64,000 nt of DNA. It comes from Candidatus Methylumidiphilus alinenensis. GTDB lineage: Bacteria; Pseudomonadota; Gammaproteobacteria; Methylococcales; Methylococcaceae. The stretch lies in NCBI GenBank assembly GCA_003242955.1, contig QJPH01000360.1:1-64000 (forward strand), read 5' to 3'. Positions 1 through 64,000 of this stretch are shown one piece after another (the stretch's first letter is position 1; each line of letters begins with the position of its first letter). A model generated the notes under the pieces. The model did no database searches and had not been told where the DNA came from. It saw only the letters and a program-made list of their open reading frames with translations. Made by a program: the position numbers and the translations under genes.

Positions 1-176
1 ATCTTCGGTGGATAGGGCGGGGAACCCCCGCCGCCATACGAGGCTTCCAGTGTGCTGACATCCAAACCGTCGACGATGGCCACGACAAAACGCGCTAAGT
101 GATCTTTTTCCAGCCATTCCTGTACAGGAATCACAAACGGCTGGTCACGCTCAATGGGAATGAATTGGTTGCTCAT
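1..176 (-). CDS. IS1182-like transposase, N-terminal fragment (runs off left edge)
   Basis: Reverse-strand translation from 176: MSNQFIPIERDQPFVIPVQEWLEKDHLARFVVAIVDGLDVSTLEASYGGGGSPPYPPK..., resembling the N-terminus of IS1182/IS5-like transposases; not in the ORF list because it is open at the edge. Confidence 0.75.
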   Translation of the reverse strand, partial: MSNQFIPIERDQPFVIPVQEWLEKDHLARFVVAIVDGLDVSTLEASYGGGGSPPYPPK

Positions 177-252
177 GGCTGAACCTCTGGATACGAGGAA
201 TCATCCTAACAGGTTTACACCGGGGAAGTCAGACAGACTCCTAGGGCCATAG

Positions 253-411
253 GATGGTCTGAGCCTGCGAAGCCCATCAATCGCGGATGGGGTGCAAACG
301 CGACCGATGCGCCTCGTCCCTCGGTGCATCCTACGGCCCTGCTTGGCCTAGGTCCGTAACCTAGTAGTTCGGGCAACAGCTTCATCGTTGCCCGACATTC
401 CAACGTCGGGC
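253..411. repeat. Cluster of short REP/BIME-like palindromes
   Basis: gatggtct(253-260)/agcccatc(271-278); gatgcgcc(306-313)/ggtgcatc(323-330); ttcgggcaac(368-377)/gttgcccgac(387-396); gcccgac(390-396)/gtcgggc(405-411). Confidence 0.6.
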
Positions 412-479
412 GTTCGCCAAAGAGACGCGCCCGACCTTACTGCTTACTGACGGCAGGTTTCTCTCCTTTCCCGCGCCGC

Positions 480-731
480 TTATGATTTTTTCTGGTAGAC
501 CTCGCGCCGGTTACCGACCCTGACGACAAAGACGCGCAAAGCGGCATCCTCGATGCTCGCTATGATTCCGTAGTCGCCCACCCGGTATTTCCAAAACTCG
601 CCCAACCTCGACCCCTTTAGGGAGTCTCCTATGCTGCGTGGATCAGCCAATGGGGCGATGCGCTCCAACAAGAAGTTCGTGATCCGCTTGGCGACCGGCT
701 TGTCCAGTTTTGCCAACGCGGTAAGGCGCAA
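480..731 (-). pseudogene. RelE/ParE-family toxin, 5'-truncated/orphan
   Basis: LTALAKLDKPVAKRITNFLLERIAPLADPRSIGDSLKGSRLGEFWKYRVGDYGIIASIEDAALRVFVVRVGNRREVY is RelE-like; the usual first ~10 residues are absent, the only start is TTG inside a REP hairpin, an in-frame stop lies just upstream, and no adjacent antitoxin ORF is seen. Confidence 0.65.
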
Positions 732-755
732 TAGCGGTACTCCGCGTATTGCGCC
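725..755. repeat. REP-like hairpin
   Basis: Perfect 9-bp inverted repeat ggcgcaata ... tattgcgcc. Confidence 0.75.
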
Positions 756-771
756 GAATGGTTAAACTTCG

Positions 772-900
772 GGCATGGTTCAATTTGCCAAGTCTCAGGG
801 TAACACTTTTTCCGGCGATCAAAAGGTTCGACCCCATGAAACTAAAGGCTTTGGCCTTGTGGTGCTTTGCCAAAAGTGTAACCCTCGTTTGAACCACGCC
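772..900 (-). mobile_element. MITE-like element, copy 1 (left)
   Basis: 129 bp with imperfect 12-bp termini ggcatggttcaa ... ttgaaccacgcc; reverse complement matches 14137-14264 with about 5 mismatches and 1 gap (hand alignment). Confidence 0.85.
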
Positions 901-966
901 ACCATTTGCTATCGGCTTATGGTACGATAAAGCTGTATATCTTTAAGTCGCCATGGCACAAAGGGC

Positions 967-1302
967 ATGGCAGAATTTGCCGGAGCCAACATTATGCCAG
1001 TCGAAACCGCAAAACTGATCGACATCGCCAGCGGTGCCACTGATAGCCTCACTAAAGCGGCTAACGCCGTTGCCGCCAGTGCGGTCGGAAAAACGGGCAT
1101 CACCGCAATCAGCACCGCCAGTCCGGTGCCTATTCTTAACGTCATTCACGCGATTACCCTTGCCCATCCTTTGGCAATGCTAGGATTTGTGGGTGGCTCT
1201 CTGGTGCTGCTCGGCCTGCACGACCGAGTGCGCCTGAACCGGGAAGACAAACAGCCAGCCCAGGCAGCGGCTGGGCTGGCATCGCCTGAAAACATTTGGT
1301 GA
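967..1302 (+). CDS. Small hypothetical membrane protein (111 aa)
   Basis: ORF with hydrophobic segment VIHAITLAHPLAMLGFVGGSLVLLGL; first ORF inside the inverted-repeat-bounded block. Confidence 0.55.
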   Translation: MAEFAGANIMPVETAKLIDIASGATDSLTKAANAVAASAVGKTGITAISTASPVPILNVIHAITLAHPLAMLGFVGGSLVLLGLHDRVRLNREDKQPAQAAAGLASPENIW

Positions 1303-1324
1303 AATGACATAGGTTGCTGATTAA

Positions 1325-1411
1325 ATGTTAGAGTCCATTGAAATTAAACACTTCCGTTGTTTTAAACACACTAGAGTTGCAAAGTTTACTGCGGTCAATC
1401 TTTTTGGTTGA
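1325..1411 (+). pseudogene. Remnant of an AAA (RecF/OLD-like) ATPase N-terminus
   Basis: ATG at 1325: MLESIEIKHFRCFKHTRVAKFTAVNLFG*, resembling the pre-Walker-A start of AAA_15/21 ATPases, truncated before Walker A; followed by NELKDFLNSFK*. Confidence 0.5.
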
Positions 1412-1489
1412 ATGAATTAAAAGATTTTCTAAACAGTTTTAAATGACACCAAAATGTCGACTGGTCATTAACATATTGATTAAACGGTA

Positions 1490-2413
1490 ATGTTCCCATC
1501 CGACGAGACCGTGGCAGCCACCCCCCCGCGCAAACCCGAAGCCAAACCCGGCATCAGCCCCGACAGCGGGAATACGAGCCGCAAGGCCCGCTTCCGCCGC
1601 TGGCTGTGGCGGAAAACACCTTATATATTCGTGTTCATGCTGCTGTTGGTGCTGTCGGCCTTGTTTCTGTGGTACCGCATCGTCATCGTCATCGAACCGG
1701 GCAAGACCGGGGTGCTGTTCCGCCTGTTCACCGGCACCCAGATCGACTATGCCTATCCCGAGGGGCTGCACGTCATAAGTCCGCTCAACACGATGTACAT
1801 CTACGAAACGCGCAAGCAAATTGCCTTGCACGATTTTGACGTGCTGACGGCCAAGGGTTTGACGGTGCGTGTGTCACTGGCAGTCCGCTACCAACTTGAC
1901 AAGGACCGGCTTGGCCTGTTGCATCAGAAGATCGGACCCGACTACCTAGTCCGCGTCATCCTTCCGCAGGCCGAGTCGGTCATGCGTAAGGAATTGGGCG
2001 GCTACACGGCGGAGGACATTTACACCAACAAGGAAGGTTTGTTGACCAATGCGATCTTGCTGGCCCAGGAGGAAGTCGGGCGCAACTTCGTGCAAGTGGA
2101 TGAGATCATCATCCGCAGCATTACCCTGCCGGAGAAAATCAAAAGCGCGATTGAAGACAAATTGACCCAGGAAGAACTGTTGAAGTCCTATGAATTCCGC
2201 TTGCAAACCGCAGGCCAAGAAGCGGAGCGCCAGCGCATCGAAGCCGAAGGACTCAGGGTTTACAATGAGACCGTCGATAAGAGCCTGACCGATAAGATAT
2301 TGACGTATCAAGGGATCAGCGCGACCCAAAACCTGTCCAAATCCGACAATGCCAAAGTCGTCGTTATCGGAGCAGGCAAGAACGGTTTGCCGCTGATTTT
2401 GAACACACAATAG
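1490..2413 (+). CDS. SPFH/prohibitin-like membrane protein
   Basis: N-terminal TM (YIFVFMLLLVLSALFLWYRIVIVI), then EPGKTGVLFRLFTGTQ...YPEGLHVISPLN and coiled-coil AGQEAERQRIEAEGLRVYNETV typical of SPFH proteins. Confidence 0.85.
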   Translation: MFPSDETVAATPPRKPEAKPGISPDSGNTSRKARFRRWLWRKTPYIFVFMLLLVLSALFLWYRIVIVIEPGKTGVLFRLFTGTQIDYAYPEGLHVISPLNTMYIYETRKQIALHDFDVLTAKGLTVRVSLAVRYQLDKDRLGLLHQKIGPDYLVRVILPQAESVMRKELGGYTAEDIYTNKEGLLTNAILLAQEEVGRNFVQVDEIIIRSITLPEKIKSAIEDKLTQEELLKSYEFRLQTAGQEAERQRIEAEGLRVYNETVDKSLTDKILTYQGISATQNLSKSDNAKVVVIGAGKNGLPLILNTQ

Positions 2414-2421
2414 AGCGCGGT

Positions 2422-4266
2422 ATGCCCACTAGGCTTATGCCATTTATCTTGCTCGCCTTGTCAGCCGTGGCCGGCTGTGGCCTTGATTACGAGGATGCCG
2501 CCAGACACCGCTTGGAATACGCCCGCCTAGGCTTGGGCAATATTGTCGTCGCCGCCATAGCAGAGCCCGAGTCGGCAAGCTATATCAATGGCATCAAGCT
2601 GGCGGCGAGGCAATTGAACGGGCAGCCGGGGAAATTGCTGGGGCGCAGGGTCAGCCTACTGCTGGAACCCGCCACCGGGGCGACATTTGACGACTCTAGG
2701 GGTGCTATCCTCAAACTGGCCGAAAACCCAAGAGTCAGCGCGGTGTTGGGGCATCGCCGCGCGGAGCTTGCCATTCCGTCCGCGGCAATTTATGAGGCTA
2801 GCAAGCTTATTTTCATGCCGCCCTTTGCCACGGCACAAGGGCTGACCGACCTTAATTACCGCTATGTGTTTCGCATGTTGCCCAACAACCAGGTGATGGC
2901 CGGGCAAATCGCCAGCGTGGCCGCACTGCTCGGTCACAAAAACATCGTGCTGCTTTATGCCGAAGACGAATACAGCCGGGAATTGGCGTTCCTGTTTGAG
3001 GAAGCGGCCATAGCGCAGGGCATGGGCTTAGTGCAGCGGCACTCGTTCAAACCTAATGGAACTGACTACCGAGAGTTGATTGCCCAGTTTGCCAACCAGC
3101 CTATGGACATGGTGTTTCTCTCCGCAGGTGCGGTGGACTCGGCACAGATGGTGCGGCAGTTGCGGGACATGGGCGTGAAAGTGGCTATCATGGGCGGGGA
3201 AGCCCTTAACACACACACGTTCAGCGAGGCGGTTGGCGCAGCCGGTGACAATACCATTGCTCCTGTGTCCTATAGCGCCCAGGCCAACAACCCGGCCAAC
3301 CAGGCCTTCATTGCCGAATACCGGCAGCTTTATGGCATTGTGCCAGACGAAGGTGCGGCGCAGGGCTACGATTCTATGCGGCTTTTGGCCGATGCGATTG
3401 AACGGGCCAAATCGACGGTGCCAGCACTGGTTTCCGCAAGCCTGCATTACCAGTCGTTTTGGACGGGTTTGACCGGTCTCTACGCCTTCGACAGGCAAGG
3501 CGAGGTGTCTGGCAAAATGTATTTTTTTCGCGTCTTGCGCGGCGGGGTCTGGCATTTTTTACCGGCTGTGCATAGACCCTACGCCTTGGAGCGCTTTGAC
3601 CACCGCATCGGCTCGCAGCCGAACCGAAAAACTCCGGTCACAGACTTTGCCAAAGCGTTTTCGGCCAACCTCCATCCCGACGACTTGCGTATTCTGCAAC
3701 TGGATTTTTTGCATGAGCTGTTGCGATTCCAGGACCTAGGCGTGGTCTACGGCGGACAGAACACAGCAACAATCCCAGGCGGCGTGGAACGTGTCATGGC
3801 GCTAGGCGAACAGCGGGGGTTCAGGGTAATCACCTGCGGCGTGGACTTTTCCGTCCAAGACCAGCAGCCGCTAGAACGGCAACTACTGGGTTGCTACGGG
3901 AAACTCGCCGACAACGTCGACGCGCTGAACATCACAGGCTTCGATGGGGTGGGCAAGGATGTTGCCGTGCGTCTGCAACGCCCGCTCAAAGACTATAAAA
4001 TCCCCGTTCTGGCACTGCAAGGCGATACTGGCTTCGATGAAGGACTGTCCATCCGCATCGGCGGGTTCGGGGAAAAGCGAAACATCCAGGGGGACTTTAA
4101 CACCGAACTATTCGGCGGAATTTTGTACCGCGTCAAGCCGCACGAACTGGCGGAAAAGCTGGATAACATGCCGGTGTTGCGGGGGAATTTGAACGTCTTG
4201 GACGATTATCGTTTGTTGCGCTCTGGTAACCAAGCGGGATTGGTGCCAGATATCGATCTAGAATAG
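2422..4266 (+). CDS. Lipoprotein with tandem type-1 periplasmic-binding-protein-like domains
   Basis: Lipobox-like SAVAGC; first half LivJ-like (INGIKLAARQLNG... NNQVMAGQIASVAALLGHKNIVLLYAEDEYSRELAFLFEEAA); second half (LGVVYGGQNTATIPGGVERVMALGEQRGFRV...) also PBP-like. Confidence 0.75.
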   Translation: MPTRLMPFILLALSAVAGCGLDYEDAARHRLEYARLGLGNIVVAAIAEPESASYINGIKLAARQLNGQPGKLLGRRVSLLLEPATGATFDDSRGAILKLAENPRVSAVLGHRRAELAIPSAAIYEASKLIFMPPFATAQGLTDLNYRYVFRMLPNNQVMAGQIASVAALLGHKNIVLLYAEDEYSRELAFLFEEAAIAQGMGLVQRHSFKPNGTDYRELIAQFANQPMDMVFLSAGAVDSAQMVRQLRDMGVKVAIMGGEALNTHTFSEAVGAAGDNTIAPVSYSAQANNPANQAFIAEYRQLYGIVPDEGAAQGYDSMRLLADAIERAKSTVPALVSASLHYQSFWTGLTGLYAFDRQGEVSGKMYFFRVLRGGVWHFLPAVHRPYALERFDHRIGSQPNRKTPVTDFAKAFSANLHPDDLRILQLDFLHELLRFQDLGVVYGGQNTATIPGGVERVMALGEQRGFRVITCGVDFSVQDQQPLERQLLGCYGKLADNVDALNITGFDGVGKDVAVRLQRPLKDYKIPVLALQGDTGFDEGLSIRIGGFGEKRNIQGDFNTELFGGILYRVKPHELAEKLDNMPVLRGNLNVLDDYRLLRSGNQAGLVPDIDLE

Positions 4267-4315
4267 CTGGTCTCCTCCCAAAACATAGGATTACAGTAAG
4301 CGAGGGTATATCGTT

Positions 4316-4489
4316 ATGGTCAACCAATTTGTCATTATCGTGGTCTATTTCGGGCTTTGCCTGCTGGTGGCGTTCTTAGGGACGAAAAGAAAATGGGGGT
4401 TCTGGGGCTATCTTTGGTCGTCCATCCTGTTCTCCCCGCTGCTGGGACTGATTTTTCTGCTGGCCTCCGATCCCAAACCGAATCGCTAA
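4316..4489 (+). CDS. Small membrane protein, 57 aa (not in supplied ORF track)
   Basis: MVNQFVIIVVYFGLCLLVAFLGTKRKWGFWGYLWSSILFSPLLGLIFLLASDPKPNR*; two hydrophobic helices in a gap between co-directional genes. Confidence 0.6.
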   Translation: MVNQFVIIVVYFGLCLLVAFLGTKRKWGFWGYLWSSILFSPLLGLIFLLASDPKPNR

Positions 4490-4570
4490 GGCCCACCCTT
4501 GGAGCCGCGCATGCCCCTATTGCTATATATGCTAAGCTTTTTCCCCAAGCTACCAGCCACTTGCCATTAC

Positions 4571-4644
4571 CGGGAGTGCGATGCTTGTCTTGATAGGATT
4601 TATAAATGGTTGGGAACCCAGCAAGGCAAGCCTTGCACTCCGCT
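4571..4644. repeat. Palindromic REP-like element, upstream copy
   Basis: cgggagtgcgatgcttgtc ... ggcaagccttgcactccg imperfect inverted repeat; related to 6238-6292. Confidence 0.6.
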
Positions 4645-4657
4645 CCTGCTTAACTTA

Positions 4658-6214
4658 ATGGCGGTGAGTCTGCCGGCGGGAATAGGCGCACTATCCATTG
4701 CCTTGCTCATGGCCGTCTGCCTTGTGTTTGCCCCGGGCCAAGCCCGTGCGACCGGGGCGACACCGCAACAGGAGATGCAAGGAAAACCGGACGATCTGGG
4801 AAAATCCATTGCCTCGCTGCGTGCGGCGGTGGACAGGCTGGGTCAGGACACCCGGTCTAACGCAAAATCCATAGAGGATATCAAGGCCAAACTGGAGGAA
4901 AACTCGATCTTGGTTTACCAGCATCTGTCCAAGGACATGGAAGCGGCGGATCGGCTGGAGGAACTGGCGGTTCGCGTCCGCGGGATGGGGGGAGGGGAAG
5001 CGGCTAGGGTGACAGCCAGTCCGCCGCCCGCCGTCCCGGTGGCTGCAAGCCATGCCGCGCCTTCCGAACCAGCGAATGACACCCATGCCATGCCGTTGAG
5101 GGCTTTGGCATCGGCACTGTTGACCTTGATCGCTCTACTGGGGTTTGCCTTGCTGGAAGCCTCGCAACTGGAAAACTGGGCGGTTCCGCAGGCGGGGCTG
5201 CGCAATCTTCTGCTGGCATCGGCACTGGGCCTGACCTATTTCGCGATCAGCCACTGGGAGATGCTAGTCGAGCCGGGGTCTGCGACCAACGGCGATTTGG
5301 CGCAAGCACTGTGCCAGACAGCCTTGGCCTCGGTGACGGGATTGGTGGTCGCGACGATTTTGTCAGATCGCCTGTCCCTGCCGGCCTATTTGTTCCTGGC
5401 CGTAATATTGGGCGCGGCGGCTTACCCGGTGCTAGAACAGTGGGTCTGGAGCGGCCAGTCGCTGCCTGGTCAGGCCGGCTGGCTGGAACGAAGGGGCTTC
5501 GTGGACTTTGCCGGGGCCACCACCATCCATTCCTTCGCCGCTTGGTTTGCTCTGGCCTGGTCTATCCGTCTGCCACTGTCAAGAACTCTCGCGCCGACCG
5601 GGGACAGTGTCCAGGCCAATGCGTCCTTAGGCCTGCTTGGCCTTTCCGTCGTCTGGTTCGGTTGGTTTGGCATAGGCATTGGACATTCAGGGGGCGGAAA
5701 CCTAGGCATCGCACCGCTGGCCCTTAATATATTGCTGGCCGGGGCTGCTGCCCTGCTAGCCTCCCTCTGCGCCCTGGCATGGGTTCGGGATGCCATGCCG
5801 GACGCGGTGTATGCGCGGATTTGCGCGGCTACCGTGGGTGGCTTGGTGGCTGTCTCGGCGGGAGTGGCCTGTATATCGCCCGGCGAGGCCGTTGCCATCG
5901 GCATCTTGGCGGGTTTATTACAGCCTGCGGCCTACCGCGCCCTGTCGGCAAGGCTGATCAAGGACGACCAAGTCGCTGCCAACCTAGTCGCCGCCCACGG
6001 CATCTGCGGCATGTTGGGGACGCTCTGCGTTGGGCTGTTCGCCAGCCCCGGAAGCTTCGCCATGCCTGAGTTCGGGCAACTAGAGATACAGTTAGTCGGT
6101 ATCGCAGCCGTGTTGAGTTATGGCCTGGCCGCAGGCTTTGCCGGCGATTGGTTATACCAAGGCGCTGTCAAGCTCAATGCCTTGCGTGTGCCGACCCAAC
6201 GCACCAGGGAATAA
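4658..6214 (+). CDS. Divergent ammonium-transporter (Amt)-like membrane protein with N-terminal extracytoplasmic coiled-coil
   Basis: Start moved from 4499 to ATG 4658 (signal peptide MAVSLPAGIGALSIALLMAVCLVFAPGQARA). Amt-like motifs: RGFVDFAGATTIHSFAAWFALAW, LLGLSVVWFGWFGIG, DDQVAANLVAAHGICGMLGTLCVGLFA; His kept in TTIHSF and AAHGIC. Confidence 0.75.
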   Translation: MAVSLPAGIGALSIALLMAVCLVFAPGQARATGATPQQEMQGKPDDLGKSIASLRAAVDRLGQDTRSNAKSIEDIKAKLEENSILVYQHLSKDMEAADRLEELAVRVRGMGGGEAARVTASPPPAVPVAASHAAPSEPANDTHAMPLRALASALLTLIALLGFALLEASQLENWAVPQAGLRNLLLASALGLTYFAISHWEMLVEPGSATNGDLAQALCQTALASVTGLVVATILSDRLSLPAYLFLAVILGAAAYPVLEQWVWSGQSLPGQAGWLERRGFVDFAGATTIHSFAAWFALAWSIRLPLSRTLAPTGDSVQANASLGLLGLSVVWFGWFGIGIGHSGGGNLGIAPLALNILLAGAAALLASLCALAWVRDAMPDAVYARICAATVGGLVAVSAGVACISPGEAVAIGILAGLLQPAAYRALSARLIKDDQVAANLVAAHGICGMLGTLCVGLFASPGSFAMPEFGQLEIQLVGIAAVLSYGLAAGFAGDWLYQGAVKLNALRVPTQRTRE

Positions 6215-6237
6215 AAAGGACATCCCAAAAGGGATGC

Positions 6238-6292
6238 GGGAGTGCAAGGCTTGCCTTGCGGGCATTGACAGGCAAAGCAAGCCTTGCGTTCC
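6238..6292. repeat. Palindromic REP-like element, downstream copy
   Basis: ggagtgcaaggcttgccttgc ... gcaaagcaagccttgcgttcc inverted repeat; core aaggcttgcc shared with 4571-4644. Confidence 0.65.
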
Positions 6293-6504
6293 AAGCGTAA
6301 TTTCAATGACCTTCCGATGTGGACGCATCACTTTTAATAGCACCCATCGAACTGAACATGCAAAAAAAAATATTCAAGCTATAATGGCCTATAAGGATTA
6401 TGTTTTGCATGAAATTGGCCAAGGTAGGCGGCTTGTCGGGTTTTGATAAACGCCCCTTAGGATACAATTACCTCTCAATGCATAAAAATTAACTGGAGAA
6501 AACC

Positions 6505-7041
6505 ATGACATCACCAGACTCTGCCATACCGATTGAAGAAAAACTCACAGCGTTTGCCCGTGCAGAACGGTTGGCCCGCGCCCGCAGCCTCGCCAAAAAC
6601 TATGTGCTGGCTTCGGCCAGCATCGCCCTGATCCCTTTGCCGCTTGCCGACTTGGCCGGTATCATGGCCCTGCAAGTCAAGCTGGTGCATGGCTTGGCCA
6701 AACATTACGAAGTGCCGTTCAAGGAAAGTATTGTCAAGTCGCTGGTTGCCTCACTGCTCTCCGGCGCTTCTTCGGTCATCGGCGTATTGGGGCTAGCCAG
6801 CTTCGCCAAGATCGTCCCTGTGCTGGGCACCCTGGCCGGGGGAGGCGGCGTGGCGGTCACCGCCGTGTCCGTGACATATGCCACGGGCGAGGTTTTCATC
6901 CGGCATTTCGAGTCCGGCGGCACCTTGTTGGATTTCGATCCCGACAAGGTGAGGGCGTTGTTCAAGCGCGAGTTGAAAGCCAGTGAGGCTACTACTGAAG
7001 TTGCCGATACTTCTGATTCCACCTCAACCAAACCCGCATAG
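6505..7041 (+). CDS. DUF697-like membrane protein
   Basis: ASASIALIPLPLADLAGIMALQVKLVHGLAKHYEVPFKESIVKSLVASLLSGASSVIGVLGLASFAKIVPVLGTLAGGGGVAVTAVSVTYATGEVFIRHFESGG matches the DUF697 (YcjF-like) pattern. Confidence 0.8.
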   Translation: MTSPDSAIPIEEKLTAFARAERLARARSLAKNYVLASASIALIPLPLADLAGIMALQVKLVHGLAKHYEVPFKESIVKSLVASLLSGASSVIGVLGLASFAKIVPVLGTLAGGGGVAVTAVSVTYATGEVFIRHFESGGTLLDFDPDKVRALFKRELKASEATTEVADTSDSTSTKPA

Positions 7042-7156
7042 TCAACGGGTCTGCCGCTATTGCGTCGAAACGGAAAAAACCGCCCATCCCCAACTGGACA
7101 TCCGGCCAATGTGGCATGTGCCGCCAAGGCCACCAACCATTTAGGGTATTGCCTCC

Positions 7157-8848
7157 ATGTTCATACTTGAAACCTTTATCCTCGGTAGTCTGGCTTATGC
7201 GGGTGGCAAGCTTCTCTTTCGCAGCAAACCCGCACCGGACGAAAACCCACAGACAGGCAAACAGTCCATCCTGGATCCGGCAACCGGGCCGAAACAAGGC
7301 CAGCAAGCATTGACCCAAGCCCAAGCCAGGCGCGACCTGTGGGCATCTTCGGCAGCATTGGGCTTGGCAGTGGCTGGCACAACGTTGCGCCTGCCGTTCT
7401 TCAGCCTTGCCAGCCTTCCCATCATGTTGCTGGTGTTTGCAGCCACCTACGGCGAGGCTTGGCAAGCGCTATGCCGACGGCGCGTGGACTCGCACGTATT
7501 GGACGCCACCCGCATCAGCGTATGCGTGGTCATGGGCTATACCGTCATCGCCGCGCTCAACGCCCTGCTCCACGCGTCAAGCCAGCGCATGCTCCTGCGT
7601 TCGGAAGAAGAGATGCGCAATACTTTGCAGGAGTCGTTGGGCCTTGAAGATCGCGTGGCTTGGGTCGAGTGCGATGGCATTGAGATACAGGTGCCCTTGG
7701 AGCAAGTCAAGCCTGGCTTAGTCATGGTGCTGCGCGGCGGCAACACCGTTCAGGCTTCCGGCATAGTGCTCTCGGGCAACGCGATGGTCTGCAAGCGCTT
7801 TGCCGAAGACCAGGCGACCGAGGCCACGCCGGGTGTCTGGCTCGCTAAGGATACCCGGATACTAGCCGGATTGATTTGCCTCTGCGCGAAGGCTGCACCC
7901 GAGACATCCTCTGGCTTGTACGGACAGTTGCAGGATGGCCCTTTAGCGCAGACCCCACTGCGGCAGATTGGTGAGAGCGTAGGTAGGCATATGGCACCTT
8001 GGATGCTGACCGCTTTCGCCCTGTCCACGCCGTTGATGGGCATCAACCGTGCAGCCGCGTTCCTGACCACCAGCTTCGGTGCGCAGATGCACCGCCTAGG
8101 CCCTTATACCGCTCGTCAATTTATCGGCTTTGCCTCGCACCACGGCATCCTGATCCGCGATCCCCTCGCCTTGGAATTGGCCAATCTGGTGAACACGGTC
8201 ATTTTCGATGCCCGCGTGTTGGAGCATCCCGCCGCCCGTCCCCATGTCGCCGGACTCGTCTATGCACTGAGGCTTAGGCCATGGCCGACTAGCGACGCAC
8301 TGGCCCTGCCTTTCGCCACCTATGCCATGTCCACGAACGAGGACCAGGGACGCCGGTTGGCAGATGATTTTGGCTTGGACGGTTATTTTATCGAAGCCGA
8401 AGGTTCCGTGCGGGCCAATCTAATCGGGGAGTTGCAATTGGGCGGTCGAATAGTCTGCTATGTGGGTACCGGCGACGAGGATGCGGAGGCAATGCAAACC
8501 GCCATACTTTCCGTGGATGTCCGCGAACCTTCCGATCTAAGCGAAACCAATGCCCACATCGTGCTTCTGGATCCACGCCTACGCGGGGTGCTCGGCATTT
8601 TCGGCCTAGCAAGGCTATTCTTCGCCAAGCAAAGATTCAACTTGCTCGCCCCATTTGGGATTGATCTGATCGATATTTCAACAACAGTTTTCCTGCATTT
8701 TGGCTTGTTCTACTCGGTGCTGCTTTCCTACACAGGGCTTTTGACCGGCATGGCCCAGGCGAACATGCCGAAAGTCCAGCCCGCTGCCCTGCCGAAAGCA
8801 CCGCTTCCGCCCACCCCCGGCGAAGAAAGTCGGAAATTCATCGCATGA
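7157..8848 (+). CDS. Degenerate (pseudo-enzyme) P-type ATPase
   Basis: Same architecture as the next gene (ARQFIGFASHHGILIRDPLALELANLVNTVIFDARVLEH; terminal TTVFLHFGLFYSVLLSY), but DKTGT is DARVL, TGE is absent (EDQATEATPG) and GDGxND is GTGDEDA. Confidence 0.85.
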   Translation: MFILETFILGSLAYAGGKLLFRSKPAPDENPQTGKQSILDPATGPKQGQQALTQAQARRDLWASSAALGLAVAGTTLRLPFFSLASLPIMLLVFAATYGEAWQALCRRRVDSHVLDATRISVCVVMGYTVIAALNALLHASSQRMLLRSEEEMRNTLQESLGLEDRVAWVECDGIEIQVPLEQVKPGLVMVLRGGNTVQASGIVLSGNAMVCKRFAEDQATEATPGVWLAKDTRILAGLICLCAKAAPETSSGLYGQLQDGPLAQTPLRQIGESVGRHMAPWMLTAFALSTPLMGINRAAAFLTTSFGAQMHRLGPYTARQFIGFASHHGILIRDPLALELANLVNTVIFDARVLEHPAARPHVAGLVYALRLRPWPTSDALALPFATYAMSTNEDQGRRLADDFGLDGYFIEAEGSVRANLIGELQLGGRIVCYVGTGDEDAEAMQTAILSVDVREPSDLSETNAHIVLLDPRLRGVLGIFGLARLFFAKQRFNLLAPFGIDLIDISTTVFLHFGLFYSVLLSYTGLLTGMAQANMPKVQPAALPKAPLPPTPGEESRKFIA

Positions 8849-10917
8849 TGGCGAAGCTGTTCAAGCCCAGTAAAACCTTGGGCGAAATCCTCGCGCTGCA
8901 AACGCCTGATTTTGGTCAGACGGATGAACGGAGCGAAGGGCTGCAGGGTTTGTCGGCTTGGCTGGCCCCCACTCAGCCATCCGCTCCTAAGCCGGCCAGA
9001 ACCGGCTACCAAGTGCAAATGGAGCATATTTCCAGCCCCGCTGAGCTTCAGCGCCGCTTGGAGCGCAGCCGTTACAACGACCGCAAAATCAAAATCGCGG
9101 TGGCTTCCTTAGTCTGCGCCACACTGGGGCAATGGCTGTGGCCGCTGAATCTACTGTGCATACCCTGCATTCTTTTTAACAGCGGCCATTGGTACAAAAA
9201 AGCCTACGACCTAGCCAAGCAAGGCCGGGTCGGTGTTGGCACCATCTTCGTGTTCACCGTGACAGGGATGATTCTCAACGGCTATTTCTGGATCGGTAGC
9301 CTAGTCTCGCTGGTCGCGCAATTGTCAATCAAGCTCACCAGCATGGTGACGGACGACTCGCGCAACCGGCTAGTCGACATTTACCGGCAGGTGCCAAATA
9401 CCGCCTGGTTGCTGGTCGATGGCATCGAAACCGAAACGCCATTGGCGCAAATACGCGTCGGTGACAAGGTTGTCGTCAATGCTGGGGAAATCATCCCAGT
9501 GGATGGAACGGTCTTAGCCGGGCAAGCTCTAGTTGACGAGCAAATGCTGACCGGCGAGGCCCACCCGGTCGAAAAGGCTTTGGACGAAGCCGTGTTCGCC
9601 GGCACGGTGCTGCTGGCAGGCCGCCTTGAGGCCCGGGTGGACAAGTCCGGCGGTGACACCGCCATCGCCCGCATTGGCCAGATTCTCAACAACACCATCG
9701 AATACAAATCCACCGCCCAATTACGCGCCGAAATCCTGTCCGACCGCACCGTAGCACCGACCCTGCTGGCCGGCCTAGTGGCTTTTCCACTATTGGGTCC
9801 CATGGGTGCCTTGGCGGTGGTCGATACACACTTCCGCCAACGTTTGTCCATTCTCTCGCCGTTGGCTTTGATGAACTACCTCAACATCGCATCCCGCCAT
9901 GGCATCCTCATCAAGGATGGCCGATCTTTGGATTTGCTACACCAGGTCGATACCCTAGTGTTCGACAAGACCGGAACTCTCACCGACGCGCAACCTCGGG
10001 TTACCGCCGTCCACGCTTTTGTCGGGGGTTATTGCGATGCGGATATACTGAGATTTGCCGCCGCTGCCGAGCATAAGCAATCCCATCCCATTGCCTTGGC
10101 CATCCTCGCCGAGGCGGCGCGGCGCGGCTTGGGTGTGCCGCTAGTGGACGAATCCGAGTACAAGATCGGCTTTGGCTTATGCGTGGCTGTCGAGGGCCGC
10201 GAAGTTCGGGTCGGCAGCCGACGCTTCATGGAATCATCCGGGATCAGCCGTCCAGAGACCTTGAACAGCATCGAGGCTCATTGCCACGCCAAAGGCCATT
10301 CCTTAGTGCTGGTGGCTTGCGACGGCGCACTGGCCGGGGCGGTGGAACTGGCGCCCACGGTGCGGCCACAGGCCAAGGCCATCATCGGCGAAATCAAGCG
10401 CCGCCATGGTATCACCGCCACCTATATCATCTCCGGCGACCAAGATGCCCCCACCGCCAAGTTGGCGCATGAACTCGACATCGACCATTACTTTGCAGAA
10501 ACTCTACCGGAGGAAAAGGCCGCTTTGATTGAGCGCCTGACCAACGAAGGCCGCTTCGTCTGTTACATCGGCGACGGCATCAACGATGCCATCGCACTAA
10601 AAAAATCCCATGTCTCCATTTCTCTGCGGGGTGCGTCGACGGTGGCGACAGACACCGCGCAAATAGTTCTTATGGAAAGCGATTTGGACCATCTGGTGAA
10701 GCTGTTCGACTATGCCCACGAGTTCCGTACCAACACCGACATCAGTTTCGCCGTCGTCGCCGGCACCACGCTGATCGGCATCAGCGGAGCGTTTTTCCTG
10801 CATTTTGGCTTGGCGCAAACCACAATGCTGTCAGTCGGCTCAATCGTTATCGGTGTCGCCAATTCGATGCGTCCCCTACTGCACCACCGTGCGGGACAGA
10901 ATGTGAGGCAGAGCTAG
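8845..10917 (+). CDS. P-type ATPase, P1B-like, intact catalytic motifs, no CPC motif
   Basis: MLTGEAHPVEK, DTLVFDKTGTLTDAQP, SHPIALAIL, YIGDGINDAIALKKSHVSISLRGASTVATDTAQIVL; pre-phosphorylation helix reads RLSILSPLALMNYLNIASRHGILIKDG, with no CPC. Confidence 0.9.
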   Translation: MMAKLFKPSKTLGEILALQTPDFGQTDERSEGLQGLSAWLAPTQPSAPKPARTGYQVQMEHISSPAELQRRLERSRYNDRKIKIAVASLVCATLGQWLWPLNLLCIPCILFNSGHWYKKAYDLAKQGRVGVGTIFVFTVTGMILNGYFWIGSLVSLVAQLSIKLTSMVTDDSRNRLVDIYRQVPNTAWLLVDGIETETPLAQIRVGDKVVVNAGEIIPVDGTVLAGQALVDEQMLTGEAHPVEKALDEAVFAGTVLLAGRLEARVDKSGGDTAIARIGQILNNTIEYKSTAQLRAEILSDRTVAPTLLAGLVAFPLLGPMGALAVVDTHFRQRLSILSPLALMNYLNIASRHGILIKDGRSLDLLHQVDTLVFDKTGTLTDAQPRVTAVHAFVGGYCDADILRFAAAAEHKQSHPIALAILAEAARRGLGVPLVDESEYKIGFGLCVAVEGREVRVGSRRFMESSGISRPETLNSIEAHCHAKGHSLVLVACDGALAGAVELAPTVRPQAKAIIGEIKRRHGITATYIISGDQDAPTAKLAHELDIDHYFAETLPEEKAALIERLTNEGRFVCYIGDGINDAIALKKSHVSISLRGASTVATDTAQIVLMESDLDHLVKLFDYAHEFRTNTDISFAVVAGTTLIGISGAFFLHFGLAQTTMLSVGSIVIGVANSMRPLLHHRAGQNVRQS

Positions 10918-10966
10918 GCGTGAAAATCGTCACATTCCCAACTGCGCATTTTTAAAAGGTTTGATA

Positions 10967-11644
10967 ATGAGTATTTTCGTCATTGTAATTGTGGCTCTGT
11001 TCCTTGGATTGCTGGTAGCTTTCGCCCTGCTACTGGGGGGTTACTGGGAAGTTCCTGAGCAGATACTAGAGAAAATCATAGCGTTAACAGGGAAACGGCC
11101 TGACCCCCATGTGAAATTTCGCGCCTGGGTGGAAAGCGACTTGGTGGAAATCCAGCCTTTGCAGGCATGGCTGTTGTCTTTGCACGAAGCCGGGTTCCAG
11201 GCACTGACCGAGAGGGTGGTGAGTTTTTGCGCCGACTTGAACATCCAGTTGTCTTGGCTGGTTGAACGGCAAATTGATGTGGCCCCGGCTTTGCGCCAGG
11301 CCACCAAAACCATCGTCGTGGATTACTTGGAAGTTTGCTGGCAGGCAATCCGCCACCAAGGCGACGTTGCCTTGTTCAGCAAATACCACAAGCTGGTCTC
11401 CAATCCATCCGACACTCGTTACCGCGATGTGCGCCGCAAGCTGTTCACCCGTCTGACCGCCTTGGGGCTAGCCGAGCCTTTGCCGGCGTATGAGCTTATC
11501 ATGGCATCCGAACTTCAGCGGCAGACACTGGCGGCAAACGCTATCCGCAAGGCCGCAGCCAAGGACTGGGACGGTTTTGCCAGGATATTCAACGAACTGT
11601 TGGAAAATGATGCCGCAAACAAACCGGCAACCCAAGCGATTTGA
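10967..11644 (+). CDS. Membrane-anchored protein of unknown function (225 aa)
   Basis: N-terminal TM MSIFVIVIVALFLGLLVAFALLLGGYW; ATG 10967 preceded by aaaagg; rest predicted soluble and helical by eye. Confidence 0.7.
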   Translation: MSIFVIVIVALFLGLLVAFALLLGGYWEVPEQILEKIIALTGKRPDPHVKFRAWVESDLVEIQPLQAWLLSLHEAGFQALTERVVSFCADLNIQLSWLVERQIDVAPALRQATKTIVVDYLEVCWQAIRHQGDVALFSKYHKLVSNPSDTRYRDVRRKLFTRLTALGLAEPLPAYELIMASELQRQTLAANAIRKAAAKDWDGFARIFNELLENDAANKPATQAI

Positions 11645-11665
11645 GCGGATGCGCAAGGACAGGCG

Positions 11666-13273
11666 ATGCCCAAGCTAATCGCGTATTTACTCCAAGAGCC
11701 TGACTTTCCCAGGGGCAGAGTAGTGTTCATGGTGGTCGTCTCCGGCTTGGCCGGGGGGGCTCTGCTGGCCGCCATCAACCTATCCGCCGCGCAAATCGCC
11801 GCAGGCGGACTAGACCCCCGACAATTTTTCATTGCCCTGACGCTGCTGGCACTGACCATCTATGGGCAGCACCAGGCACTGGGGCAAACCACTTTGGCAG
11901 CCGAGGAAGTCCTGCTGAAATTGCGTTTGCGGATAGGCGACAGGCTGCGCCGCGCCGACTTGCGCCTGGTCGAGGCCGAACTGGCACAGGACGGTTGCCC
12001 TGCCCTGACCAACGACACCCAACTGGTTTCCCAATCCGCCCTGTCCTTGGCCCTGCTTGCCCGCTCCTCCCTGGTAGTGGCGGCCAGCTTGGTTTATCTG
12101 GGCTGGATTTCCCTAGCCGCCCTGCTAGTGACACTAGCCTTCATCGGCACCTACGCGTTCATTTACCGGGCCTTCATCCATCTGAACTTGGAGTTGAAGT
12201 TGCGGGAGGGCCAAGCCTTGGAGAAGGGATTTTCCAAACGTGTGCAAGAACTGTTGACCAGTTTTAAGGAAATCAAACTCAGCCAGAGCAAGAGCTGTAG
12301 GCTGTTTGATGATTATGGGCGCTGCGCCATTGCCATCAGCGCTAACAAACGGGCCGCCAACGCCGAGATTGCCAACAGTTTGACCATTGGATACAGCAGC
12401 TTTTACCTGTTGCTCGTCGTGCTGGTCATGGTCATCCCCACCCTGGACAAGGGACTCGCCGGACATGTGTTCAAAATCACCGCCACGGTCATTTACATAC
12501 TATCCGAGTTGGACCCCTGGCTAACCTGGATACCCGAAATCGTCCGTGCCGATGCCGCACTGGAGAATCTATGCCATTTGGAGGAAAAGCTTCAGGCCGC
12601 CCCCTATGGCGACAGCGGACGGTATCAGGGCAAGCCCCTACACAGCTTTGCCAGCTTGGGCCTGAAAGCTGCGGTGTTCCGCTACCCTGGGCAGCACGGT
12701 CAAACCCCGTTTGTGCTAGGGCCCATCGAACTGTCCATCATGCCGGGCGAAATGCTGTTCGTCACCGGCCGCAACGGTAGCGGCAAGACCACCTTGCTAA
12801 AACTGCTTGCCGGACTTTACCGCCAGGAAGCAGGGACGCTACGGCTAAACGGCGAACCTTTGGAGGCCGACAGCTATCCCGCCTACCGGGAATTGTTCGC
12901 CGCTTTATTCGCCGATTGCCATTTGTTCGAGGATTTGCACGGTCTGGCAGACGCCGACTCAAAACAACTCGGCCATTGGCTGGAAACCATGGGCTTATCC
13001 GGTCAAACTGGCGGTATGCCCACCCCGCAGGCTCTTTCCAACGGGCAAAAAAAGCGCCTAGCCTTAGTCGCCGCATTGCTGGAAGACAAGCCCGTGTATA
13101 TTTTTGACCAATTCGCGGCCGACCAGGATGCCGAATTCCGCGAAAAGTTTTACCGGAAAATCCTACCTAGCCTGCAACGGCAAGGTAAGACCGTCATCGC
13201 GGCAACGCACGACGACCGTTATTTCGACATCGCCGACCGTGTTTTGCTGCTAGCCGGAGGACGGCTGGCCTAG
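11666..13273 (+). CDS. ABC transporter (TMD-NBD half transporter), cyclic-peptide exporter SyrD/PvdE-like, Walker B Glu to Gln
   Basis: Walker A GRNGSGKTTLLKLLAGLY; signature LSNGQKKRLALVAALLEDKPVYIFDQFAADQDAEFREKFY; H-loop AATHDDRYF. Confidence 0.85.
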   Translation: MPKLIAYLLQEPDFPRGRVVFMVVVSGLAGGALLAAINLSAAQIAAGGLDPRQFFIALTLLALTIYGQHQALGQTTLAAEEVLLKLRLRIGDRLRRADLRLVEAELAQDGCPALTNDTQLVSQSALSLALLARSSLVVAASLVYLGWISLAALLVTLAFIGTYAFIYRAFIHLNLELKLREGQALEKGFSKRVQELLTSFKEIKLSQSKSCRLFDDYGRCAIAISANKRAANAEIANSLTIGYSSFYLLLVVLVMVIPTLDKGLAGHVFKITATVIYILSELDPWLTWIPEIVRADAALENLCHLEEKLQAAPYGDSGRYQGKPLHSFASLGLKAAVFRYPGQHGQTPFVLGPIELSIMPGEMLFVTGRNGSGKTTLLKLLAGLYRQEAGTLRLNGEPLEADSYPAYRELFAALFADCHLFEDLHGLADADSKQLGHWLETMGLSGQTGGMPTPQALSNGQKKRLALVAALLEDKPVYIFDQFAADQDAEFREKFYRKILPSLQRQGKTVIAATHDDRYFDIADRVLLLAGGRLA

Positions 13274-13322
13274 GCGGGCAACAGCTCTTTTTTTCATCGA
13301 CTTGAGATCAACGGGTGACACC

Positions 13323-14126
13323 ATGGCCGAGATTATTGATCAAACGAAGCCAAGCGAGGCAGATGGCCCCGCTACGGAAAAGACGGGGGGCCAAGGCCTG
13401 CCACCTTGGCGGATGTTCGCCATCGTCGCCGTCGCCAGTGCGAGCGGCGGATTGGCCGGGATACTGGCCGTCAAAGGGCTTTTGGCCGCGAAAGGACTGA
13501 CGGCTGCCCACCTAGCCTGGGGGCTGGAAGGAGTGGCGAAGGCCAACGCGGCATCCGCCACCCTGCTGCCTTCAAGCCAAGCGGCTCTAGGAACGCTGGC
13601 CCCGTCTGCCGCTGCATCCCCTTTGCCCAGCACTGCGGTTAGCGCGGCTGGCTGGGCCGATAAACTAGCGGCATTCTGTGGCAAACTGGCACAAAACCCC
13701 CTCATCGCCGGCACCGTCGGCGGTGCCGGTACTGGCTTGGGGGTGGCGGCTGGCAAGCTCTCCGGGGTACGCCAGCAATTGGAGGAACATCTAAGTCGCA
13801 TTGAGGCATTAGGACATGAGACCGCGCAGATAAAAGCCGCCTTCGTGGAAACAGACGGCACAGGTGGGCGCAAGACCGGGCGCTCCACGGCGGACGCGGA
13901 ACGGCTGGAAGATATCGTCGGCATCGGGGAAGTCTATGCCGAAAGGCTGCGTGTAGCGGGCGTGACCAGCTTCGCCGGATTGACCACCCTGTCGGCTGAG
14001 CGCATCAAGGAAATCGTCGGACGAGGGCTTCCCCTGTCCATCGAGTCCATCCGATCTTGGATCAAACAGGCGGATGCCTTGGCCAAGGGCAGGCATCCTG
14101 AAGCCGACGACTTAAATCATAAATAG
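13323..14126 (+). CDS. Membrane protein with C-terminal helix-hairpin-helix (DUF4332-like) domain
   Basis: Hydrophobic N-terminal half; C-terminus RLEDIVGIGEVYAERLRVAGVTSFAGLTTLSAERIKEIVGRGLPLSIESIRSWIKQAD. Start placed at ATG 13323 (MAEIIDQ). Confidence 0.7.
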   Translation: MAEIIDQTKPSEADGPATEKTGGQGLPPWRMFAIVAVASASGGLAGILAVKGLLAAKGLTAAHLAWGLEGVAKANAASATLLPSSQAALGTLAPSAAASPLPSTAVSAAGWADKLAAFCGKLAQNPLIAGTVGGAGTGLGVAAGKLSGVRQQLEEHLSRIEALGHETAQIKAAFVETDGTGGRKTGRSTADAERLEDIVGIGEVYAERLRVAGVTSFAGLTTLSAERIKEIVGRGLPLSIESIRSWIKQADALAKGRHPEADDLNHK

Positions 14127-14136
14127 TAAGGAATCC

Positions 14137-14264
14137 GGCGTGGTTCAAACGAGGGTTAACTTTTGGCAAAGCACCACAAGGCCAAAGCCTTTAGTTTCAT
14201 GGGGTCGAGTCTTTTGAGCGCAGGAAAAAGTGTTACCCTTAGACTTGGCAAATTGAACCATGCC
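14137..14264 (+). mobile_element. MITE-like element, copy 2 (right, inverted relative to copy 1)
   Basis: ggcgtggttcaaacgagggttaacttttggcaaagcaccacaagg...ggcaaattgaaccatgcc; see 772-900. Confidence 0.85.
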
Positions 14265-14305
14265 AAAAACTTGAACATCAAGCGCCACTTTGCTAACATT
14301 GCCGA

Positions 14306-14557
14306 ATGAAACAAAAGATTAAATCCATCTTGAGCGAGGTCAAGGAAAATCCCGAACTTGCCGTCAGTCTGTCCGACGAGGCGGACATCGTCAATGAAGT
14401 AGGGTTGGATTCATTGCAACTCGTCACATTTCTATTCAGACTTGAAGAAGCTTTTGACATTGAAATCGACTTTGAAAATTTCGATTACTCAGACCTAAGT
14501 TCCATTAACTGCCTAGCCAAAGTATTGACTGCGCATACAAGCGTGATGCCCACCTAA
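14306..14557 (+). CDS. Acyl carrier protein
   Basis: 83 aa with phosphopantetheine motif VGLDSLQLV. Confidence 0.85.
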   Translation: MKQKIKSILSEVKENPELAVSLSDEADIVNEVGLDSLQLVTFLFRLEEAFDIEIDFENFDYSDLSSINCLAKVLTAHTSVMPT

Positions 14558-14567
14558 TTGGGACATC

Positions 14568-15923
14568 ATGGCAAGCAATGATAATAAAAGCAAATTACAC
14601 CTAGGCAGCTTCGACTCGGAACGCTTTTGGCGTGCGCCGACATTAAGCCAATTGCCTAGCGTGGTCGATGCCCAGGCCGATGCTATCGTCGCCGTCATGG
14701 ATGAATTAATGTTTGCCGCTTGTCACGCAGAGGGTGGCCTGTTGGTTACCCGTAGACCCATGGACAAAACCCATGTGGATTACCTGCGAGAAACCGGTTT
14801 TCGGTTTTCCCGAAACGAAAAGCCCGTGGAGACCGACGAAACTATTTCAGGCAACGACGCTATTTGCGGTTTGCTTCAAGCAGCCGCGAATCGAGCGTAT
14901 TTCAGCGAATTGTTTTCCGGCTTGGGCGGCCTTTCCCCTTATTCCGTGCTACCCACGACGCAGCCGTTTTGCCAGCATTACGGCATTGCACAAAAAATTC
15001 CCAGCATTGAGGCCGTCAGGAAAGCCAATTCCAAACTGTTTTCCCATGCACTGGAAATCGAGGAACTCGGCGAGTGGCATGGCGAGACGATAGATTCAGC
15101 CGCCGAGCTGGAAAAAGTAGGCAAGCACCTGCTTAAAAACACCACTATTTTGATCAAAGACGACTTCGGGGTTTCCGGCAAAGGAAATTTGCTAGTGGAT
15201 TCACCCCAATTATTGGAAAGAATCGCCCGGCATATTGGAAAGCAGGAAAAAAATGGCAAACAAACTCGATTCTTGCTGGAACCATTGCTGGACAAGGCAC
15301 TGGATTTTTCCTGCCAATTGGAAATCGGCCCAACTGGCGAAGTGACGATTATTTCCGTGCAAAAAATGGTGAACGCCGGTTTTGCTTTTGCCGCCATTCA
15401 AACGGCGGGGCCGATGTTTATGGAAGGCTTGGACAAGGCGGGTTATCTGGACAAAATGCAAACTGTGGCGGCGGGGCTTTACCGGGAAGGCTATTTTGGC
15501 CCCGTCTGCATCGACTCCATGCTGCTTAAGGACGGCAGCATTCGCAGCGTGGTGGAAATCAACGCCCGGCAATCCATGGGGTTCATCAACCATCATATCG
15601 ACCGTTTTCTTGAACCGTTTTCGGCCCAGGGGAGCTTGCTGTTTTTCTCTTTGGGCCTGACTAAGCCGGTCTCATTTGATGAGATTTTGCACAAGATGGG
15701 GGAGGACGCTATCCTGTTCCGGTCAGACCGGCCAGAAGGGATTTTGCCACTCTCAGCCCATACCTTGTCGGTCAACCGGAAAACCCAAACCAGCAGCGAC
15801 ACGCCCTACAAGGGCCGTTTTTACGCGTCCCTCGTCGCCACCGACTCTTTAGCCCGACTGGGCCTGAAAGAGAAGATGGAACAGGTTTTTGCCAAGTTGG
15901 GTATCCGGGTGTTTACGCAATGA
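14568..15923 (+). CDS. ATP-grasp domain protein
   Basis: TTILIKDDFGVSGKGN, ...GYFGPVCIDSMLLKDGSIRSVVEINARQSMGFINHHID typical of ATP-grasp ligases. Confidence 0.75.
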   Translation: MASNDNKSKLHLGSFDSERFWRAPTLSQLPSVVDAQADAIVAVMDELMFAACHAEGGLLVTRRPMDKTHVDYLRETGFRFSRNEKPVETDETISGNDAICGLLQAAANRAYFSELFSGLGGLSPYSVLPTTQPFCQHYGIAQKIPSIEAVRKANSKLFSHALEIEELGEWHGETIDSAAELEKVGKHLLKNTTILIKDDFGVSGKGNLLVDSPQLLERIARHIGKQEKNGKQTRFLLEPLLDKALDFSCQLEIGPTGEVTIISVQKMVNAGFAFAAIQTAGPMFMEGLDKAGYLDKMQTVAAGLYREGYFGPVCIDSMLLKDGSIRSVVEINARQSMGFINHHIDRFLEPFSAQGSLLFFSLGLTKPVSFDEILHKMGEDAILFRSDRPEGILPLSAHTLSVNRKTQTSSDTPYKGRFYASLVATDSLARLGLKEKMEQVFAKLGIRVFTQ

Positions 15924-17020
15924 ATGGCGAGAATGGCGAAACCCTCGCCATACTCTGCTCAGGTTCGTCGCTAGGAGCTTATGTACCTGGCTTGTTGCTT
16001 TGGCGGCAATTTGCGGAAAAGGGCTTTGAAACCGATACATTCCTGTTGGAAAACTATCTTCTGGCGGAAAAGCGAGACAATATCCTCAAGACCAAACTCG
16101 CTTTCCACCGCAATTTTTCCATTGCCCGGATCGCGCAGAAATTGACCGGCGATATTACCCACAGTCTGGATCAAGAAAAAGTATCAAAACTTTTGTCTGC
16201 TTGGCAGCAAAAGCAGCATAAGCGATTCATCGTGATATATGGTTTCTGGATGCCGATTATCGAGCAATATTTGAGCATGGAACCGGGACTGGATATTGCG
16301 GTTGATCTGTGCCATATGGATGCCGTCACCTCGGTTTCCTGGAAACTTTATAACCGAACAAACCCCCGATATCGGCCTATTTGGTTTTTTAGTTGGCAAG
16401 ATAAATCCCTGCCATACCGCCTATCAGTCACTGCCGATGAACCCATTGCCTATGCCAAACGGTCAGGCCGGTTTTTGATCCATGGCGGCGGTTGGGGGCT
16501 GGGCAGTTACCAAGACAAAATCCCCGAGTTGGCCACGCACGGAATCCCGTTGGATGTCACCGTATATGAAAACCAGGATCTCGAAAACCGGCAGCTTGGA
16601 AACCGGTATTTTCTGATCGACCCGGCTTGGAAGGCGTGGGAGCGGGATGAGTCGGGCAAACACCACTTCCCACCTTTTGGCGAAGTGATGGGGGACGATC
16701 CTGTTGTATTTTCCCATAACCCGTCTTGCCCGGAGGTTTACGGGCTGGTCCGGCATAACCAAGCGATTATCAGCAAGCCGGGCGGTGCCACCTTGGTGGA
16801 TTCCTTGTCAGCCGCCACGCCGTTGATACTGTTGGAGCCTTATGGCGAATACGAACAAAAGAACGGCGAATTATGGGAATCCATGGGTTTTGCCATTTCG
16901 TACCAAAAATGGGCAGACACGGGATATTCAACCGAAGTGCTTGAAGATTTGCATGTCAATTTGCTGACTGCGCGTGCGCGAACCATCAATTATGTAGAGG
17001 CATACAGCAATGCAGCCTGA
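15920..17020 (+). CDS. GT-B-like glycosyltransferase-related protein
   Basis: C-terminal HNQAIISKPGGATLVDSLSAATPLILLEPYGEYEQKNGELWESMGFAISY resembles the donor-binding half of GT-B enzymes; overlaps both neighbouring genes. Confidence 0.5.
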   Translation: MNGENGETLAILCSGSSLGAYVPGLLLWRQFAEKGFETDTFLLENYLLAEKRDNILKTKLAFHRNFSIARIAQKLTGDITHSLDQEKVSKLLSAWQQKQHKRFIVIYGFWMPIIEQYLSMEPGLDIAVDLCHMDAVTSVSWKLYNRTNPRYRPIWFFSWQDKSLPYRLSVTADEPIAYAKRSGRFLIHGGGWGLGSYQDKIPELATHGIPLDVTVYENQDLENRQLGNRYFLIDPAWKAWERDESGKHHFPPFGEVMGDDPVVFSHNPSCPEVYGLVRHNQAIISKPGGATLVDSLSAATPLILLEPYGEYEQKNGELWESMGFAISYQKWADTGYSTEVLEDLHVNLLTARARTINYVEAYSNAA

Positions 17021-18185
17021 AACCACCGTTAAGATCGACCCGGCAGAATTCGACCGGATGAAGAAAGCCATGGCTAACCAGTCCAAGGCCATCCGTGGAC
17101 GGAAAACCAACCCGGCTTATGCCGCGCCGGCACCGGAAGAAGTCGGCATCCAACTGACCTACCGCTGCAATATCCGTTGCGAGCATTGCTTCCAGTGGAA
17201 TGACCAAGGGTTTTTCCACCACCTCAGCAAGGAAGAACAGCGCGATGAATTGTCCGCCGAGGTTTTTGAAAAAATCCTGTTTGAAACCCGCGAGGCCAAA
17301 TCCAACTTGTATTTGTGGGGCGGCGAGCCGACCGTGCACAAGGAGTGGGATGCGCTGAGCCTGATGCTGGAAAAAGACCCGCGCTGGACCGTCCTCTGCA
17401 CCAATGGCTTGTTGATCGAGCGCAAGCTGGAATCCATCCTGCGCATTTCCGCAAACACGGTGATGCTGGTCAGCGTGGATGGCTTCAAAGAGCAGCACGA
17501 TGCGATCCGTGGCAAGGGTACGTTCGATAAAACCATGCACCACATCAAACTGCTGTTGGAACTGCAAAAAACAGGTGAATTCAAAGGCAAGGTTTCGATG
17601 ACCTTGGTGTTGAGCGACAAGTTCATCCCCAATCTGTACGAATTTGCCGATTACTGCGAAGGCATTGAAGGCATCGATAGCCTATATATCGTCTACCCCT
17701 GGTACATCACGGAGGCTGTCGCCAACCAGATGGATGCCTATTACAAGCAAAACTTCGCCTGGTTAAACCGCCTGCCGTTGCAACCTAAAGCCAGTTGGCA
17801 TTCCTACACATTCCATGTCGCGGAAGAAATGGTTGCCAACCTGCGCGAGCAGATGGCTAGGCTTAACAGCCGGTCTTGGAAAATCCGCTTGCGTTTCCAG
17901 CCGGCACTGGAGGCGGACGAGTTCGAGCATTTCGTTACCGGCACCCAACAGCCTGGTCAGCGCCGGACTCAATGCTTGTCCATTGCCAACCGCATGGACG
18001 TGCTGGCCGACGGTAGCGTCAGCTCCTGCAAGCTGTATCCCGAGTTCAGCGTCGGCAACTTGTACAAGGAAGGCGTCATGGAAATTTGGCAGGGCGAGAA
18101 GTTCCGCCGGGTCAGGGAAATTCTCGCGCAAGGCCTGACGCCAATCTGCTCCAAGTGCGTGTTGCTGTACCTGCATGGCCGTTGA
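17010..18185 (+). CDS. Radical SAM/SPASM protein
   Basis: TYRCNIRCEHCFQW (CxxxCxxC); SPASM-like QCLSIANRMDVLADGSVSSCKLYPEFSVGNLYKEG...ICSKC. Confidence 0.9.
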   Translation: MQPETTVKIDPAEFDRMKKAMANQSKAIRGRKTNPAYAAPAPEEVGIQLTYRCNIRCEHCFQWNDQGFFHHLSKEEQRDELSAEVFEKILFETREAKSNLYLWGGEPTVHKEWDALSLMLEKDPRWTVLCTNGLLIERKLESILRISANTVMLVSVDGFKEQHDAIRGKGTFDKTMHHIKLLLELQKTGEFKGKVSMTLVLSDKFIPNLYEFADYCEGIEGIDSLYIVYPWYITEAVANQMDAYYKQNFAWLNRLPLQPKASWHSYTFHVAEEMVANLREQMARLNSRSWKIRLRFQPALEADEFEHFVTGTQQPGQRRTQCLSIANRMDVLADGSVSSCKLYPEFSVGNLYKEGVMEIWQGEKFRRVREILAQGLTPICSKCVLLYLHGR

Positions 18186-18197
18186 CAGGTTGCATTC

Positions 18198-18794
18198 ATG
18201 TCCCTCAAATATGTGCAAATAGAAACCACCAGCACCTGCAACCAACGTTGCTTTTTCTGCCCTGTTTCCATCGAAAAAAAGGCCAAGGTGCAACTGTCCA
18301 CGGAACGGCTGGATCAAATTATCGACGGGCTGAAACAATATCCGATAGAAAACATCGCCATCAGTGGCTTCACCGAGCCGACCCATGATAAGGACTTGGT
18401 CGGCAAGGTCGCCGCGCTAAGGGTGGCGGGTTTCAAGGTATCGATTTTTACCAACGGTTCAGGCTTGAAGCCTGAGCTGACCGACCAATTGCTGATGCTA
18501 GGCGTCAGTGGCTTTACCCTCAACCTGTCCACACTGAATGAGGACGAGTATCGTGAAACCCGCGGCACCCAGGATCTGCGCCGGGTCATTCCCAATATTG
18601 ACTATCTGATCGCCCAAACGCCGGTCCAGGACAAATCGGTGGAAATCACGATAGCCGTCATCGGAAGGCTTGACGGGCAACATGCAAAAAACCTCAGGGA
18701 AATTGACAGCAAATACGCCGATGCCGGTGTCGTCAATATCCTCATCATTCCGATGGTGGAGTTTGCCGGCAAATCGCCCGCAGTGTTGCGGTGA
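18198..18794 (+). CDS. Radical SAM protein, short (198 aa), no SPASM domain
   Basis: ETTSTCNQRCFFCPVS (CxxxCxxC); ends at a stop after MVEFAGKSPAVLR. Confidence 0.85.
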   Translation: MSLKYVQIETTSTCNQRCFFCPVSIEKKAKVQLSTERLDQIIDGLKQYPIENIAISGFTEPTHDKDLVGKVAALRVAGFKVSIFTNGSGLKPELTDQLLMLGVSGFTLNLSTLNEDEYRETRGTQDLRRVIPNIDYLIAQTPVQDKSVEITIAVIGRLDGQHAKNLREIDSKYADAGVVNILIIPMVEFAGKSPAVLR

Positions 18795-18842
18795 TGTCGG
18801 GATGGTCATTGATTATTTTGAGCGTCAGGAAGTGAGCAAGGC

Positions 18843-20921
18843 ATGATAATGCCCAAGCGAGGAAAATTTCGGTCGGGCTTGCTTCACCTGTCTAGCGGTG
18901 TACTGGCCGGAACCGTGCTAGGGCCTCCGGCGGCACTATTGGTGGCGGTCAATTTCCTGAGCGTCCCTAGCACTGGCAAAGGGGTGTTGACGAATCTGTT
19001 TGGTCCCAATGACAATCCGTTTTCCAAGCCAAAAACTGTATTTGGAGTGGATGAAAGCCTGTTTTTGACACCTCAAACCGTGCTGGAAGGTGAACTGGTC
19101 GATTCCGCACCTGAGTTGAACCCGCAGCCAGACGCGATTCTGTTGCGCTTCCTGCGGGCGTTGGAAACCCCCCGTCAAAAAAGCTTGCGCCGCAAGGCCT
19201 GCACCTACTCGGCGGTTTCGTCCACGCTGAATTTCATCTCGCCGATGTCCATCGGCTTGATTTTAGTCACGGTGATATTTGGCGGACTGCCCCTGCTCGC
19301 CCACCTCGGAATTCGCAATGTTTACACCCAGATCGGAGTGTTAAGCGGGATGTTGCTAGGCTCGGCGGCAACCGAGGCAACGTTACGCTATCGCGGTATC
19401 ACCGCTTGGCAAGATTACGCCACCGCGATTGAGCATAGCTTGCGGGTTGACGCTTACAACCATGTCCAGCATTTGGACGTGGCCGAGTTAGAAAAACACA
19501 GCAGCGGCGAATTGGTCAACCTGATCCATTACGACCCGACCAAGATCCGGCTTTTTTTAGAGAGTGTGCCGCACCAAACGATTGATCGGCTTGTGACATT
19601 ATCCTTGGGTGGCCTGTTCCTACTGGCGTTCGAGCCGGTGGCCTTGGTGCCGCTGCTGGTGTCGCTGCTGATGCCGTTTTTATTGTTCCGCCATTTCGGC
19701 AAAAAACTGACGGCCCAAAGCCAGTCTGTGGGGGTGTCCGAAAACGATGTCAGCAAACAGGTGCTGAATAGCCTGGCGGGCATGGTCACGATCAAAAGCC
19801 TGGCCACGGAAAGCTATGAGGAATCACGTCTGGCCGCTTTCAGCAACACCTTGCGCGAGCGCAAGATCAAGAGCTTCTCATCCTTCGCGCTGAACATCGA
19901 AGCCAACCAGTTTGTGTTTTACGTCGGCAGCCTGTTGCCGGTGATCGCCAGCGGCGTCATGGTGCTGATGGGCACGGTGTCGCTGACCGCCTTCATGCTA
20001 TTGAGCTTTATCCTGCCGAAATTGATCCAAGTCACGATGGCGCTGGGGCGGGATTACAACTTGTACCGGGATGCGGAAGCGGCCGCCTGCCAGATCCATG
20101 GCCTGTTGAGCCAGCAGCCGGTCATCCTGGCCGGCGAGTATGAACTGTCGCCGAAAGAGCAGCGCGGGCAGATCGAATTTGCAAATGTTTCCTTCGGCTA
20201 TGCGGACGATGCGCTGGTTCTGCGGAATATCAACTTGCAGATAGGCTCGGGCAAGACCATCGCCTTTGTCGGCTCGACCGGTTCCGGCAAAACGACCCTC
20301 ATCAAATTATTGCTGCGCTTCTATGATGCCCAGGTCGGCAGCGTCCGTTTGGGCGGCGTGGATCTGCGCGAGGCCGACACGCGCAGTTTGCGCAATGCCA
20401 TCGGCATCGTCAGCCAGGATGTCTACCTGTTTCCAGGCACCGTTTACGACAACATCCGCTATGGCAACCCCGGCAGCACCGAGGAGGATGTCTTTCGTGC
20501 CGCCCGCTCGGCGGAGGCCACCGAGTTTATCGAACGCCTGCCCGATGGTTTCCACACGCTGGTCGGCGAACGCGGGCAAAAGCTCTCCGGCGGGCAGCGG
20601 CAGCGCATCGCCATCGCCCGCGCCATTCTCAAAGACCCGCCCATCCTGGTATTGGACGAAGCCACCTCGGCGGTGGACAACGAAACCGAGGCGGCAATCC
20701 AGCGCTCCATCATCCGGCTGGCCCACAACCGCATCACGATCATGATCGCCCACCGCTTATCGACGGTGCGCCATGCAGACTGCATCCACGTCATGAAACA
20801 CGGGGAAATCATCGAATCAGGAACCCATGAGGAACTGGTTCAATTAAAGGGCTATTACCATTCCCTGTGGCGTTTGCAAACCGGGGAAATTCTATTTTCT
20901 GATAACGGACTAGAATCATAA
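18843..20921 (+). CDS. ABC transporter, fused permease/ATPase
   Basis: Walker A VGSTGSGKTTLIKLLLRFY; LSGGQRQRIAIARAILKDPPILVLDEATSAVD. Confidence 0.93.
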   Translation: MIMPKRGKFRSGLLHLSSGVLAGTVLGPPAALLVAVNFLSVPSTGKGVLTNLFGPNDNPFSKPKTVFGVDESLFLTPQTVLEGELVDSAPELNPQPDAILLRFLRALETPRQKSLRRKACTYSAVSSTLNFISPMSIGLILVTVIFGGLPLLAHLGIRNVYTQIGVLSGMLLGSAATEATLRYRGITAWQDYATAIEHSLRVDAYNHVQHLDVAELEKHSSGELVNLIHYDPTKIRLFLESVPHQTIDRLVTLSLGGLFLLAFEPVALVPLLVSLLMPFLLFRHFGKKLTAQSQSVGVSENDVSKQVLNSLAGMVTIKSLATESYEESRLAAFSNTLRERKIKSFSSFALNIEANQFVFYVGSLLPVIASGVMVLMGTVSLTAFMLLSFILPKLIQVTMALGRDYNLYRDAEAAACQIHGLLSQQPVILAGEYELSPKEQRGQIEFANVSFGYADDALVLRNINLQIGSGKTIAFVGSTGSGKTTLIKLLLRFYDAQVGSVRLGGVDLREADTRSLRNAIGIVSQDVYLFPGTVYDNIRYGNPGSTEEDVFRAARSAEATEFIERLPDGFHTLVGERGQKLSGGQRQRIAIARAILKDPPILVLDEATSAVDNETEAAIQRSIIRLAHNRITIMIAHRLSTVRHADCIHVMKHGEIIESGTHEELVQLKGYYHSLWRLQTGEILFSDNGLES

Positions 20922-20922
20922 T

Positions 20923-21786
20923 ATGCGTTTTTCCCTTATCATGGCAACCCGTGGCCGGGTTGAAGAAGTCGGACGCTTCCTGCAATCATTGTCCGGGCAG
21001 GATCACCAGGCTATTGAGTTAATCGTGGTTGACCAAAATGCTGACGACCGCTTGGTGGAATTGATCAATGCCCATAGGCAACACTTTCCCATTAGGCATA
21101 TCAGGAGGGCAAAGCCTGGGGCGTCCCGCTCTCGTAATGAGGGGCTTTCCCATGTAAACGGCGATATTGTCGGTTTTCCTGATGACGATTGCGTGTACCC
21201 CCCAGGTTTTTTGGGCAAGGTGGCCCATTTTTTCCAGTCTGAAAAATGGGATGGGCTGAGTGTGCGCATCCTCGACCTTGACCGGGACGAGGATGCGTTC
21301 GGTTTCAGTGAACCGTCATCGGGTTCAATCGACTATTCCAATGCCTGGGGGGTCGGCATCACACCGGCTTTATTTTTCCGGCGGTCTGTCGCGGAGCGGG
21401 TTGCCTTTGATGAAGCCATAGGGCCTGGGTCGGGCCAAAAATGGGGGGGTGGCGAAGACACGGATTACCTGTTGAGTTGCCTGGACAGCGGGGCCAGCCA
21501 TTATTACGAGCGCGGCCTGTTTGTCAGGCACCCCGCGCCCAGCAGGATTTACTCCGTAGTCCAGTTGATGCGCCGGGAATATAGCTATGGGCGTGGCTTT
21601 GCCTTCCTGATGGTTAAGCGGGCTATTCCATGGCCTCTGGCGAGAATGCAACTGCATTCGCCTTTTGCCCTGGCGGCTAATAATTTACTTGCCGGAAATT
21701 TGCGCAATGCCCTTGTTTTTCTTGCAATGGGTTTGGGCAGAGCAGTCGGATACTGGAAGTCAGTCTCCCAGAAACACACACGTTGA
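20923..21786 (+). CDS. Glycosyltransferase family 2
   Basis: FSLIMATRGRVEEVGRFLQSL...DIVGFPDDDCVYPPGFL (DDD motif); paralogous to 25503-26384. Confidence 0.88.
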   Translation: MRFSLIMATRGRVEEVGRFLQSLSGQDHQAIELIVVDQNADDRLVELINAHRQHFPIRHIRRAKPGASRSRNEGLSHVNGDIVGFPDDDCVYPPGFLGKVAHFFQSEKWDGLSVRILDLDRDEDAFGFSEPSSGSIDYSNAWGVGITPALFFRRSVAERVAFDEAIGPGSGQKWGGGEDTDYLLSCLDSGASHYYERGLFVRHPAPSRIYSVVQLMRREYSYGRGFAFLMVKRAIPWPLARMQLHSPFALAANNLLAGNLRNALVFLAMGLGRAVGYWKSVSQKHTR

Positions 21787-21813
21787 CATTCAGAAATCCG
21801 TGCATAAATAACT

Positions 21814-22608
21814 ATGTCAAACCTCATTAAAACTCCATGGCTGGCGCAAGACCAACCGGCCGGACACGTCGATGCAGTGATTAGCTTGGGCAGCTTCTGC
21901 CATGTCGGTGGGATGCTCTGGATATATGATATTAAAGACACCAACTCGCCCTTTGACAACTTTGGCATCAGGACGTGGCATTCCATTATACCTATTTTGA
22001 GAAACCGTTTTGCCGATTATTGGCGGTTGGAAGACATGGTCATAGGCGAAGCGATTGAAGATGCTTCAGGTCCCAACAACGCCAAACGCATGACGCTGAA
22101 GACCTATTGCACCCGCTACAACTTGGAGAATAAACATCATTTTCCCTTGGAAGAAAATAGCCTGGAAGAGCTAAAAGGCTATTCCAAATTCCGCCAAAAA
22201 CTGTCCCTGCAGGAACACGTTTTCTTAAAAGAATGCGAGCGCTACGGCAATATACGTTTTGTCTGCAAGGCCATGAGTGAGCCGGAACTGGAAGATACCG
22301 AAGTCACGGAAGAACATATTTTGCAACTGTTGGAGATACTCGGCGAATTGCGGCAAGGCAAGGCGTTTTCCTTGGCGCTGGCGGTGCCTGCCAAACGCTA
22401 TGACGGCATCAAAAAATGGGCGGTTGAAAATCAAATCCAAAATCTGCACGTCGCTTGCTGGCAGACAGTATGGAATAATGAAAAAGGCGAAGAATGGGAC
22501 GATTTGCTGCGCGGCGTCACGGTACCCGAAAACCGCTACGAACGCCTTTGGAATGAAATCATCGGCGATACCTCTTTCGATCTAGCCAGCTTCAATACGA
22601 CTTATTGA
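21814..22608 (+). CDS. DUF1796-like putative cysteine peptidase
   Basis: VDAVISLGSFCHVGGMLWIYDIKDTNSPFDNFG resembles the DUF1796 N-terminal motif. Confidence 0.6.
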   Translation: MSNLIKTPWLAQDQPAGHVDAVISLGSFCHVGGMLWIYDIKDTNSPFDNFGIRTWHSIIPILRNRFADYWRLEDMVIGEAIEDASGPNNAKRMTLKTYCTRYNLENKHHFPLEENSLEELKGYSKFRQKLSLQEHVFLKECERYGNIRFVCKAMSEPELEDTEVTEEHILQLLEILGELRQGKAFSLALAVPAKRYDGIKKWAVENQIQNLHVACWQTVWNNEKGEEWDDLLRGVTVPENRYERLWNEIIGDTSFDLASFNTTY

Positions 22609-22617
22609 AAAATCCCG

Positions 22618-23769
22618 ATGCTTAATACCCCCGATACGATTGCCATTGTGGGTGCCGGAGCCGGTGGGCTGGCATGCGCTATTTCGGCTGCTTCCGCAGG
22701 AGCAAGGGTTTTCTTGGTGGAGAAGACAGCCCGTCTAGGCGGCACGGTGACGCATAGCCTGATCCATACGCTTGGGGGTTTGTATGATGATTCAGGCGAA
22801 TATATCAATGCTGGACTGCCTATGGAATTGGCTGAATTGCTGCTACGCGCCGATACCCATACACGCAAGCGCACTATGGGCAAAGTCTGGACCTTGAGCG
22901 CCGACCCGGCAGTATACGAACAGGTGGTTGAACGCTGGGTGGCTGGCCTACCGAATATCACCGTTTTGCGCGACACCTATCCCATCCAAGTCCACACCGA
23001 GGGCCGCCGGGTCAAGCAACTGCAAGTGCTCGGCGAGAGTGGAAAGCGGCGGCTTCCCGTTGACGCGCTGGTCGATGCGACAGGGACGGCAGAAGCGGTG
23101 CGCCTGCTTGAAGACTGCGAGATGATGCCCGGCGATGCGTTGGCCGGCTTGATTTTCCAGATTCGAGGCACCGAGGAGGATGCCGTGAAATTCCCTAAAA
23201 ATATCGGCATCCGGCGCATGGCGCAAGCCGCCGTCGAGGCAGGTGATTTGCCGCAACTATTCGCAGGGGCCTGGTTTGACAGCGGCGTGTATGCCGACGA
23301 AGTCTATGCCAAGCTCAATATTCCAAGCGATGGCTATGACCGCAGCAGGGCAGGGGATTATCGAGAAATCCTGGCAAGATTCATCAAGCAGTTGCCGGGT
23401 TTTGCCGAGGCCCATATTCCGCAAGTGGGATGCTTAGGGATTCGTGATGGCGGCAGAATCAAGGGCGAGTATTGCCTGAGCCTTGAAGACATAAAAAGCG
23501 GGCGCGAATTCGCCGATTCCGTGGGACGCTGCGCCTGGCCGGTGGAGTATTGGGAACCTAGGGTAGGCGTCAGGCTCGATTATCTACCACCCGGTCATAC
23601 CTATCAGATACCGTTACGTTCATTAAAAGTCGCGGGCATGGAAAACCTGTGGGTGGCTGGTAAATGCCTGTCAGCGGAAAAATTGGCACAAGCCTCTGCC
23701 CGTGTGGTTGGCACCTGTTGGGCAATGGGTGACGCCTTGGGCAAAGCAATCATCAGACAAAATAACTGA
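22618..23769 (+). CDS. FAD-dependent oxidoreductase
   Basis: IAIVGAGAGGLACAISAASAGARVFLVEKTARLGG; C-terminal NLWVAGKCLSAEKLAQASARVVGTCWAMGDALGKA. Confidence 0.88.
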   Translation: MLNTPDTIAIVGAGAGGLACAISAASAGARVFLVEKTARLGGTVTHSLIHTLGGLYDDSGEYINAGLPMELAELLLRADTHTRKRTMGKVWTLSADPAVYEQVVERWVAGLPNITVLRDTYPIQVHTEGRRVKQLQVLGESGKRRLPVDALVDATGTAEAVRLLEDCEMMPGDALAGLIFQIRGTEEDAVKFPKNIGIRRMAQAAVEAGDLPQLFAGAWFDSGVYADEVYAKLNIPSDGYDRSRAGDYREILARFIKQLPGFAEAHIPQVGCLGIRDGGRIKGEYCLSLEDIKSGREFADSVGRCAWPVEYWEPRVGVRLDYLPPGHTYQIPLRSLKVAGMENLWVAGKCLSAEKLAQASARVVGTCWAMGDALGKAIIRQNN

Positions 23770-23771
23770 GC

Positions 23772-25244
23772 ATGAACCTACTCGACCTGTTTTTAGCAAC
23801 CGCCGTGCAGCAACCCGGCCATCCGTTGATTATCACAGCTAGGGATGAATATACCTATGGCGATTTTAAATTATTAGTCGATGGGCTGATCGGGAAACTT
23901 AAAGCGCAGGGTGTCAAGCCGGGCGATTGCATCGGCTTGCACTATCCCAACAGCCCGGAATACATCGGCCTGGTTTATGCGATATGGGGTTGTGGCGCTT
24001 GCGTCACGCCTATTCCGGTGGAATTGAACCCGCAGGAAAAGCGGCAGATTTTCCAGCATATTGCCATTGACGCGCTGCTTTCCAAAACCAATATCATCGC
24101 CGATGTCGCAGCGGTGCAAACTGGCGAAGATATTATTATTTCAGAACAAACAGCCTTTGCCCGCTGTATAAAATACCTAGAGAAACCCGCTGGCTTCACC
24201 CGGCTCAATCCCGCTTTTGTGCGCTTCACATCGGGCACGACGGGGACATCCAAAGGGGTAGTGCTGTCGCACGAAACGGTTTACGAACGCATCCAAGCCG
24301 CCAACGATGGCTTGCACCTCGATTCTAGCGACAGGATCGTCTGGTTATTATCCATGGCCTACCATTTTACCGTGTCGATAGTTGCCTACCTGACTTATGG
24401 ATGCACGATACTGCTCGCCCCGAATGCCTTCGGCTCCACCATCATCCAACTCGCCGCGAAGCACAAGGCGACCCTGACCTATGCGGCACCGCTGCATTAC
24501 AACTTGATGGCGCAAGACCAGGGTAGCCAAGCATTGCCTGATTTGCGTCTGGCCATTGTCACCACCGCCGCACTCGACCCCGCCGTGGCCGAGGCGTTTT
24601 ACCAGCGCTTCCAAATACCCTTGAATGAAACCTACGGCATCATCGAGGTGGGCCTGCCCTGCATGAACCTGGACAAGCCCCGCGAGAAACGCGGGTCTGT
24701 GGGCAAGCTGCTGCCCGCCTATGAAGCCCGCCTGCACACTATCGACCAAGCTGCCGGTTTGGGCGAAATCCAGTTGCGCGGCAAGGGCCTGATCGATGCT
24801 TATTACGAGCCTTGGCAAGAACGCCACGATATTCTGCAAAAGAACGGGGGCTGGTTTGCCACTGGCGATCTAGGCGAGATTGATGAAGAGGCCTATCTCC
24901 ATATTCGTGGTCGATCAAAAGAAGTCATTAGCGTGGGCGGCATGAAATTTTTTCCGCAAACGGTGGAAGCCGTGCTGGAATCCCACCCCGCCATCCAGGA
25001 GGCCTGTGTGTTTCGCTACCCCGATGAACGCTTGGGCGAGATTCCCCATGCCCATGTCGTGAAAACCCCAGGAATAGATGAATTGCCGTCCCCAAAGGAC
25101 ATCACGGCTTTTTGTGCCGAGCATTTGGCCGAACACAAGATACCGGCACAGATCACCTTTGTTGACCGCTTACTGAGAACGGCAAGCGGAAAATTAATTC
25201 GCAATGCATCCCAACTGCAAGCCCTAGGAAACATGAACGCATGA
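23772..25244 (+). CDS. AMP-dependent synthetase/ligase (acyl-activating)
   Basis: VRFTSGTTGTSKGVVLSH; GGWFATGDLGEIDEEAYLHIRGRSKEVISVGGMKFFPQTVE. Confidence 0.92.
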   Translation: MNLLDLFLATAVQQPGHPLIITARDEYTYGDFKLLVDGLIGKLKAQGVKPGDCIGLHYPNSPEYIGLVYAIWGCGACVTPIPVELNPQEKRQIFQHIAIDALLSKTNIIADVAAVQTGEDIIISEQTAFARCIKYLEKPAGFTRLNPAFVRFTSGTTGTSKGVVLSHETVYERIQAANDGLHLDSSDRIVWLLSMAYHFTVSIVAYLTYGCTILLAPNAFGSTIIQLAAKHKATLTYAAPLHYNLMAQDQGSQALPDLRLAIVTTAALDPAVAEAFYQRFQIPLNETYGIIEVGLPCMNLDKPREKRGSVGKLLPAYEARLHTIDQAAGLGEIQLRGKGLIDAYYEPWQERHDILQKNGGWFATGDLGEIDEEAYLHIRGRSKEVISVGGMKFFPQTVEAVLESHPAIQEACVFRYPDERLGEIPHAHVVKTPGIDELPSPKDITAFCAEHLAEHKIPAQITFVDRLLRTASGKLIRNASQLQALGNMNA

Positions 25245-25510
25245 GCATACAAGACGAGCTTTATCAACTGATCATCAAACGCTACTTGATGGGCAGGGTA
25301 CCGGATGGGTTTGACAAAAGCTCCAATTTAATTGACAGCGGCATTCTGGATTCTTTCATGCTGGTCGGCTTGGTATCCCATATCGAAAAGCAATACGGGG
25401 TTAAATTCGGCAGCGGCGATATAGTCACGGAGAACTTTAATTCCCTGCCTGCGTTGGAAGCGGTTATCCAGCAAAAACTTCAGCAAAAAGAGAATTCTGA
25501 TTATGAATAA
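25241..25510 (+). CDS. Acyl carrier protein
   Basis: 89 aa; phosphopantetheine motif SGILDSFMLVGLVSHIEKQYG; ATGA overlap with the ligase gene. Confidence 0.85.
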   Translation: MSIQDELYQLIIKRYLMGRVPDGFDKSSNLIDSGILDSFMLVGLVSHIEKQYGVKFGSGDIVTENFNSLPALEAVIQQKLQQKENSDYE

Positions 25511-26384
25511 GCTGCGCTTCTCCCTGATATTGGCCACGGTCCACCGCGTCAAGGAAACCGAACGTTTCCTGCATTCCTTAAGCCAACAGGATTACCAAGG
25601 CGGCTTTGAATTGATTATCATTGACCAGAACCAGGACGGATGTCTAGACGGCATGGTCGAACAATACCGCCAGAATTTCCCGATCCTGCATCTGCGCCAA
25701 GACCAGCCCTTGCTGGCCCGCGCCCGCAACCTCGGTCTGACCCATGTGCAAGGGGATTTGGTGGGGTTCCCCGATGACGATTGCGCCTACGAGCCGGATA
25801 CCTTGAGCCGGGCCGCCGGATTCCTGGCGGAACATCCCGAACGGGACGGCGTGGTGGGTAATGTGATGGATTTGGAACGGGAAGAGGAGGCCATGTTGTT
25901 TTACATGCCGCAACCCGCCGCCGAAATCACCCCGAAAAACGCCTGGGTAGTGGGCATGACCGCGGCTTTTTTCCTGAGGGCCGAGCGAATTCAGGGCTGC
26001 CGCTTCGACGAAACCATCGGCCCTGGCACACCCTGGGGTTGCGGCGAAGATACCGATTTTTTCCTGCGCTGCATGGACGGGGGGGCGAGTTTCTATTTCG
26101 ATCCGGCCATCGTCATCCGCCATCCCACGCCGATGCGGATTTACAGTCTTCGGCAGCTTGTCCGGCGGGAATACCAGTACGGGCGGGGCTATGGCTATTT
26201 GATGGGCAAGCGCCGGTTTCCGGCCGTTACCGCGCTGTGGAAAGCCTTGGTCGAGCCGTTTACCTATGTGCCGGCTTGCGTGAGGCATCGGCGCTGGAAA
26301 GAACTCGCGCTGATGCCCAGCCTGATTTCCGGACGGCTATTGGGATACTTAGGCTATCTGGCTCTGGCAAAACGGCCCACATGA
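25503..26384 (+). CDS. Glycosyltransferase family 2
   Basis: FSLILATVHRVKETERFLHSL...DLVGFPDDDCAYEPDTL; conserved RREYQYGRG shared with 20923-21786. Confidence 0.88.
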   Translation: MNKLRFSLILATVHRVKETERFLHSLSQQDYQGGFELIIIDQNQDGCLDGMVEQYRQNFPILHLRQDQPLLARARNLGLTHVQGDLVGFPDDDCAYEPDTLSRAAGFLAEHPERDGVVGNVMDLEREEEAMLFYMPQPAAEITPKNAWVVGMTAAFFLRAERIQGCRFDETIGPGTPWGCGEDTDFFLRCMDGGASFYFDPAIVIRHPTPMRIYSLRQLVRREYQYGRGYGYLMGKRRFPAVTALWKALVEPFTYVPACVRHRRWKELALMPSLISGRLLGYLGYLALAKRPT

Positions 26385-26433
26385 TTAAACCACCCAGGCT
26401 GGACAGGCTATCGAGCCCAAGCAAGACAAGCGC

Positions 26434-29400
26434 ATGAACAACGGAACCCTTCTGTCCCAAGGCCAGCAAGCACTGTGGCTGGTGTATCAGGAAGACCCGC
26501 ACAGCGCGGCCTATAACCTCGCCCTGCCGTTGCGTTTCCAGCAACGCTTGGACCGCGACATCTTGCGGCGGGCCTTGGATTTTCTGCGGGAGCGGCATCC
26601 CGCTTTGCGGACGGTTTTCGTCGAATGCGACGGCATTCCGAAGCAGGTGCTGGCCGAGCCAGCCGATCTGTTGCGGACCGACGACCTTGGTTCCTTACCG
26701 GAAAGCGAGTTGCTGGAGCGGGTGCGACTAGCCGCCCGCCAGCCCTTCGATCTCAAACACAGCGCCTTCCGCGCCACCTTGTTCGAGACGGCGGACGCAT
26801 CCAGCCTGTTGCTGCTGGATTTTCACCATATCGTCGGCGATGCCGGGTCTTTGTCGATCTTGGGCGAGGAACTGCTGCTGGGCTATGCCGCCTTCCTGCA
26901 AGGACAGCCGCCCGAGTTGCCTCCGGCGGCAGACCCTGCCGACTTCGTGGCTTGGGAAAACGCCTTGCTGGCAGGCCGCAAGGGCGAGCGCATGGCGGCG
27001 TACTGGGCCAAGCAATTGGGCGACGGTGTCCCTGTGCTGCAATTGCCGACCGACCACCCGCGCCCCCCGCTGCAAACCTATGCCGGTGCGTCCGTGCCTT
27101 TCCGGCTGTCGGCTGAATTGACCGAACATTTGAAAACCCTAGCGCGGCAGCACAACACCCGGCTGTTCAATGTCCTGTTGACGGCCTACCAAGTGTTGCT
27201 GCACCGCTACACGGCCCAGCCCAATATTTGGATCGGGGTGCCGACCTCGATGCCACGCAACGAAAAACAATTCGCCGGCCTAGTGGGTTATCTGGTCAAT
27301 ATGATGGTGGTGACGGCCCACTTTCCCGAAGATGGGGACTTGGGTTTCAGCCAGTTGCTGGCGAGGACCACGCATGCCGTGTTCACCGGCCTATTTCACC
27401 AGCCCTATCCGTTTGCGCGGCTGGTGCAGACACTGCAAGCCCGGCGCGATCGCAGTTACGCGCCCTTGGTGCAGGCGGGCTTTTCTTATGAGAACGAATC
27501 GCTAATGCAAGACAGCTTCGCCGCCGACGGAGTGCGGGCAGAATTGGTGGACATCCCGCAGATGGAAGGCCAGTTCGACCTGTCGCTGGCTGTCACCGGC
27601 GACGGGCCGTTGCGTGGCTTGTTCCTGTACAACACGGATTTGTTAGAGCGGGACAGCATCGAGCGCCTTAGCGGGCATTTCAGTGCTTTGCTTGAGGCTA
27701 TCGTCGCCAATCCGCAGCAAGCGGTCGGGCGGCTGGCCTTGCTGTCCGACCGCGACATCCGCCAGCTAGACGCTTGGAATGACACGCGCCAAGATTACCC
27801 TCGCCAGCAAACCTTGGTCGGCCTGTTCGAGGAGCAAGCGAGGCAAAGCCCAGGGGCGGTGGCACTGGTGTTCGATGGCGAGGCGTGGACTTACCGCCAG
27901 ATCAACCAGCAAGCCAACCGGCTGGCGCATTACCTACTGGGCCTTAAAACCGAATCCGGCGAGCCTTTGATGGCGGCGGACACGCTAGTCGGGGTTTGTG
28001 TGGAGCGTTGCCCTGACATGCTTGTCGGCCTGTTGGCTATATTGAAAGCCGGTGCGGCATATCTGCCGCTAGACCCGGATTATCCGGCGGAACGCATCCG
28101 CTACATGCTGGAACACAGTGCCGCGCCTTTGGTGTTGACGCAGAGCCTCTGCTGGCAACGCGGCATCCCGCCATCGAGTTCCGGCCGCAGATGGGCCTTG
28201 TGCCTCGACAAGCTGGAGGCGACGCTGGCGCAATATCCCGACGGCAATCCAATCCCGCAAGCCAAGCCGGACGCTTTGGCGTATGTGATTTACACCTCCG
28301 GCTCCACCGGCAAGCCCAAGGGCGTGATGGTCGAACACCGTGCCTTACTGAATTTCCTGCTAGACATGCGCCAACGCATTGGCTTCAAGGCTACCGATGC
28401 GCTGCTGGCCGTGACCACCTTGTCATTCGACATCGCCGGTTTAGAGCTTTTCCTGCCGTTGCTGGCCGGGGGCTGCATCCATCTGGCGCGCCAGGACACC
28501 GTCGCTGATGGCCGGTTGCTGAAGGCGTATCTGGACAGCCATCCGATTAGCGTCATGCAAGCCACCCCGGCGACCTGGAAGCTGCTGCAATATAGCCAGT
28601 GGCGGCAGACCACGCCGTTGACGGTGCTGTGCGGCGGCGAAGCCATGCCGCTGGAACTGGCCCGCTATCTGGCGCAAAACAGCCGCCAGCTTTGGAATGT
28701 CTACGGCCCCACCGAAACGACGGTCTGGTCAACTGCTGGCCTGATCGAAGCCGAATTTCTGGACAAGCCACCTGCCATCGGCAAGCCTATCACCAATACG
28801 CAAATCTACATTTTAAGTCGACAGCTTCAGTTATTGCCTCCCGGCATTCCCGGCGAATTGTGCATAGCCGGTGATGGGTTGGCGCGGGGCTATCTACACC
28901 GTCCCGATCTGACGTTGGAGCGCTTCGTCAACGTGGAGTTGTCAGAGCGGTGCGAGCGGGTCTACCGCACCGGCGATCTGGCGCGTTGGCTGCCGGATGG
29001 CCGGCTGGAGTATCTGGGCCGTATCGACCATCAAGTCAAACTGCGCGGCTTCCGCATCGAGTTGGGCGAAATTGAAAGTGTGCTGGCCAAGCAGCCGGGT
29101 GTGCGGGAGGCCGTGACAATATTGGCCAACAAGGACGGTAATTCGCGCCTGCTGGCCTATGTCACCGGCGAGCCGGGTGTGCGGGTGGACAGCCTCAAGC
29201 TGGCGCTGAAAACCGAGTTGCCCGATTATATGCAGCCATCCGCCATCGTGCTGCTGGACATGCTGCCGTTGACCCCCAACGGCAAGACCGACCGCAACGC
29301 ATTGCCCGTGCCCGCAGCCGAAAGTACTGTCATGTACATGGCACCGGCCACGTCCCGCGAGAAAATCTTGGCCGGACTGTGGGCCTTGCTGTTGCAGAAA

Positions 29401-32400
29401 GAGCGCGTCGGTCGGCAGGACGATTTCTTCGCACTTGGCGGGCATTCGCTGCTTGCCGCGCAACTGACCTCGCGCATCCGCGACAGCTTCCAAGTGGAAT
29501 TGCCTATCCGTGCGATTTTCGAGCATCCGCTGCTGGAGGATTTGGCCGTCCACATTGAGGAATCCGGCGCCTGCTTCCGCTTGCCGCCAATCCTGCCGCA
29601 ACTTGCCGACACCACGTCGCGCCTGTCTTTCGCCCAGCAAAGGCTATGGTTCATCGACCGTTTTGAAGGTCCGTCCGCCACCTACAACATCCCGGTGGCT
29701 TTGCAATGGGACGGCCCGCTGGATTTGAACGCCCTGCAAGCGGCTTTGCGCTGGCTGGTCGAGCGCCATCACAGCCTGCGCAGCCGCTTTCCCGACCAGG
29801 GTGGCGAACCCTGGCTGGCCCTGTTGCCCTCCGAAGGCTTTGCCTGCGCCGTCTGCGATTTGTCGTCGCTGTCGGCTGAACGGCAACAAGCTGAAATACA
29901 TGCCTATGCGCTATGGATTTTCGATCTGGCCGCCGGGCCGTTGTTTCGCGCCGACTTGTTCCTTCTCGCGGAAAACCGCCATGCCTTGTTGTTGAACATG
30001 CACCACAGCATCAGCGACGGCTGGTCGTTGGGCGTATTGATGCGCGAATTTCAGCAGGCTTACCAAGCGTTTTGCTTGGGCCAGCCACCAGCCGTGCCGG
30101 ACTTGCCCGTGCAATACTCAGACTATGCCGCTTGGCAGCGGGAATGGCTGCAAGGTGGGATATTGCAACGCCAAGTGGATTATTGGCGGCAACAACTGTC
30201 CGGCGCACCCGGCTTGCTGGAATTGCCTACCGACTTTCCGCGCCCGGCCCGGCAAGCCTTTCACGGTAGCCAATATCGGCGGGCATTGGACGGCGATCTG
30301 ACCCGAGCCGTCCACGCCTTGGGTCGGGGGCAGGGCAGCAGCTTGTTCATGACTCTGCTGGCGGCGTTCACGGTGCTGCTAGCCCGCTACAGCCGCCAGG
30401 ATGATTTGTGTATCGGCTCGCCCATCGCCAACCGCACCCACAGCCACACTGAAGAACTGGTCGGCTTTTTCGTCAACACGCTGGTGTTGCGCAGCCGCTT
30501 GCAGCCGGGGGAGACCTTCAGCCAATTGTTGCAAGCTATGCGTAAGACTTGCCTGGATGCCTACGCCCATCAAGATATTCCGTTTGAAACCTTGGTAGAG
30601 CAACTGCAACCGGTCCGCAGCCTTAGCCACACCCCGCTGTTCCAGGTGATGTTCGCGCTGCAAAACGTCCAAGCTGCTCAGTTCGAATTGCCAGCGGTCC
30701 GGCTGGCCGAATTGCCTCTTGAGTTTCCTGTCGCCAAATTCGACCTAACCTTGAACATTGAGGAGCGCGACGGTCAACTTGTCTGCCATTGGGAATATGC
30801 CACCGGCCTGTTCAGCGAAACCACCATCGTCCGCATGGCGGCGCATTTTGCGCAGTTGTTGAATGCCGTCACCGACAACCCCGATAGAGCCATCGACCGG
30901 CTCCCAATGCTGACCCCGCTCGACATTCAACAGCTACACGCCTGGAACGACACGGGCCTAGAGTACGGCGGCGAGCAGACCGTGACCAGTTTGCTAGAGC
31001 TTCAAGTGGAGCAGGCCCCGGACAACATCGCCTTGGTGTTTGCAGGGCAGTCGCTGAGTTACCGCGAACTTAACGCACAAGCCAACCGCTTGGCAAACTA
31101 TCTGATCCAGTTGACCGGCACGGACGGGCAAACCCTACTGTGCGGCAATCCGCTGGTGGGCATCTGCCTGGAACGCTCGCCGTCCATGGTTGTCGGTCTG
31201 CTAGCGATATTGAAGGCGGGCGGGGCTTATCTGCCCATCGACCCGGATTATCCGGCGGAACGCATCCGTTGGATGCTGGCCGACAGTGCCACGCCACTGC
31301 TGTTGACCCAGAGCAATCTGCAAACCCGCCTGCCGCTGGGGGGGTTGGAACCGGCATGCACACTGCTGTGTCTAGACCAATGGCAGTCGGCCGGCCAATC
31401 CTCTGCCAATCCGCACCGGCAAAGCCAAGCCGGCGATTTGGCTTATCTGATTTACACCTCAGGCTCCACTGGAAGACCCAAAGGCGTGATGTTGGAACAC
31501 CGGGGCGCGGTCAATCTGGCACGTTCCCAGCGGGAATTTTTTCGTACCGGCCCGGGCAGCCGCGTCTTGCAGTTTGCCTCCTTGAGCTTTGACGCGGCCA
31601 CCGCGGAAGTGCTGGTGGCGCTCATCAGCGGGGCCGCCCTGCATCTGGCACCGCTGCGGCAGATTCAAACCGAGTTGTTTGCATTGCTGAAAGATCAGGC
31701 CATCACGCATGTCACCCTGCCGCCTTCGGCTTTAGCCGCGCTGCCGACGGGCGATCTGCCTGCGCTTGGCACCTTGATCGTGGCCGGCGAAGCCTGCCCC
31801 CCGGCGCTGGCCGCCCAATGGGGGCGGGGCCGGCGCTTCATCAACGCCTATGGCCCGACCGAAACCACGGTTTGCGCCAGCCTGTTTGAATGTCAGGCAG
31901 ACGGCAGCCCGACTCTGATCGGTCGGCCCATTGCCAATTCCCACATCTACATTTTGAACGGACACTGCCAGCCGTTGCCGCCCGGTGTGCCGGGTGAGTT
32001 GTGCGTAGCCGGGGTTGGGCTGGCGCGGGGCTATTGGAACCGGCAGGATCTGAATGCCGAGAAATTCATCGAGCTTGAACTGTTCGGGCGGGTCGAGCGG
32101 GTTTACAAGACCGGCGATCTGGCCCGCTGGCGCACGGACGGAAACTTGGAATTCATGGGCCGCATCGACCAGCAAGTGAAACTGCGCGGCTTCCGCATCG
32201 AGTTGGGCGAGATCGAAGCTGTACTGGCGGCACATGAGGCGGTGCGCGAGGCCGTGGCAGTGCTTTATGAAGGCGACGGCAACCCCCGCTTGGTGGCTTA
32301 TGTCGTGCTGAGTGACCCGTCATCAGTGGTCACTGAGCAGTGTTCAGTGGTTGGTGAAAAACCGACTGAGCGAGATGTCCAGCCCTCCCCCTCTTCTATA

Positions 32401-32889
32401 GCCACCAGTCACCGCTCACTGACTGCTTTCCTAAAGGACCGCCTGCCCGGATATATGGTGCCTGCCCATATCCAAGTGTTGGAAAGCCTGCCCTTGACCC
32501 CGAATGGCAAAATTGACCGCAAAGCCTTGCCCAAACCCGATGTTGCCAGCACACGTTACGAACCCCCTTGCGATACCACCGAACAGCATCTTGCCGAAAT
32601 TTGGCAACAGGTGCTAAAACGGGACAGCGTGGGCATGAATGATAACTTCTTCGGTCTTGGCGGCCATTCCTTGCTGCTGATGCAGGTACACAATCACTTG
32701 CAGCCGGATTACCCGGCATTGAAAGTCATCGATTTGTTTGGCTACCCGACTATCCGGGCGCTGGCCGGGCATCTGCGACAACAGGGGCAGCCGGCATCCG
32801 CGGAACCCGCAATGGATAGGCAGGCTGCGCAATCCCGCGCCGAACAGCGCCGCGCTCACCAGGGTTCAGCCCTCCAGCGCAGGAGGTGA
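26434..32889 (+). CDS. Nonribosomal peptide synthetase, C-A-T-C-A-T, no TE
   Basis: C1 FHHIVGDAGS; A1 VIYTSGSTGKPKGVMVEH; T1 FFALGGHSLLAAQL; C2 MHHSISDGWSLG; A2 LIYTSGSTGRPKGVMLEH; T2 FFGLGGHSLLLMQV; basic C-terminal tail RAEQRRAHQGSALQRRR. Confidence 0.95.
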   Translation: MNNGTLLSQGQQALWLVYQEDPHSAAYNLALPLRFQQRLDRDILRRALDFLRERHPALRTVFVECDGIPKQVLAEPADLLRTDDLGSLPESELLERVRLAARQPFDLKHSAFRATLFETADASSLLLLDFHHIVGDAGSLSILGEELLLGYAAFLQGQPPELPPAADPADFVAWENALLAGRKGERMAAYWAKQLGDGVPVLQLPTDHPRPPLQTYAGASVPFRLSAELTEHLKTLARQHNTRLFNVLLTAYQVLLHRYTAQPNIWIGVPTSMPRNEKQFAGLVGYLVNMMVVTAHFPEDGDLGFSQLLARTTHAVFTGLFHQPYPFARLVQTLQARRDRSYAPLVQAGFSYENESLMQDSFAADGVRAELVDIPQMEGQFDLSLAVTGDGPLRGLFLYNTDLLERDSIERLSGHFSALLEAIVANPQQAVGRLALLSDRDIRQLDAWNDTRQDYPRQQTLVGLFEEQARQSPGAVALVFDGEAWTYRQINQQANRLAHYLLGLKTESGEPLMAADTLVGVCVERCPDMLVGLLAILKAGAAYLPLDPDYPAERIRYMLEHSAAPLVLTQSLCWQRGIPPSSSGRRWALCLDKLEATLAQYPDGNPIPQAKPDALAYVIYTSGSTGKPKGVMVEHRALLNFLLDMRQRIGFKATDALLAVTTLSFDIAGLELFLPLLAGGCIHLARQDTVADGRLLKAYLDSHPISVMQATPATWKLLQYSQWRQTTPLTVLCGGEAMPLELARYLAQNSRQLWNVYGPTETTVWSTAGLIEAEFLDKPPAIGKPITNTQIYILSRQLQLLPPGIPGELCIAGDGLARGYLHRPDLTLERFVNVELSERCERVYRTGDLARWLPDGRLEYLGRIDHQVKLRGFRIELGEIESVLAKQPGVREAVTILANKDGNSRLLAYVTGEPGVRVDSLKLALKTELPDYMQPSAIVLLDMLPLTPNGKTDRNALPVPAAESTVMYMAPATSREKILAGLWALLLQKERVGRQDDFFALGGHSLLAAQLTSRIRDSFQVELPIRAIFEHPLLEDLAVHIEESGACFRLPPILPQLADTTSRLSFAQQRLWFIDRFEGPSATYNIPVALQWDGPLDLNALQAALRWLVERHHSLRSRFPDQGGEPWLALLPSEGFACAVCDLSSLSAERQQAEIHAYALWIFDLAAGPLFRADLFLLAENRHALLLNMHHSISDGWSLGVLMREFQQAYQAFCLGQPPAVPDLPVQYSDYAAWQREWLQGGILQRQVDYWRQQLSGAPGLLELPTDFPRPARQAFHGSQYRRALDGDLTRAVHALGRGQGSSLFMTLLAAFTVLLARYSRQDDLCIGSPIANRTHSHTEELVGFFVNTLVLRSRLQPGETFSQLLQAMRKTCLDAYAHQDIPFETLVEQLQPVRSLSHTPLFQVMFALQNVQAAQFELPAVRLAELPLEFPVAKFDLTLNIEERDGQLVCHWEYATGLFSETTIVRMAAHFAQLLNAVTDNPDRAIDRLPMLTPLDIQQLHAWNDTGLEYGGEQTVTSLLELQVEQAPDNIALVFAGQSLSYRELNAQANRLANYLIQLTGTDGQTLLCGNPLVGICLERSPSMVVGLLAILKAGGAYLPIDPDYPAERIRWMLADSATPLLLTQSNLQTRLPLGGLEPACTLLCLDQWQSAGQSSANPHRQSQAGDLAYLIYTSGSTGRPKGVMLEHRGAVNLARSQREFFRTGPGSRVLQFASLSFDAATAEVLVALISGAALHLAPLRQIQTELFALLKDQAITHVTLPPSALAALPTGDLPALGTLIVAGEACPPALAAQWGRGRRFINAYGPTETTVCASLFECQADGSPTLIGRPIANSHIYILNGHCQPLPPGVPGELCVAGVGLARGYWNRQDLNAEKFIELELFGRVERVYKTGDLARWRTDGNLEFMGRIDQQVKLRGFRIELGEIEAVLAAHEAVREAVAVLYEGDGNPRLVAYVVLSDPSSVVTEQCSVVGEKPTERDVQPSPSSIATSHRSLTAFLKDRLPGYMVPAHIQVLESLPLTPNGKIDRKALPKPDVASTRYEPPCDTTEQHLAEIWQQVLKRDSVGMNDNFFGLGGHSLLLMQVHNHLQPDYPALKVIDLFGYPTIRALAGHLRQQGQPASAEPAMDRQAAQSRAEQRRAHQGSALQRRR

Positions 32890-32993
32890 GCAGGCAATGG
32901 TGGGCTACGGTGCGCGTCAAGCTCGATACTGTTTGGTGTTGAAAAATGCGGTAACAATAAATGTGTGATATTAAAAACGCTGTAGGGTGACGA

Positions 32994-34994
32994 ATGCTAA
33001 TTTTAGGTATGACAGGCGGAGCATATCCGCTGGTTGATGCGCCGCTTTTGCCTGACACGGGATGGCATGACTCGGCTGCGGTGTTGCTGGAAAACACGGA
33101 AGTGCTTGCCGGCATTGAGGAAGAGAGGCTAAACCGAATAAAACACACGAACAAACTATGCTCGTCCGCCGTGCGGTTTTGTTTGGAAACCGCACAGAAG
33201 ACGCTGGGTGATTTGGATGCCATCGCCATTTATTCCAGTGAGGATTTTCTAAACGCCAAATTAAAAAGTCTTAGCTTGATCTCGCCGGAAGTAAGTTTTT
33301 TCGAGGATGCCCGGCATTTGTACCAATGCGTGCTCGAACGGGAGTTCGGCGTTACGGTCAGCCGGGAGGTGTTCCGATTCGTCTACCATCATCTCGCCCA
33401 TGCTGCTTCGTCTTATTATTTATCGGGGTTCGACAAGGCGCTGGCACTCTCCATAGACGGCGAGGGCGAAGATATTTCGGGCATGGTGGCCGATGTGGAC
33501 GGCAAGGTCTTCAAGAAACTCAGGACATGGCCCATAGCCCATTCATTGGGATATTATTATTTGCAGGTCATTGCTTTTTTGGGCTATGCTGATTTTGACG
33601 AATACAAAGTGATGGGCTTGGCACCTTACGGCAACCCGGAGGTTTATCGGCGGGCATTTAAGCGCTTCTATGAGTTACTGCCCGAAGGCGATTACCGCAT
33701 CCATCCACAATGCATTGCGGACCTGCATGGAGTGTTGCAACCGCGCAGGCGGGGCGAACCGTTCACCCAAGTCCACATGGACATCGCGGCGGCATTGCAA
33801 GAATCTGTGGAGGCAATTGTTGTTCATATTTTGCGCCATTTCCGGCAGGCGACCGGACACAACCGTCTGGTCATTAGCGGGGGCGTAGGCCAAAACAGCA
33901 GCATGAACGGCAAAATTCTCCGCTCCGGTCTGTTTGACGATGTTTTTGTGCCGTCTTTTGCGGGGGATTCCGGCTGTGCTTACGGTGCTGCGGCTTATGT
34001 CGCCCATAGCCTACAAGCGGATTCGTCAAGTATCCGCACCCCCCACGCCTATTGGGGGACGCCAGTCCATGACGATGAGGCCAGTGCGGTTTTGGAGTCT
34101 TGGCGCACATTCTTGGATATCGAAAAAATGCCGAATAGGTCCGAAAGGGTGTCCGGTTTGATTGCCGAAGGCGCTGTGGTCGGCTGGGTGCAAGGCTGCT
34201 CCGAATTCGGCCCTAGGGCTTTGGGCAACCGCAGCATTATTGCCGACCCGCGCATTGCGGGGCATAAAGAGACGATCAATGCCATGATCAAGATGCGCGA
34301 AAGCTACCGTCCGTTTGCGCCGTCAATCCTACAAGAGCGGGTTAGGGACTTCTTCGAGGTGCCTGTCGAAAATGCCGACTTCCCCTTCATGTCATTCGTC
34401 CTGAATGTCAAACCGGAATGGCGCGCGCAATTGCCTGCCATCACCCATATTGACGGCAGCGCACGGCTGCAAACAGTCAGCAAGGCCGCCAATCCACGCT
34501 ACTGGGAGCTAATCGAGGCTTTCGGCCGCAAAACCGGGATACCGATTTTGCTGAATACCTCATTCAATAACAACGCCGAACCCATTGTCGATAGCGTGGA
34601 CGATGCCGTGGTGTGCTATTTGACATCCGGCCTGGACTATCTGGTGGTGGGCGATTATTTAGCCCACAAAAAGGCTTGGCGACCCGAAGACTTGGCCGGT
34701 CTGGCCGTGAGTTTGCCGAAAGCGGCTGTATTGTTAAGGGAAGACCGCTATGTCAGCCATACCGAGCGCGGCTTCAGTCACGCGTTGGTGTGGAATTACC
34801 AACCCACTCGACGCCATCCCTTGTCGGAGGGTTGGCATAGGATATTGCAGGCGGCGGACGGCAGGCAATCGGTGGGTCAGCTTATGGCGGTATTGGAATT
34901 TTCCGAGGAACAGCAAGCGCAGGCCTGGGCAGAATTGTCGGCGCTGTGGTCAGATCGATTGCTGGTTTTGCGGCCCAATTCCAGATTGGCCTAA
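32994..34994 (+). CDS. Carbamoyltransferase (NodU/CmcH family)
   Basis: WHDSAAVLLENTEVLAGIEEERLNRIKH ... SEFGPRALGNRSIIADPR. Confidence 0.93.
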   Translation: MLILGMTGGAYPLVDAPLLPDTGWHDSAAVLLENTEVLAGIEEERLNRIKHTNKLCSSAVRFCLETAQKTLGDLDAIAIYSSEDFLNAKLKSLSLISPEVSFFEDARHLYQCVLEREFGVTVSREVFRFVYHHLAHAASSYYLSGFDKALALSIDGEGEDISGMVADVDGKVFKKLRTWPIAHSLGYYYLQVIAFLGYADFDEYKVMGLAPYGNPEVYRRAFKRFYELLPEGDYRIHPQCIADLHGVLQPRRRGEPFTQVHMDIAAALQESVEAIVVHILRHFRQATGHNRLVISGGVGQNSSMNGKILRSGLFDDVFVPSFAGDSGCAYGAAAYVAHSLQADSSSIRTPHAYWGTPVHDDEASAVLESWRTFLDIEKMPNRSERVSGLIAEGAVVGWVQGCSEFGPRALGNRSIIADPRIAGHKETINAMIKMRESYRPFAPSILQERVRDFFEVPVENADFPFMSFVLNVKPEWRAQLPAITHIDGSARLQTVSKAANPRYWELIEAFGRKTGIPILLNTSFNNNAEPIVDSVDDAVVCYLTSGLDYLVVGDYLAHKKAWRPEDLAGLAVSLPKAAVLLREDRYVSHTERGFSHALVWNYQPTRRHPLSEGWHRILQAADGRQSVGQLMAVLEFSEEQQAQAWAELSALWSDRLLVLRPNSRLA

Positions 34995-37900
34995 TGGCGA
35001 CCTCTCTGGGCGCGGGAACGCAGGAGTTGGGTTTGCGGGAACCCCATGGTCTTGCCGGCATCGCTATCATCGGACTGGCGGGCCGGTTCCCGCAGGCTGC
35101 CGATGTGGAGGCTTTTTGGGCACTGTTGAACAACGGGCGCGACGCGGTGCAACGCTTCAGTGACGAAGAGTTGCTGGCGGCCGGCGTCGATCCGGCACTG
35201 TTGGCCCACCCCGATTACGTCAAAGCCGGTTTGGTGGTACCGGGCATTGAGTCTTTCGACGCGCCGTTCTTTGACATGAGCCCGCTGGACGCGGAGATAG
35301 CCGATCCGCAGCAACGCCTGTTTTTGGAATGCGCCTACCAAGCGCTGGAACAGGCAGGCTACCCGCCGACCACCAGCCCGGCGCTGATCGGCATTTATGC
35401 CGGGGCGGGGGAAAGCCAATACCGTGCGCAACATCTCAACCCTCGCTGGCAAGCCTTGTCGGCGGCGGTCGGGGCTTACCGCCTGCACACCCTGAACGAC
35501 AGGGATTTCATCGCCACCCACACGGCTTACAAGCTGAACCTGAAAGGCCCTGCGGTCACGGTGCAGACCGCTTGTTCCACGTCGCTGGTTGCCGTGCATA
35601 TGGCCTGCCAGAGCCTGCTGAATTTTGAATGCGATATCGCACTGGCCGGCGGAGTTAGCCTGGATTTGCCGCAAGGCGTGGGCTACCGCTATCAAGAAGG
35701 CATGATCCTGTCCCCGGACGGGCATTGCCGCGCCTTCGATGCCGAGGCCAAAGGCACTGTCGTCGGCGGCGGGGTCGGTCTGGTGGTGCTGAAGCGCTTG
35801 GCGGAGGCACTGGAAGATGGCGATGCGATAGTCGCCGTGATCCGGGGTTCGGCTATCAACAACGACGGTGCCGACAAGATTGGCTTCACCGCGCCCAGTG
35901 TCAGCGGACAGGCGGCCGTCATTCTCGAAGCGCAGGCGGGGGCGGGCATCCACCCCGAAGACATCAGCTATATCGAGGCCCACGGCACCGGCACGCCACT
36001 GGGCGATCCTATCGAAATCCACGCGTTGACCCAGGCTTTCCGCACCGGGACGGCTCTGAGCGGTTACTGCGCCATCGGGTCGGTGAAAACCAACATCGGT
36101 CATGCCGACACGGCGGCGGGGGTCGCTGGCCTAATCAAAACCGCGCTGGCGCTAAAGCATAAGACCCTGCCCGCCAGTCTGCATTTTAATCAAGCCAACC
36201 CGCAGATCGACTTTACCAGTAGCCCGTTTTTTGTCTGCTCCGAACAGCGTCCTTGGCCCAGCGAGGCAGGCAAGCCACGCTGCGCGGGTGTCAGTTCCTT
36301 CGGTATCGGTGGCACCAACGCCCATGTCATCATGCAGGAAGCCCCGGCCTTGGCGGACGAGACCCGCCCCAGTCGCCCGTTGCAATTGCTGGTGTTGTCG
36401 GCAAAGTCGCCCGCCGCCTTGGATGCCGCCACCCTAAACCTGCAAGCCCATTTGCAACGCTACCCGCTGCAGAATCTAGCCGATTTGGCATATACCCTGA
36501 ACCGCTGCCGCCAAGCTTTCCGCAATCGGCGGCTGCTGGTTTGCGCCGATGCCCAAGACGCAAGCCGACAACTGGCCCAGGCGCAACAATTTCCAAGCGG
36601 CATAGCCACTGAAACCGCCCCCCGGATCGCCTTCCTGCTGCCCGGCCAGGGTGCGCAATATGGGGGCATGGCCCAGACGCTATATGACGAAGAAGTGGTG
36701 TTCCGGGAAACCATCGATCATTGCGCAGAGCGATTGCGTCCCCACTTGGGGAGCGACATCCGCGAGGCGCTGTACGCCAACACCAGCGACATCGGCCAAA
36801 CCGCACTGGCCCAACCCGCGCTATTCGTCGTCGAATACGCGCTCGCCAAACTGTGGATGTCCTGGGGCATCCAACCTGATGCGCTGCTCGGGCATAGCGT
36901 CGGCGAATATGTCGCGGCTTGTTTGGCAGGGGTGTTCAGCCTTGAGGATGGCTTGGCTTTGATTGCGCTGCGCGGCCGGTTGGTCCAGGCTTTGCCGCCC
37001 GGTGCGATGCTGGCAGTGTCACTGTCCGAGGCGGCAGCGCAAGGCTGGTGTTCCACCGAAGTTTCCTTGGCTGTCGTCAACGGCATGGAACGCTGTGTGC
37101 TGGCCGGGACGGTCGAGGCCATGGCGCGGGTGCATGCCAGCCTACAAGCACAAGGCATCGCTAGTACCCGGCTGCACACTTCCCATGCCTTCCATTCCCA
37201 TCTGCTGGAGCCTATGCTTGTGCCGTTTGCCGCCAGACTGCGCCAAGTGCGCTTAGAACCGCCGCAAATTCCCTATTTGTCCAATCTGACCGGCGGTTGG
37301 ATTCGCCCGGAAGAAGCCACAAGCCCGGATTATTGGCTTCAGCATTTAAGGCAAACCGTGCGCTTTGTCGACAATCTAGCCGCCTTGTTCCAAAACGGCA
37401 TGGATCTGCTGCTGGAAGTGGGGCCGGGCCGCGCCTTGTCCGCCTTGGCCAGACAGCACCCGTCTTGCCCAACAACCGCCACCATGCTGCACAGCTTGTC
37501 CGCCGACCGCGACGGCGAGGCAGAAACCGAACAATGCCTACAAAGCTTGGGGCAGCTTTGGTTGCGCGGGGCGAAAGTGGATTGGCAGGGTTTTTACGCC
37601 GCCGAGTGCCGCCGCCGGGTGCCGTTGCCCGGCTATCCATTCGAGCGCAAGCGCCATTGGCTGGATGCGCCGGGACAATTTAGCCAGCCGCAGCAAGCGA
37701 TCCGCCGCCAGGAAACGCATCCCCCGCTGCCTCTTCCGTTAGCGGCCCAGCACCCGTCACCAGCCGAAATGTCACCGCTGCAACAACAAATCGCCACACT
37801 GTGGACACAAAGCCTGGGGGTGCATGAAATCGATGCAGATGCCGATTTTTTTACGCTGGGAGGGGATTCGCTGCTGGCGACGCAAGTGGTGGCACGGCTA

Positions 37901-38830
37901 CGCGCGCAGTTCAAATTCAACCTGGACACCCACAGCCTATTGCAAGCACCCACCATCGCCAAGCTTGCCCAGTTGATCGAGCGCCACCGGGACGGCCACG
38001 AAGGCGCGGATATTCGGCCCGAACTGCCCGAATTACTGGTGCCGATCCAAGTCGGCGCTCCCGGTCGGCAGCCCTTGGTGCTGCTGTATCCGGTCGGTGG
38101 GCATGTGTATTTCTACCGCGAACTTGCCCAACACCTAAACCCGGATCTGCCGGTCTATGCCATCCGTGCCCAAGGCTCCGAAGGCGAAGCCCCGCTGCTG
38201 ACCACCATCGAAGCCATGGCAGAGGTCAACCTCAAAGCCTTGCGTAGCCTACAGCCGCGTGGCCCCTACTATCTGGCCGGTTCGTCATTTGGCGGAATCC
38301 TCGCCTATGCGATGGCGCAAAAACTGACGGCAGTGGGCGAGGAAGTCGGCTTCTTGGGGCTGATCGACTCTCCCGGCCCCGGCCACATGCCTGCCCGCCT
38401 CGCCGACAAGGTAGAAATCCTGTTCTATCTGTTGAAAGTCGGGGAAAACGTCGACCTAGCTTTGGACGATCTGCGGGCATTGAACGAGGAGCAGCAATTG
38501 AGCCGGTTCCTGACGCTGAGCCATCAAGACGACACGCCCGCCGCTCGCACCGCACTGAAGCGCACCTTGGATCTGTTCCAGACCAATATGCAAGCCATGC
38601 TGGATTACACGCCGCTGCCTTATCCCGGCAAGCTGTATTTTTTCCTCGCCCGCGAGCGCGACGAATTCAATGCCCGCACCCCGGCGCAGGCGTGGATTCC
38701 GATGGCAGAAGGCGGCATTGAAATCCACACCCTGCCGGGTAACCACATCAGCATGAACACCGCGCCGCATGTGCGGCACCTGGCTGCTTGGCTGCAACAC
38801 TGTTTGAACCAAACCCTGCCGGGCCATTAG
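34994..38830 (+). CDS. Type I polyketide synthase, KS-AT-ACP-TE
   Basis: KS VQTACSTSLVAVH, EAHGTGTPLGDP, KTNIGHADTAAG; AT GHSVGEYVAAC and HAFH (malonyl-type); ACP LGGDSLLATQV; TE GSSFGGILAY and PGNHISMNT. Start moved from 34946 to ATG 34994 (TAATG coupling). Confidence 0.95.
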   Translation: MATSLGAGTQELGLREPHGLAGIAIIGLAGRFPQAADVEAFWALLNNGRDAVQRFSDEELLAAGVDPALLAHPDYVKAGLVVPGIESFDAPFFDMSPLDAEIADPQQRLFLECAYQALEQAGYPPTTSPALIGIYAGAGESQYRAQHLNPRWQALSAAVGAYRLHTLNDRDFIATHTAYKLNLKGPAVTVQTACSTSLVAVHMACQSLLNFECDIALAGGVSLDLPQGVGYRYQEGMILSPDGHCRAFDAEAKGTVVGGGVGLVVLKRLAEALEDGDAIVAVIRGSAINNDGADKIGFTAPSVSGQAAVILEAQAGAGIHPEDISYIEAHGTGTPLGDPIEIHALTQAFRTGTALSGYCAIGSVKTNIGHADTAAGVAGLIKTALALKHKTLPASLHFNQANPQIDFTSSPFFVCSEQRPWPSEAGKPRCAGVSSFGIGGTNAHVIMQEAPALADETRPSRPLQLLVLSAKSPAALDAATLNLQAHLQRYPLQNLADLAYTLNRCRQAFRNRRLLVCADAQDASRQLAQAQQFPSGIATETAPRIAFLLPGQGAQYGGMAQTLYDEEVVFRETIDHCAERLRPHLGSDIREALYANTSDIGQTALAQPALFVVEYALAKLWMSWGIQPDALLGHSVGEYVAACLAGVFSLEDGLALIALRGRLVQALPPGAMLAVSLSEAAAQGWCSTEVSLAVVNGMERCVLAGTVEAMARVHASLQAQGIASTRLHTSHAFHSHLLEPMLVPFAARLRQVRLEPPQIPYLSNLTGGWIRPEEATSPDYWLQHLRQTVRFVDNLAALFQNGMDLLLEVGPGRALSALARQHPSCPTTATMLHSLSADRDGEAETEQCLQSLGQLWLRGAKVDWQGFYAAECRRRVPLPGYPFERKRHWLDAPGQFSQPQQAIRRQETHPPLPLPLAAQHPSPAEMSPLQQQIATLWTQSLGVHEIDADADFFTLGGDSLLATQVVARLRAQFKFNLDTHSLLQAPTIAKLAQLIERHRDGHEGADIRPELPELLVPIQVGAPGRQPLVLLYPVGGHVYFYRELAQHLNPDLPVYAIRAQGSEGEAPLLTTIEAMAEVNLKALRSLQPRGPYYLAGSSFGGILAYAMAQKLTAVGEEVGFLGLIDSPGPGHMPARLADKVEILFYLLKVGENVDLALDDLRALNEEQQLSRFLTLSHQDDTPAARTALKRTLDLFQTNMQAMLDYTPLPYPGKLYFFLARERDEFNARTPAQAWIPMAEGGIEIHTLPGNHISMNTAPHVRHLAAWLQHCLNQTLPGH

Positions 38831-38852
38831 CGGCCCATCCACGAGAAACCCT

Positions 38853-39848
38853 ATGTCCACACCCTTGCAAGAAGCTTTTAGCGGCCACTGGCTCAGCCAA
38901 GCCATTTTCACACTTCACAGGCTGGGCGTACCCGGCCAGTTGCAACAACAGCCGTATTCGCTGGCCGACCTAGCCGAGCGCTTGAGTGTCGATGCGAGGT
39001 CGCTGTGGCAGGTACTGGAAATCGCCAAAATCCTTGATGCCGTCGAACAAGACGGCGAAGGCGCATACCGGCTCACCACCCAAGGCCTGCGCCTATTGCC
39101 GGAACGGGAGGACTCGTTCATCCCGTTCATCGACCATTTGCTGAGCGGTTACACGGCCTGGGGCGAACTCGCGCATAGCGTGAAAACCGGCGGCCCGGCC
39201 TTCGCCCAAATCCACGGCATGGATATTTACGACTTCCTAGCCCGGCGACCGGCGCAGAATACCTTTTTCAACCGCTACATGGCGCAGACCACCGACACTT
39301 GGCTGGCGCAGGCGGGCCGGCACTACGATTTCGAGGGGCGGGTAATTGACCTAGGCGGCAATAAAGGTGCGCTCAGTGCCTTGTTGTTGCAGCAATTCCC
39401 CGCGCTGCGCTCCACCGTGTTTGATCTGGAACACGCCGTCCAGCAAGCACCGCCCGTATTAGAAGCCGCCGGTGTCGCCGACCGCTGCCATCTGGTCGTG
39501 GGCAGTTTCTTCGCGGCGGACAGCATCCCGACGAACGGCGATATTTATCTACTGTCGCGGGTGCTGCTGAACTGGAATGACGCACAGGCCGTGGAAATCC
39601 TGCGCAACTGCCGCCAGGCCATGCCTACGGGCAGCAAGCTGCTGATTCTGGAAATCATACTGAGCGAACAGGCCGGCCTGAACGATTATCTCAGCAGCCT
39701 GAACCTGCTGGTGATGTTTGGGGCGAGGCTGCGCAGCCACGCCGAATTTGAAAGCTTGCTGGCGCAGGCGGGCTTCGTCCATCCGCGTTGGATTCCAGCA
39801 GGTTTTGGGGAGAACCCGCTGTTTTACCTGGAAGCTACCCTGGCTTGA
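38853..39848 (+). CDS. SAM-dependent O-methyltransferase (winged-helix dimerisation type)
   Basis: GRVIDLGGNKGALSALLLQQFPALRSTVFDLEHAVQQAP ... YLLSRVLLNWNDAQAVEILRNCRQAM. Confidence 0.88.
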   Translation: MSTPLQEAFSGHWLSQAIFTLHRLGVPGQLQQQPYSLADLAERLSVDARSLWQVLEIAKILDAVEQDGEGAYRLTTQGLRLLPEREDSFIPFIDHLLSGYTAWGELAHSVKTGGPAFAQIHGMDIYDFLARRPAQNTFFNRYMAQTTDTWLAQAGRHYDFEGRVIDLGGNKGALSALLLQQFPALRSTVFDLEHAVQQAPPVLEAAGVADRCHLVVGSFFAADSIPTNGDIYLLSRVLLNWNDAQAVEILRNCRQAMPTGSKLLILEIILSEQAGLNDYLSSLNLLVMFGARLRSHAEFESLLAQAGFVHPRWIPAGFGENPLFYLEATLA

Positions 39849-39875
39849 AGCCAAGCCATTGGGGGTGTCTAACGC

Positions 39876-40991
39876 TCAATATACTTTCATGATACCGCTG
39901 GATATCTGGTAGTCATAAGGCTGTGGGTTGGTCACTGCAAAATCGGCCTGGCCTAGCAAATACCAGTTGTCGCCTAAGTGCGTCCGGAAACCTGGACCCA
40001 TGGTAAAGGTCGTGGTGCTGTTCGGTCCACGGGTGTCGATGGCTTGGGTGAAGTTGTTCGTCACATAAACCACAAAATCGCCAAATGGCACGGCGTCGTG
40101 CGGGGTGAGGTAATAGCCGATGGCCAAATTGCCGTTGAAAGTAGAGCGTGCGCCCGCCTTGGTGATGTCGCCGCTATAAGGAATGTTGAATCCCAATCCA
40201 CCACGCACAACCAAGCCTTTCCAGTAGTTTGTCCAAAATTCATAGGTCGGGCTGATGGACGCGATGCCATTGCCATTAAAGCTGTTTCCGGTGGGTGTGC
40301 GAAAGTAGATTTCGAATACTTGACTCTGCTCCTTGCTTTCAGAGAGCAAAATGCGCGGTGTGACGGTGAAATCGGAGAAATTGGTTTGGGCGTTAGCGAG
40401 ACCGGTTGGTCCCCGGTTCGAGGCCAGCCCGATGTCGGTGCGAATTTCCATACGCTGGTTCAACGGCGTATAACTGGTTAGTGTCCCCGTGTAGCCGTCA
40501 CTATTATTGGCCAGTCCATGCTGCCAGGCGAAGCTTGCGAGACTGAGCCGGAAGAAAACACCGTCATAAGCATTGATCCAGCCTTGCCGACGCGCTCCCC
40601 CGCCGCCGGTCGGCGGACTTTCCCAAGGTTGGTTCCAACCCTTGGTGAATAAATTGCGAAAGTCCAGTTCCTGCCATCGGGAGGGGTTGGAGTAAACATC
40701 GCCACTGACAGATTGAGAGACGACTTCTCCAAAGCTGTAGTCACGCACAACTGGCATCACCGGCGGGGCTGTTTGGATTTCGGACACCGGAGCCAAAGTG
40801 GGCTGCGGGGTCGGCGCAGTGGTTGGCACTGCTTGGGTCGTTGGTTGCGGGGGGAGATTTTTCTTGGCTTTCTTAGATGAAGATGCCGCTTCCGAGGGTG
40901 CAGAAGCCACCGCCAGGGCCATCATCAAGCCCACACCAAAAGCAGGCCAGGCCTGGTGGCGGGCTTTATTGGGGGTTGCAGTTATTTTCAT
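39876..40991 (-). CDS. Predicted outer-membrane beta-barrel/transporter-like protein
   Basis: Signal peptide, Pro/Thr-rich linker, then amphipathic strands (GYYLTPHDAVPFGDFVVYVTNNFTQ..., terminal ...YQISSGIMKVY). Confidence 0.55.
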   Translation of the reverse strand: MKITATPNKARHQAWPAFGVGLMMALAVASAPSEAASSSKKAKKNLPPQPTTQAVPTTAPTPQPTLAPVSEIQTAPPVMPVVRDYSFGEVVSQSVSGDVYSNPSRWQELDFRNLFTKGWNQPWESPPTGGGGARRQGWINAYDGVFFRLSLASFAWQHGLANNSDGYTGTLTSYTPLNQRMEIRTDIGLASNRGPTGLANAQTNFSDFTVTPRILLSESKEQSQVFEIYFRTPTGNSFNGNGIASISPTYEFWTNYWKGLVVRGGLGFNIPYSGDITKAGARSTFNGNLAIGYYLTPHDAVPFGDFVVYVTNNFTQAIDTRGPNSTTTFTMGPGFRTHLGDNWYLLGQADFAVTNPQPYDYQISSGIMKVY

Positions 40992-41260
40992 TATTTTGTT
41001 CCAAGGATATTTTTCTGTTCGGTCATAATATAAATTGGCAGCGGTTTGAGCACTATTGCACTTTAGTTAAATATTGGCGTTTGACGGCTAAAATTGTTAC
41101 TCTAAATAAAGAATTCAAAATCCATTGCACAGTTCCGAATGGCTCACCCGAGCTTCGCGGTATCAAGCACGAGAATGCCCTCTACCTGCCACCTAAACAC
41201 TTATAAAAATTGCTGGTATTCAGGAATGCCAAGACGGTCATTGCCTAGGCCTAGGGGGTG

Positions 41261-43147
41261 TCAAGCCAGTTCTTGAGAAACTGCGGAGGCATCATCGACG
41301 GGGGAAACCGCTTCAGCCATGGGAAGCTCCATGCGAAACACCGCGCCGCGCACCGTATTGGGTTCACCCCAAAGGCGTCCGCCGTGGTCTTCGACAATCG
41401 TCAGGCAGATGGGCAACCCCATGCCGAGACCACCGGGTTTGGTGGTAAAAAAAGGATCGAAACAGAAGGCCTTATCTGTGGGTAGGCCACAGCCGTTATC
41501 GCTTACCGACATGCAAACCTTTGCCCCCTCTCGCCAGCTCGAAATGATGAGCCTGCGGTCCTTCGGCTGGTTTTCAGCCATGGCATCGCACGCATTGCTG
41601 ATGAGGTTGAGCATGACTTGCTCAAGCGAGATACGATCCCCCAAAATCCGCGGTAGCGTTTCCTCAAGATGGAGGCTGACGGCAATCCTGCGGTCGACCA
41701 GTTCCCTTCGCATCAACCGCAGCACCTCTTGAACTGCGTCGTTGAACTGCACCATCTGAAAGCTTGGTTCGTCGCGCTTCAGCAAATTGCGCATTCGCCT
41801 TATCACTTCCCCCGCCCGCTGATCTTCGCAGACGATGTCATCCAAGATGTCGCGCACCTCGGCTAAATCAGCCGGATCTTGGGCGAGGAGACGTTGCGCC
41901 GCCTGGGCGTTGGTCAGGATGATGGCCAGGGGTTGATTGATTTCGTGTGCTATCGAACCTGACAACGCACCCAGGGATGCGACTCGCTGGATATGAGACA
42001 GTTCAACCCTTTGCCGGGTTATCTCGTCCTCTTTAAGCTTGTGCTCGGTAATGTCCATGGACACTCCCATTAGTTTCTTCGACTGCCCAACAGAATCCTC
42101 CACCATACGCACATGGGAGCGAATCCACCGGATCTGGCCGTCGGGAAGAACAATCCTGTACTCTAGGATTAATTCCTGCCTGGGGTTGATTGCCTGCTTG
42201 GCTTCGAGCATGCGTTCTTGATCTGCCGGATAGATGATATCGATCCAGTCTTGGAATGTGAATTCTTGCTTGGGGGTCAGCCCGAGGATTGCCTCCATCC
42301 TAGGCGTCATCAAAACTTTGCCAGTCCGTTGATTCAGTTTCCATAGGCCTGCATTCGCAGCGGCTGCGGCAAGCATCAACCGTTCCTCACTATTGCGCAG
42401 CTCGCTTTCCGTCACTTGGAGTGCTTTGGCCAATTCTGCGGTCCGTAGCATGTCCAGGCTGAGTTCGATTCCCATGGCAAATACTAAGGCCATGGAAAAC
42501 AAGCCTATGGTAGGCGGCATTTGGACGTGTCCCCACAATATAAGGTTAGCTTGCACTATTATCAGCGTGGTGAAAATGATAACGCTGCCGCCCACCGTCA
42601 GGGCGAGGCGCCTATCTCCCCGCCGCCAGGCCCTAACGCTCGCATCGATAGTGTAAGCGGCTAGCAAGACCATGCAAAACTGGGGAAGCGCCACCCAAGG
42701 ATTAGACTCGCCCACGGGAACCGCGACGGTTTCCCCGAGAAACGGTATCCGGCGCAACGCCGTGATCGACTTGAAATAGATGTTGGGCGTAAAAGCGTAG
42801 TTTAAGCCCATTGCGAGCGTTCGCAGCACACAGATGCTCCAGACCAGCCAGGGGAGGCCGGCCCGTAGGGATAATCGCACGACCCATACCAGCGACAGGA
42901 TGGTCACCCACCCGACATTGTGCAGCCAACTCAACATGACACCGTAATTCTCGGTCGTCTCCGCGTGCAGCATCGACCATTCGCACCAAGCCAAACCCGC
43001 CGCGCTGGTCGCCAAGAGCGTGAACAGAAGGCTGGCCCAAGCCTGCCGTTGCCGAAGCCAGAAGAGCAGATGCACGAAAGCCAAGGTCAAGGACGCGCCT
43101 GCGCCCATCGACCAAATGATGGTTACCCAGTTCATATGATGATGCAT
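41261..43147 (-). CDS. PAS-containing membrane sensor histidine kinase
   Basis: GSIAHEINQPLAIILTNAQAAQRLL, DNGCGLPTDKAFCFDPFFTTKPGGLGMGLPIC; start moved from 43378 to ATG 43147 (MHHHMNWVTII) to remove overlap with the response regulator. Confidence 0.88.
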   Translation of the reverse strand: MHHHMNWVTIIWSMGAGASLTLAFVHLLFWLRQRQAWASLLFTLLATSAAGLAWCEWSMLHAETTENYGVMLSWLHNVGWVTILSLVWVVRLSLRAGLPWLVWSICVLRTLAMGLNYAFTPNIYFKSITALRRIPFLGETVAVPVGESNPWVALPQFCMVLLAAYTIDASVRAWRRGDRRLALTVGGSVIIFTTLIIVQANLILWGHVQMPPTIGLFSMALVFAMGIELSLDMLRTAELAKALQVTESELRNSEERLMLAAAAANAGLWKLNQRTGKVLMTPRMEAILGLTPKQEFTFQDWIDIIYPADQERMLEAKQAINPRQELILEYRIVLPDGQIRWIRSHVRMVEDSVGQSKKLMGVSMDITEHKLKEDEITRQRVELSHIQRVASLGALSGSIAHEINQPLAIILTNAQAAQRLLAQDPADLAEVRDILDDIVCEDQRAGEVIRRMRNLLKRDEPSFQMVQFNDAVQEVLRLMRRELVDRRIAVSLHLEETLPRILGDRISLEQVMLNLISNACDAMAENQPKDRRLIISSWREGAKVCMSVSDNGCGLPTDKAFCFDPFFTTKPGGLGMGLPICLTIVEDHGGRLWGEPNTVRGAVFRMELPMAEAVSPVDDASAVSQELA

Positions 43148-43214
43148 TGAATGCCGAACAGTCCTCGTGCGCTTCGATTGCTTGCAAAATGATCCATAGG
43201 TGCGGTTCGCCCAG

Positions 43215-43835
43215 TCAATAGGCAGGTGGCAGGTCAAGCCGTTCAGCCATACGCACCAGTTCGGCCAATGACCCGGCGCGCATCTTATCCATGACCCGCC
43301 TACGATGCACTTTGATGTTTTGTTCTCCAGTGAATAGTTCATTGGCGATCCGCTTGTTTGTCTTGCCGGCAATGACATGGTCGAGCACCTGACGCTCGCG
43401 CCGGGTCAACTGATCCAGTCGCTCGCGCAGTACCGCTGTCCCTGGAACCATTTTATTCTGCACTTCGGCCTTGCTCAAGGCGGATCGAATAGCCGTCAAC
43501 AATTGGGCGTCATTCACCGGCTTGGTCAGGAAGTCGACTGCCCCGGCCTTGATGGCCCGCACACTCATAGGGATGTCCCCGTGCCCGGTGAGGAATATAA
43601 TGGACATCCTCGACCCGTTGAGCGTGAGGCGCTGCTGTAGTTCCAGTCCATCAATCCCTGGCATCGCCACATCAAGGACGAGGCAGCCCGCATCGGTAGC
43701 TTGATGCGCCTTTAGGAATTCTTCAGCGCTCGGATAAGCCTGCACGGCAAACCCTTCGGCAAGCAAAAGCCGCCCGAGTGCTTTCAACATGCCAGGCTCG
43801 TCATCCACTAGAAAAACTGTCGATCCAAGATTCAT
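43215..43835 (-). CDS. FixJ/LuxR-type response regulator
   Basis: VFLVDDEPGMLKALGRLL...LVLDVAMPGIDGLELQ; HTH LTRRERQVLDHVIAGKTNKRIANELFTGEQNIKVHRRRVMDKM. Confidence 0.92.
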   Translation of the reverse strand: MNLGSTVFLVDDEPGMLKALGRLLLAEGFAVQAYPSAEEFLKAHQATDAGCLVLDVAMPGIDGLELQQRLTLNGSRMSIIFLTGHGDIPMSVRAIKAGAVDFLTKPVNDAQLLTAIRSALSKAEVQNKMVPGTAVLRERLDQLTRRERQVLDHVIAGKTNKRIANELFTGEQNIKVHRRRVMDKMRAGSLAELVRMAERLDLPPAY

Positions 43836-44323
43836 ACGATTTTCTCAATAACAAGGCAGCAAACTACGAAATAAGCAAAAAAAGTTAACTAAAGGTAAAT
43901 ATACCGTACTTGTACACAATGGTAAGCTTGAAGCGACAAGAGGCGGCTCTGCTTTAGTTAAAGCAAAGTATACGGACAAAGTCTAAACCTAACCGAGCAA
44001 TTTCACCAATAAGCTTAGGTTATTTAACCAAAGTAGTAGCGGACCTACCTACTGTTCTGCAATGAGGTGCCGGGGTGATAGATAAACTCGCACCGCTATA
44101 CACAGGCTGCAACATGGACGACTCGGTTTGGCGGGCGGTCTCCGATGTGGTCATGCTGGCGAATGCCATCCAGGGTCGGTTGTTCGCGAAGTTGGAAGCG
44201 GTTCGCTTGGCAAACGACGCGGATGCCTTTTATACACCTAACTGACGCTTGCCAAGGGTCATTCCAAGCTTTTTCCGGCAGCATGAAGCTTATTTTTATC
44301 AATCAAAAAAAGGGTATAGAACC

Positions 44324-46612
44324 ATGTCCGATCATGCATCGTCGAAACCTGATGTTCCCGGCATCCGTCCCTACGATCACGCTGCGGGAGGGTGGGATGC
44401 CTTGCTCGCCACGGCACGTGCGATCCGGGACCAAATGGACACGCCAGAAGTGGTGGCCTCGCTGCTGGAAACGAACAAGCCGACCGGCTTCGACTGTCCG
44501 GGCTGCGCGTGGGGCGACCGCTCCCCTTCCTCGACTTTTCAATTCTGCGAGAACGGCGCGAAGGCGGTGACTTGGGAGACCACGACGAGACGGGCGACGC
44601 CGGACTTCTTCGCAGCGCATACGGTGACGGAGCTTCTCGGCTGGAGCGACTATGCCCTGGAGGACGTGGGGCGTCTGACCCACCCGCTGAAATACGATGC
44701 GGCGACCGACACATACCGGCAGGTTCCTTGGGACGAGGCGTTCGCCGGTATCGGCGACGCGCTGCGCCGTCTGCCCGATCCAAATGCGGTGGAGTTCTAC
44801 ACCTCCGGGCGCGCCTCGAATGAGGCATCGTTCCTGTACCAAATCTTCGTGAGGGAATATGGTTCCGGCAACTTTCCTGACTGCTCGAACATGTGCCAGG
44901 AGCCGACGAGCGTCGGGCTGCCGCAGTCGATTGGCATCGGCAAGGGAACCGTGTCCCTGGACGACTTCGACCGCTGCGAACTCATCATCTCGATTGGCCA
45001 CAATCCGGCCACCAACCATCCGCGAATGATGGGTACCCTGTGGGAAGCCTCGGGGCGCGGCGTGCCGATCGTCGTCCTCAATCCGCTGCGCGAGCGTGGG
45101 CTGGAACGGTTCACCGATCCGCAGGACACCATTGAAATGATGACCGGCGGCTCCCGCCGAATCGCATCCAATTACCTGCAAGTGAGAGCCGGCGGCGATG
45201 TCGCGGCCTTGAAAGGAATCATGAAGGCGCTGATCGAATTTTACGACGCGGGTGCCACCGAAGCATTAGATCACGACTTCATTCAGCAGCACACACAGGG
45301 GTTCGACGCCGTCGCCGATGATCTGCGTGCGACATCCTGGCCCGACATCGAAAGAGACTCGGGGCTCGGCCGAGACGAGCTGGAATCGGTCGCCGAGTTG
45401 TATGCGCGGTCCAACGCGACGATCGTCGTTTATGGGTTGGGCTTCACCCAGCACAACACCGGCACGGCGAACATCCATCAGGTCGTTAATCTTCTGCTGA
45501 TGCGAGGCAATTTCGGCAAGCCCGGTGCGGGCATCTGCCCGTTGCGCGGTCATTCGAACGTGCAGGGCAACCGCACCGTCGGCATCACCGAGAAGCCTTA
45601 TCCGGCGCTCCTGGACGGCATCGAGCGCACCTTCGGCTTCCGGCCATCCGCCGCGCAGGGGCATGACGCGGTCGCCGCGATGCGCGCCATCATCGACGGC
45701 CGGTCGAAGGCGCTGATCGGCCTCGGCGGCAGTTTCGCGGTCGCGATGCCGGATCCGGGCCAGTGTTTTCCGGCGATGCGGCGGCTTGACCTCACCGTAT
45801 TTATTGGCACCAAGCCCAACCGCTCGCATCTGCTCGCCGGCAAGACATCCTACGTCCTGCCCTGCCTCGGCCGGACCGAGCGGGATGTTCAGGCGACGGG
45901 CCACCAGTTCATTACCGTCGAAGACTCCATGTCGATGGTGCACTCTTCACTGGGACGGCTGGAACCGGCATCCCCGGATCTGCGGTCCGAGGCCGCCATC
46001 GTTGCCGGCATCGCCAAGGCAACGCTGCCGAAAAGCCGCGTTCCCTGGGACGAATTGATTGCCGATTACGACCGGATCCGCGATGCCATCGCCTCAGTGT
46101 TCACGGATTTCGGCGACTTCAACACCCGAATCCGGGTTCCTGGCGGCTTCCGGCTACCGCTTCCGCCAACTGAGCGGATATGGAACACGCCGTCCGGGCG
46201 CGCGCAGTTCATGGTTTTCGATGGCCTTTCGGAGGACAGCCAGGGCAAGCCGGGCAGCCTGCGGCTTTCGACGATCCGGAGCCACAGCCAATACAACACA
46301 ACCATTTATAACCTGGACGACCGCTACAGGAGCGTGTTCGGTCGGCGCGACGTGGTCTTCATGAACAAGAACGACATGGCCGAACTCGGCATCGGGCACG
46401 GCGACCTGGTGGACCTGGAGACAGCTATCTTGGACGCAACGGCATCGCGCCTGAACGGCCTGACGGCGGTCGAGCACGACATCTCGCGGGGTTCCGTGGC
46501 TTCCTATTACCCGGAAGCCAACGTGCTCATTCCGCTCGAGTGGGGCGATAAGCAATCTGGAATTCCGGCTTACAAATCCGTGCCGGTGCGCGTCCTGCGA
46601 GCGGGTCCGTGA
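44324..46612 (+). CDS. FdhF/YdeP-family molybdopterin oxidoreductase
   Basis: TGFDCPGCAWGD, EFYTSGRASNEASFLYQIFVREYGSGNFPDCSNMCQEPTSVGL; ATG 44324 chosen over 44249. Confidence 0.88.
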   Translation: MSDHASSKPDVPGIRPYDHAAGGWDALLATARAIRDQMDTPEVVASLLETNKPTGFDCPGCAWGDRSPSSTFQFCENGAKAVTWETTTRRATPDFFAAHTVTELLGWSDYALEDVGRLTHPLKYDAATDTYRQVPWDEAFAGIGDALRRLPDPNAVEFYTSGRASNEASFLYQIFVREYGSGNFPDCSNMCQEPTSVGLPQSIGIGKGTVSLDDFDRCELIISIGHNPATNHPRMMGTLWEASGRGVPIVVLNPLRERGLERFTDPQDTIEMMTGGSRRIASNYLQVRAGGDVAALKGIMKALIEFYDAGATEALDHDFIQQHTQGFDAVADDLRATSWPDIERDSGLGRDELESVAELYARSNATIVVYGLGFTQHNTGTANIHQVVNLLLMRGNFGKPGAGICPLRGHSNVQGNRTVGITEKPYPALLDGIERTFGFRPSAAQGHDAVAAMRAIIDGRSKALIGLGGSFAVAMPDPGQCFPAMRRLDLTVFIGTKPNRSHLLAGKTSYVLPCLGRTERDVQATGHQFITVEDSMSMVHSSLGRLEPASPDLRSEAAIVAGIAKATLPKSRVPWDELIADYDRIRDAIASVFTDFGDFNTRIRVPGGFRLPLPPTERIWNTPSGRAQFMVFDGLSEDSQGKPGSLRLSTIRSHSQYNTTIYNLDDRYRSVFGRRDVVFMNKNDMAELGIGHGDLVDLETAILDATASRLNGLTAVEHDISRGSVASYYPEANVLIPLEWGDKQSGIPAYKSVPVRVLRAGP

Positions 46613-46753
46613 TGCGGCAGGGTGACGCAAGGCTGCTTTGGGGTGCATTCCTGTTGACAGAGCGGGGAATGAGCCAAGCTGCCCGAATGAGATCGCATCG
46701 CGCACAAACGCGGATGATTAATAACATCAAATAGATAACGTCTGAGGTTCACG

Positions 46754-48142
46754 ATGCCTGAATTTGACCCAACCCTGCTGTCGCGCATTCAGTTTGCGTT
46801 TGTCATATCCTTTCACATCATTTTTCCCGCGTTCACGGTCGGACTTGCGGCGTGGCTCGCGACTATCGAAGCGGCTAGTTTCGTAACCGGCAAGCCCGTC
46901 TATCGTCGCGTCTTCGACTTCTGGCTCCGTGTCTTCTCGATCGCGTTCGGAATCGGCGTTGTGACCGGAATCGTCATGGCCTTTCAGTTCGGGACCAACT
47001 GGGCGGGCCTTGCCGAGCGGTCCGGTTCGATTCAGGGGCCTCTTCTTGGCTACGAGACGTTCACCGCCTTCATGATGGAGGGAACCTTCCTGAGCGTCGT
47101 GCTGTTCGGGCGGAATCGGGTCTCGCCCCGGTTCTATCTGATCGCATGCATTTGCGTGTCAATCGGGACGCTGTTCTCGTCCTTCTGGATACTCGCCAAC
47201 AACAGTTGGATGCAAGTCCCGGTGGGCCACAAGCTGGTTGATGGACGCATCGTGCCGGATAATTGGCAGGAGATCGTTCTAGGCCGGGTTCAATTGGTGC
47301 GCTGGACGCACATGGTACTCTCCTGCTTCCTCACCACGAGCATGAGCGTGGTGGCGACGGCATCGTGGTGGCTGCTGCGCGGCAGGCACCGCGACGAGGC
47401 GCTCGTCTCGCTGCGCTGGGCGCTCGGACTGATGGCGGCGCTGATCCCGGTTCAGATGTTCGCCGGTCATCTGGCCGGGGATATCGTGCATAAGTTCCAG
47501 CCGGCGAAGTTTGCCGTGATCGAAGCGCGATTTAAGACGGAACAGCCGGCCAAAGAGGTTCTCATTGCCCTGCCCGACCCGGAGGCCGGCCGAAATCTCT
47601 ATTCGATTGAGGTTCCCCGGCTCGGCAGCTTCATTGCGAGCGGCGACTGGAACTCGCGCGAGGTGGGCTTGGATACCTTCCCTCCCGAGGATCGTCCGCC
47701 GGTGCTGATCCCTTTTTTCAGCTTCCGCATCATGGTCGGGATGGGGTTCGTTTTGCTGGGAATATCGTGGGCTGGCGTCGCGCTGATGTGGAGAGGTGCG
47801 CTTGAGCGGTCGCGCTGGTTTCATATCCTCGGGCTGACATGCTTTCCAGCAGGTTTCCTCGCGGTGCTTGCAGGCTGGTTCGTGGCTGAAGTCGGTCGGC
47901 AGCCATGGGCGATTTATGGTGTTTTGCGCACTTCGGAAGCCGTCACCCCCTCGCTCGTCACATGGGAGGTTGCACTGTCGCTTCTGGCATACGTCTTGGT
48001 CTATGGCATCGTCTACTCATTCGGACTCGGCTATATTTTCCGCCTATTGCGAGAGGGTCCACGCGATTTCTTCGCGCCCGACGGCGCCACCGCGAAGCGT
48101 CCGATGTCGCTTGCTGCCGCAACCGTTCCGACCAAGGAGTGA
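46754..48142 (+). CDS. cioA: Cytochrome bd-type (cyanide-insensitive-like) quinol oxidase subunit I
   Basis: LSRIQFAFVISFHIIFPAFTVGLAAWLA ... FGTNWAGLAERSGSIQGPLLGYETFTAFMMEGTFL ... SSFWILANNSWMQVPVG. Confidence 0.88.
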   Translation: MPEFDPTLLSRIQFAFVISFHIIFPAFTVGLAAWLATIEAASFVTGKPVYRRVFDFWLRVFSIAFGIGVVTGIVMAFQFGTNWAGLAERSGSIQGPLLGYETFTAFMMEGTFLSVVLFGRNRVSPRFYLIACICVSIGTLFSSFWILANNSWMQVPVGHKLVDGRIVPDNWQEIVLGRVQLVRWTHMVLSCFLTTSMSVVATASWWLLRGRHRDEALVSLRWALGLMAALIPVQMFAGHLAGDIVHKFQPAKFAVIEARFKTEQPAKEVLIALPDPEAGRNLYSIEVPRLGSFIASGDWNSREVGLDTFPPEDRPPVLIPFFSFRIMVGMGFVLLGISWAGVALMWRGALERSRWFHILGLTCFPAGFLAVLAGWFVAEVGRQPWAIYGVLRTSEAVTPSLVTWEVALSLLAYVLVYGIVYSFGLGYIFRLLREGPRDFFAPDGATAKRPMSLAAATVPTKE

Positions 48143-48146
48143 CACC

Positions 48147-49151
48147 ATGGACTACAATACCCTCATACTATTTTGGGCGACCGTTCTCGTGTTCGCTATC
48201 CTTGTCTACGGAGTGCTGGACGGTTTCGATCTCGGTGTCGGAATGCTGTTCGGCTTGGCGGGGAGAGACAAAGATCGCGACGCTATGATGGCGGCCATCG
48301 GGCCTACGTGGGACGGCAACGAGACTTGGCTGATCCTCATCGGGACGATTCTTTTCGGCGCGTTTTCCCAGATCTACGCCGTCCTCCTTTCAGCACTATA
48401 TATCCCGGTGATGCTGATGTTGTTCGGCCTCATCTTCCGTGGCGTGGCTTTCGAGTTCCGCCACAGTGCCGGGGCGGAGATGCGTCGTTACTGGAATGTC
48501 GGTTTTTGGGCCGGGTCAGGCGTGGTGTCCTTCGTGCAAGGTGCCGCACTCGGCGCAATGATCGAAGGGATTCCCGTGGTGGACCGCCATTTCGCCGGTG
48601 GATCCCTCGATTGGCTTAAGCCTTTCCCCATTCTTTGCGGCATCGGCCTAATGGCTGGCTACGCACTCCTTGGAGCGTGCGCCCTAGTCGCACGGGGCCA
48701 GGACATGCTGCGAGGCTGGGCGTTGGCCTGGGGTCGGCTGTTGGCCGTCGGAATGGCGCTTATCCTTGGTGTCGCGGCCGTGCTGACCTTTTGGCTGCAG
48801 CCGGATGCCTGGACTAGGCTGCTAAATCGACCTTGGGCTTTCGCGCTTCCCGTCCTTTGGGCGGTCGTCATCGTGTCTCTCATTAACGCCCTACGCGTTG
48901 ATAAGCGGAGCAGATACCCGTTCTTTCTAGCGATGCTGTCATTTGTGTGCGCTTTCTTGTTCTACGTCGCGGTGTTCTGGCCTTGGATAATTCCTGGTTC
49001 AGTCACGGTGGCCGCGGCGGCTTCTCCAGAGTCTTCACTTCGGTTCATGTTCTGGGGGGCAGGCCTTTTCGCGCTCCCCATAATAGTAATCTACACCGTC
49101 GTGATCTACCGGGTCTTCCGCGTCGTACCGGCGACGACGACCTATGAATGA
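48147..49151 (+). CDS. cioB: Cytochrome bd-type quinol oxidase subunit II
   Basis: ATG 48147: MDYNTLILFWATVLVFAILVYGVLDGFDLGVGMLFGLAGRD...IGPTWDGNETWLI. Confidence 0.9.
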   Translation: MDYNTLILFWATVLVFAILVYGVLDGFDLGVGMLFGLAGRDKDRDAMMAAIGPTWDGNETWLILIGTILFGAFSQIYAVLLSALYIPVMLMLFGLIFRGVAFEFRHSAGAEMRRYWNVGFWAGSGVVSFVQGAALGAMIEGIPVVDRHFAGGSLDWLKPFPILCGIGLMAGYALLGACALVARGQDMLRGWALAWGRLLAVGMALILGVAAVLTFWLQPDAWTRLLNRPWAFALPVLWAVVIVSLINALRVDKRSRYPFFLAMLSFVCAFLFYVAVFWPWIIPGSVTVAAAASPESSLRFMFWGAGLFALPIIVIYTVVIYRVFRVVPATTTYE

Positions 49152-49378
49152 GCCTACGCAAAAGGGTCGGTCGGATTTCGGGTTTGGTAACCATTCCTCC
49201 GGATCATTCCGTGGGTACCGGCAAACGGCTTGAATTCAATCGCCGGTCCAAACCTTTGGGGAACGCTGGCGAAACGGAGCTTGCAAGTAGTCACGCGGTT
49301 CGACGTGCTGCTGGAGCACCAATCCCGAGGCGTTCACCGAACAAAGCCACAAAGCAACCCATCATAAGGAAAAAAATC

Positions 49379-51985
49379 TTGAAACAAAAACGACTTAATT
49401 CTGTGCTGATTGTTTTGTCGGTGCTGACATTCGCATTCGTTACACCCCAGGCGCTTGCGGAAAACCCCCAAAGCAAAGCCGACAAAACAATCACCAAAAA
49501 AGACCATAAACAACCGAGCCAATTACAAACGACCGGCACACCGGGTTCGCCCAACGCCACCACCACGATAGAGGGTAGCCAGCTACCGGCTCCCGATCCG
49601 CAATTTGGCGGCGTGATTAAAGACGATGCCTTGCAATCGAAACCGTGGTGGGCGCCGCGCATCGTGCCGCCCAAACAGGCGCCCAATGTCCTACTTATCA
49701 TCACGGATGATGCCGGATTTGGCGTACCGAGCACCTTCGGTGGCGTCATCCCGACGCTTACGATGGATCGCATCGCGAATAACGGTCTGCGCTATAACAA
49801 CATTCACTCTACCGCGCTGTGCTCGCCGACGCGGGCCGCGCTGATCACCGGACGCAACCATCACTCGGCCGGTTTTGGCGTGATCTCCGAGCAGTCCACG
49901 GGTTTCCCCGGCTATAACAGCATCATCGCCGCGGACAGAGCCACCATCGGGCGCATTCTGCTTGATCATGGTTACGCCACCTCATGGTTCGGCAAGGATC
50001 ACAACACCCCTGCCTTCGAAGCCAGCCAGGTTGGTCCGTTCAAGCAATGGCCGACCGGCATGGGCTTCGAGTACTTTTATGGCTTCGTCGGTGGCGATGC
50101 GAACCAGTGGCAGCCGAATCTATTCCGCAACACCACGCAAATTTATCCGTTCCAAGGTAAGCCAGAATGGAATTTGGTTACTGGAATGGCCGACGATGCC
50201 ATTGATTACCTCAATCGCATCAACCAGACCATGCCCAGCAAGCCGTTCTTCATCAAGTACGCGCCTGGTGCCACGCATGCGCCCCATCACCCGACCAAGG
50301 AATGGGTGGAGAAGATCAGCAAAATGCACCTCTTTGACCAGGGCTGGAACAAGCTTCGCGATCAGATATTCGAAAAGCAGAAGAAGCTCGGCGTGATCCC
50401 ACAGGACGCCCAACTAGAGCCATGGCCGACGAATGTCCTCAAAAACTGGGATGATTTGACACCTGAAGAGAAGAAGCTCTACATCAAGCAGGTGGAAGTC
50501 TTTGCCGCCTATGCGGCCTACAACGACAGCGAAATCGGGCGCGTCATTCAAACCATCGAGGATATGGGCAAGCTCGACAACACACTCATCATCTACATCA
50601 ACGGCGACAACGGTACTAGCGCGGAGGGCGGTCCATTTGGCACCCCCAACGAAGTTGCATTCTTTAATGGTGTCGCGGTGCCTGTGGCAGATCAAATGAA
50701 ATGGTATGACGTCTGGGGTTCCGAGCAGACTTACAACCACATGTCGGCGGGCTGGTCTTGGGCCTTTGATACACCGTTTACCTGGTTCAAGCAAAACGCC
50801 TCGAAACTCGGAGGCATTCGCCAGAACATGGTGGTAGCCTGGCCCGGCCACATCCAGGACAAGGGCGGCCTGCGCGAACAGTTCATGCATGTCATTGACG
50901 TGGTGCCCACTATCCTAGAAGTCACCGGCATTCCTGCTCCAAAAACGGTGGACGGCATCAAGCAAGTACCCATCGAGGGCACCAGTTTCGCCTATACCTT
51001 CGATGCCAAGAACGCCAAAGCGCCGTCGCAGCACAAGACCCAGTACTTCGAGATGTTTGGTCAATGGGCGTTGTATCACGAAGGCTGGCTGCTCAGCACC
51101 AAGGTGAACCGGGCACCGTGGGAAGCTTTCGGCGTTGCCAATCCCGACCCGCTTAACAATCAGGTGCTCGAACTCTACGACCTCAACACCGACTTCAGCC
51201 AGTCCCAGAACATCGCCGATAAGCATCCTGACAAAGTTAAAGAGATGAAGCAGATGTTCATAGCCGAGGCGAAGAAGTATCAAGTCTTTCCGATGGATGC
51301 CTCGGTGGCCGCCCGCATCGTCGCCCCGCGCCCGAACATCACCGCTGGCCGCACCGAGTTTGTCTATACCAAACCCATGGTCGGCCTGCCACAGGGCGAT
51401 TCGCCGTTCCTGCTGAATTCTTCCTATACCATCACAGCGGATATTGATGTGCCGCAGGGTGGCGCGGAAGGCATGATCCTCACCTCCGGCGGGCGCTTCG
51501 CTGGCTATGGCTTCTACCTGCTCAAGGGCAAGCCGGTATTTCTCTGGAACCTGATTGATCTGAACCGTATCAAGTGGGAAGGTCCAGACGCACTCACGCC
51601 CGGTAAACACACAGTGGAGTTCGACTTCAAATATGACGGCCTCGGCATCGGCACGCTGGCGTTTAATAACATGAGCGGTCTCGGTCGCTCTGGCACCGGC
51701 ACGCTTAAGGTGGACGGCAAAGAAGTCCAAACCATTACCATGCCGCATACGCTGCCCATGACCCTGCAATGGGACGAGAGCTTCGACATCGGCTCTGACA
51801 CCCTGACCGGCGTGAACGATGCCGACTACCAGCCGCCATTCACGCTGACCGCCAAACTTAACAAGCTGACCCTTAAGGTAGACCGGCCGCAACTGACGCC
51901 GGAGGACATCAAGAAGCTTGAGACGGCTGAATCAACCGCAGTCGATGGTACGCCGCAGCGTCGTGGCCCGCCTGGGTCGCAGTAG
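49379..51985 (+). CDS. Arylsulfatase (formylglycine-dependent), exported
   Basis: NVLLIITDDAGFG; sulfatase signature ALCSPTRAALITGRNHH. TTG 49379 preferred (signal peptide KQKRLNSVLIVLSVLTFAFVTPQALA, upstream aagga) over ORF start 49148. Confidence 0.87.
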   Translation: MKQKRLNSVLIVLSVLTFAFVTPQALAENPQSKADKTITKKDHKQPSQLQTTGTPGSPNATTTIEGSQLPAPDPQFGGVIKDDALQSKPWWAPRIVPPKQAPNVLLIITDDAGFGVPSTFGGVIPTLTMDRIANNGLRYNNIHSTALCSPTRAALITGRNHHSAGFGVISEQSTGFPGYNSIIAADRATIGRILLDHGYATSWFGKDHNTPAFEASQVGPFKQWPTGMGFEYFYGFVGGDANQWQPNLFRNTTQIYPFQGKPEWNLVTGMADDAIDYLNRINQTMPSKPFFIKYAPGATHAPHHPTKEWVEKISKMHLFDQGWNKLRDQIFEKQKKLGVIPQDAQLEPWPTNVLKNWDDLTPEEKKLYIKQVEVFAAYAAYNDSEIGRVIQTIEDMGKLDNTLIIYINGDNGTSAEGGPFGTPNEVAFFNGVAVPVADQMKWYDVWGSEQTYNHMSAGWSWAFDTPFTWFKQNASKLGGIRQNMVVAWPGHIQDKGGLREQFMHVIDVVPTILEVTGIPAPKTVDGIKQVPIEGTSFAYTFDAKNAKAPSQHKTQYFEMFGQWALYHEGWLLSTKVNRAPWEAFGVANPDPLNNQVLELYDLNTDFSQSQNIADKHPDKVKEMKQMFIAEAKKYQVFPMDASVAARIVAPRPNITAGRTEFVYTKPMVGLPQGDSPFLLNSSYTITADIDVPQGGAEGMILTSGGRFAGYGFYLLKGKPVFLWNLIDLNRIKWEGPDALTPGKHTVEFDFKYDGLGIGTLAFNNMSGLGRSGTGTLKVDGKEVQTITMPHTLPMTLQWDESFDIGSDTLTGVNDADYQPPFTLTAKLNKLTLKVDRPQLTPEDIKKLETAESTAVDGTPQRRGPPGSQ

Positions 51986-52074
51986 GCATCCAAAGCAGAG
52001 CAACGCAAGCATTCTTGGCGATGGTGATGAAGTACCTAAAATGATAAAAATAGTCCACCTAAGTAGCTGTTGCA

Positions 52075-53604
52075 ATGCTTGATTGGATTATACCCTCGGT
52101 TTGTCATATAGGGACAATCACCATCCTCCTGTTACTTTGCGGTTGCCAACACCCCATTAATAATCCTTCGATTGCCGAAGCGCTGGACCCGCAACTTGCC
52201 GCGCCCTTTATGCAATCAAAAGCGTGGGGTCCAAGACCTATCCAAGGCGATTCAATCGAATTAAGCAGGGCCAAATCCTTGCCAAAGGGTAATGCCTTGG
52301 TGGAAGCGAATAAAACATACAACTTGGCAGAATTGGTTGATCTTGGATTGCGTTCTAATCCGGCGACTCGAACGGCATGGGAACAGGCAAGATCCGCTGC
52401 TGCGGGCCTTGGCATTGCCGAATCCAGTTGGTTGCCTGCACTGAACGCCAAAGGCAATTACAATTATGCTCAACAAGCTTCGGGCATTTTCTCGTTTCGT
52501 GGCACTACATTCCAACCCTATTTAGAGCTTTCATGGGCGCTCTTCGACGTGAAACGGCCTGCTCAGATCGATCAAGCCACGCAACAATTGGTTGCTGCCA
52601 ATTATAGCTTTAATCGAACACATCAAAAGGTTGCTTATGATGTGCAGCGCGCATTTTTCGCTTACAACGCGGCCTTGGCCCAAGTGACTGCTGCCGAAAT
52701 CACAGTGAAGCAGACACATAAAAATTCGGAATCGGTCGAAGCTCAACGGGTGCAGGGGATAGCAACTAAACCAGAATTGCTGTTAGCCTTACAAGATCAG
52801 GCCAAGGCGGAATATGAACTCCAGTCGGCACGAGGAAAGGTGGCGGATGCCCAAGCCGAATTGGCGGAAAGCTTAGGCATCACGCCAAACATTGAAGTCA
52901 AAACGGTCGCGATTACCGACATACCGCTGCCTCATTCGATTGAGGCATCCGCTGACCAACTGATTGATGAGGCGCTCAGCCAACGCCCCGATCTGTCTGC
53001 TCGTTTGGCAGAGCTTCGCGCTAAAGAAGCTGAAATCAGAAAAGCCGAGGCAGGTTATTGGCCTAAGGTTTCGTTAGGTGCCAAGGCAGGGACCACTACG
53101 TTTGATTATAATTATTGGTCGGGTCCGGGTACTCTGCAAATTCCCAATTCGCCATACAATAACATTGATGAGCTTAATAAAAATTATTTGGATTATGGGG
53201 CTGGCTTCACGTTTGAATGGAATTTGTTTGAAGGCTTTGCCACTGCCAATGCAGTGAACCAAGCCACGGCAAAACGTGAAGCTGCGCAAGCTGAATTCGA
53301 TGCGCTTCAACTGCAAATCATCAAAGAAGTTTGGAAAAGTTACGCTGACGTGAAAACGGCGATCAGAAAACGAGAATATGCCTTGGCTTTACTCAAAGCT
53401 TCTGAAGAATCCCACGCAGCGCTCAGGGAAAGTTATGCCAATGGCTTGTCCACTGTCATTGAACTGCTGACAGCAGAACGCAATTTGGCGAGCGCCCGTT
53501 TCACCGAGATTGAAAGCCGGACGTCTTTATTGAATTCGTTGGCTACATTGGTGTATTCGGCGGGGAGCACGGGTGATGATTGGGCGGGCAACAAAATACA
53601 GTAG
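52075..53604 (+). CDS. TolC-family outer membrane efflux lipoprotein (MdtP-like)
   Basis: LLLCGC lipobox-like; LVDLGLRSNPATRTAWEQARSAAAGLGIAESSWLPAL; repeated OEP halves. Confidence 0.88.
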   Translation: MLDWIIPSVCHIGTITILLLLCGCQHPINNPSIAEALDPQLAAPFMQSKAWGPRPIQGDSIELSRAKSLPKGNALVEANKTYNLAELVDLGLRSNPATRTAWEQARSAAAGLGIAESSWLPALNAKGNYNYAQQASGIFSFRGTTFQPYLELSWALFDVKRPAQIDQATQQLVAANYSFNRTHQKVAYDVQRAFFAYNAALAQVTAAEITVKQTHKNSESVEAQRVQGIATKPELLLALQDQAKAEYELQSARGKVADAQAELAESLGITPNIEVKTVAITDIPLPHSIEASADQLIDEALSQRPDLSARLAELRAKEAEIRKAEAGYWPKVSLGAKAGTTTFDYNYWSGPGTLQIPNSPYNNIDELNKNYLDYGAGFTFEWNLFEGFATANAVNQATAKREAAQAEFDALQLQIIKEVWKSYADVKTAIRKREYALALLKASEESHAALRESYANGLSTVIELLTAERNLASARFTEIESRTSLLNSLATLVYSAGSTGDDWAGNKIQ

Positions 53605-53657
53605 GTACGGCTTAAGCCGACCTTGGGCGAATAAATCCGCATTGAAAAAACTTTCCT

Positions 53658-53707
53658 AAATGAGAATTGATTATCGTTGACAAAGGCCCACCACGGTCAT
53701 ATATAAT
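53658..53707 (+). promoter_or_regulatory. Candidate sigma70-like promoter with Fur-box-like sequence
   Basis: aaatgagaattgattatcgttg overlapping TTGACA (53677-53682), 19-bp spacer, TATAAT (53702-53707); upstream of ATG 53839. Confidence 0.4.
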
Positions 53708-53838
53708 TTTGACGATGTGTGGTAGTACATATTGAAATTCCTATGCTTTTTAAACCTGACCATCGACCCTTGGTCATTTTTCAATGAGAAAAGGTGGTCA
53801 GTTTTAAACGAGTACCATTACGCATTACAGAGTTTGCC

Positions 53839-54843
53839 ATGGAAAAACCCACAAAATCAACTTTGACTGGTGCTGAAAAGCCCAACCCGCCTGCCCCAGA
53901 TGCCAGCCAAGGTTCTTCTGACCGGGCAGCCGGAGGCAAAAGTTTCTGGCGGTCGCTGGGTGGGGCTAGGGAAGCTATCGGCAAGTTTGGCGGGACGGCA
54001 GATAGACTTTGGAAAGCCACCGTGGAAAATGCCCACAAAGCCACCCGATCTAAAGGCGAGGCAGCCGCCAAGTTCACGCAGGAAACCGCGCAGCCTTTCC
54101 TGGAAACCGGCCATAAAGCGATGGACACTCTCAAGGATACCGTCGATCCGGCGGCGGTGGGTGGTGCCGTTGCCGGGATGTCGGCCGGGGAAGTCGTCGG
54201 TGCGGCGATTGGAGGCGTGCTAGGCTCGCTTGCCGGTCCTGCAGGTGCCTTGATCGGTGCCGAAGCAGGCGGTTTTGCCGGTTTGTCCATTGGTGCCAAA
54301 CTGGGCTACGACGTGACCCATGAAGCCTTCCATCCCGAGGATGCCGATGCTGACCTGTCGCCCAAAGGACGAATGGAAGCGCTGCCTGAACTCCTCGGCC
54401 GCAAGGCCGGTGATAACGCTGGAGGGAAAGCCGGTGTCGTCGGGGGCGCGGCCATCGGCGGTGTCTTGGCCGGCCCTGCCGGAGCGATGGTCGGCGCGGC
54501 GGTGGGTGAGGCGATTGCCGGAGAAGTGGGCGAAAGTGGTGCCTTCCACCTGTATCGTAAAGCAAAGCAGCAGGTGGACGGGCATCCGCAGGTTGAAGCC
54601 GAAGGTGGCGAAGCGAAAGAATGGCTTGCCGATTCAGCGAAGAGGGTGGTCGGCGAGGCAGGGACCGAGGCGGCAATAGGGGCGCTAGGGTCCATGGTGG
54701 CCGGGCCGCTCGGTGAACGCATCGGCCTGCGGGTGGGGGCCATCACGGCTACACACATGGACTGGTCGTTGCATGCGAAGGCCGAGTCCTCCGCTGCCCA
54801 AGAAATGGACACGCAGAAAGAAAACCCAGTCGAACCGCAATAA
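53839..54843 (+). CDS. Glycine-zipper-rich hypothetical protein
   Basis: GGAVAGMSAGEVVGAAIGGVLGSLAGPAGALIGAEAGGFAG and GGAAIGGVLAGPAGAMVGAAVGEAIAGE; start MEKPTKSTLTG. Confidence 0.7.
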   Translation: MEKPTKSTLTGAEKPNPPAPDASQGSSDRAAGGKSFWRSLGGAREAIGKFGGTADRLWKATVENAHKATRSKGEAAAKFTQETAQPFLETGHKAMDTLKDTVDPAAVGGAVAGMSAGEVVGAAIGGVLGSLAGPAGALIGAEAGGFAGLSIGAKLGYDVTHEAFHPEDADADLSPKGRMEALPELLGRKAGDNAGGKAGVVGGAAIGGVLAGPAGAMVGAAVGEAIAGEVGESGAFHLYRKAKQQVDGHPQVEAEGGEAKEWLADSAKRVVGEAGTEAAIGALGSMVAGPLGERIGLRVGAITATHMDWSLHAKAESSAAQEMDTQKENPVEPQ

Positions 54844-54879
54844 ACTGGGCAAGTTTAAACAAACGACACCAACAACATT

Positions 54880-55140
54880 ATGTCACGGTCTTTACATATC
54901 AGTTTTACGATCTTGCTGGTTTTGCCGCTTGCCGCTTGCGATCCTCTACTGAGTATACAAGGTTCTTTCTGGCCACCATGGATCGTTTGCATGGTCACTG
55001 GGGTGGTGCTTACTGTCCTTTTCTCCCAGATTTTTCATTGGTTGAAGCTTGATCCATATTTGGGCCATCCAGTGCTCATTTACACCAGCCTCTGGGCGCT
55101 GCTAACCTTTTCAACTTGGCTATTGGGCTTTGCCGAATGA
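54880..55140 (+). CDS. YtcA-like small membrane lipoprotein
   Basis: LPLAACDPLLSIQGSFWPPWIVCMVTGVVLTVL...; position next to MdtN/MdtO-like genes. Confidence 0.65.
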   Translation: MSRSLHISFTILLVLPLAACDPLLSIQGSFWPPWIVCMVTGVVLTVLFSQIFHWLKLDPYLGHPVLIYTSLWALLTFSTWLLGFAE

Positions 55141-55168
55141 ACCCAAGCCTTTGCCAGATACCCAGACT

Positions 55169-56296
55169 ATGAATGAACGCAGCAAACAAATTGTGGGCCA
55201 AGTACTCGGGATATTGATTATAGCCGGGGCGGTGGTGACAGGTTTAATGGTTTGGAACGTCAACATTTCACATCCCAACACCAATGATGCCATGGTACGC
55301 GCCAACATCGTTGACATCATGCCCCAACATGTCAGTGGTCGCATAGTGAAGCTAAACGTTGCCGACAATCAGTGGGTCAAACAAGGCGATTTATTATACG
55401 TGATCGATCCCAGACCTTATCAAGCCAAGCTTGCCCAAGCCAAAGCCAGGCATCAACTCACTGAAAAGGAAGTTGAAGCCAACAAGGTGCAGATCGGTGC
55501 AGCCTCGGCAAAAATAACCCAAATGGAACATGAGCAGGATGCTGCCAACGCTGAGATTGCCCGGTTGGAAGCAAAGGCCGCTTACGACCAAAGTTATCTC
55601 GACCGCATAAAGCCCTTGCTGGAAAAGGAGTTCGTCACTGCAAACAAGATAAACGAAGCCACGGCGGCCCGCGATGCCTCGGCAGCGGCAGTCAGGGATG
55701 CCAAAGCCAAGCACCAAGCCGCCATCATGACCGTCAATTACGCCCATAAGGAACATGCCAAAGCAGAAGCCGATTTGGCTCAATTCGGAAACCTTAATGC
55801 CAAGATTGAAGCATCACACGCCGAAGTGCAGAATGCCGAACTAGATGTGGAGTACTGTTCCGTTTACGCCCCCTTTGATGCCTATGTGACCAATCTGAAT
55901 ATCGCTGTCGGAGAATATGTCCAGCCCGGACAAAAATTATTCGCTTTGGCAGATGACCGCGTCTGGTTCGTGATGGCCAACTACAAAGAAACTTATCTTC
56001 AATCCATTCAACCCGGCATGGCGGTCGATGTGTTCCTTGCCCCTTATCCAGGCAAACATTTTCGAGGTGAAGTGCAGGGCATAGGTTGGGCAAACTTTCC
56101 AGACAACATAAAGGAGCAGGGTTCCCTACCTACAGTGGAACGAACCCTGAATTGGGTTGTATTGGCTTCACGGTTTCCAGTACGCATCAAATTGCTGGAT
56201 CGCGATCCGGCTTACCCGTTTCGCATGGGCATGACCGCATTCACCACCATTTTGGGCAAACCGGCACAAAGTCCGGCTGCGGCATCCAAGCCTTGA
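55169..56296 (+). CDS. HlyD/EmrA-family membrane fusion protein (MdtN-like)
   Basis: NVNISHPNTNDAMVRANIVDIMPQHVSGRIVKLNVADNQWVKQGDLLYVIDPRPYQAKLAQA; C-terminal PGKHFRGEVQGIG. Confidence 0.9.
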   Translation: MNERSKQIVGQVLGILIIAGAVVTGLMVWNVNISHPNTNDAMVRANIVDIMPQHVSGRIVKLNVADNQWVKQGDLLYVIDPRPYQAKLAQAKARHQLTEKEVEANKVQIGAASAKITQMEHEQDAANAEIARLEAKAAYDQSYLDRIKPLLEKEFVTANKINEATAARDASAAAVRDAKAKHQAAIMTVNYAHKEHAKAEADLAQFGNLNAKIEASHAEVQNAELDVEYCSVYAPFDAYVTNLNIAVGEYVQPGQKLFALADDRVWFVMANYKETYLQSIQPGMAVDVFLAPYPGKHFRGEVQGIGWANFPDNIKEQGSLPTVERTLNWVVLASRFPVRIKLLDRDPAYPFRMGMTAFTTILGKPAQSPAAASKP

Positions 56297-56357
56297 GCTA
56301 GGCACAATGAAACAAGCGAAAGCCTCGAAGGTTTCAACCGAAGTCGGTTTGCGATAA

Positions 56358-58565
56358 ATGCATGAGATTTGGCAACATCTTTGGTTTGGAATGACGCCGG
56401 CGGATTTTCTCCGCACTGAATTGCGTTTGACTCCGGCACGAAGAATTTTGACGATGCGCTTGTTCATCACTTTGATGATCATTTCCTTCGTTGGCGTGAC
56501 ATTGCGGCCGCCCTCGATCATTGCTTTGAGCTTTTCCTTCGTGATGATGCTAGCGCCAACGATGATGGATCACACCACGACGCGGGTAAGCGCTTGGAAG
56601 TTGATGAGATTGGAAGTCGTTGCAATAGTCATAAGCATCATCAGCCTAGCCATGTGGGGAGACCAGCCTTGGTTTTTGGTGCCTTGGTCATACGGATTGA
56701 TTACCGTGCTACTTTTCATTTCACGGGTGACCGGAACGCCTACAATCCCCCCCATGTTGTATGTCTTTTCGGTTCTTTATAATCCTGAACACCCCGAACA
56801 GAATGTTTATGGCGCATTGTGGATTTTCCCTACCTTGGGCTTGCTTGCTTTTGGCACATCCATTGCCGCCCAACTGATTTTTTGGCCCCAAAACTATGAA
56901 AAATTGTTGATTAAAACTTTGGACGAACGCTTGGATTTCATCGCCCACATGCTTGATCGGTTAGCGAGGCAAGTTGAAGGGGGCGACCGCGCCATACTGT
57001 CCAAATCTGACGAAACACCCACTTTGGTAAACGTATCCCGCCAATTCGCCATCCTATCTCGTGCCGAAATGACCGATTCGGCATTGAAGAATAAACATGC
57101 CGAGTGGATTGATTTCATCGTAGAGGTCGATGCTTGGTTTAATGTCACGGTCAAATTAAATAACCTCGTATTGGAGACGGACCCAAGCCTGATATTGACC
57201 GGATCTGACCGGGCAAAGATTTATGCAATCGGCGTGGAGTGCCGTGAATTGCAAAAGGCATTGATAGAATGCGAAACACCCATTGAAAATTCAGCCGACA
57301 ATAAACTCAGTGTTGAAATTTCAAATCCACCCTCCAATGACTCTTTGTTTTTGCTTCTGCATCAATTGGAGCATTCAGCTTTAAGGACAAGCCGTTGCCT
57401 AGCCTTGTTATACGGTCCCGTCAGCCAGCCAACAGTCAATGAAACCGAACCTGCATCAAGTAAGGGACAAACCTCACCACTGTTTTGGCTCTCTAAACAA
57501 TTCTGGGTCGATAACATGGATGCATTGCATTATGGAATGAAGTTTGCCTTGGGAGTCATGATTTGTTTGTTTCTGGTTCAAGCCTTTCGATGGCCCGGAA
57601 TCGACACCGCCCTGTTGACCTGTGTCATCGTCGCGGAAACGAGCCTGGGTGCCGAGTATAGAAAATCAGTGATGCGGATTATGGGCGCAATCCTAGGTGG
57701 ATTGTTGGCCTATGTTTTTATCATCGTACTAGAGCCAGCCTTGGAAACCATTGCCGGGTTTATGTTGTCGATTGCCCCGGTTATGTGGCTTTCTGCTTGG
57801 GTGGGTTCGGGTAGTCCACGTATAGCCTATGTTGGCACTCAAATTGGATTTGCGTTTGCCCATGCGGTACTACCCGGCTATGGACCCGTTACCGATCTGG
57901 AAAGTGCGCGTGACCGTGTATTGGGTATTCTGTTAGGGATTACTGTCGTCGGTGTCATTGATTATGTCATCTGGCCCCAGCGCTCAGAACGCATGCTTAC
58001 GAAAAAGCTAGCAGCCAGTATGCGCACCTTTGGGAAATTCCTAAGCATGGGTGTGGCATCGCCACCCGACCGGCTATCATCCGCTGCGATGTTGAAGTCA
58101 ATCGATAGTGATCTGCAAAGCGCGCAGACATTTTTGGAACATGCCCAAATTGAACCGGGCTCAAACCAAGCTGGTGCAAGCTCAAGATTAAACACCATGG
58201 GCCTGATGATAGGCACACTACATACCATCGCCAGACGGGTTCAAGCCCGACACCATTATCATGTTGGCAAGGAATTTAGAGATCAAATTGCGGCTTTGAT
58301 CAAATTACAGGCGGCGCTAGACCATTCTTTCTCACAAGCATTGCTTGGTTTTGCGGATAGATTGGAAAATAAACCCAATGATTCTAATGTTTCCAAGCAA
58401 TCTTCCTATCAAATGCTTGAAGAGTTAACCCGTCAAGCCATACTGGTTAATGCCAGCAATGCTGATGAAGTTCATTTGATCAATGCCCATATCGATCTGG
58501 ATAAAATTTTGATTAATGCCATAGATGAACTTGGGTCAATGCTTGCCGGTATTAAAAGCCATTAA
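56358..58565 (+). CDS. FUSC-family aromatic-acid-exporter-like membrane protein (MdtO-like)
   Basis: Two membrane blocks; ALKFA-like MKFALGVMICLFLVQAFRWPGIDTALLTCVIVAETSLGAEYRKSVMRIMGAILGG. Confidence 0.87.
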   Translation: MHEIWQHLWFGMTPADFLRTELRLTPARRILTMRLFITLMIISFVGVTLRPPSIIALSFSFVMMLAPTMMDHTTTRVSAWKLMRLEVVAIVISIISLAMWGDQPWFLVPWSYGLITVLLFISRVTGTPTIPPMLYVFSVLYNPEHPEQNVYGALWIFPTLGLLAFGTSIAAQLIFWPQNYEKLLIKTLDERLDFIAHMLDRLARQVEGGDRAILSKSDETPTLVNVSRQFAILSRAEMTDSALKNKHAEWIDFIVEVDAWFNVTVKLNNLVLETDPSLILTGSDRAKIYAIGVECRELQKALIECETPIENSADNKLSVEISNPPSNDSLFLLLHQLEHSALRTSRCLALLYGPVSQPTVNETEPASSKGQTSPLFWLSKQFWVDNMDALHYGMKFALGVMICLFLVQAFRWPGIDTALLTCVIVAETSLGAEYRKSVMRIMGAILGGLLAYVFIIVLEPALETIAGFMLSIAPVMWLSAWVGSGSPRIAYVGTQIGFAFAHAVLPGYGPVTDLESARDRVLGILLGITVVGVIDYVIWPQRSERMLTKKLAASMRTFGKFLSMGVASPPDRLSSAAMLKSIDSDLQSAQTFLEHAQIEPGSNQAGASSRLNTMGLMIGTLHTIARRVQARHHYHVGKEFRDQIAALIKLQAALDHSFSQALLGFADRLENKPNDSNVSKQSSYQMLEELTRQAILVNASNADEVHLINAHIDLDKILINAIDELGSMLAGIKSH

Positions 58566-58664
58566 ACCATCCCCCAAACGATTACTAGATATAAGAATGA
58601 GTACGTTGACTAAACGCACCCACAGTAGTTAAACGCAGATTCACAGTAAAAACGGAGAAAAGCA

Positions 58665-60203
58665 ATGCAGTCAATTAATCGGATCTACCTATGCGCAGCG
58701 CTGGTCGCAATGGTTCTGTTTGCGCCAAGTCGGACCTTCGGGCAGGCGCATGTCGGCGCGCCGGCGGATTCTCAGTTCAAGTTCTCAACGCCCATGGCAC
58801 CGGGCATCGCCGTGCCGGACAAGATCGAAAGCTCCATCGGCACCTTGAATCTGAGATACGGCTACCCCAAGGCAGACACCGTCGAGAAGATCTACGACAA
58901 TCTTGATCGTTCGCGCGCCCTACAGGCTTACCTCATGGCGATCCCAATCGTGAATCAGGCTGGCATGCGCGACTCGCTCCGCAAGTTCGGGCCGGACAAC
59001 CAGACCGATGTCATCTGGGAAGACCTCGTCGATGCCCGGACGGTGGAACTCACCGCGAACGACAACACCATCTACAACTTCATCTGGCTCGACACGAAGA
59101 AAGGCCCGCTGGTCGTCGAGATTCCGCCCGAGGTCTTGGGCGGCGTGAACGATTTCTGGTATCGCTGGGTCGCCGATGTGGGCATTACCGGCGAGGATCG
59201 GGGCAAAGGCGGCAAGTACCTCGTTCTACCACCCGGCTACAAGGGCGAGGTCCCGGCGGGTTATGTGGTCGTGCGGCCGAGCACGTTTGGCAACTGGCTC
59301 TTTTTTCGCGCCTTCCTCGTCGATGGCTCAACGAAGCCCGGCGTCGAGTCGGTCAAGCAGCACCTGAAGATCTATCCGCTGGCGGAGGCCGCCAATCCTC
59401 CATCGGTCAAGTTCATCAATGCCTCTGGTGTTCCCGCAAACTTTGTCGCACCCGGCGACTACGCGTTCTGGGAACTGTTGAACAAGGTTATCCAGGAAGA
59501 ACCCTCGGCAGGCAGCGATCCGACGATGCTTGGCCTGTTTGCTTCCATCGGCATAGTCAAAGGGCAACCTTTCTCGCCCGACCAGCGGATGAAGAAGATA
59601 CTCACGGACGCGGCCAATATCGGTGCCGTCACAGCGCGTACCATCGCCTTCAAGGTGCGCTCGAAAGACGCCTACTTCTTCCAGAACAGCGCGTGGCGCC
59701 TGCCGTTCTTCGGCGGCTATAAGTTTGAGAACGCACCCGGCGTGACGAACATGGACGGCTACATCTTCTACTACTACTTTGCCACCGGCGTTACCCCTGC
59801 CATGGAGATGAAGATGGTCGGCAAGGGGTCGCAGTATCCATGGGCGGTTCAGGACTCAAAGGGCAATCCGTTCGACGGCGGAAAGACCTACAAGATGCGC
59901 CTGCCACCCAACGTGCCGGTGAAGGATTTCTGGTCGGTCATCGTCTATGATAACCAGACGCGCTCGATGGTCCAGACGGATCAACAGTCTCCGAGCGTGA
60001 GCAGCCAGAACCAAGCGCTAAAGACGAACGCCGACGGGTCAGTCGATGTCTATTTTGGCCCGCGCCCGCCGAAAGGGCTTGAGAACAACTGGGTGCAGAC
60101 GATTCCCGGCAAAGGATGGTTCATGATCCTGCGCCTCTACGGGCCGCTCGAACCGTGGTTCGACAAGACCTGGCGACCGGGGGAGATCGAGCTTCAGCCC
60201 TAA
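58665..60203 (+). CDS. DUF1254/DUF1214 exported protein
   Basis: Signal peptide; DRSRALQAYLMAIPIVNQAGMRDSL; KDFWSVIVYDNQTRSMVQTDQQSPSVSSQNQALKTNADGSVDVYFGP; terminal GPLEPWFDKTWRPGEIE. Confidence 0.88.
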   Translation: MQSINRIYLCAALVAMVLFAPSRTFGQAHVGAPADSQFKFSTPMAPGIAVPDKIESSIGTLNLRYGYPKADTVEKIYDNLDRSRALQAYLMAIPIVNQAGMRDSLRKFGPDNQTDVIWEDLVDARTVELTANDNTIYNFIWLDTKKGPLVVEIPPEVLGGVNDFWYRWVADVGITGEDRGKGGKYLVLPPGYKGEVPAGYVVVRPSTFGNWLFFRAFLVDGSTKPGVESVKQHLKIYPLAEAANPPSVKFINASGVPANFVAPGDYAFWELLNKVIQEEPSAGSDPTMLGLFASIGIVKGQPFSPDQRMKKILTDAANIGAVTARTIAFKVRSKDAYFFQNSAWRLPFFGGYKFENAPGVTNMDGYIFYYYFATGVTPAMEMKMVGKGSQYPWAVQDSKGNPFDGGKTYKMRLPPNVPVKDFWSVIVYDNQTRSMVQTDQQSPSVSSQNQALKTNADGSVDVYFGPRPPKGLENNWVQTIPGKGWFMILRLYGPLEPWFDKTWRPGEIELQP

Positions 60204-60242
60204 CTTGCCAGCGGTTTGCATCTGTCGCAGTGATCAGCGAGC

Positions 60243-60350
60243 GGCCCAACAAGGCCGTAAGGCGGAACCATGGACGGGTTCCGCCGAATGTTGTAGGCTG
60301 GGCCGTTTTCATTCGGCGGATCACATCCCTGTATCCACCTTACGGGTTGT
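60243..60350. repeat. Intergenic REP-like repeat with hairpin
   Basis: Perfect 9-bp stem ggcggaacc(60261-60269)/ggttccgcc(60277-60285), flanked by ggccc...gggcc-type sequence. Confidence 0.6.
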
Positions 60351-60547
60351 AATTAGTGTTTGTCTGCCGGGTAAAACATCCCGGCAACAGTATAAACGCT
60401 GAAGGTCAAGTCGCCTGGATAACGCATAAATTAGCTTTTTCTGCTTCGATACCCATCTTGTTTTTTTTTAAATGATTTGGTTCTGCTAGACTTAGCTGTA
60501 TAAATGTTCACGCAAAGATAGCAAATACTCTTAAAAGGTGACAGTCA

Positions 60548-60817
60548 GTGAGATTCATCCATGCGGCAGACATCCACCTAGATAGCCCTTTAACGGGATT
60601 GAGTGCATACGCAGGCGCTCCCGTGGAGACGCTTCGCATTGCGACTCGCGATGCTTTTGTCAATACAAAAGCCTGGGCGGAAGCCCAACAAAAATCAGAC
60701 ACAATCCAAGCAAGTTTGACAACCGAGACTGACCGACACCGGCAGCTTAAAAGCAAAAGCGAGCGATTACAGCGTGTGCGGCGCTTGGCTCCTCATCTGA
60801 TCGGCATCACGCCGTGA
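60548..60817 (+). pseudogene. Chimeric remnant: YhaO/SbcD-like nuclease N-terminus joined to a coiled-coil (YhaN-like?) segment
   Basis: MRFIHAADIHLDSPLTGLSAYAGAPVETLRIATRDAFVN is a metallophosphoesterase start; it continues as TKAWAEAQQKSDTIQASLTTETDRHRQLKSKSERLQRVRRLAPHLIGITP* without catalytic motifs. Confidence 0.65.
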
Positions 60818-60845
60818 GAGAATTGCTAACGGTACGGGAAATACG

Positions 60846-63800
60846 ATGATGTTGGTTTATTTGCTGATGCTGGTCATCTTGCTCATGTCGGGTGTGGCCG
60901 TTGCGATTTATAAATCGCTTAATAAGGCTAACAAGCTGGCATTGCAGGAATTGGAAGAGCGTTTCCAAAAAATCACCAGCCGCCTTCCCGGTGTTGTCTA
61001 TCAATACCGCCTACGCCCAGATGGCACTTCCTGCTTTCCCTATGCTAGTGAAGCCATACATGAAATTTACCGTGTCAGTCCACAGGAAGTCAGAGAAAAT
61101 GCGGCCAAGGTTTTTGCCATTCTCCATCCTGAGGATCACGATGCAGTCAAAGCGTCCATCTTCTCGTCGGCCCGTTCGCTAACTCCTTGGCAATATGAAT
61201 ATCGGGTGAAATTTGACGATGGCAGGGTACGTTGGTTGTACGGTAATTCCATACCGCAACTTGAAGCGGATGGTTCGGTATTGTGGCATGGTTTCATCAC
61301 GGATATTACCGAACGCAAACAGATTGAAGAAAGGTTGAGCCAAAGCGAAAACCATTACCGTGGCATTTTTGAAAACTCCGCAGAAACCCTCGTGATCTTT
61401 GGCATGGATGGTCGAATTTTAGATGCCAGCCCTAATGCGATTTCACTTTATGGCTATGAACGCAGCGAGATGATTGGCATGTCTGCCAACCAGCTTATCC
61501 ACCCGGATCACCAACAAAAGGCAAGGGATGCTATAGAGACCATAATGCAAGGCCAGCGTTATTGTGCCGAGTCGGTGGATATCAGGAAAGACGGGAGTCC
61601 TGTTCCTGTGGAGGTTTGTGCTTCGCCATTTATCCATGAAGGCAAGCCAGTCATCATATGTTCAATCCGCGACATCACCGAACGCAAAAGGGCGGAAGAA
61701 TCGTTGCATAAATCCCAGGAATTGCTTTCCCTGTTTATCCGGCATTCGCCTATTTACGCCTTTATAAAGCAGGTGACACCCACTGAAAGCCGTGTCATTG
61801 AAGCCAGTGATAATTATCAACAGATGATTGGCGTTGCGGGTCAGGACATGAAAGGAAAGAGCATGTCTGAACTTTTTCCTAGTGAATTAGCCGAGAAGAT
61901 GACCGCAGATGACAGGGCTGTAGTCAGCAACAGTAGTTTGCTGAAACTCGATGAACATTTTAATGGCCGTGACTATTCAACGATTAAGTTCCCAATCATG
62001 GTTGGGGATGAAACCTTGCTGGCGGGTTATTCCATTGACATCACCGAGCGCAAAGCTAACGAAAAGTCACTACAGGAGAGTGAAAGTCGCTTTAGAAGCA
62101 TGGCTGACTGTGCGCCAGTACTGATTTGGATGGCTGGATTGGATAAGCTTGGCTTTTTCTTCAACAAAGTCTGGCTGGAATTCACCGGCAGAACCTTGGA
62201 GCAGGAAATGGGCAAGGGTTGGGCGGAAGGCGTACATCCAGACGATTTTCAGTATTGCCTAGATATCTATACCGCTTCATTTGATGCGCGGCAAGTCTTT
62301 TCCATAGAATATCGGTTACGCCGATTTGATGGAGAATATCGTTGGATACTGGATAATGGCGTACCACGCATTGACGAGCAAGGAACTTTTCTCGGTTATA
62401 TTGACTCTTGCATCGATATAACCGAGCTCAGGCAATTGAATCAGAAGCTTTCCGAAAGCCAGCAACGTTTGAGCTTGGCATTAGATAGCGGCGAGATTGG
62501 CATGTGGGATTGGCATATACCAACTGGCAGAGTCGAATTTAACGATAATATGTGCGAGAAACTTGGCTATAGTGCTGAAGAGTTTGAACCTGATGCTAAT
62601 ACATGGTTAGAAAAAGTGCATCATGATGATTTGGATAGTATCCAAACATCTATTGAGCAGCATCTAAAAGGGGAGACAACTTCATTCGAATCCGAGTATC
62701 GGTTGATGCACAAAGACGGTCATTGGATATGGTTATTAGGTCGCGGCAAGGTGATGGAAAGAGATGCTGACGGCCTTCCGTTGCGAATGCTTGGCACGGT
62801 AATCGATATTTCCCTTCGCAAAGAGATTGAAGAGAAACTGCAACTTGCCAAGGATGTCGCGGAAGAAGCCACTAAAGTCAAGGGTAGTTTCCTAGCCAAT
62901 ATGAGCCATGAAATCCGTACCCCAATGAATGCCGTCATTGGCATGGCGCATCTTGCTTTGCAAACTGAACTGACCCCCCGCCAACGCAATTATTTAGAAA
63001 AAATCCATCTGTCCGGTCAGCACCTGTTGGGGATCATTAACGACATTTTGGATTTTTCAAAAATCGAGGCGGGTAAATTGTCGCTCGAAGCGGTGGATTT
63101 TGTGTTGGACAATGTCTTCTCCATGGTGGCAAGCCTGATTGCAGACAAAATCAAGGCTAAGAATTTGCAATTACTGTTCGAAATTGAACCCAATGTACCT
63201 CATCAATTGCTAGGCGACCCACTCAGACTGAGTCAAGTGTTGGTCAATTATGCCACCAATGCGGTCAAATTCAGCCATTCAGGTGACATTCTCCTCAAAG
63301 TCAGTATGGTTGAAGACGCCGGGCAGGATGTCTTGCTGCGATTTTCGGTTAAAGACCAAGGCATAGGCATGACTTCGGAACAACTGGCTCGATTGTTTCA
63401 GCCCTTTAGTCAGGCAGATGCAACAATCACCCGGCAATATGGCGGAACCGGGCTTGGCTTGGTCATTTGCAAAAACTTGGCGGAAATGATGGGCGGCGGG
63501 GTGGGCGTGGAAAGTGAATTAGGCAAAGGTTCCAGCTTTTGGTTTACTGTCCGGCTTGTCAAAGGAAACCCCCGGTTAAAGAATCTGGAATCAAGCGGGC
63601 AAACCCTTTATGCCCATTCCCCGGCAAGATTGCTCTCACTTGAAAAGGCGCTTGAGCGGCTGAATATCCTAGGCAGCGCTCGAATTTTGTTGGTGGAAGA
63701 CAATGACATCAACCAAGAATTGGCAACCGAATTGCTTGTAGGGGTTGGGTTCGAGGTGGATGTGGCCGAGAATGGGAGAGTGGCGCTGGACAAAATCGCA

Positions 63801-64000
63801 TCGTCCCTGTATGACTTGGTATTAATGGATATTCAAATGCCGATAATGGACGGAATTACAACGACACGCGAAATACGCAAGGATAGTCGCCTGAAGGATT
63901 TGCCCGTTGTGGCAATGACTGCCAATGCGATGGCTTCCGACCGTGAACAATGCCTGCTTTCGGGAATGAATGATTATGTTGCGAAACCCATTATTCCCGA
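60846..64000 (+). CDS. Multi-PAS hybrid sensor histidine kinase (3' end beyond window)
   Basis: [25 protein letters not shown]; repeated PAS/PAC ends (DITERKQ); His[28 protein letters not shown]; HATPase [19 protein letters not shown]; receiver [18 protein letters not shown]...[13 protein letters not shown]. Confidence 0.93.

Follow-up and report, generated by a model that had tools for sequence, protein, structure and literature searches.

Ten co-directional membrane genes beside an NRPS/PKS cluster look like a previously undescribed accessory machine exporting or handling antibiotic-like small molecules

Introduction

For many NRPS/PKS products, export and self-protection are poorly known. 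Among the closest described systems is the NRPS/PKS cluster for miuraenamide (miu) in Paraliomyxa miuraensis, which encodes two ‘heavy metal translocating P-type ATPases’ (orf16 and orf23), a 164-aa ‘GTPase’ with its best match in Ca. Methylumidiphilus, and a hemopexin-repeat protein (PMC10051162). The authors of that study assigned no function to these genes (PMC10051162). In M. xanthus, deletion of orf14-16 left the yield unchanged and deletion of orf19-23 raised it about tenfold with a broader set of congeners, so that these genes are dispensable for synthesis there; miuraenamide is described as an antifungal, and the deletions in M. xanthus thus report on the product and not on tolerance (PMC10051162).

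Here, we analyze ten genes (g1–g10) of Candidatus Methylumidiphilus alinenensis that look like a previously undescribed accessory machine exporting or handling antibiotic-like small molecules. When set side by side by the published gene table, both loci combine P-type ATPases and DUF697 with a hybrid NRPS/PKS cluster, the miu ‘GTPase’ being probably a DUF697 protein. The miu hemopexin gene is paralleled on contig G000:C251 (G numbers denote genomes and C numbers contigs), where DUF697, MACPF-hemopexin and NRPS pieces occur together. The published miu table differs in having no SPFH protein, binding protein or Amt. The deletion results would fit a role in handling the product; that removal of the miu ATPase blocks kept the product, and in one case raised the yield, counts against reading such genes as an accessory module of the cluster (PMC10051162). 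None of the papers searched covers DUF697 together with a P-type ATPase, and a search of the tundrenone paper for an ATPase gave no match.

Organization of the ten-gene block

The window is the whole analyzed stretch of 64,000 nucleotides, contig C7 of a 6.6-Mb assembly. Positions 967-14126 of the + strand hold ten co-directional genes, nearly all membrane or periplasmic, with intergenic gaps of -4 to about 290 bp. They are followed on the same strand by tailoring and biosynthetic genes:

g1, 967..1302, + strand: small one-helix membrane protein, 111 aa
g2, 1490..2413, + strand: SPFH/Band_7 protein with an N-terminal anchor
g3, 2422..4266, + strand: lipoprotein of HAAT type (Peripla_BP_6); additional alpha/beta domain at the C terminus
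g4, 4499..6214, + strand: Amt channel extended N-terminally by a signal/coiled-coil region
g5, 6505..7041, + strand: short DUF697 membrane protein
g6, 7157..8848, + strand: P-type pseudo-ATPase
g7, 8845..10917, + strand: catalytically intact P1B-like ATPase without CPC; 4-bp overlap with g6
g8, 10961..11644, + strand: conserved one-helix protein with a soluble helical domain, outside known families
g9, 11666..13273, + strand: SyrD-like (TIGR01194) ABC protein
g10, 13302..14126, + strand: membrane protein with a helix-hairpin-helix (HhH) domain
g11-g20, 14568..26384, + strand: tailoring/transport genes (two radical SAM, a second ABC exporter, two GT2, FAD oxidoreductase, AMP ligase, DUF1796)
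biosynthetic genes, 26434..39848, + strand: NRPS (C-A-T-C-A-T), carbamoyltransferase, KS-AT-ACP-TE, O-methyltransferase

All the genes named in the original prediction were found in this co-directional, tightly spaced arrangement, and its domain assignments hold in profile matches apart from two corrections, to Amt and to a tandem binding protein. The block combines matches to Band_7 (SPFH; 9.6e-24), Peripla_BP_6 (1.2e-38), Ammonium_transp (8.1e-42), DUF697 (1.4e-11), P1B ATPase (5e-117, the intact copy beside the pseudo-ATPase), cyclic-peptide ABC (6.6e-84) and HHH_5 (2e-4) with two unknowns. Promoter-like and terminator-like matches show no excess over chance, which makes co-transcription of the ten genes no more than plausible.

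The absence of a classical metabolic enzyme, a further point of the prediction, is true within 967-14126, but only because that interval ends at 14126. It was drawn one gene too short: the + strand genes run on into an NRPS/PKS cluster (14568-39848), recognized by modular C, A and T domains together with KS and AT domains on the same strand as g1–g10. This shared strand and the tight spacing from the ten genes into the NRPS/PKS genes favor reading the block as a module of the cluster.

P-type ATPases g7 and g6

The g7 protein resembles the P1B heavy-metal ATPases (CopA/ZntA; TIGR01525) in its fold, in having TGE, DKTGT and GDGxND, and in its best family match. It differs from CopA/ZntA in belonging to a separate clade without CPC or MxxSS metal-site motifs. 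The clade stands apart from CopA/ZntA-like, P2 and Kdp pumps at 100/100 support in a 49-sequence tree. DKTGT is present in all 43 clade members, while neither a CPC/SPC/TPC metal motif in TM4 nor MxxS[SN] near the C-terminal end occurs in any of the 43. The clade also holds the single-copy active ATPase of many Methylococcaceae, which usually adjoins a pseudo-ATPase of 786-794 aa and a protein of 160-220 aa. TM4, the helix lining the transport site of P-type ATPases, is strongly divergent among paralogues and the catalytic core is fixed, a pattern that would be expected if the substrate changes from cluster to cluster. When plasmids were searched with g7, the matches were weak and unlinked.

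The preceding gene, g6, lacks DKTGT, TGE, GDGxND and the entire N (nucleotide) domain and thus encodes no catalytic P-type ATPase. A decaying pseudogene is contradicted by its dN/dS of 0.21-0.28 (0.21-0.23 by NG86), which indicates purifying selection. It is present in three genera of two families, and a scan of the genome contigs with g6 turned up a single close relative. A second degenerate line carries DMTGS or DMVGS in place of DKTGT and is positioned in the tree next to an active relative. In G006 and G002 its genes are flanked by DUF697 and g6, and on G000:C22 by DUF697 alone; pairs without a competent partner therefore exist.

Non-ATPase genes of the block

A Pfam search with g1 gave no match; its homologues adjoin SPFH/ABC genes in G005, G002 and G003. 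The SPFH domain of g2 is probably periplasmic according to the positive-inside rule. With its membrane-anchored SPFH fold, g2 is similar to the HflK/HflC complexes, from which it differs by a score of 19.7 bits against the HflK cut-off of 159 and because the operon encodes no FtsH partner. Relatives of g2 from further genera and families share 42-69% identity with it. In g3, predicted to be a tandem binding protein, one clear HAAT domain is present and a second is unsupported, the C-terminal third being an alpha/beta domain. Its structure model has a mean pLDDT of 51, with only the first binding domain as a secure part. The Amt protein g4, previously described as divergent, retains the D-H-H conduction residues (twin pore His and D before the first His) that define an Amt channel; its homologues in G001, G003 and G006 have Leu at the second twin-His position.

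In both G317 and G122, DUF697 makes up the N terminus of a P-type ATPase with an intact CPC, the two portions being joined by a His-rich linker, and a g10-type HhH domain is fused to DUF697 in G000:C251. These fusions connect g5 with both P-type ATPases and g10. The predicted structure of g8 is usable (pLDDT 74), and a PDB search with it gave no match. Against the profile of SyrD/YojI-type cyclic-peptide exporters (TIGR01194), g9 scores 282.4 bits, just under the cut-off of 286.2. It departs from them in its Walker B motif (IFDQF), where Gln replaces the catalytic Glu in this copy and speaks against vigorous export; at this position its relatives carry Asp or Glu. The predicted inactivated members in two ATPase families are thus present (g6 by motif and domain loss, g9 by its Gln), and the Gln together with the dead ATPases suggests a structural or regulatory role for some subunits. 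PADLOC gave only generic ABC/AAA matches, on g9, and an anti-phage defence system was rejected.

Recurrence in other genomes

Open reading frames were called by a simple script and neighboring genes identified by BLAST and Pfam on contigs that are short. Subsets of g1–g10, differently ordered, occur in seven or more further bacterial families, with a recurrent core of SPFH, binding lipoprotein, DUF697, P-type ATPase and peptide-type ABC exporter. If the block were a true unit, more than two of its genes should stay together in some other genome, and multi-gene sets were indeed found in several.

The SPFH-PBP-Amt operon is shared by four other MAGs of the genus and by G030 and G014; within the genus, SyrD-ABC, g8 and a lipoprotein lie divergently beside it. 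G005 contains g1, lipoprotein, ABC, g8, half-ABC, ATPase and DUF697, and G075 (another family of the same order) contains ATPase, pseudo-ATPase, half-ABC, g8 and ABC. In G172, SPFH and PBP directly follow a 6369-aa NRPS/PKS with DUF697 adjoining, G428 has the order NRPS-PKS-DUF697-SyrD, and G531 has NRPS-ATPase-SyrD. G612 encodes PBP-DUF697-SPFH-ABC-ATPase and an adenylation-reductase gene, its PBP sharing one frame with thrombospondin-3 and OmpA domains. G563 encodes an ATPase, PBP, DUF697, C39-peptidase ABC, second ABC and SPFH. In G339, g8 is accompanied by four SyrD-like ABC genes, and a separate locus carries ATPase-PKS-NRPS-carbamoyltransferase-DUF697. G317 has SPFH-PBP-DUF697 without NRPS, an arrangement that speaks against a module bound to such clusters. 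No Amt homologue was found in the G317, G172, G612 and G563 loci examined.

Association with biosynthetic clusters

This genome has 19 P-type matches. All six intact CPC-less g7-type ATPases lie on contigs with NRPS/modular PKS genes (C2, C3, C7, C13, C180, C275), which make up about 5-6% of the assembly, compared to none of ten other P-type ATPases. When the degenerate copy on C22, a contig without NRPS/modular PKS, is counted, the ratio is 6/7 versus 0/9 (Fisher p = 9e-4). DUF697 genes are found on C3, C7, C13, C17 and C251. In a class-level sample of 369 genomes, the ATPase occurs in nine, DUF697 in 13 and both in eight (p = 1.4e-12, by a statistic that ignores phylogeny). Among the further ATPase places listed for the phylum sample, seven out of seven adjoin NRPS, carbamoyltransferase or module genes.

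The link between ATPase and NRPS/PKS is strong, but not universal, since only four of the 17 class-level homologues outside Methylococcales are near NRPS/PKS genes. In the other 13 such genes are absent from the 8-20 kb inspected, which weighs against the module reading. Some ATPase copies lie in other neighborhoods, several with EgtD-like methyltransferases.

Proposed function and alternative explanations

The original prediction of a multi-protein membrane module rather than a simple importer agrees with the recurrent synteny. A profile search detected no LivH/M/F/G-type permease or ATPase domains among g1–g10, and a simple HAAT/LIV-type importer was therefore rejected. The idea of a self-standing envelope system without metabolic partners finds no support, as the block abuts NRPS/PKS genes and the ATPase clade is linked to such clusters in this genome.

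Because the product genes adjoin inner-membrane pumps, peptide-type exporters and a periplasmic scaffold/receptor, the simplest interpretation is export or self-protection. We give about an even chance to the block serving the adjacent NRPS/PKS cluster as its accessory module in membrane and periplasm, drawn from a modular set of Pseudomonadota and acting in product export or self-protection by a mechanism that we infer as follows. The P-type ATPase g7, partnered by the non-catalytic g6, and the ABC proteins of SyrD/C39 type would move the cluster product or a lipid-linked form across the inner membrane. DUF697, g8 and HhH proteins may be coupled to the ATPases on the cytosolic side, and the periplasmic SPFH assembly with the anchored binding protein (and Amt where present) would receive or sense the ligand. 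The combined steps would result in export and self-protection. A bolder proposal, which we hold only tentatively, is that natural-product producers possess a membrane complex of CPC-less P-type ATPases, pseudo-ATPase partners, DUF697 and an SPFH/binding-protein periplasmic assembly that pumps or flips the specialized metabolites themselves. If so, P-type ATPases would be a further class of natural-product transporter. A recurrent module with a P-type ATPase diversifying with its cluster offers a handle for genome mining, and it raises the questions of what a P1B-like pump without a metal site carries and why dead copies persist.

A membrane microdomain or ferrosome-like compartment, with P-type ATPases for loading an ion or a precursor, docked biosynthetic enzymes, and structural roles for SPFH and pseudo-ATPase, appears unlikely. 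The ferrosome P1B-6 ATPase FezB is possibly alike, being a P1B-related pump adjoining obscure membrane proteins; it was likened here by its general description only, and the ATPase of our locus differs in its link to NRPS/PKS genes. The SPFH scaffold, the purifying selection on pseudo-ATPases, the degenerate pairs without catalytic motifs in either member, and the many single-helix accessory proteins are in line with such a compartment, but no compartment marker is known, the SPFH topology suggests a periplasmic domain, and the genes form a mosaic instead of a fixed set.

We likewise consider improbable a ligand-sensing device, with the HAAT lipoprotein and Amt responding to amino acids, ammonium or the product and regulating either the activity of the ATPase/ABC proteins or the expression of the cluster. 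A HAAT lipoprotein without LIV permease in the operon and the Leu in the G001/G003/G006 Amt homologues point in this direction; however, no kinase or regulator is conserved alongside the module, and the four loci without an Amt homologue do not fit.

Metal handling, with a metallophore as product and CPC-less ATPases moving metal to or from it, is slightly less probable still. The P1B ancestry and the His-rich linkers joining DUF697 to CPC-type metal ATPases (G317, G122) are consistent with it, whereas the CPC and MxxS[SN] sites are missing in 43/43 and TM4 varies between paralogues.

A chance gathering of unrelated membrane genes in gene-rich islands, as the variable order and composition between genomes might suggest, is very improbable, because synteny conserved across other genera and families excludes a chance grouping, and it is contradicted by the recurrence in many families, the fusions and the strong cross-genome co-occurrence (p = 1.4e-12).

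Module components in other genomic contexts

Many Methylococcaceae encode a single-copy pair consisting of an active P-type ATPase without the TM4 metal-site motif CPC (859-900 aa) and a P-type pseudo-ATPase (786-794 aa), usually with a protein of 160-220 aa between them (loci L090-L096; genomes G013, G015, G011, G023, G028, G007, and G024). At L092, the active ATPase has no adjoining called pseudo-ATPase, and contig C214 of the window's own genome (G000:C214, L046) carries a pseudo-ATPase of the pair type without the active partner. Neither L090-L096 nor G000:C214 is linked to NRPS/PKS genes. Two contigs from another family of the host's order (G092:C88, L100; G050:C91, L102) show the gene order ATPase, FAD oxidoreductase, AMP ligase, NRPS; their counterparts of the window's g18 and g19 are 49-57% identical to these.

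In G000:C251 (1348-5233; L080), DUF697 copies, one of them fused to HhH, adjoin a MACPF-hemopexin protein; the one-helix protein g8 is also present and NRPS pieces lie at the contig end.

Three Amt homologues (L068, L071, and L072) carry leucine instead of the second pore histidine, possibly representing a non-conducting sensor form.

In G317:C4 (60-100 kb; L151/L152), SelD-like, EgtB-like, and EgtD-like genes, resembling a selenoneine/ergothioneine pathway, are located near SPFH-PBP-DUF697. The module has flanking EgtD-like genes in G001/G003/G006, G075, and G339 as well.

Remainder of the window

480-731, minus strand: short open reading frame, RelE/ParE-like as judged by eye, immediately upstream of the operon
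44249-60203: genes for a molybdopterin oxidoreductase, cytochrome bd subunit I, and a sulfatase, followed by an efflux set of OEP, HlyD, and FUSC

The genes at the latter position are apparently unrelated to the NRPS/PKS cluster.
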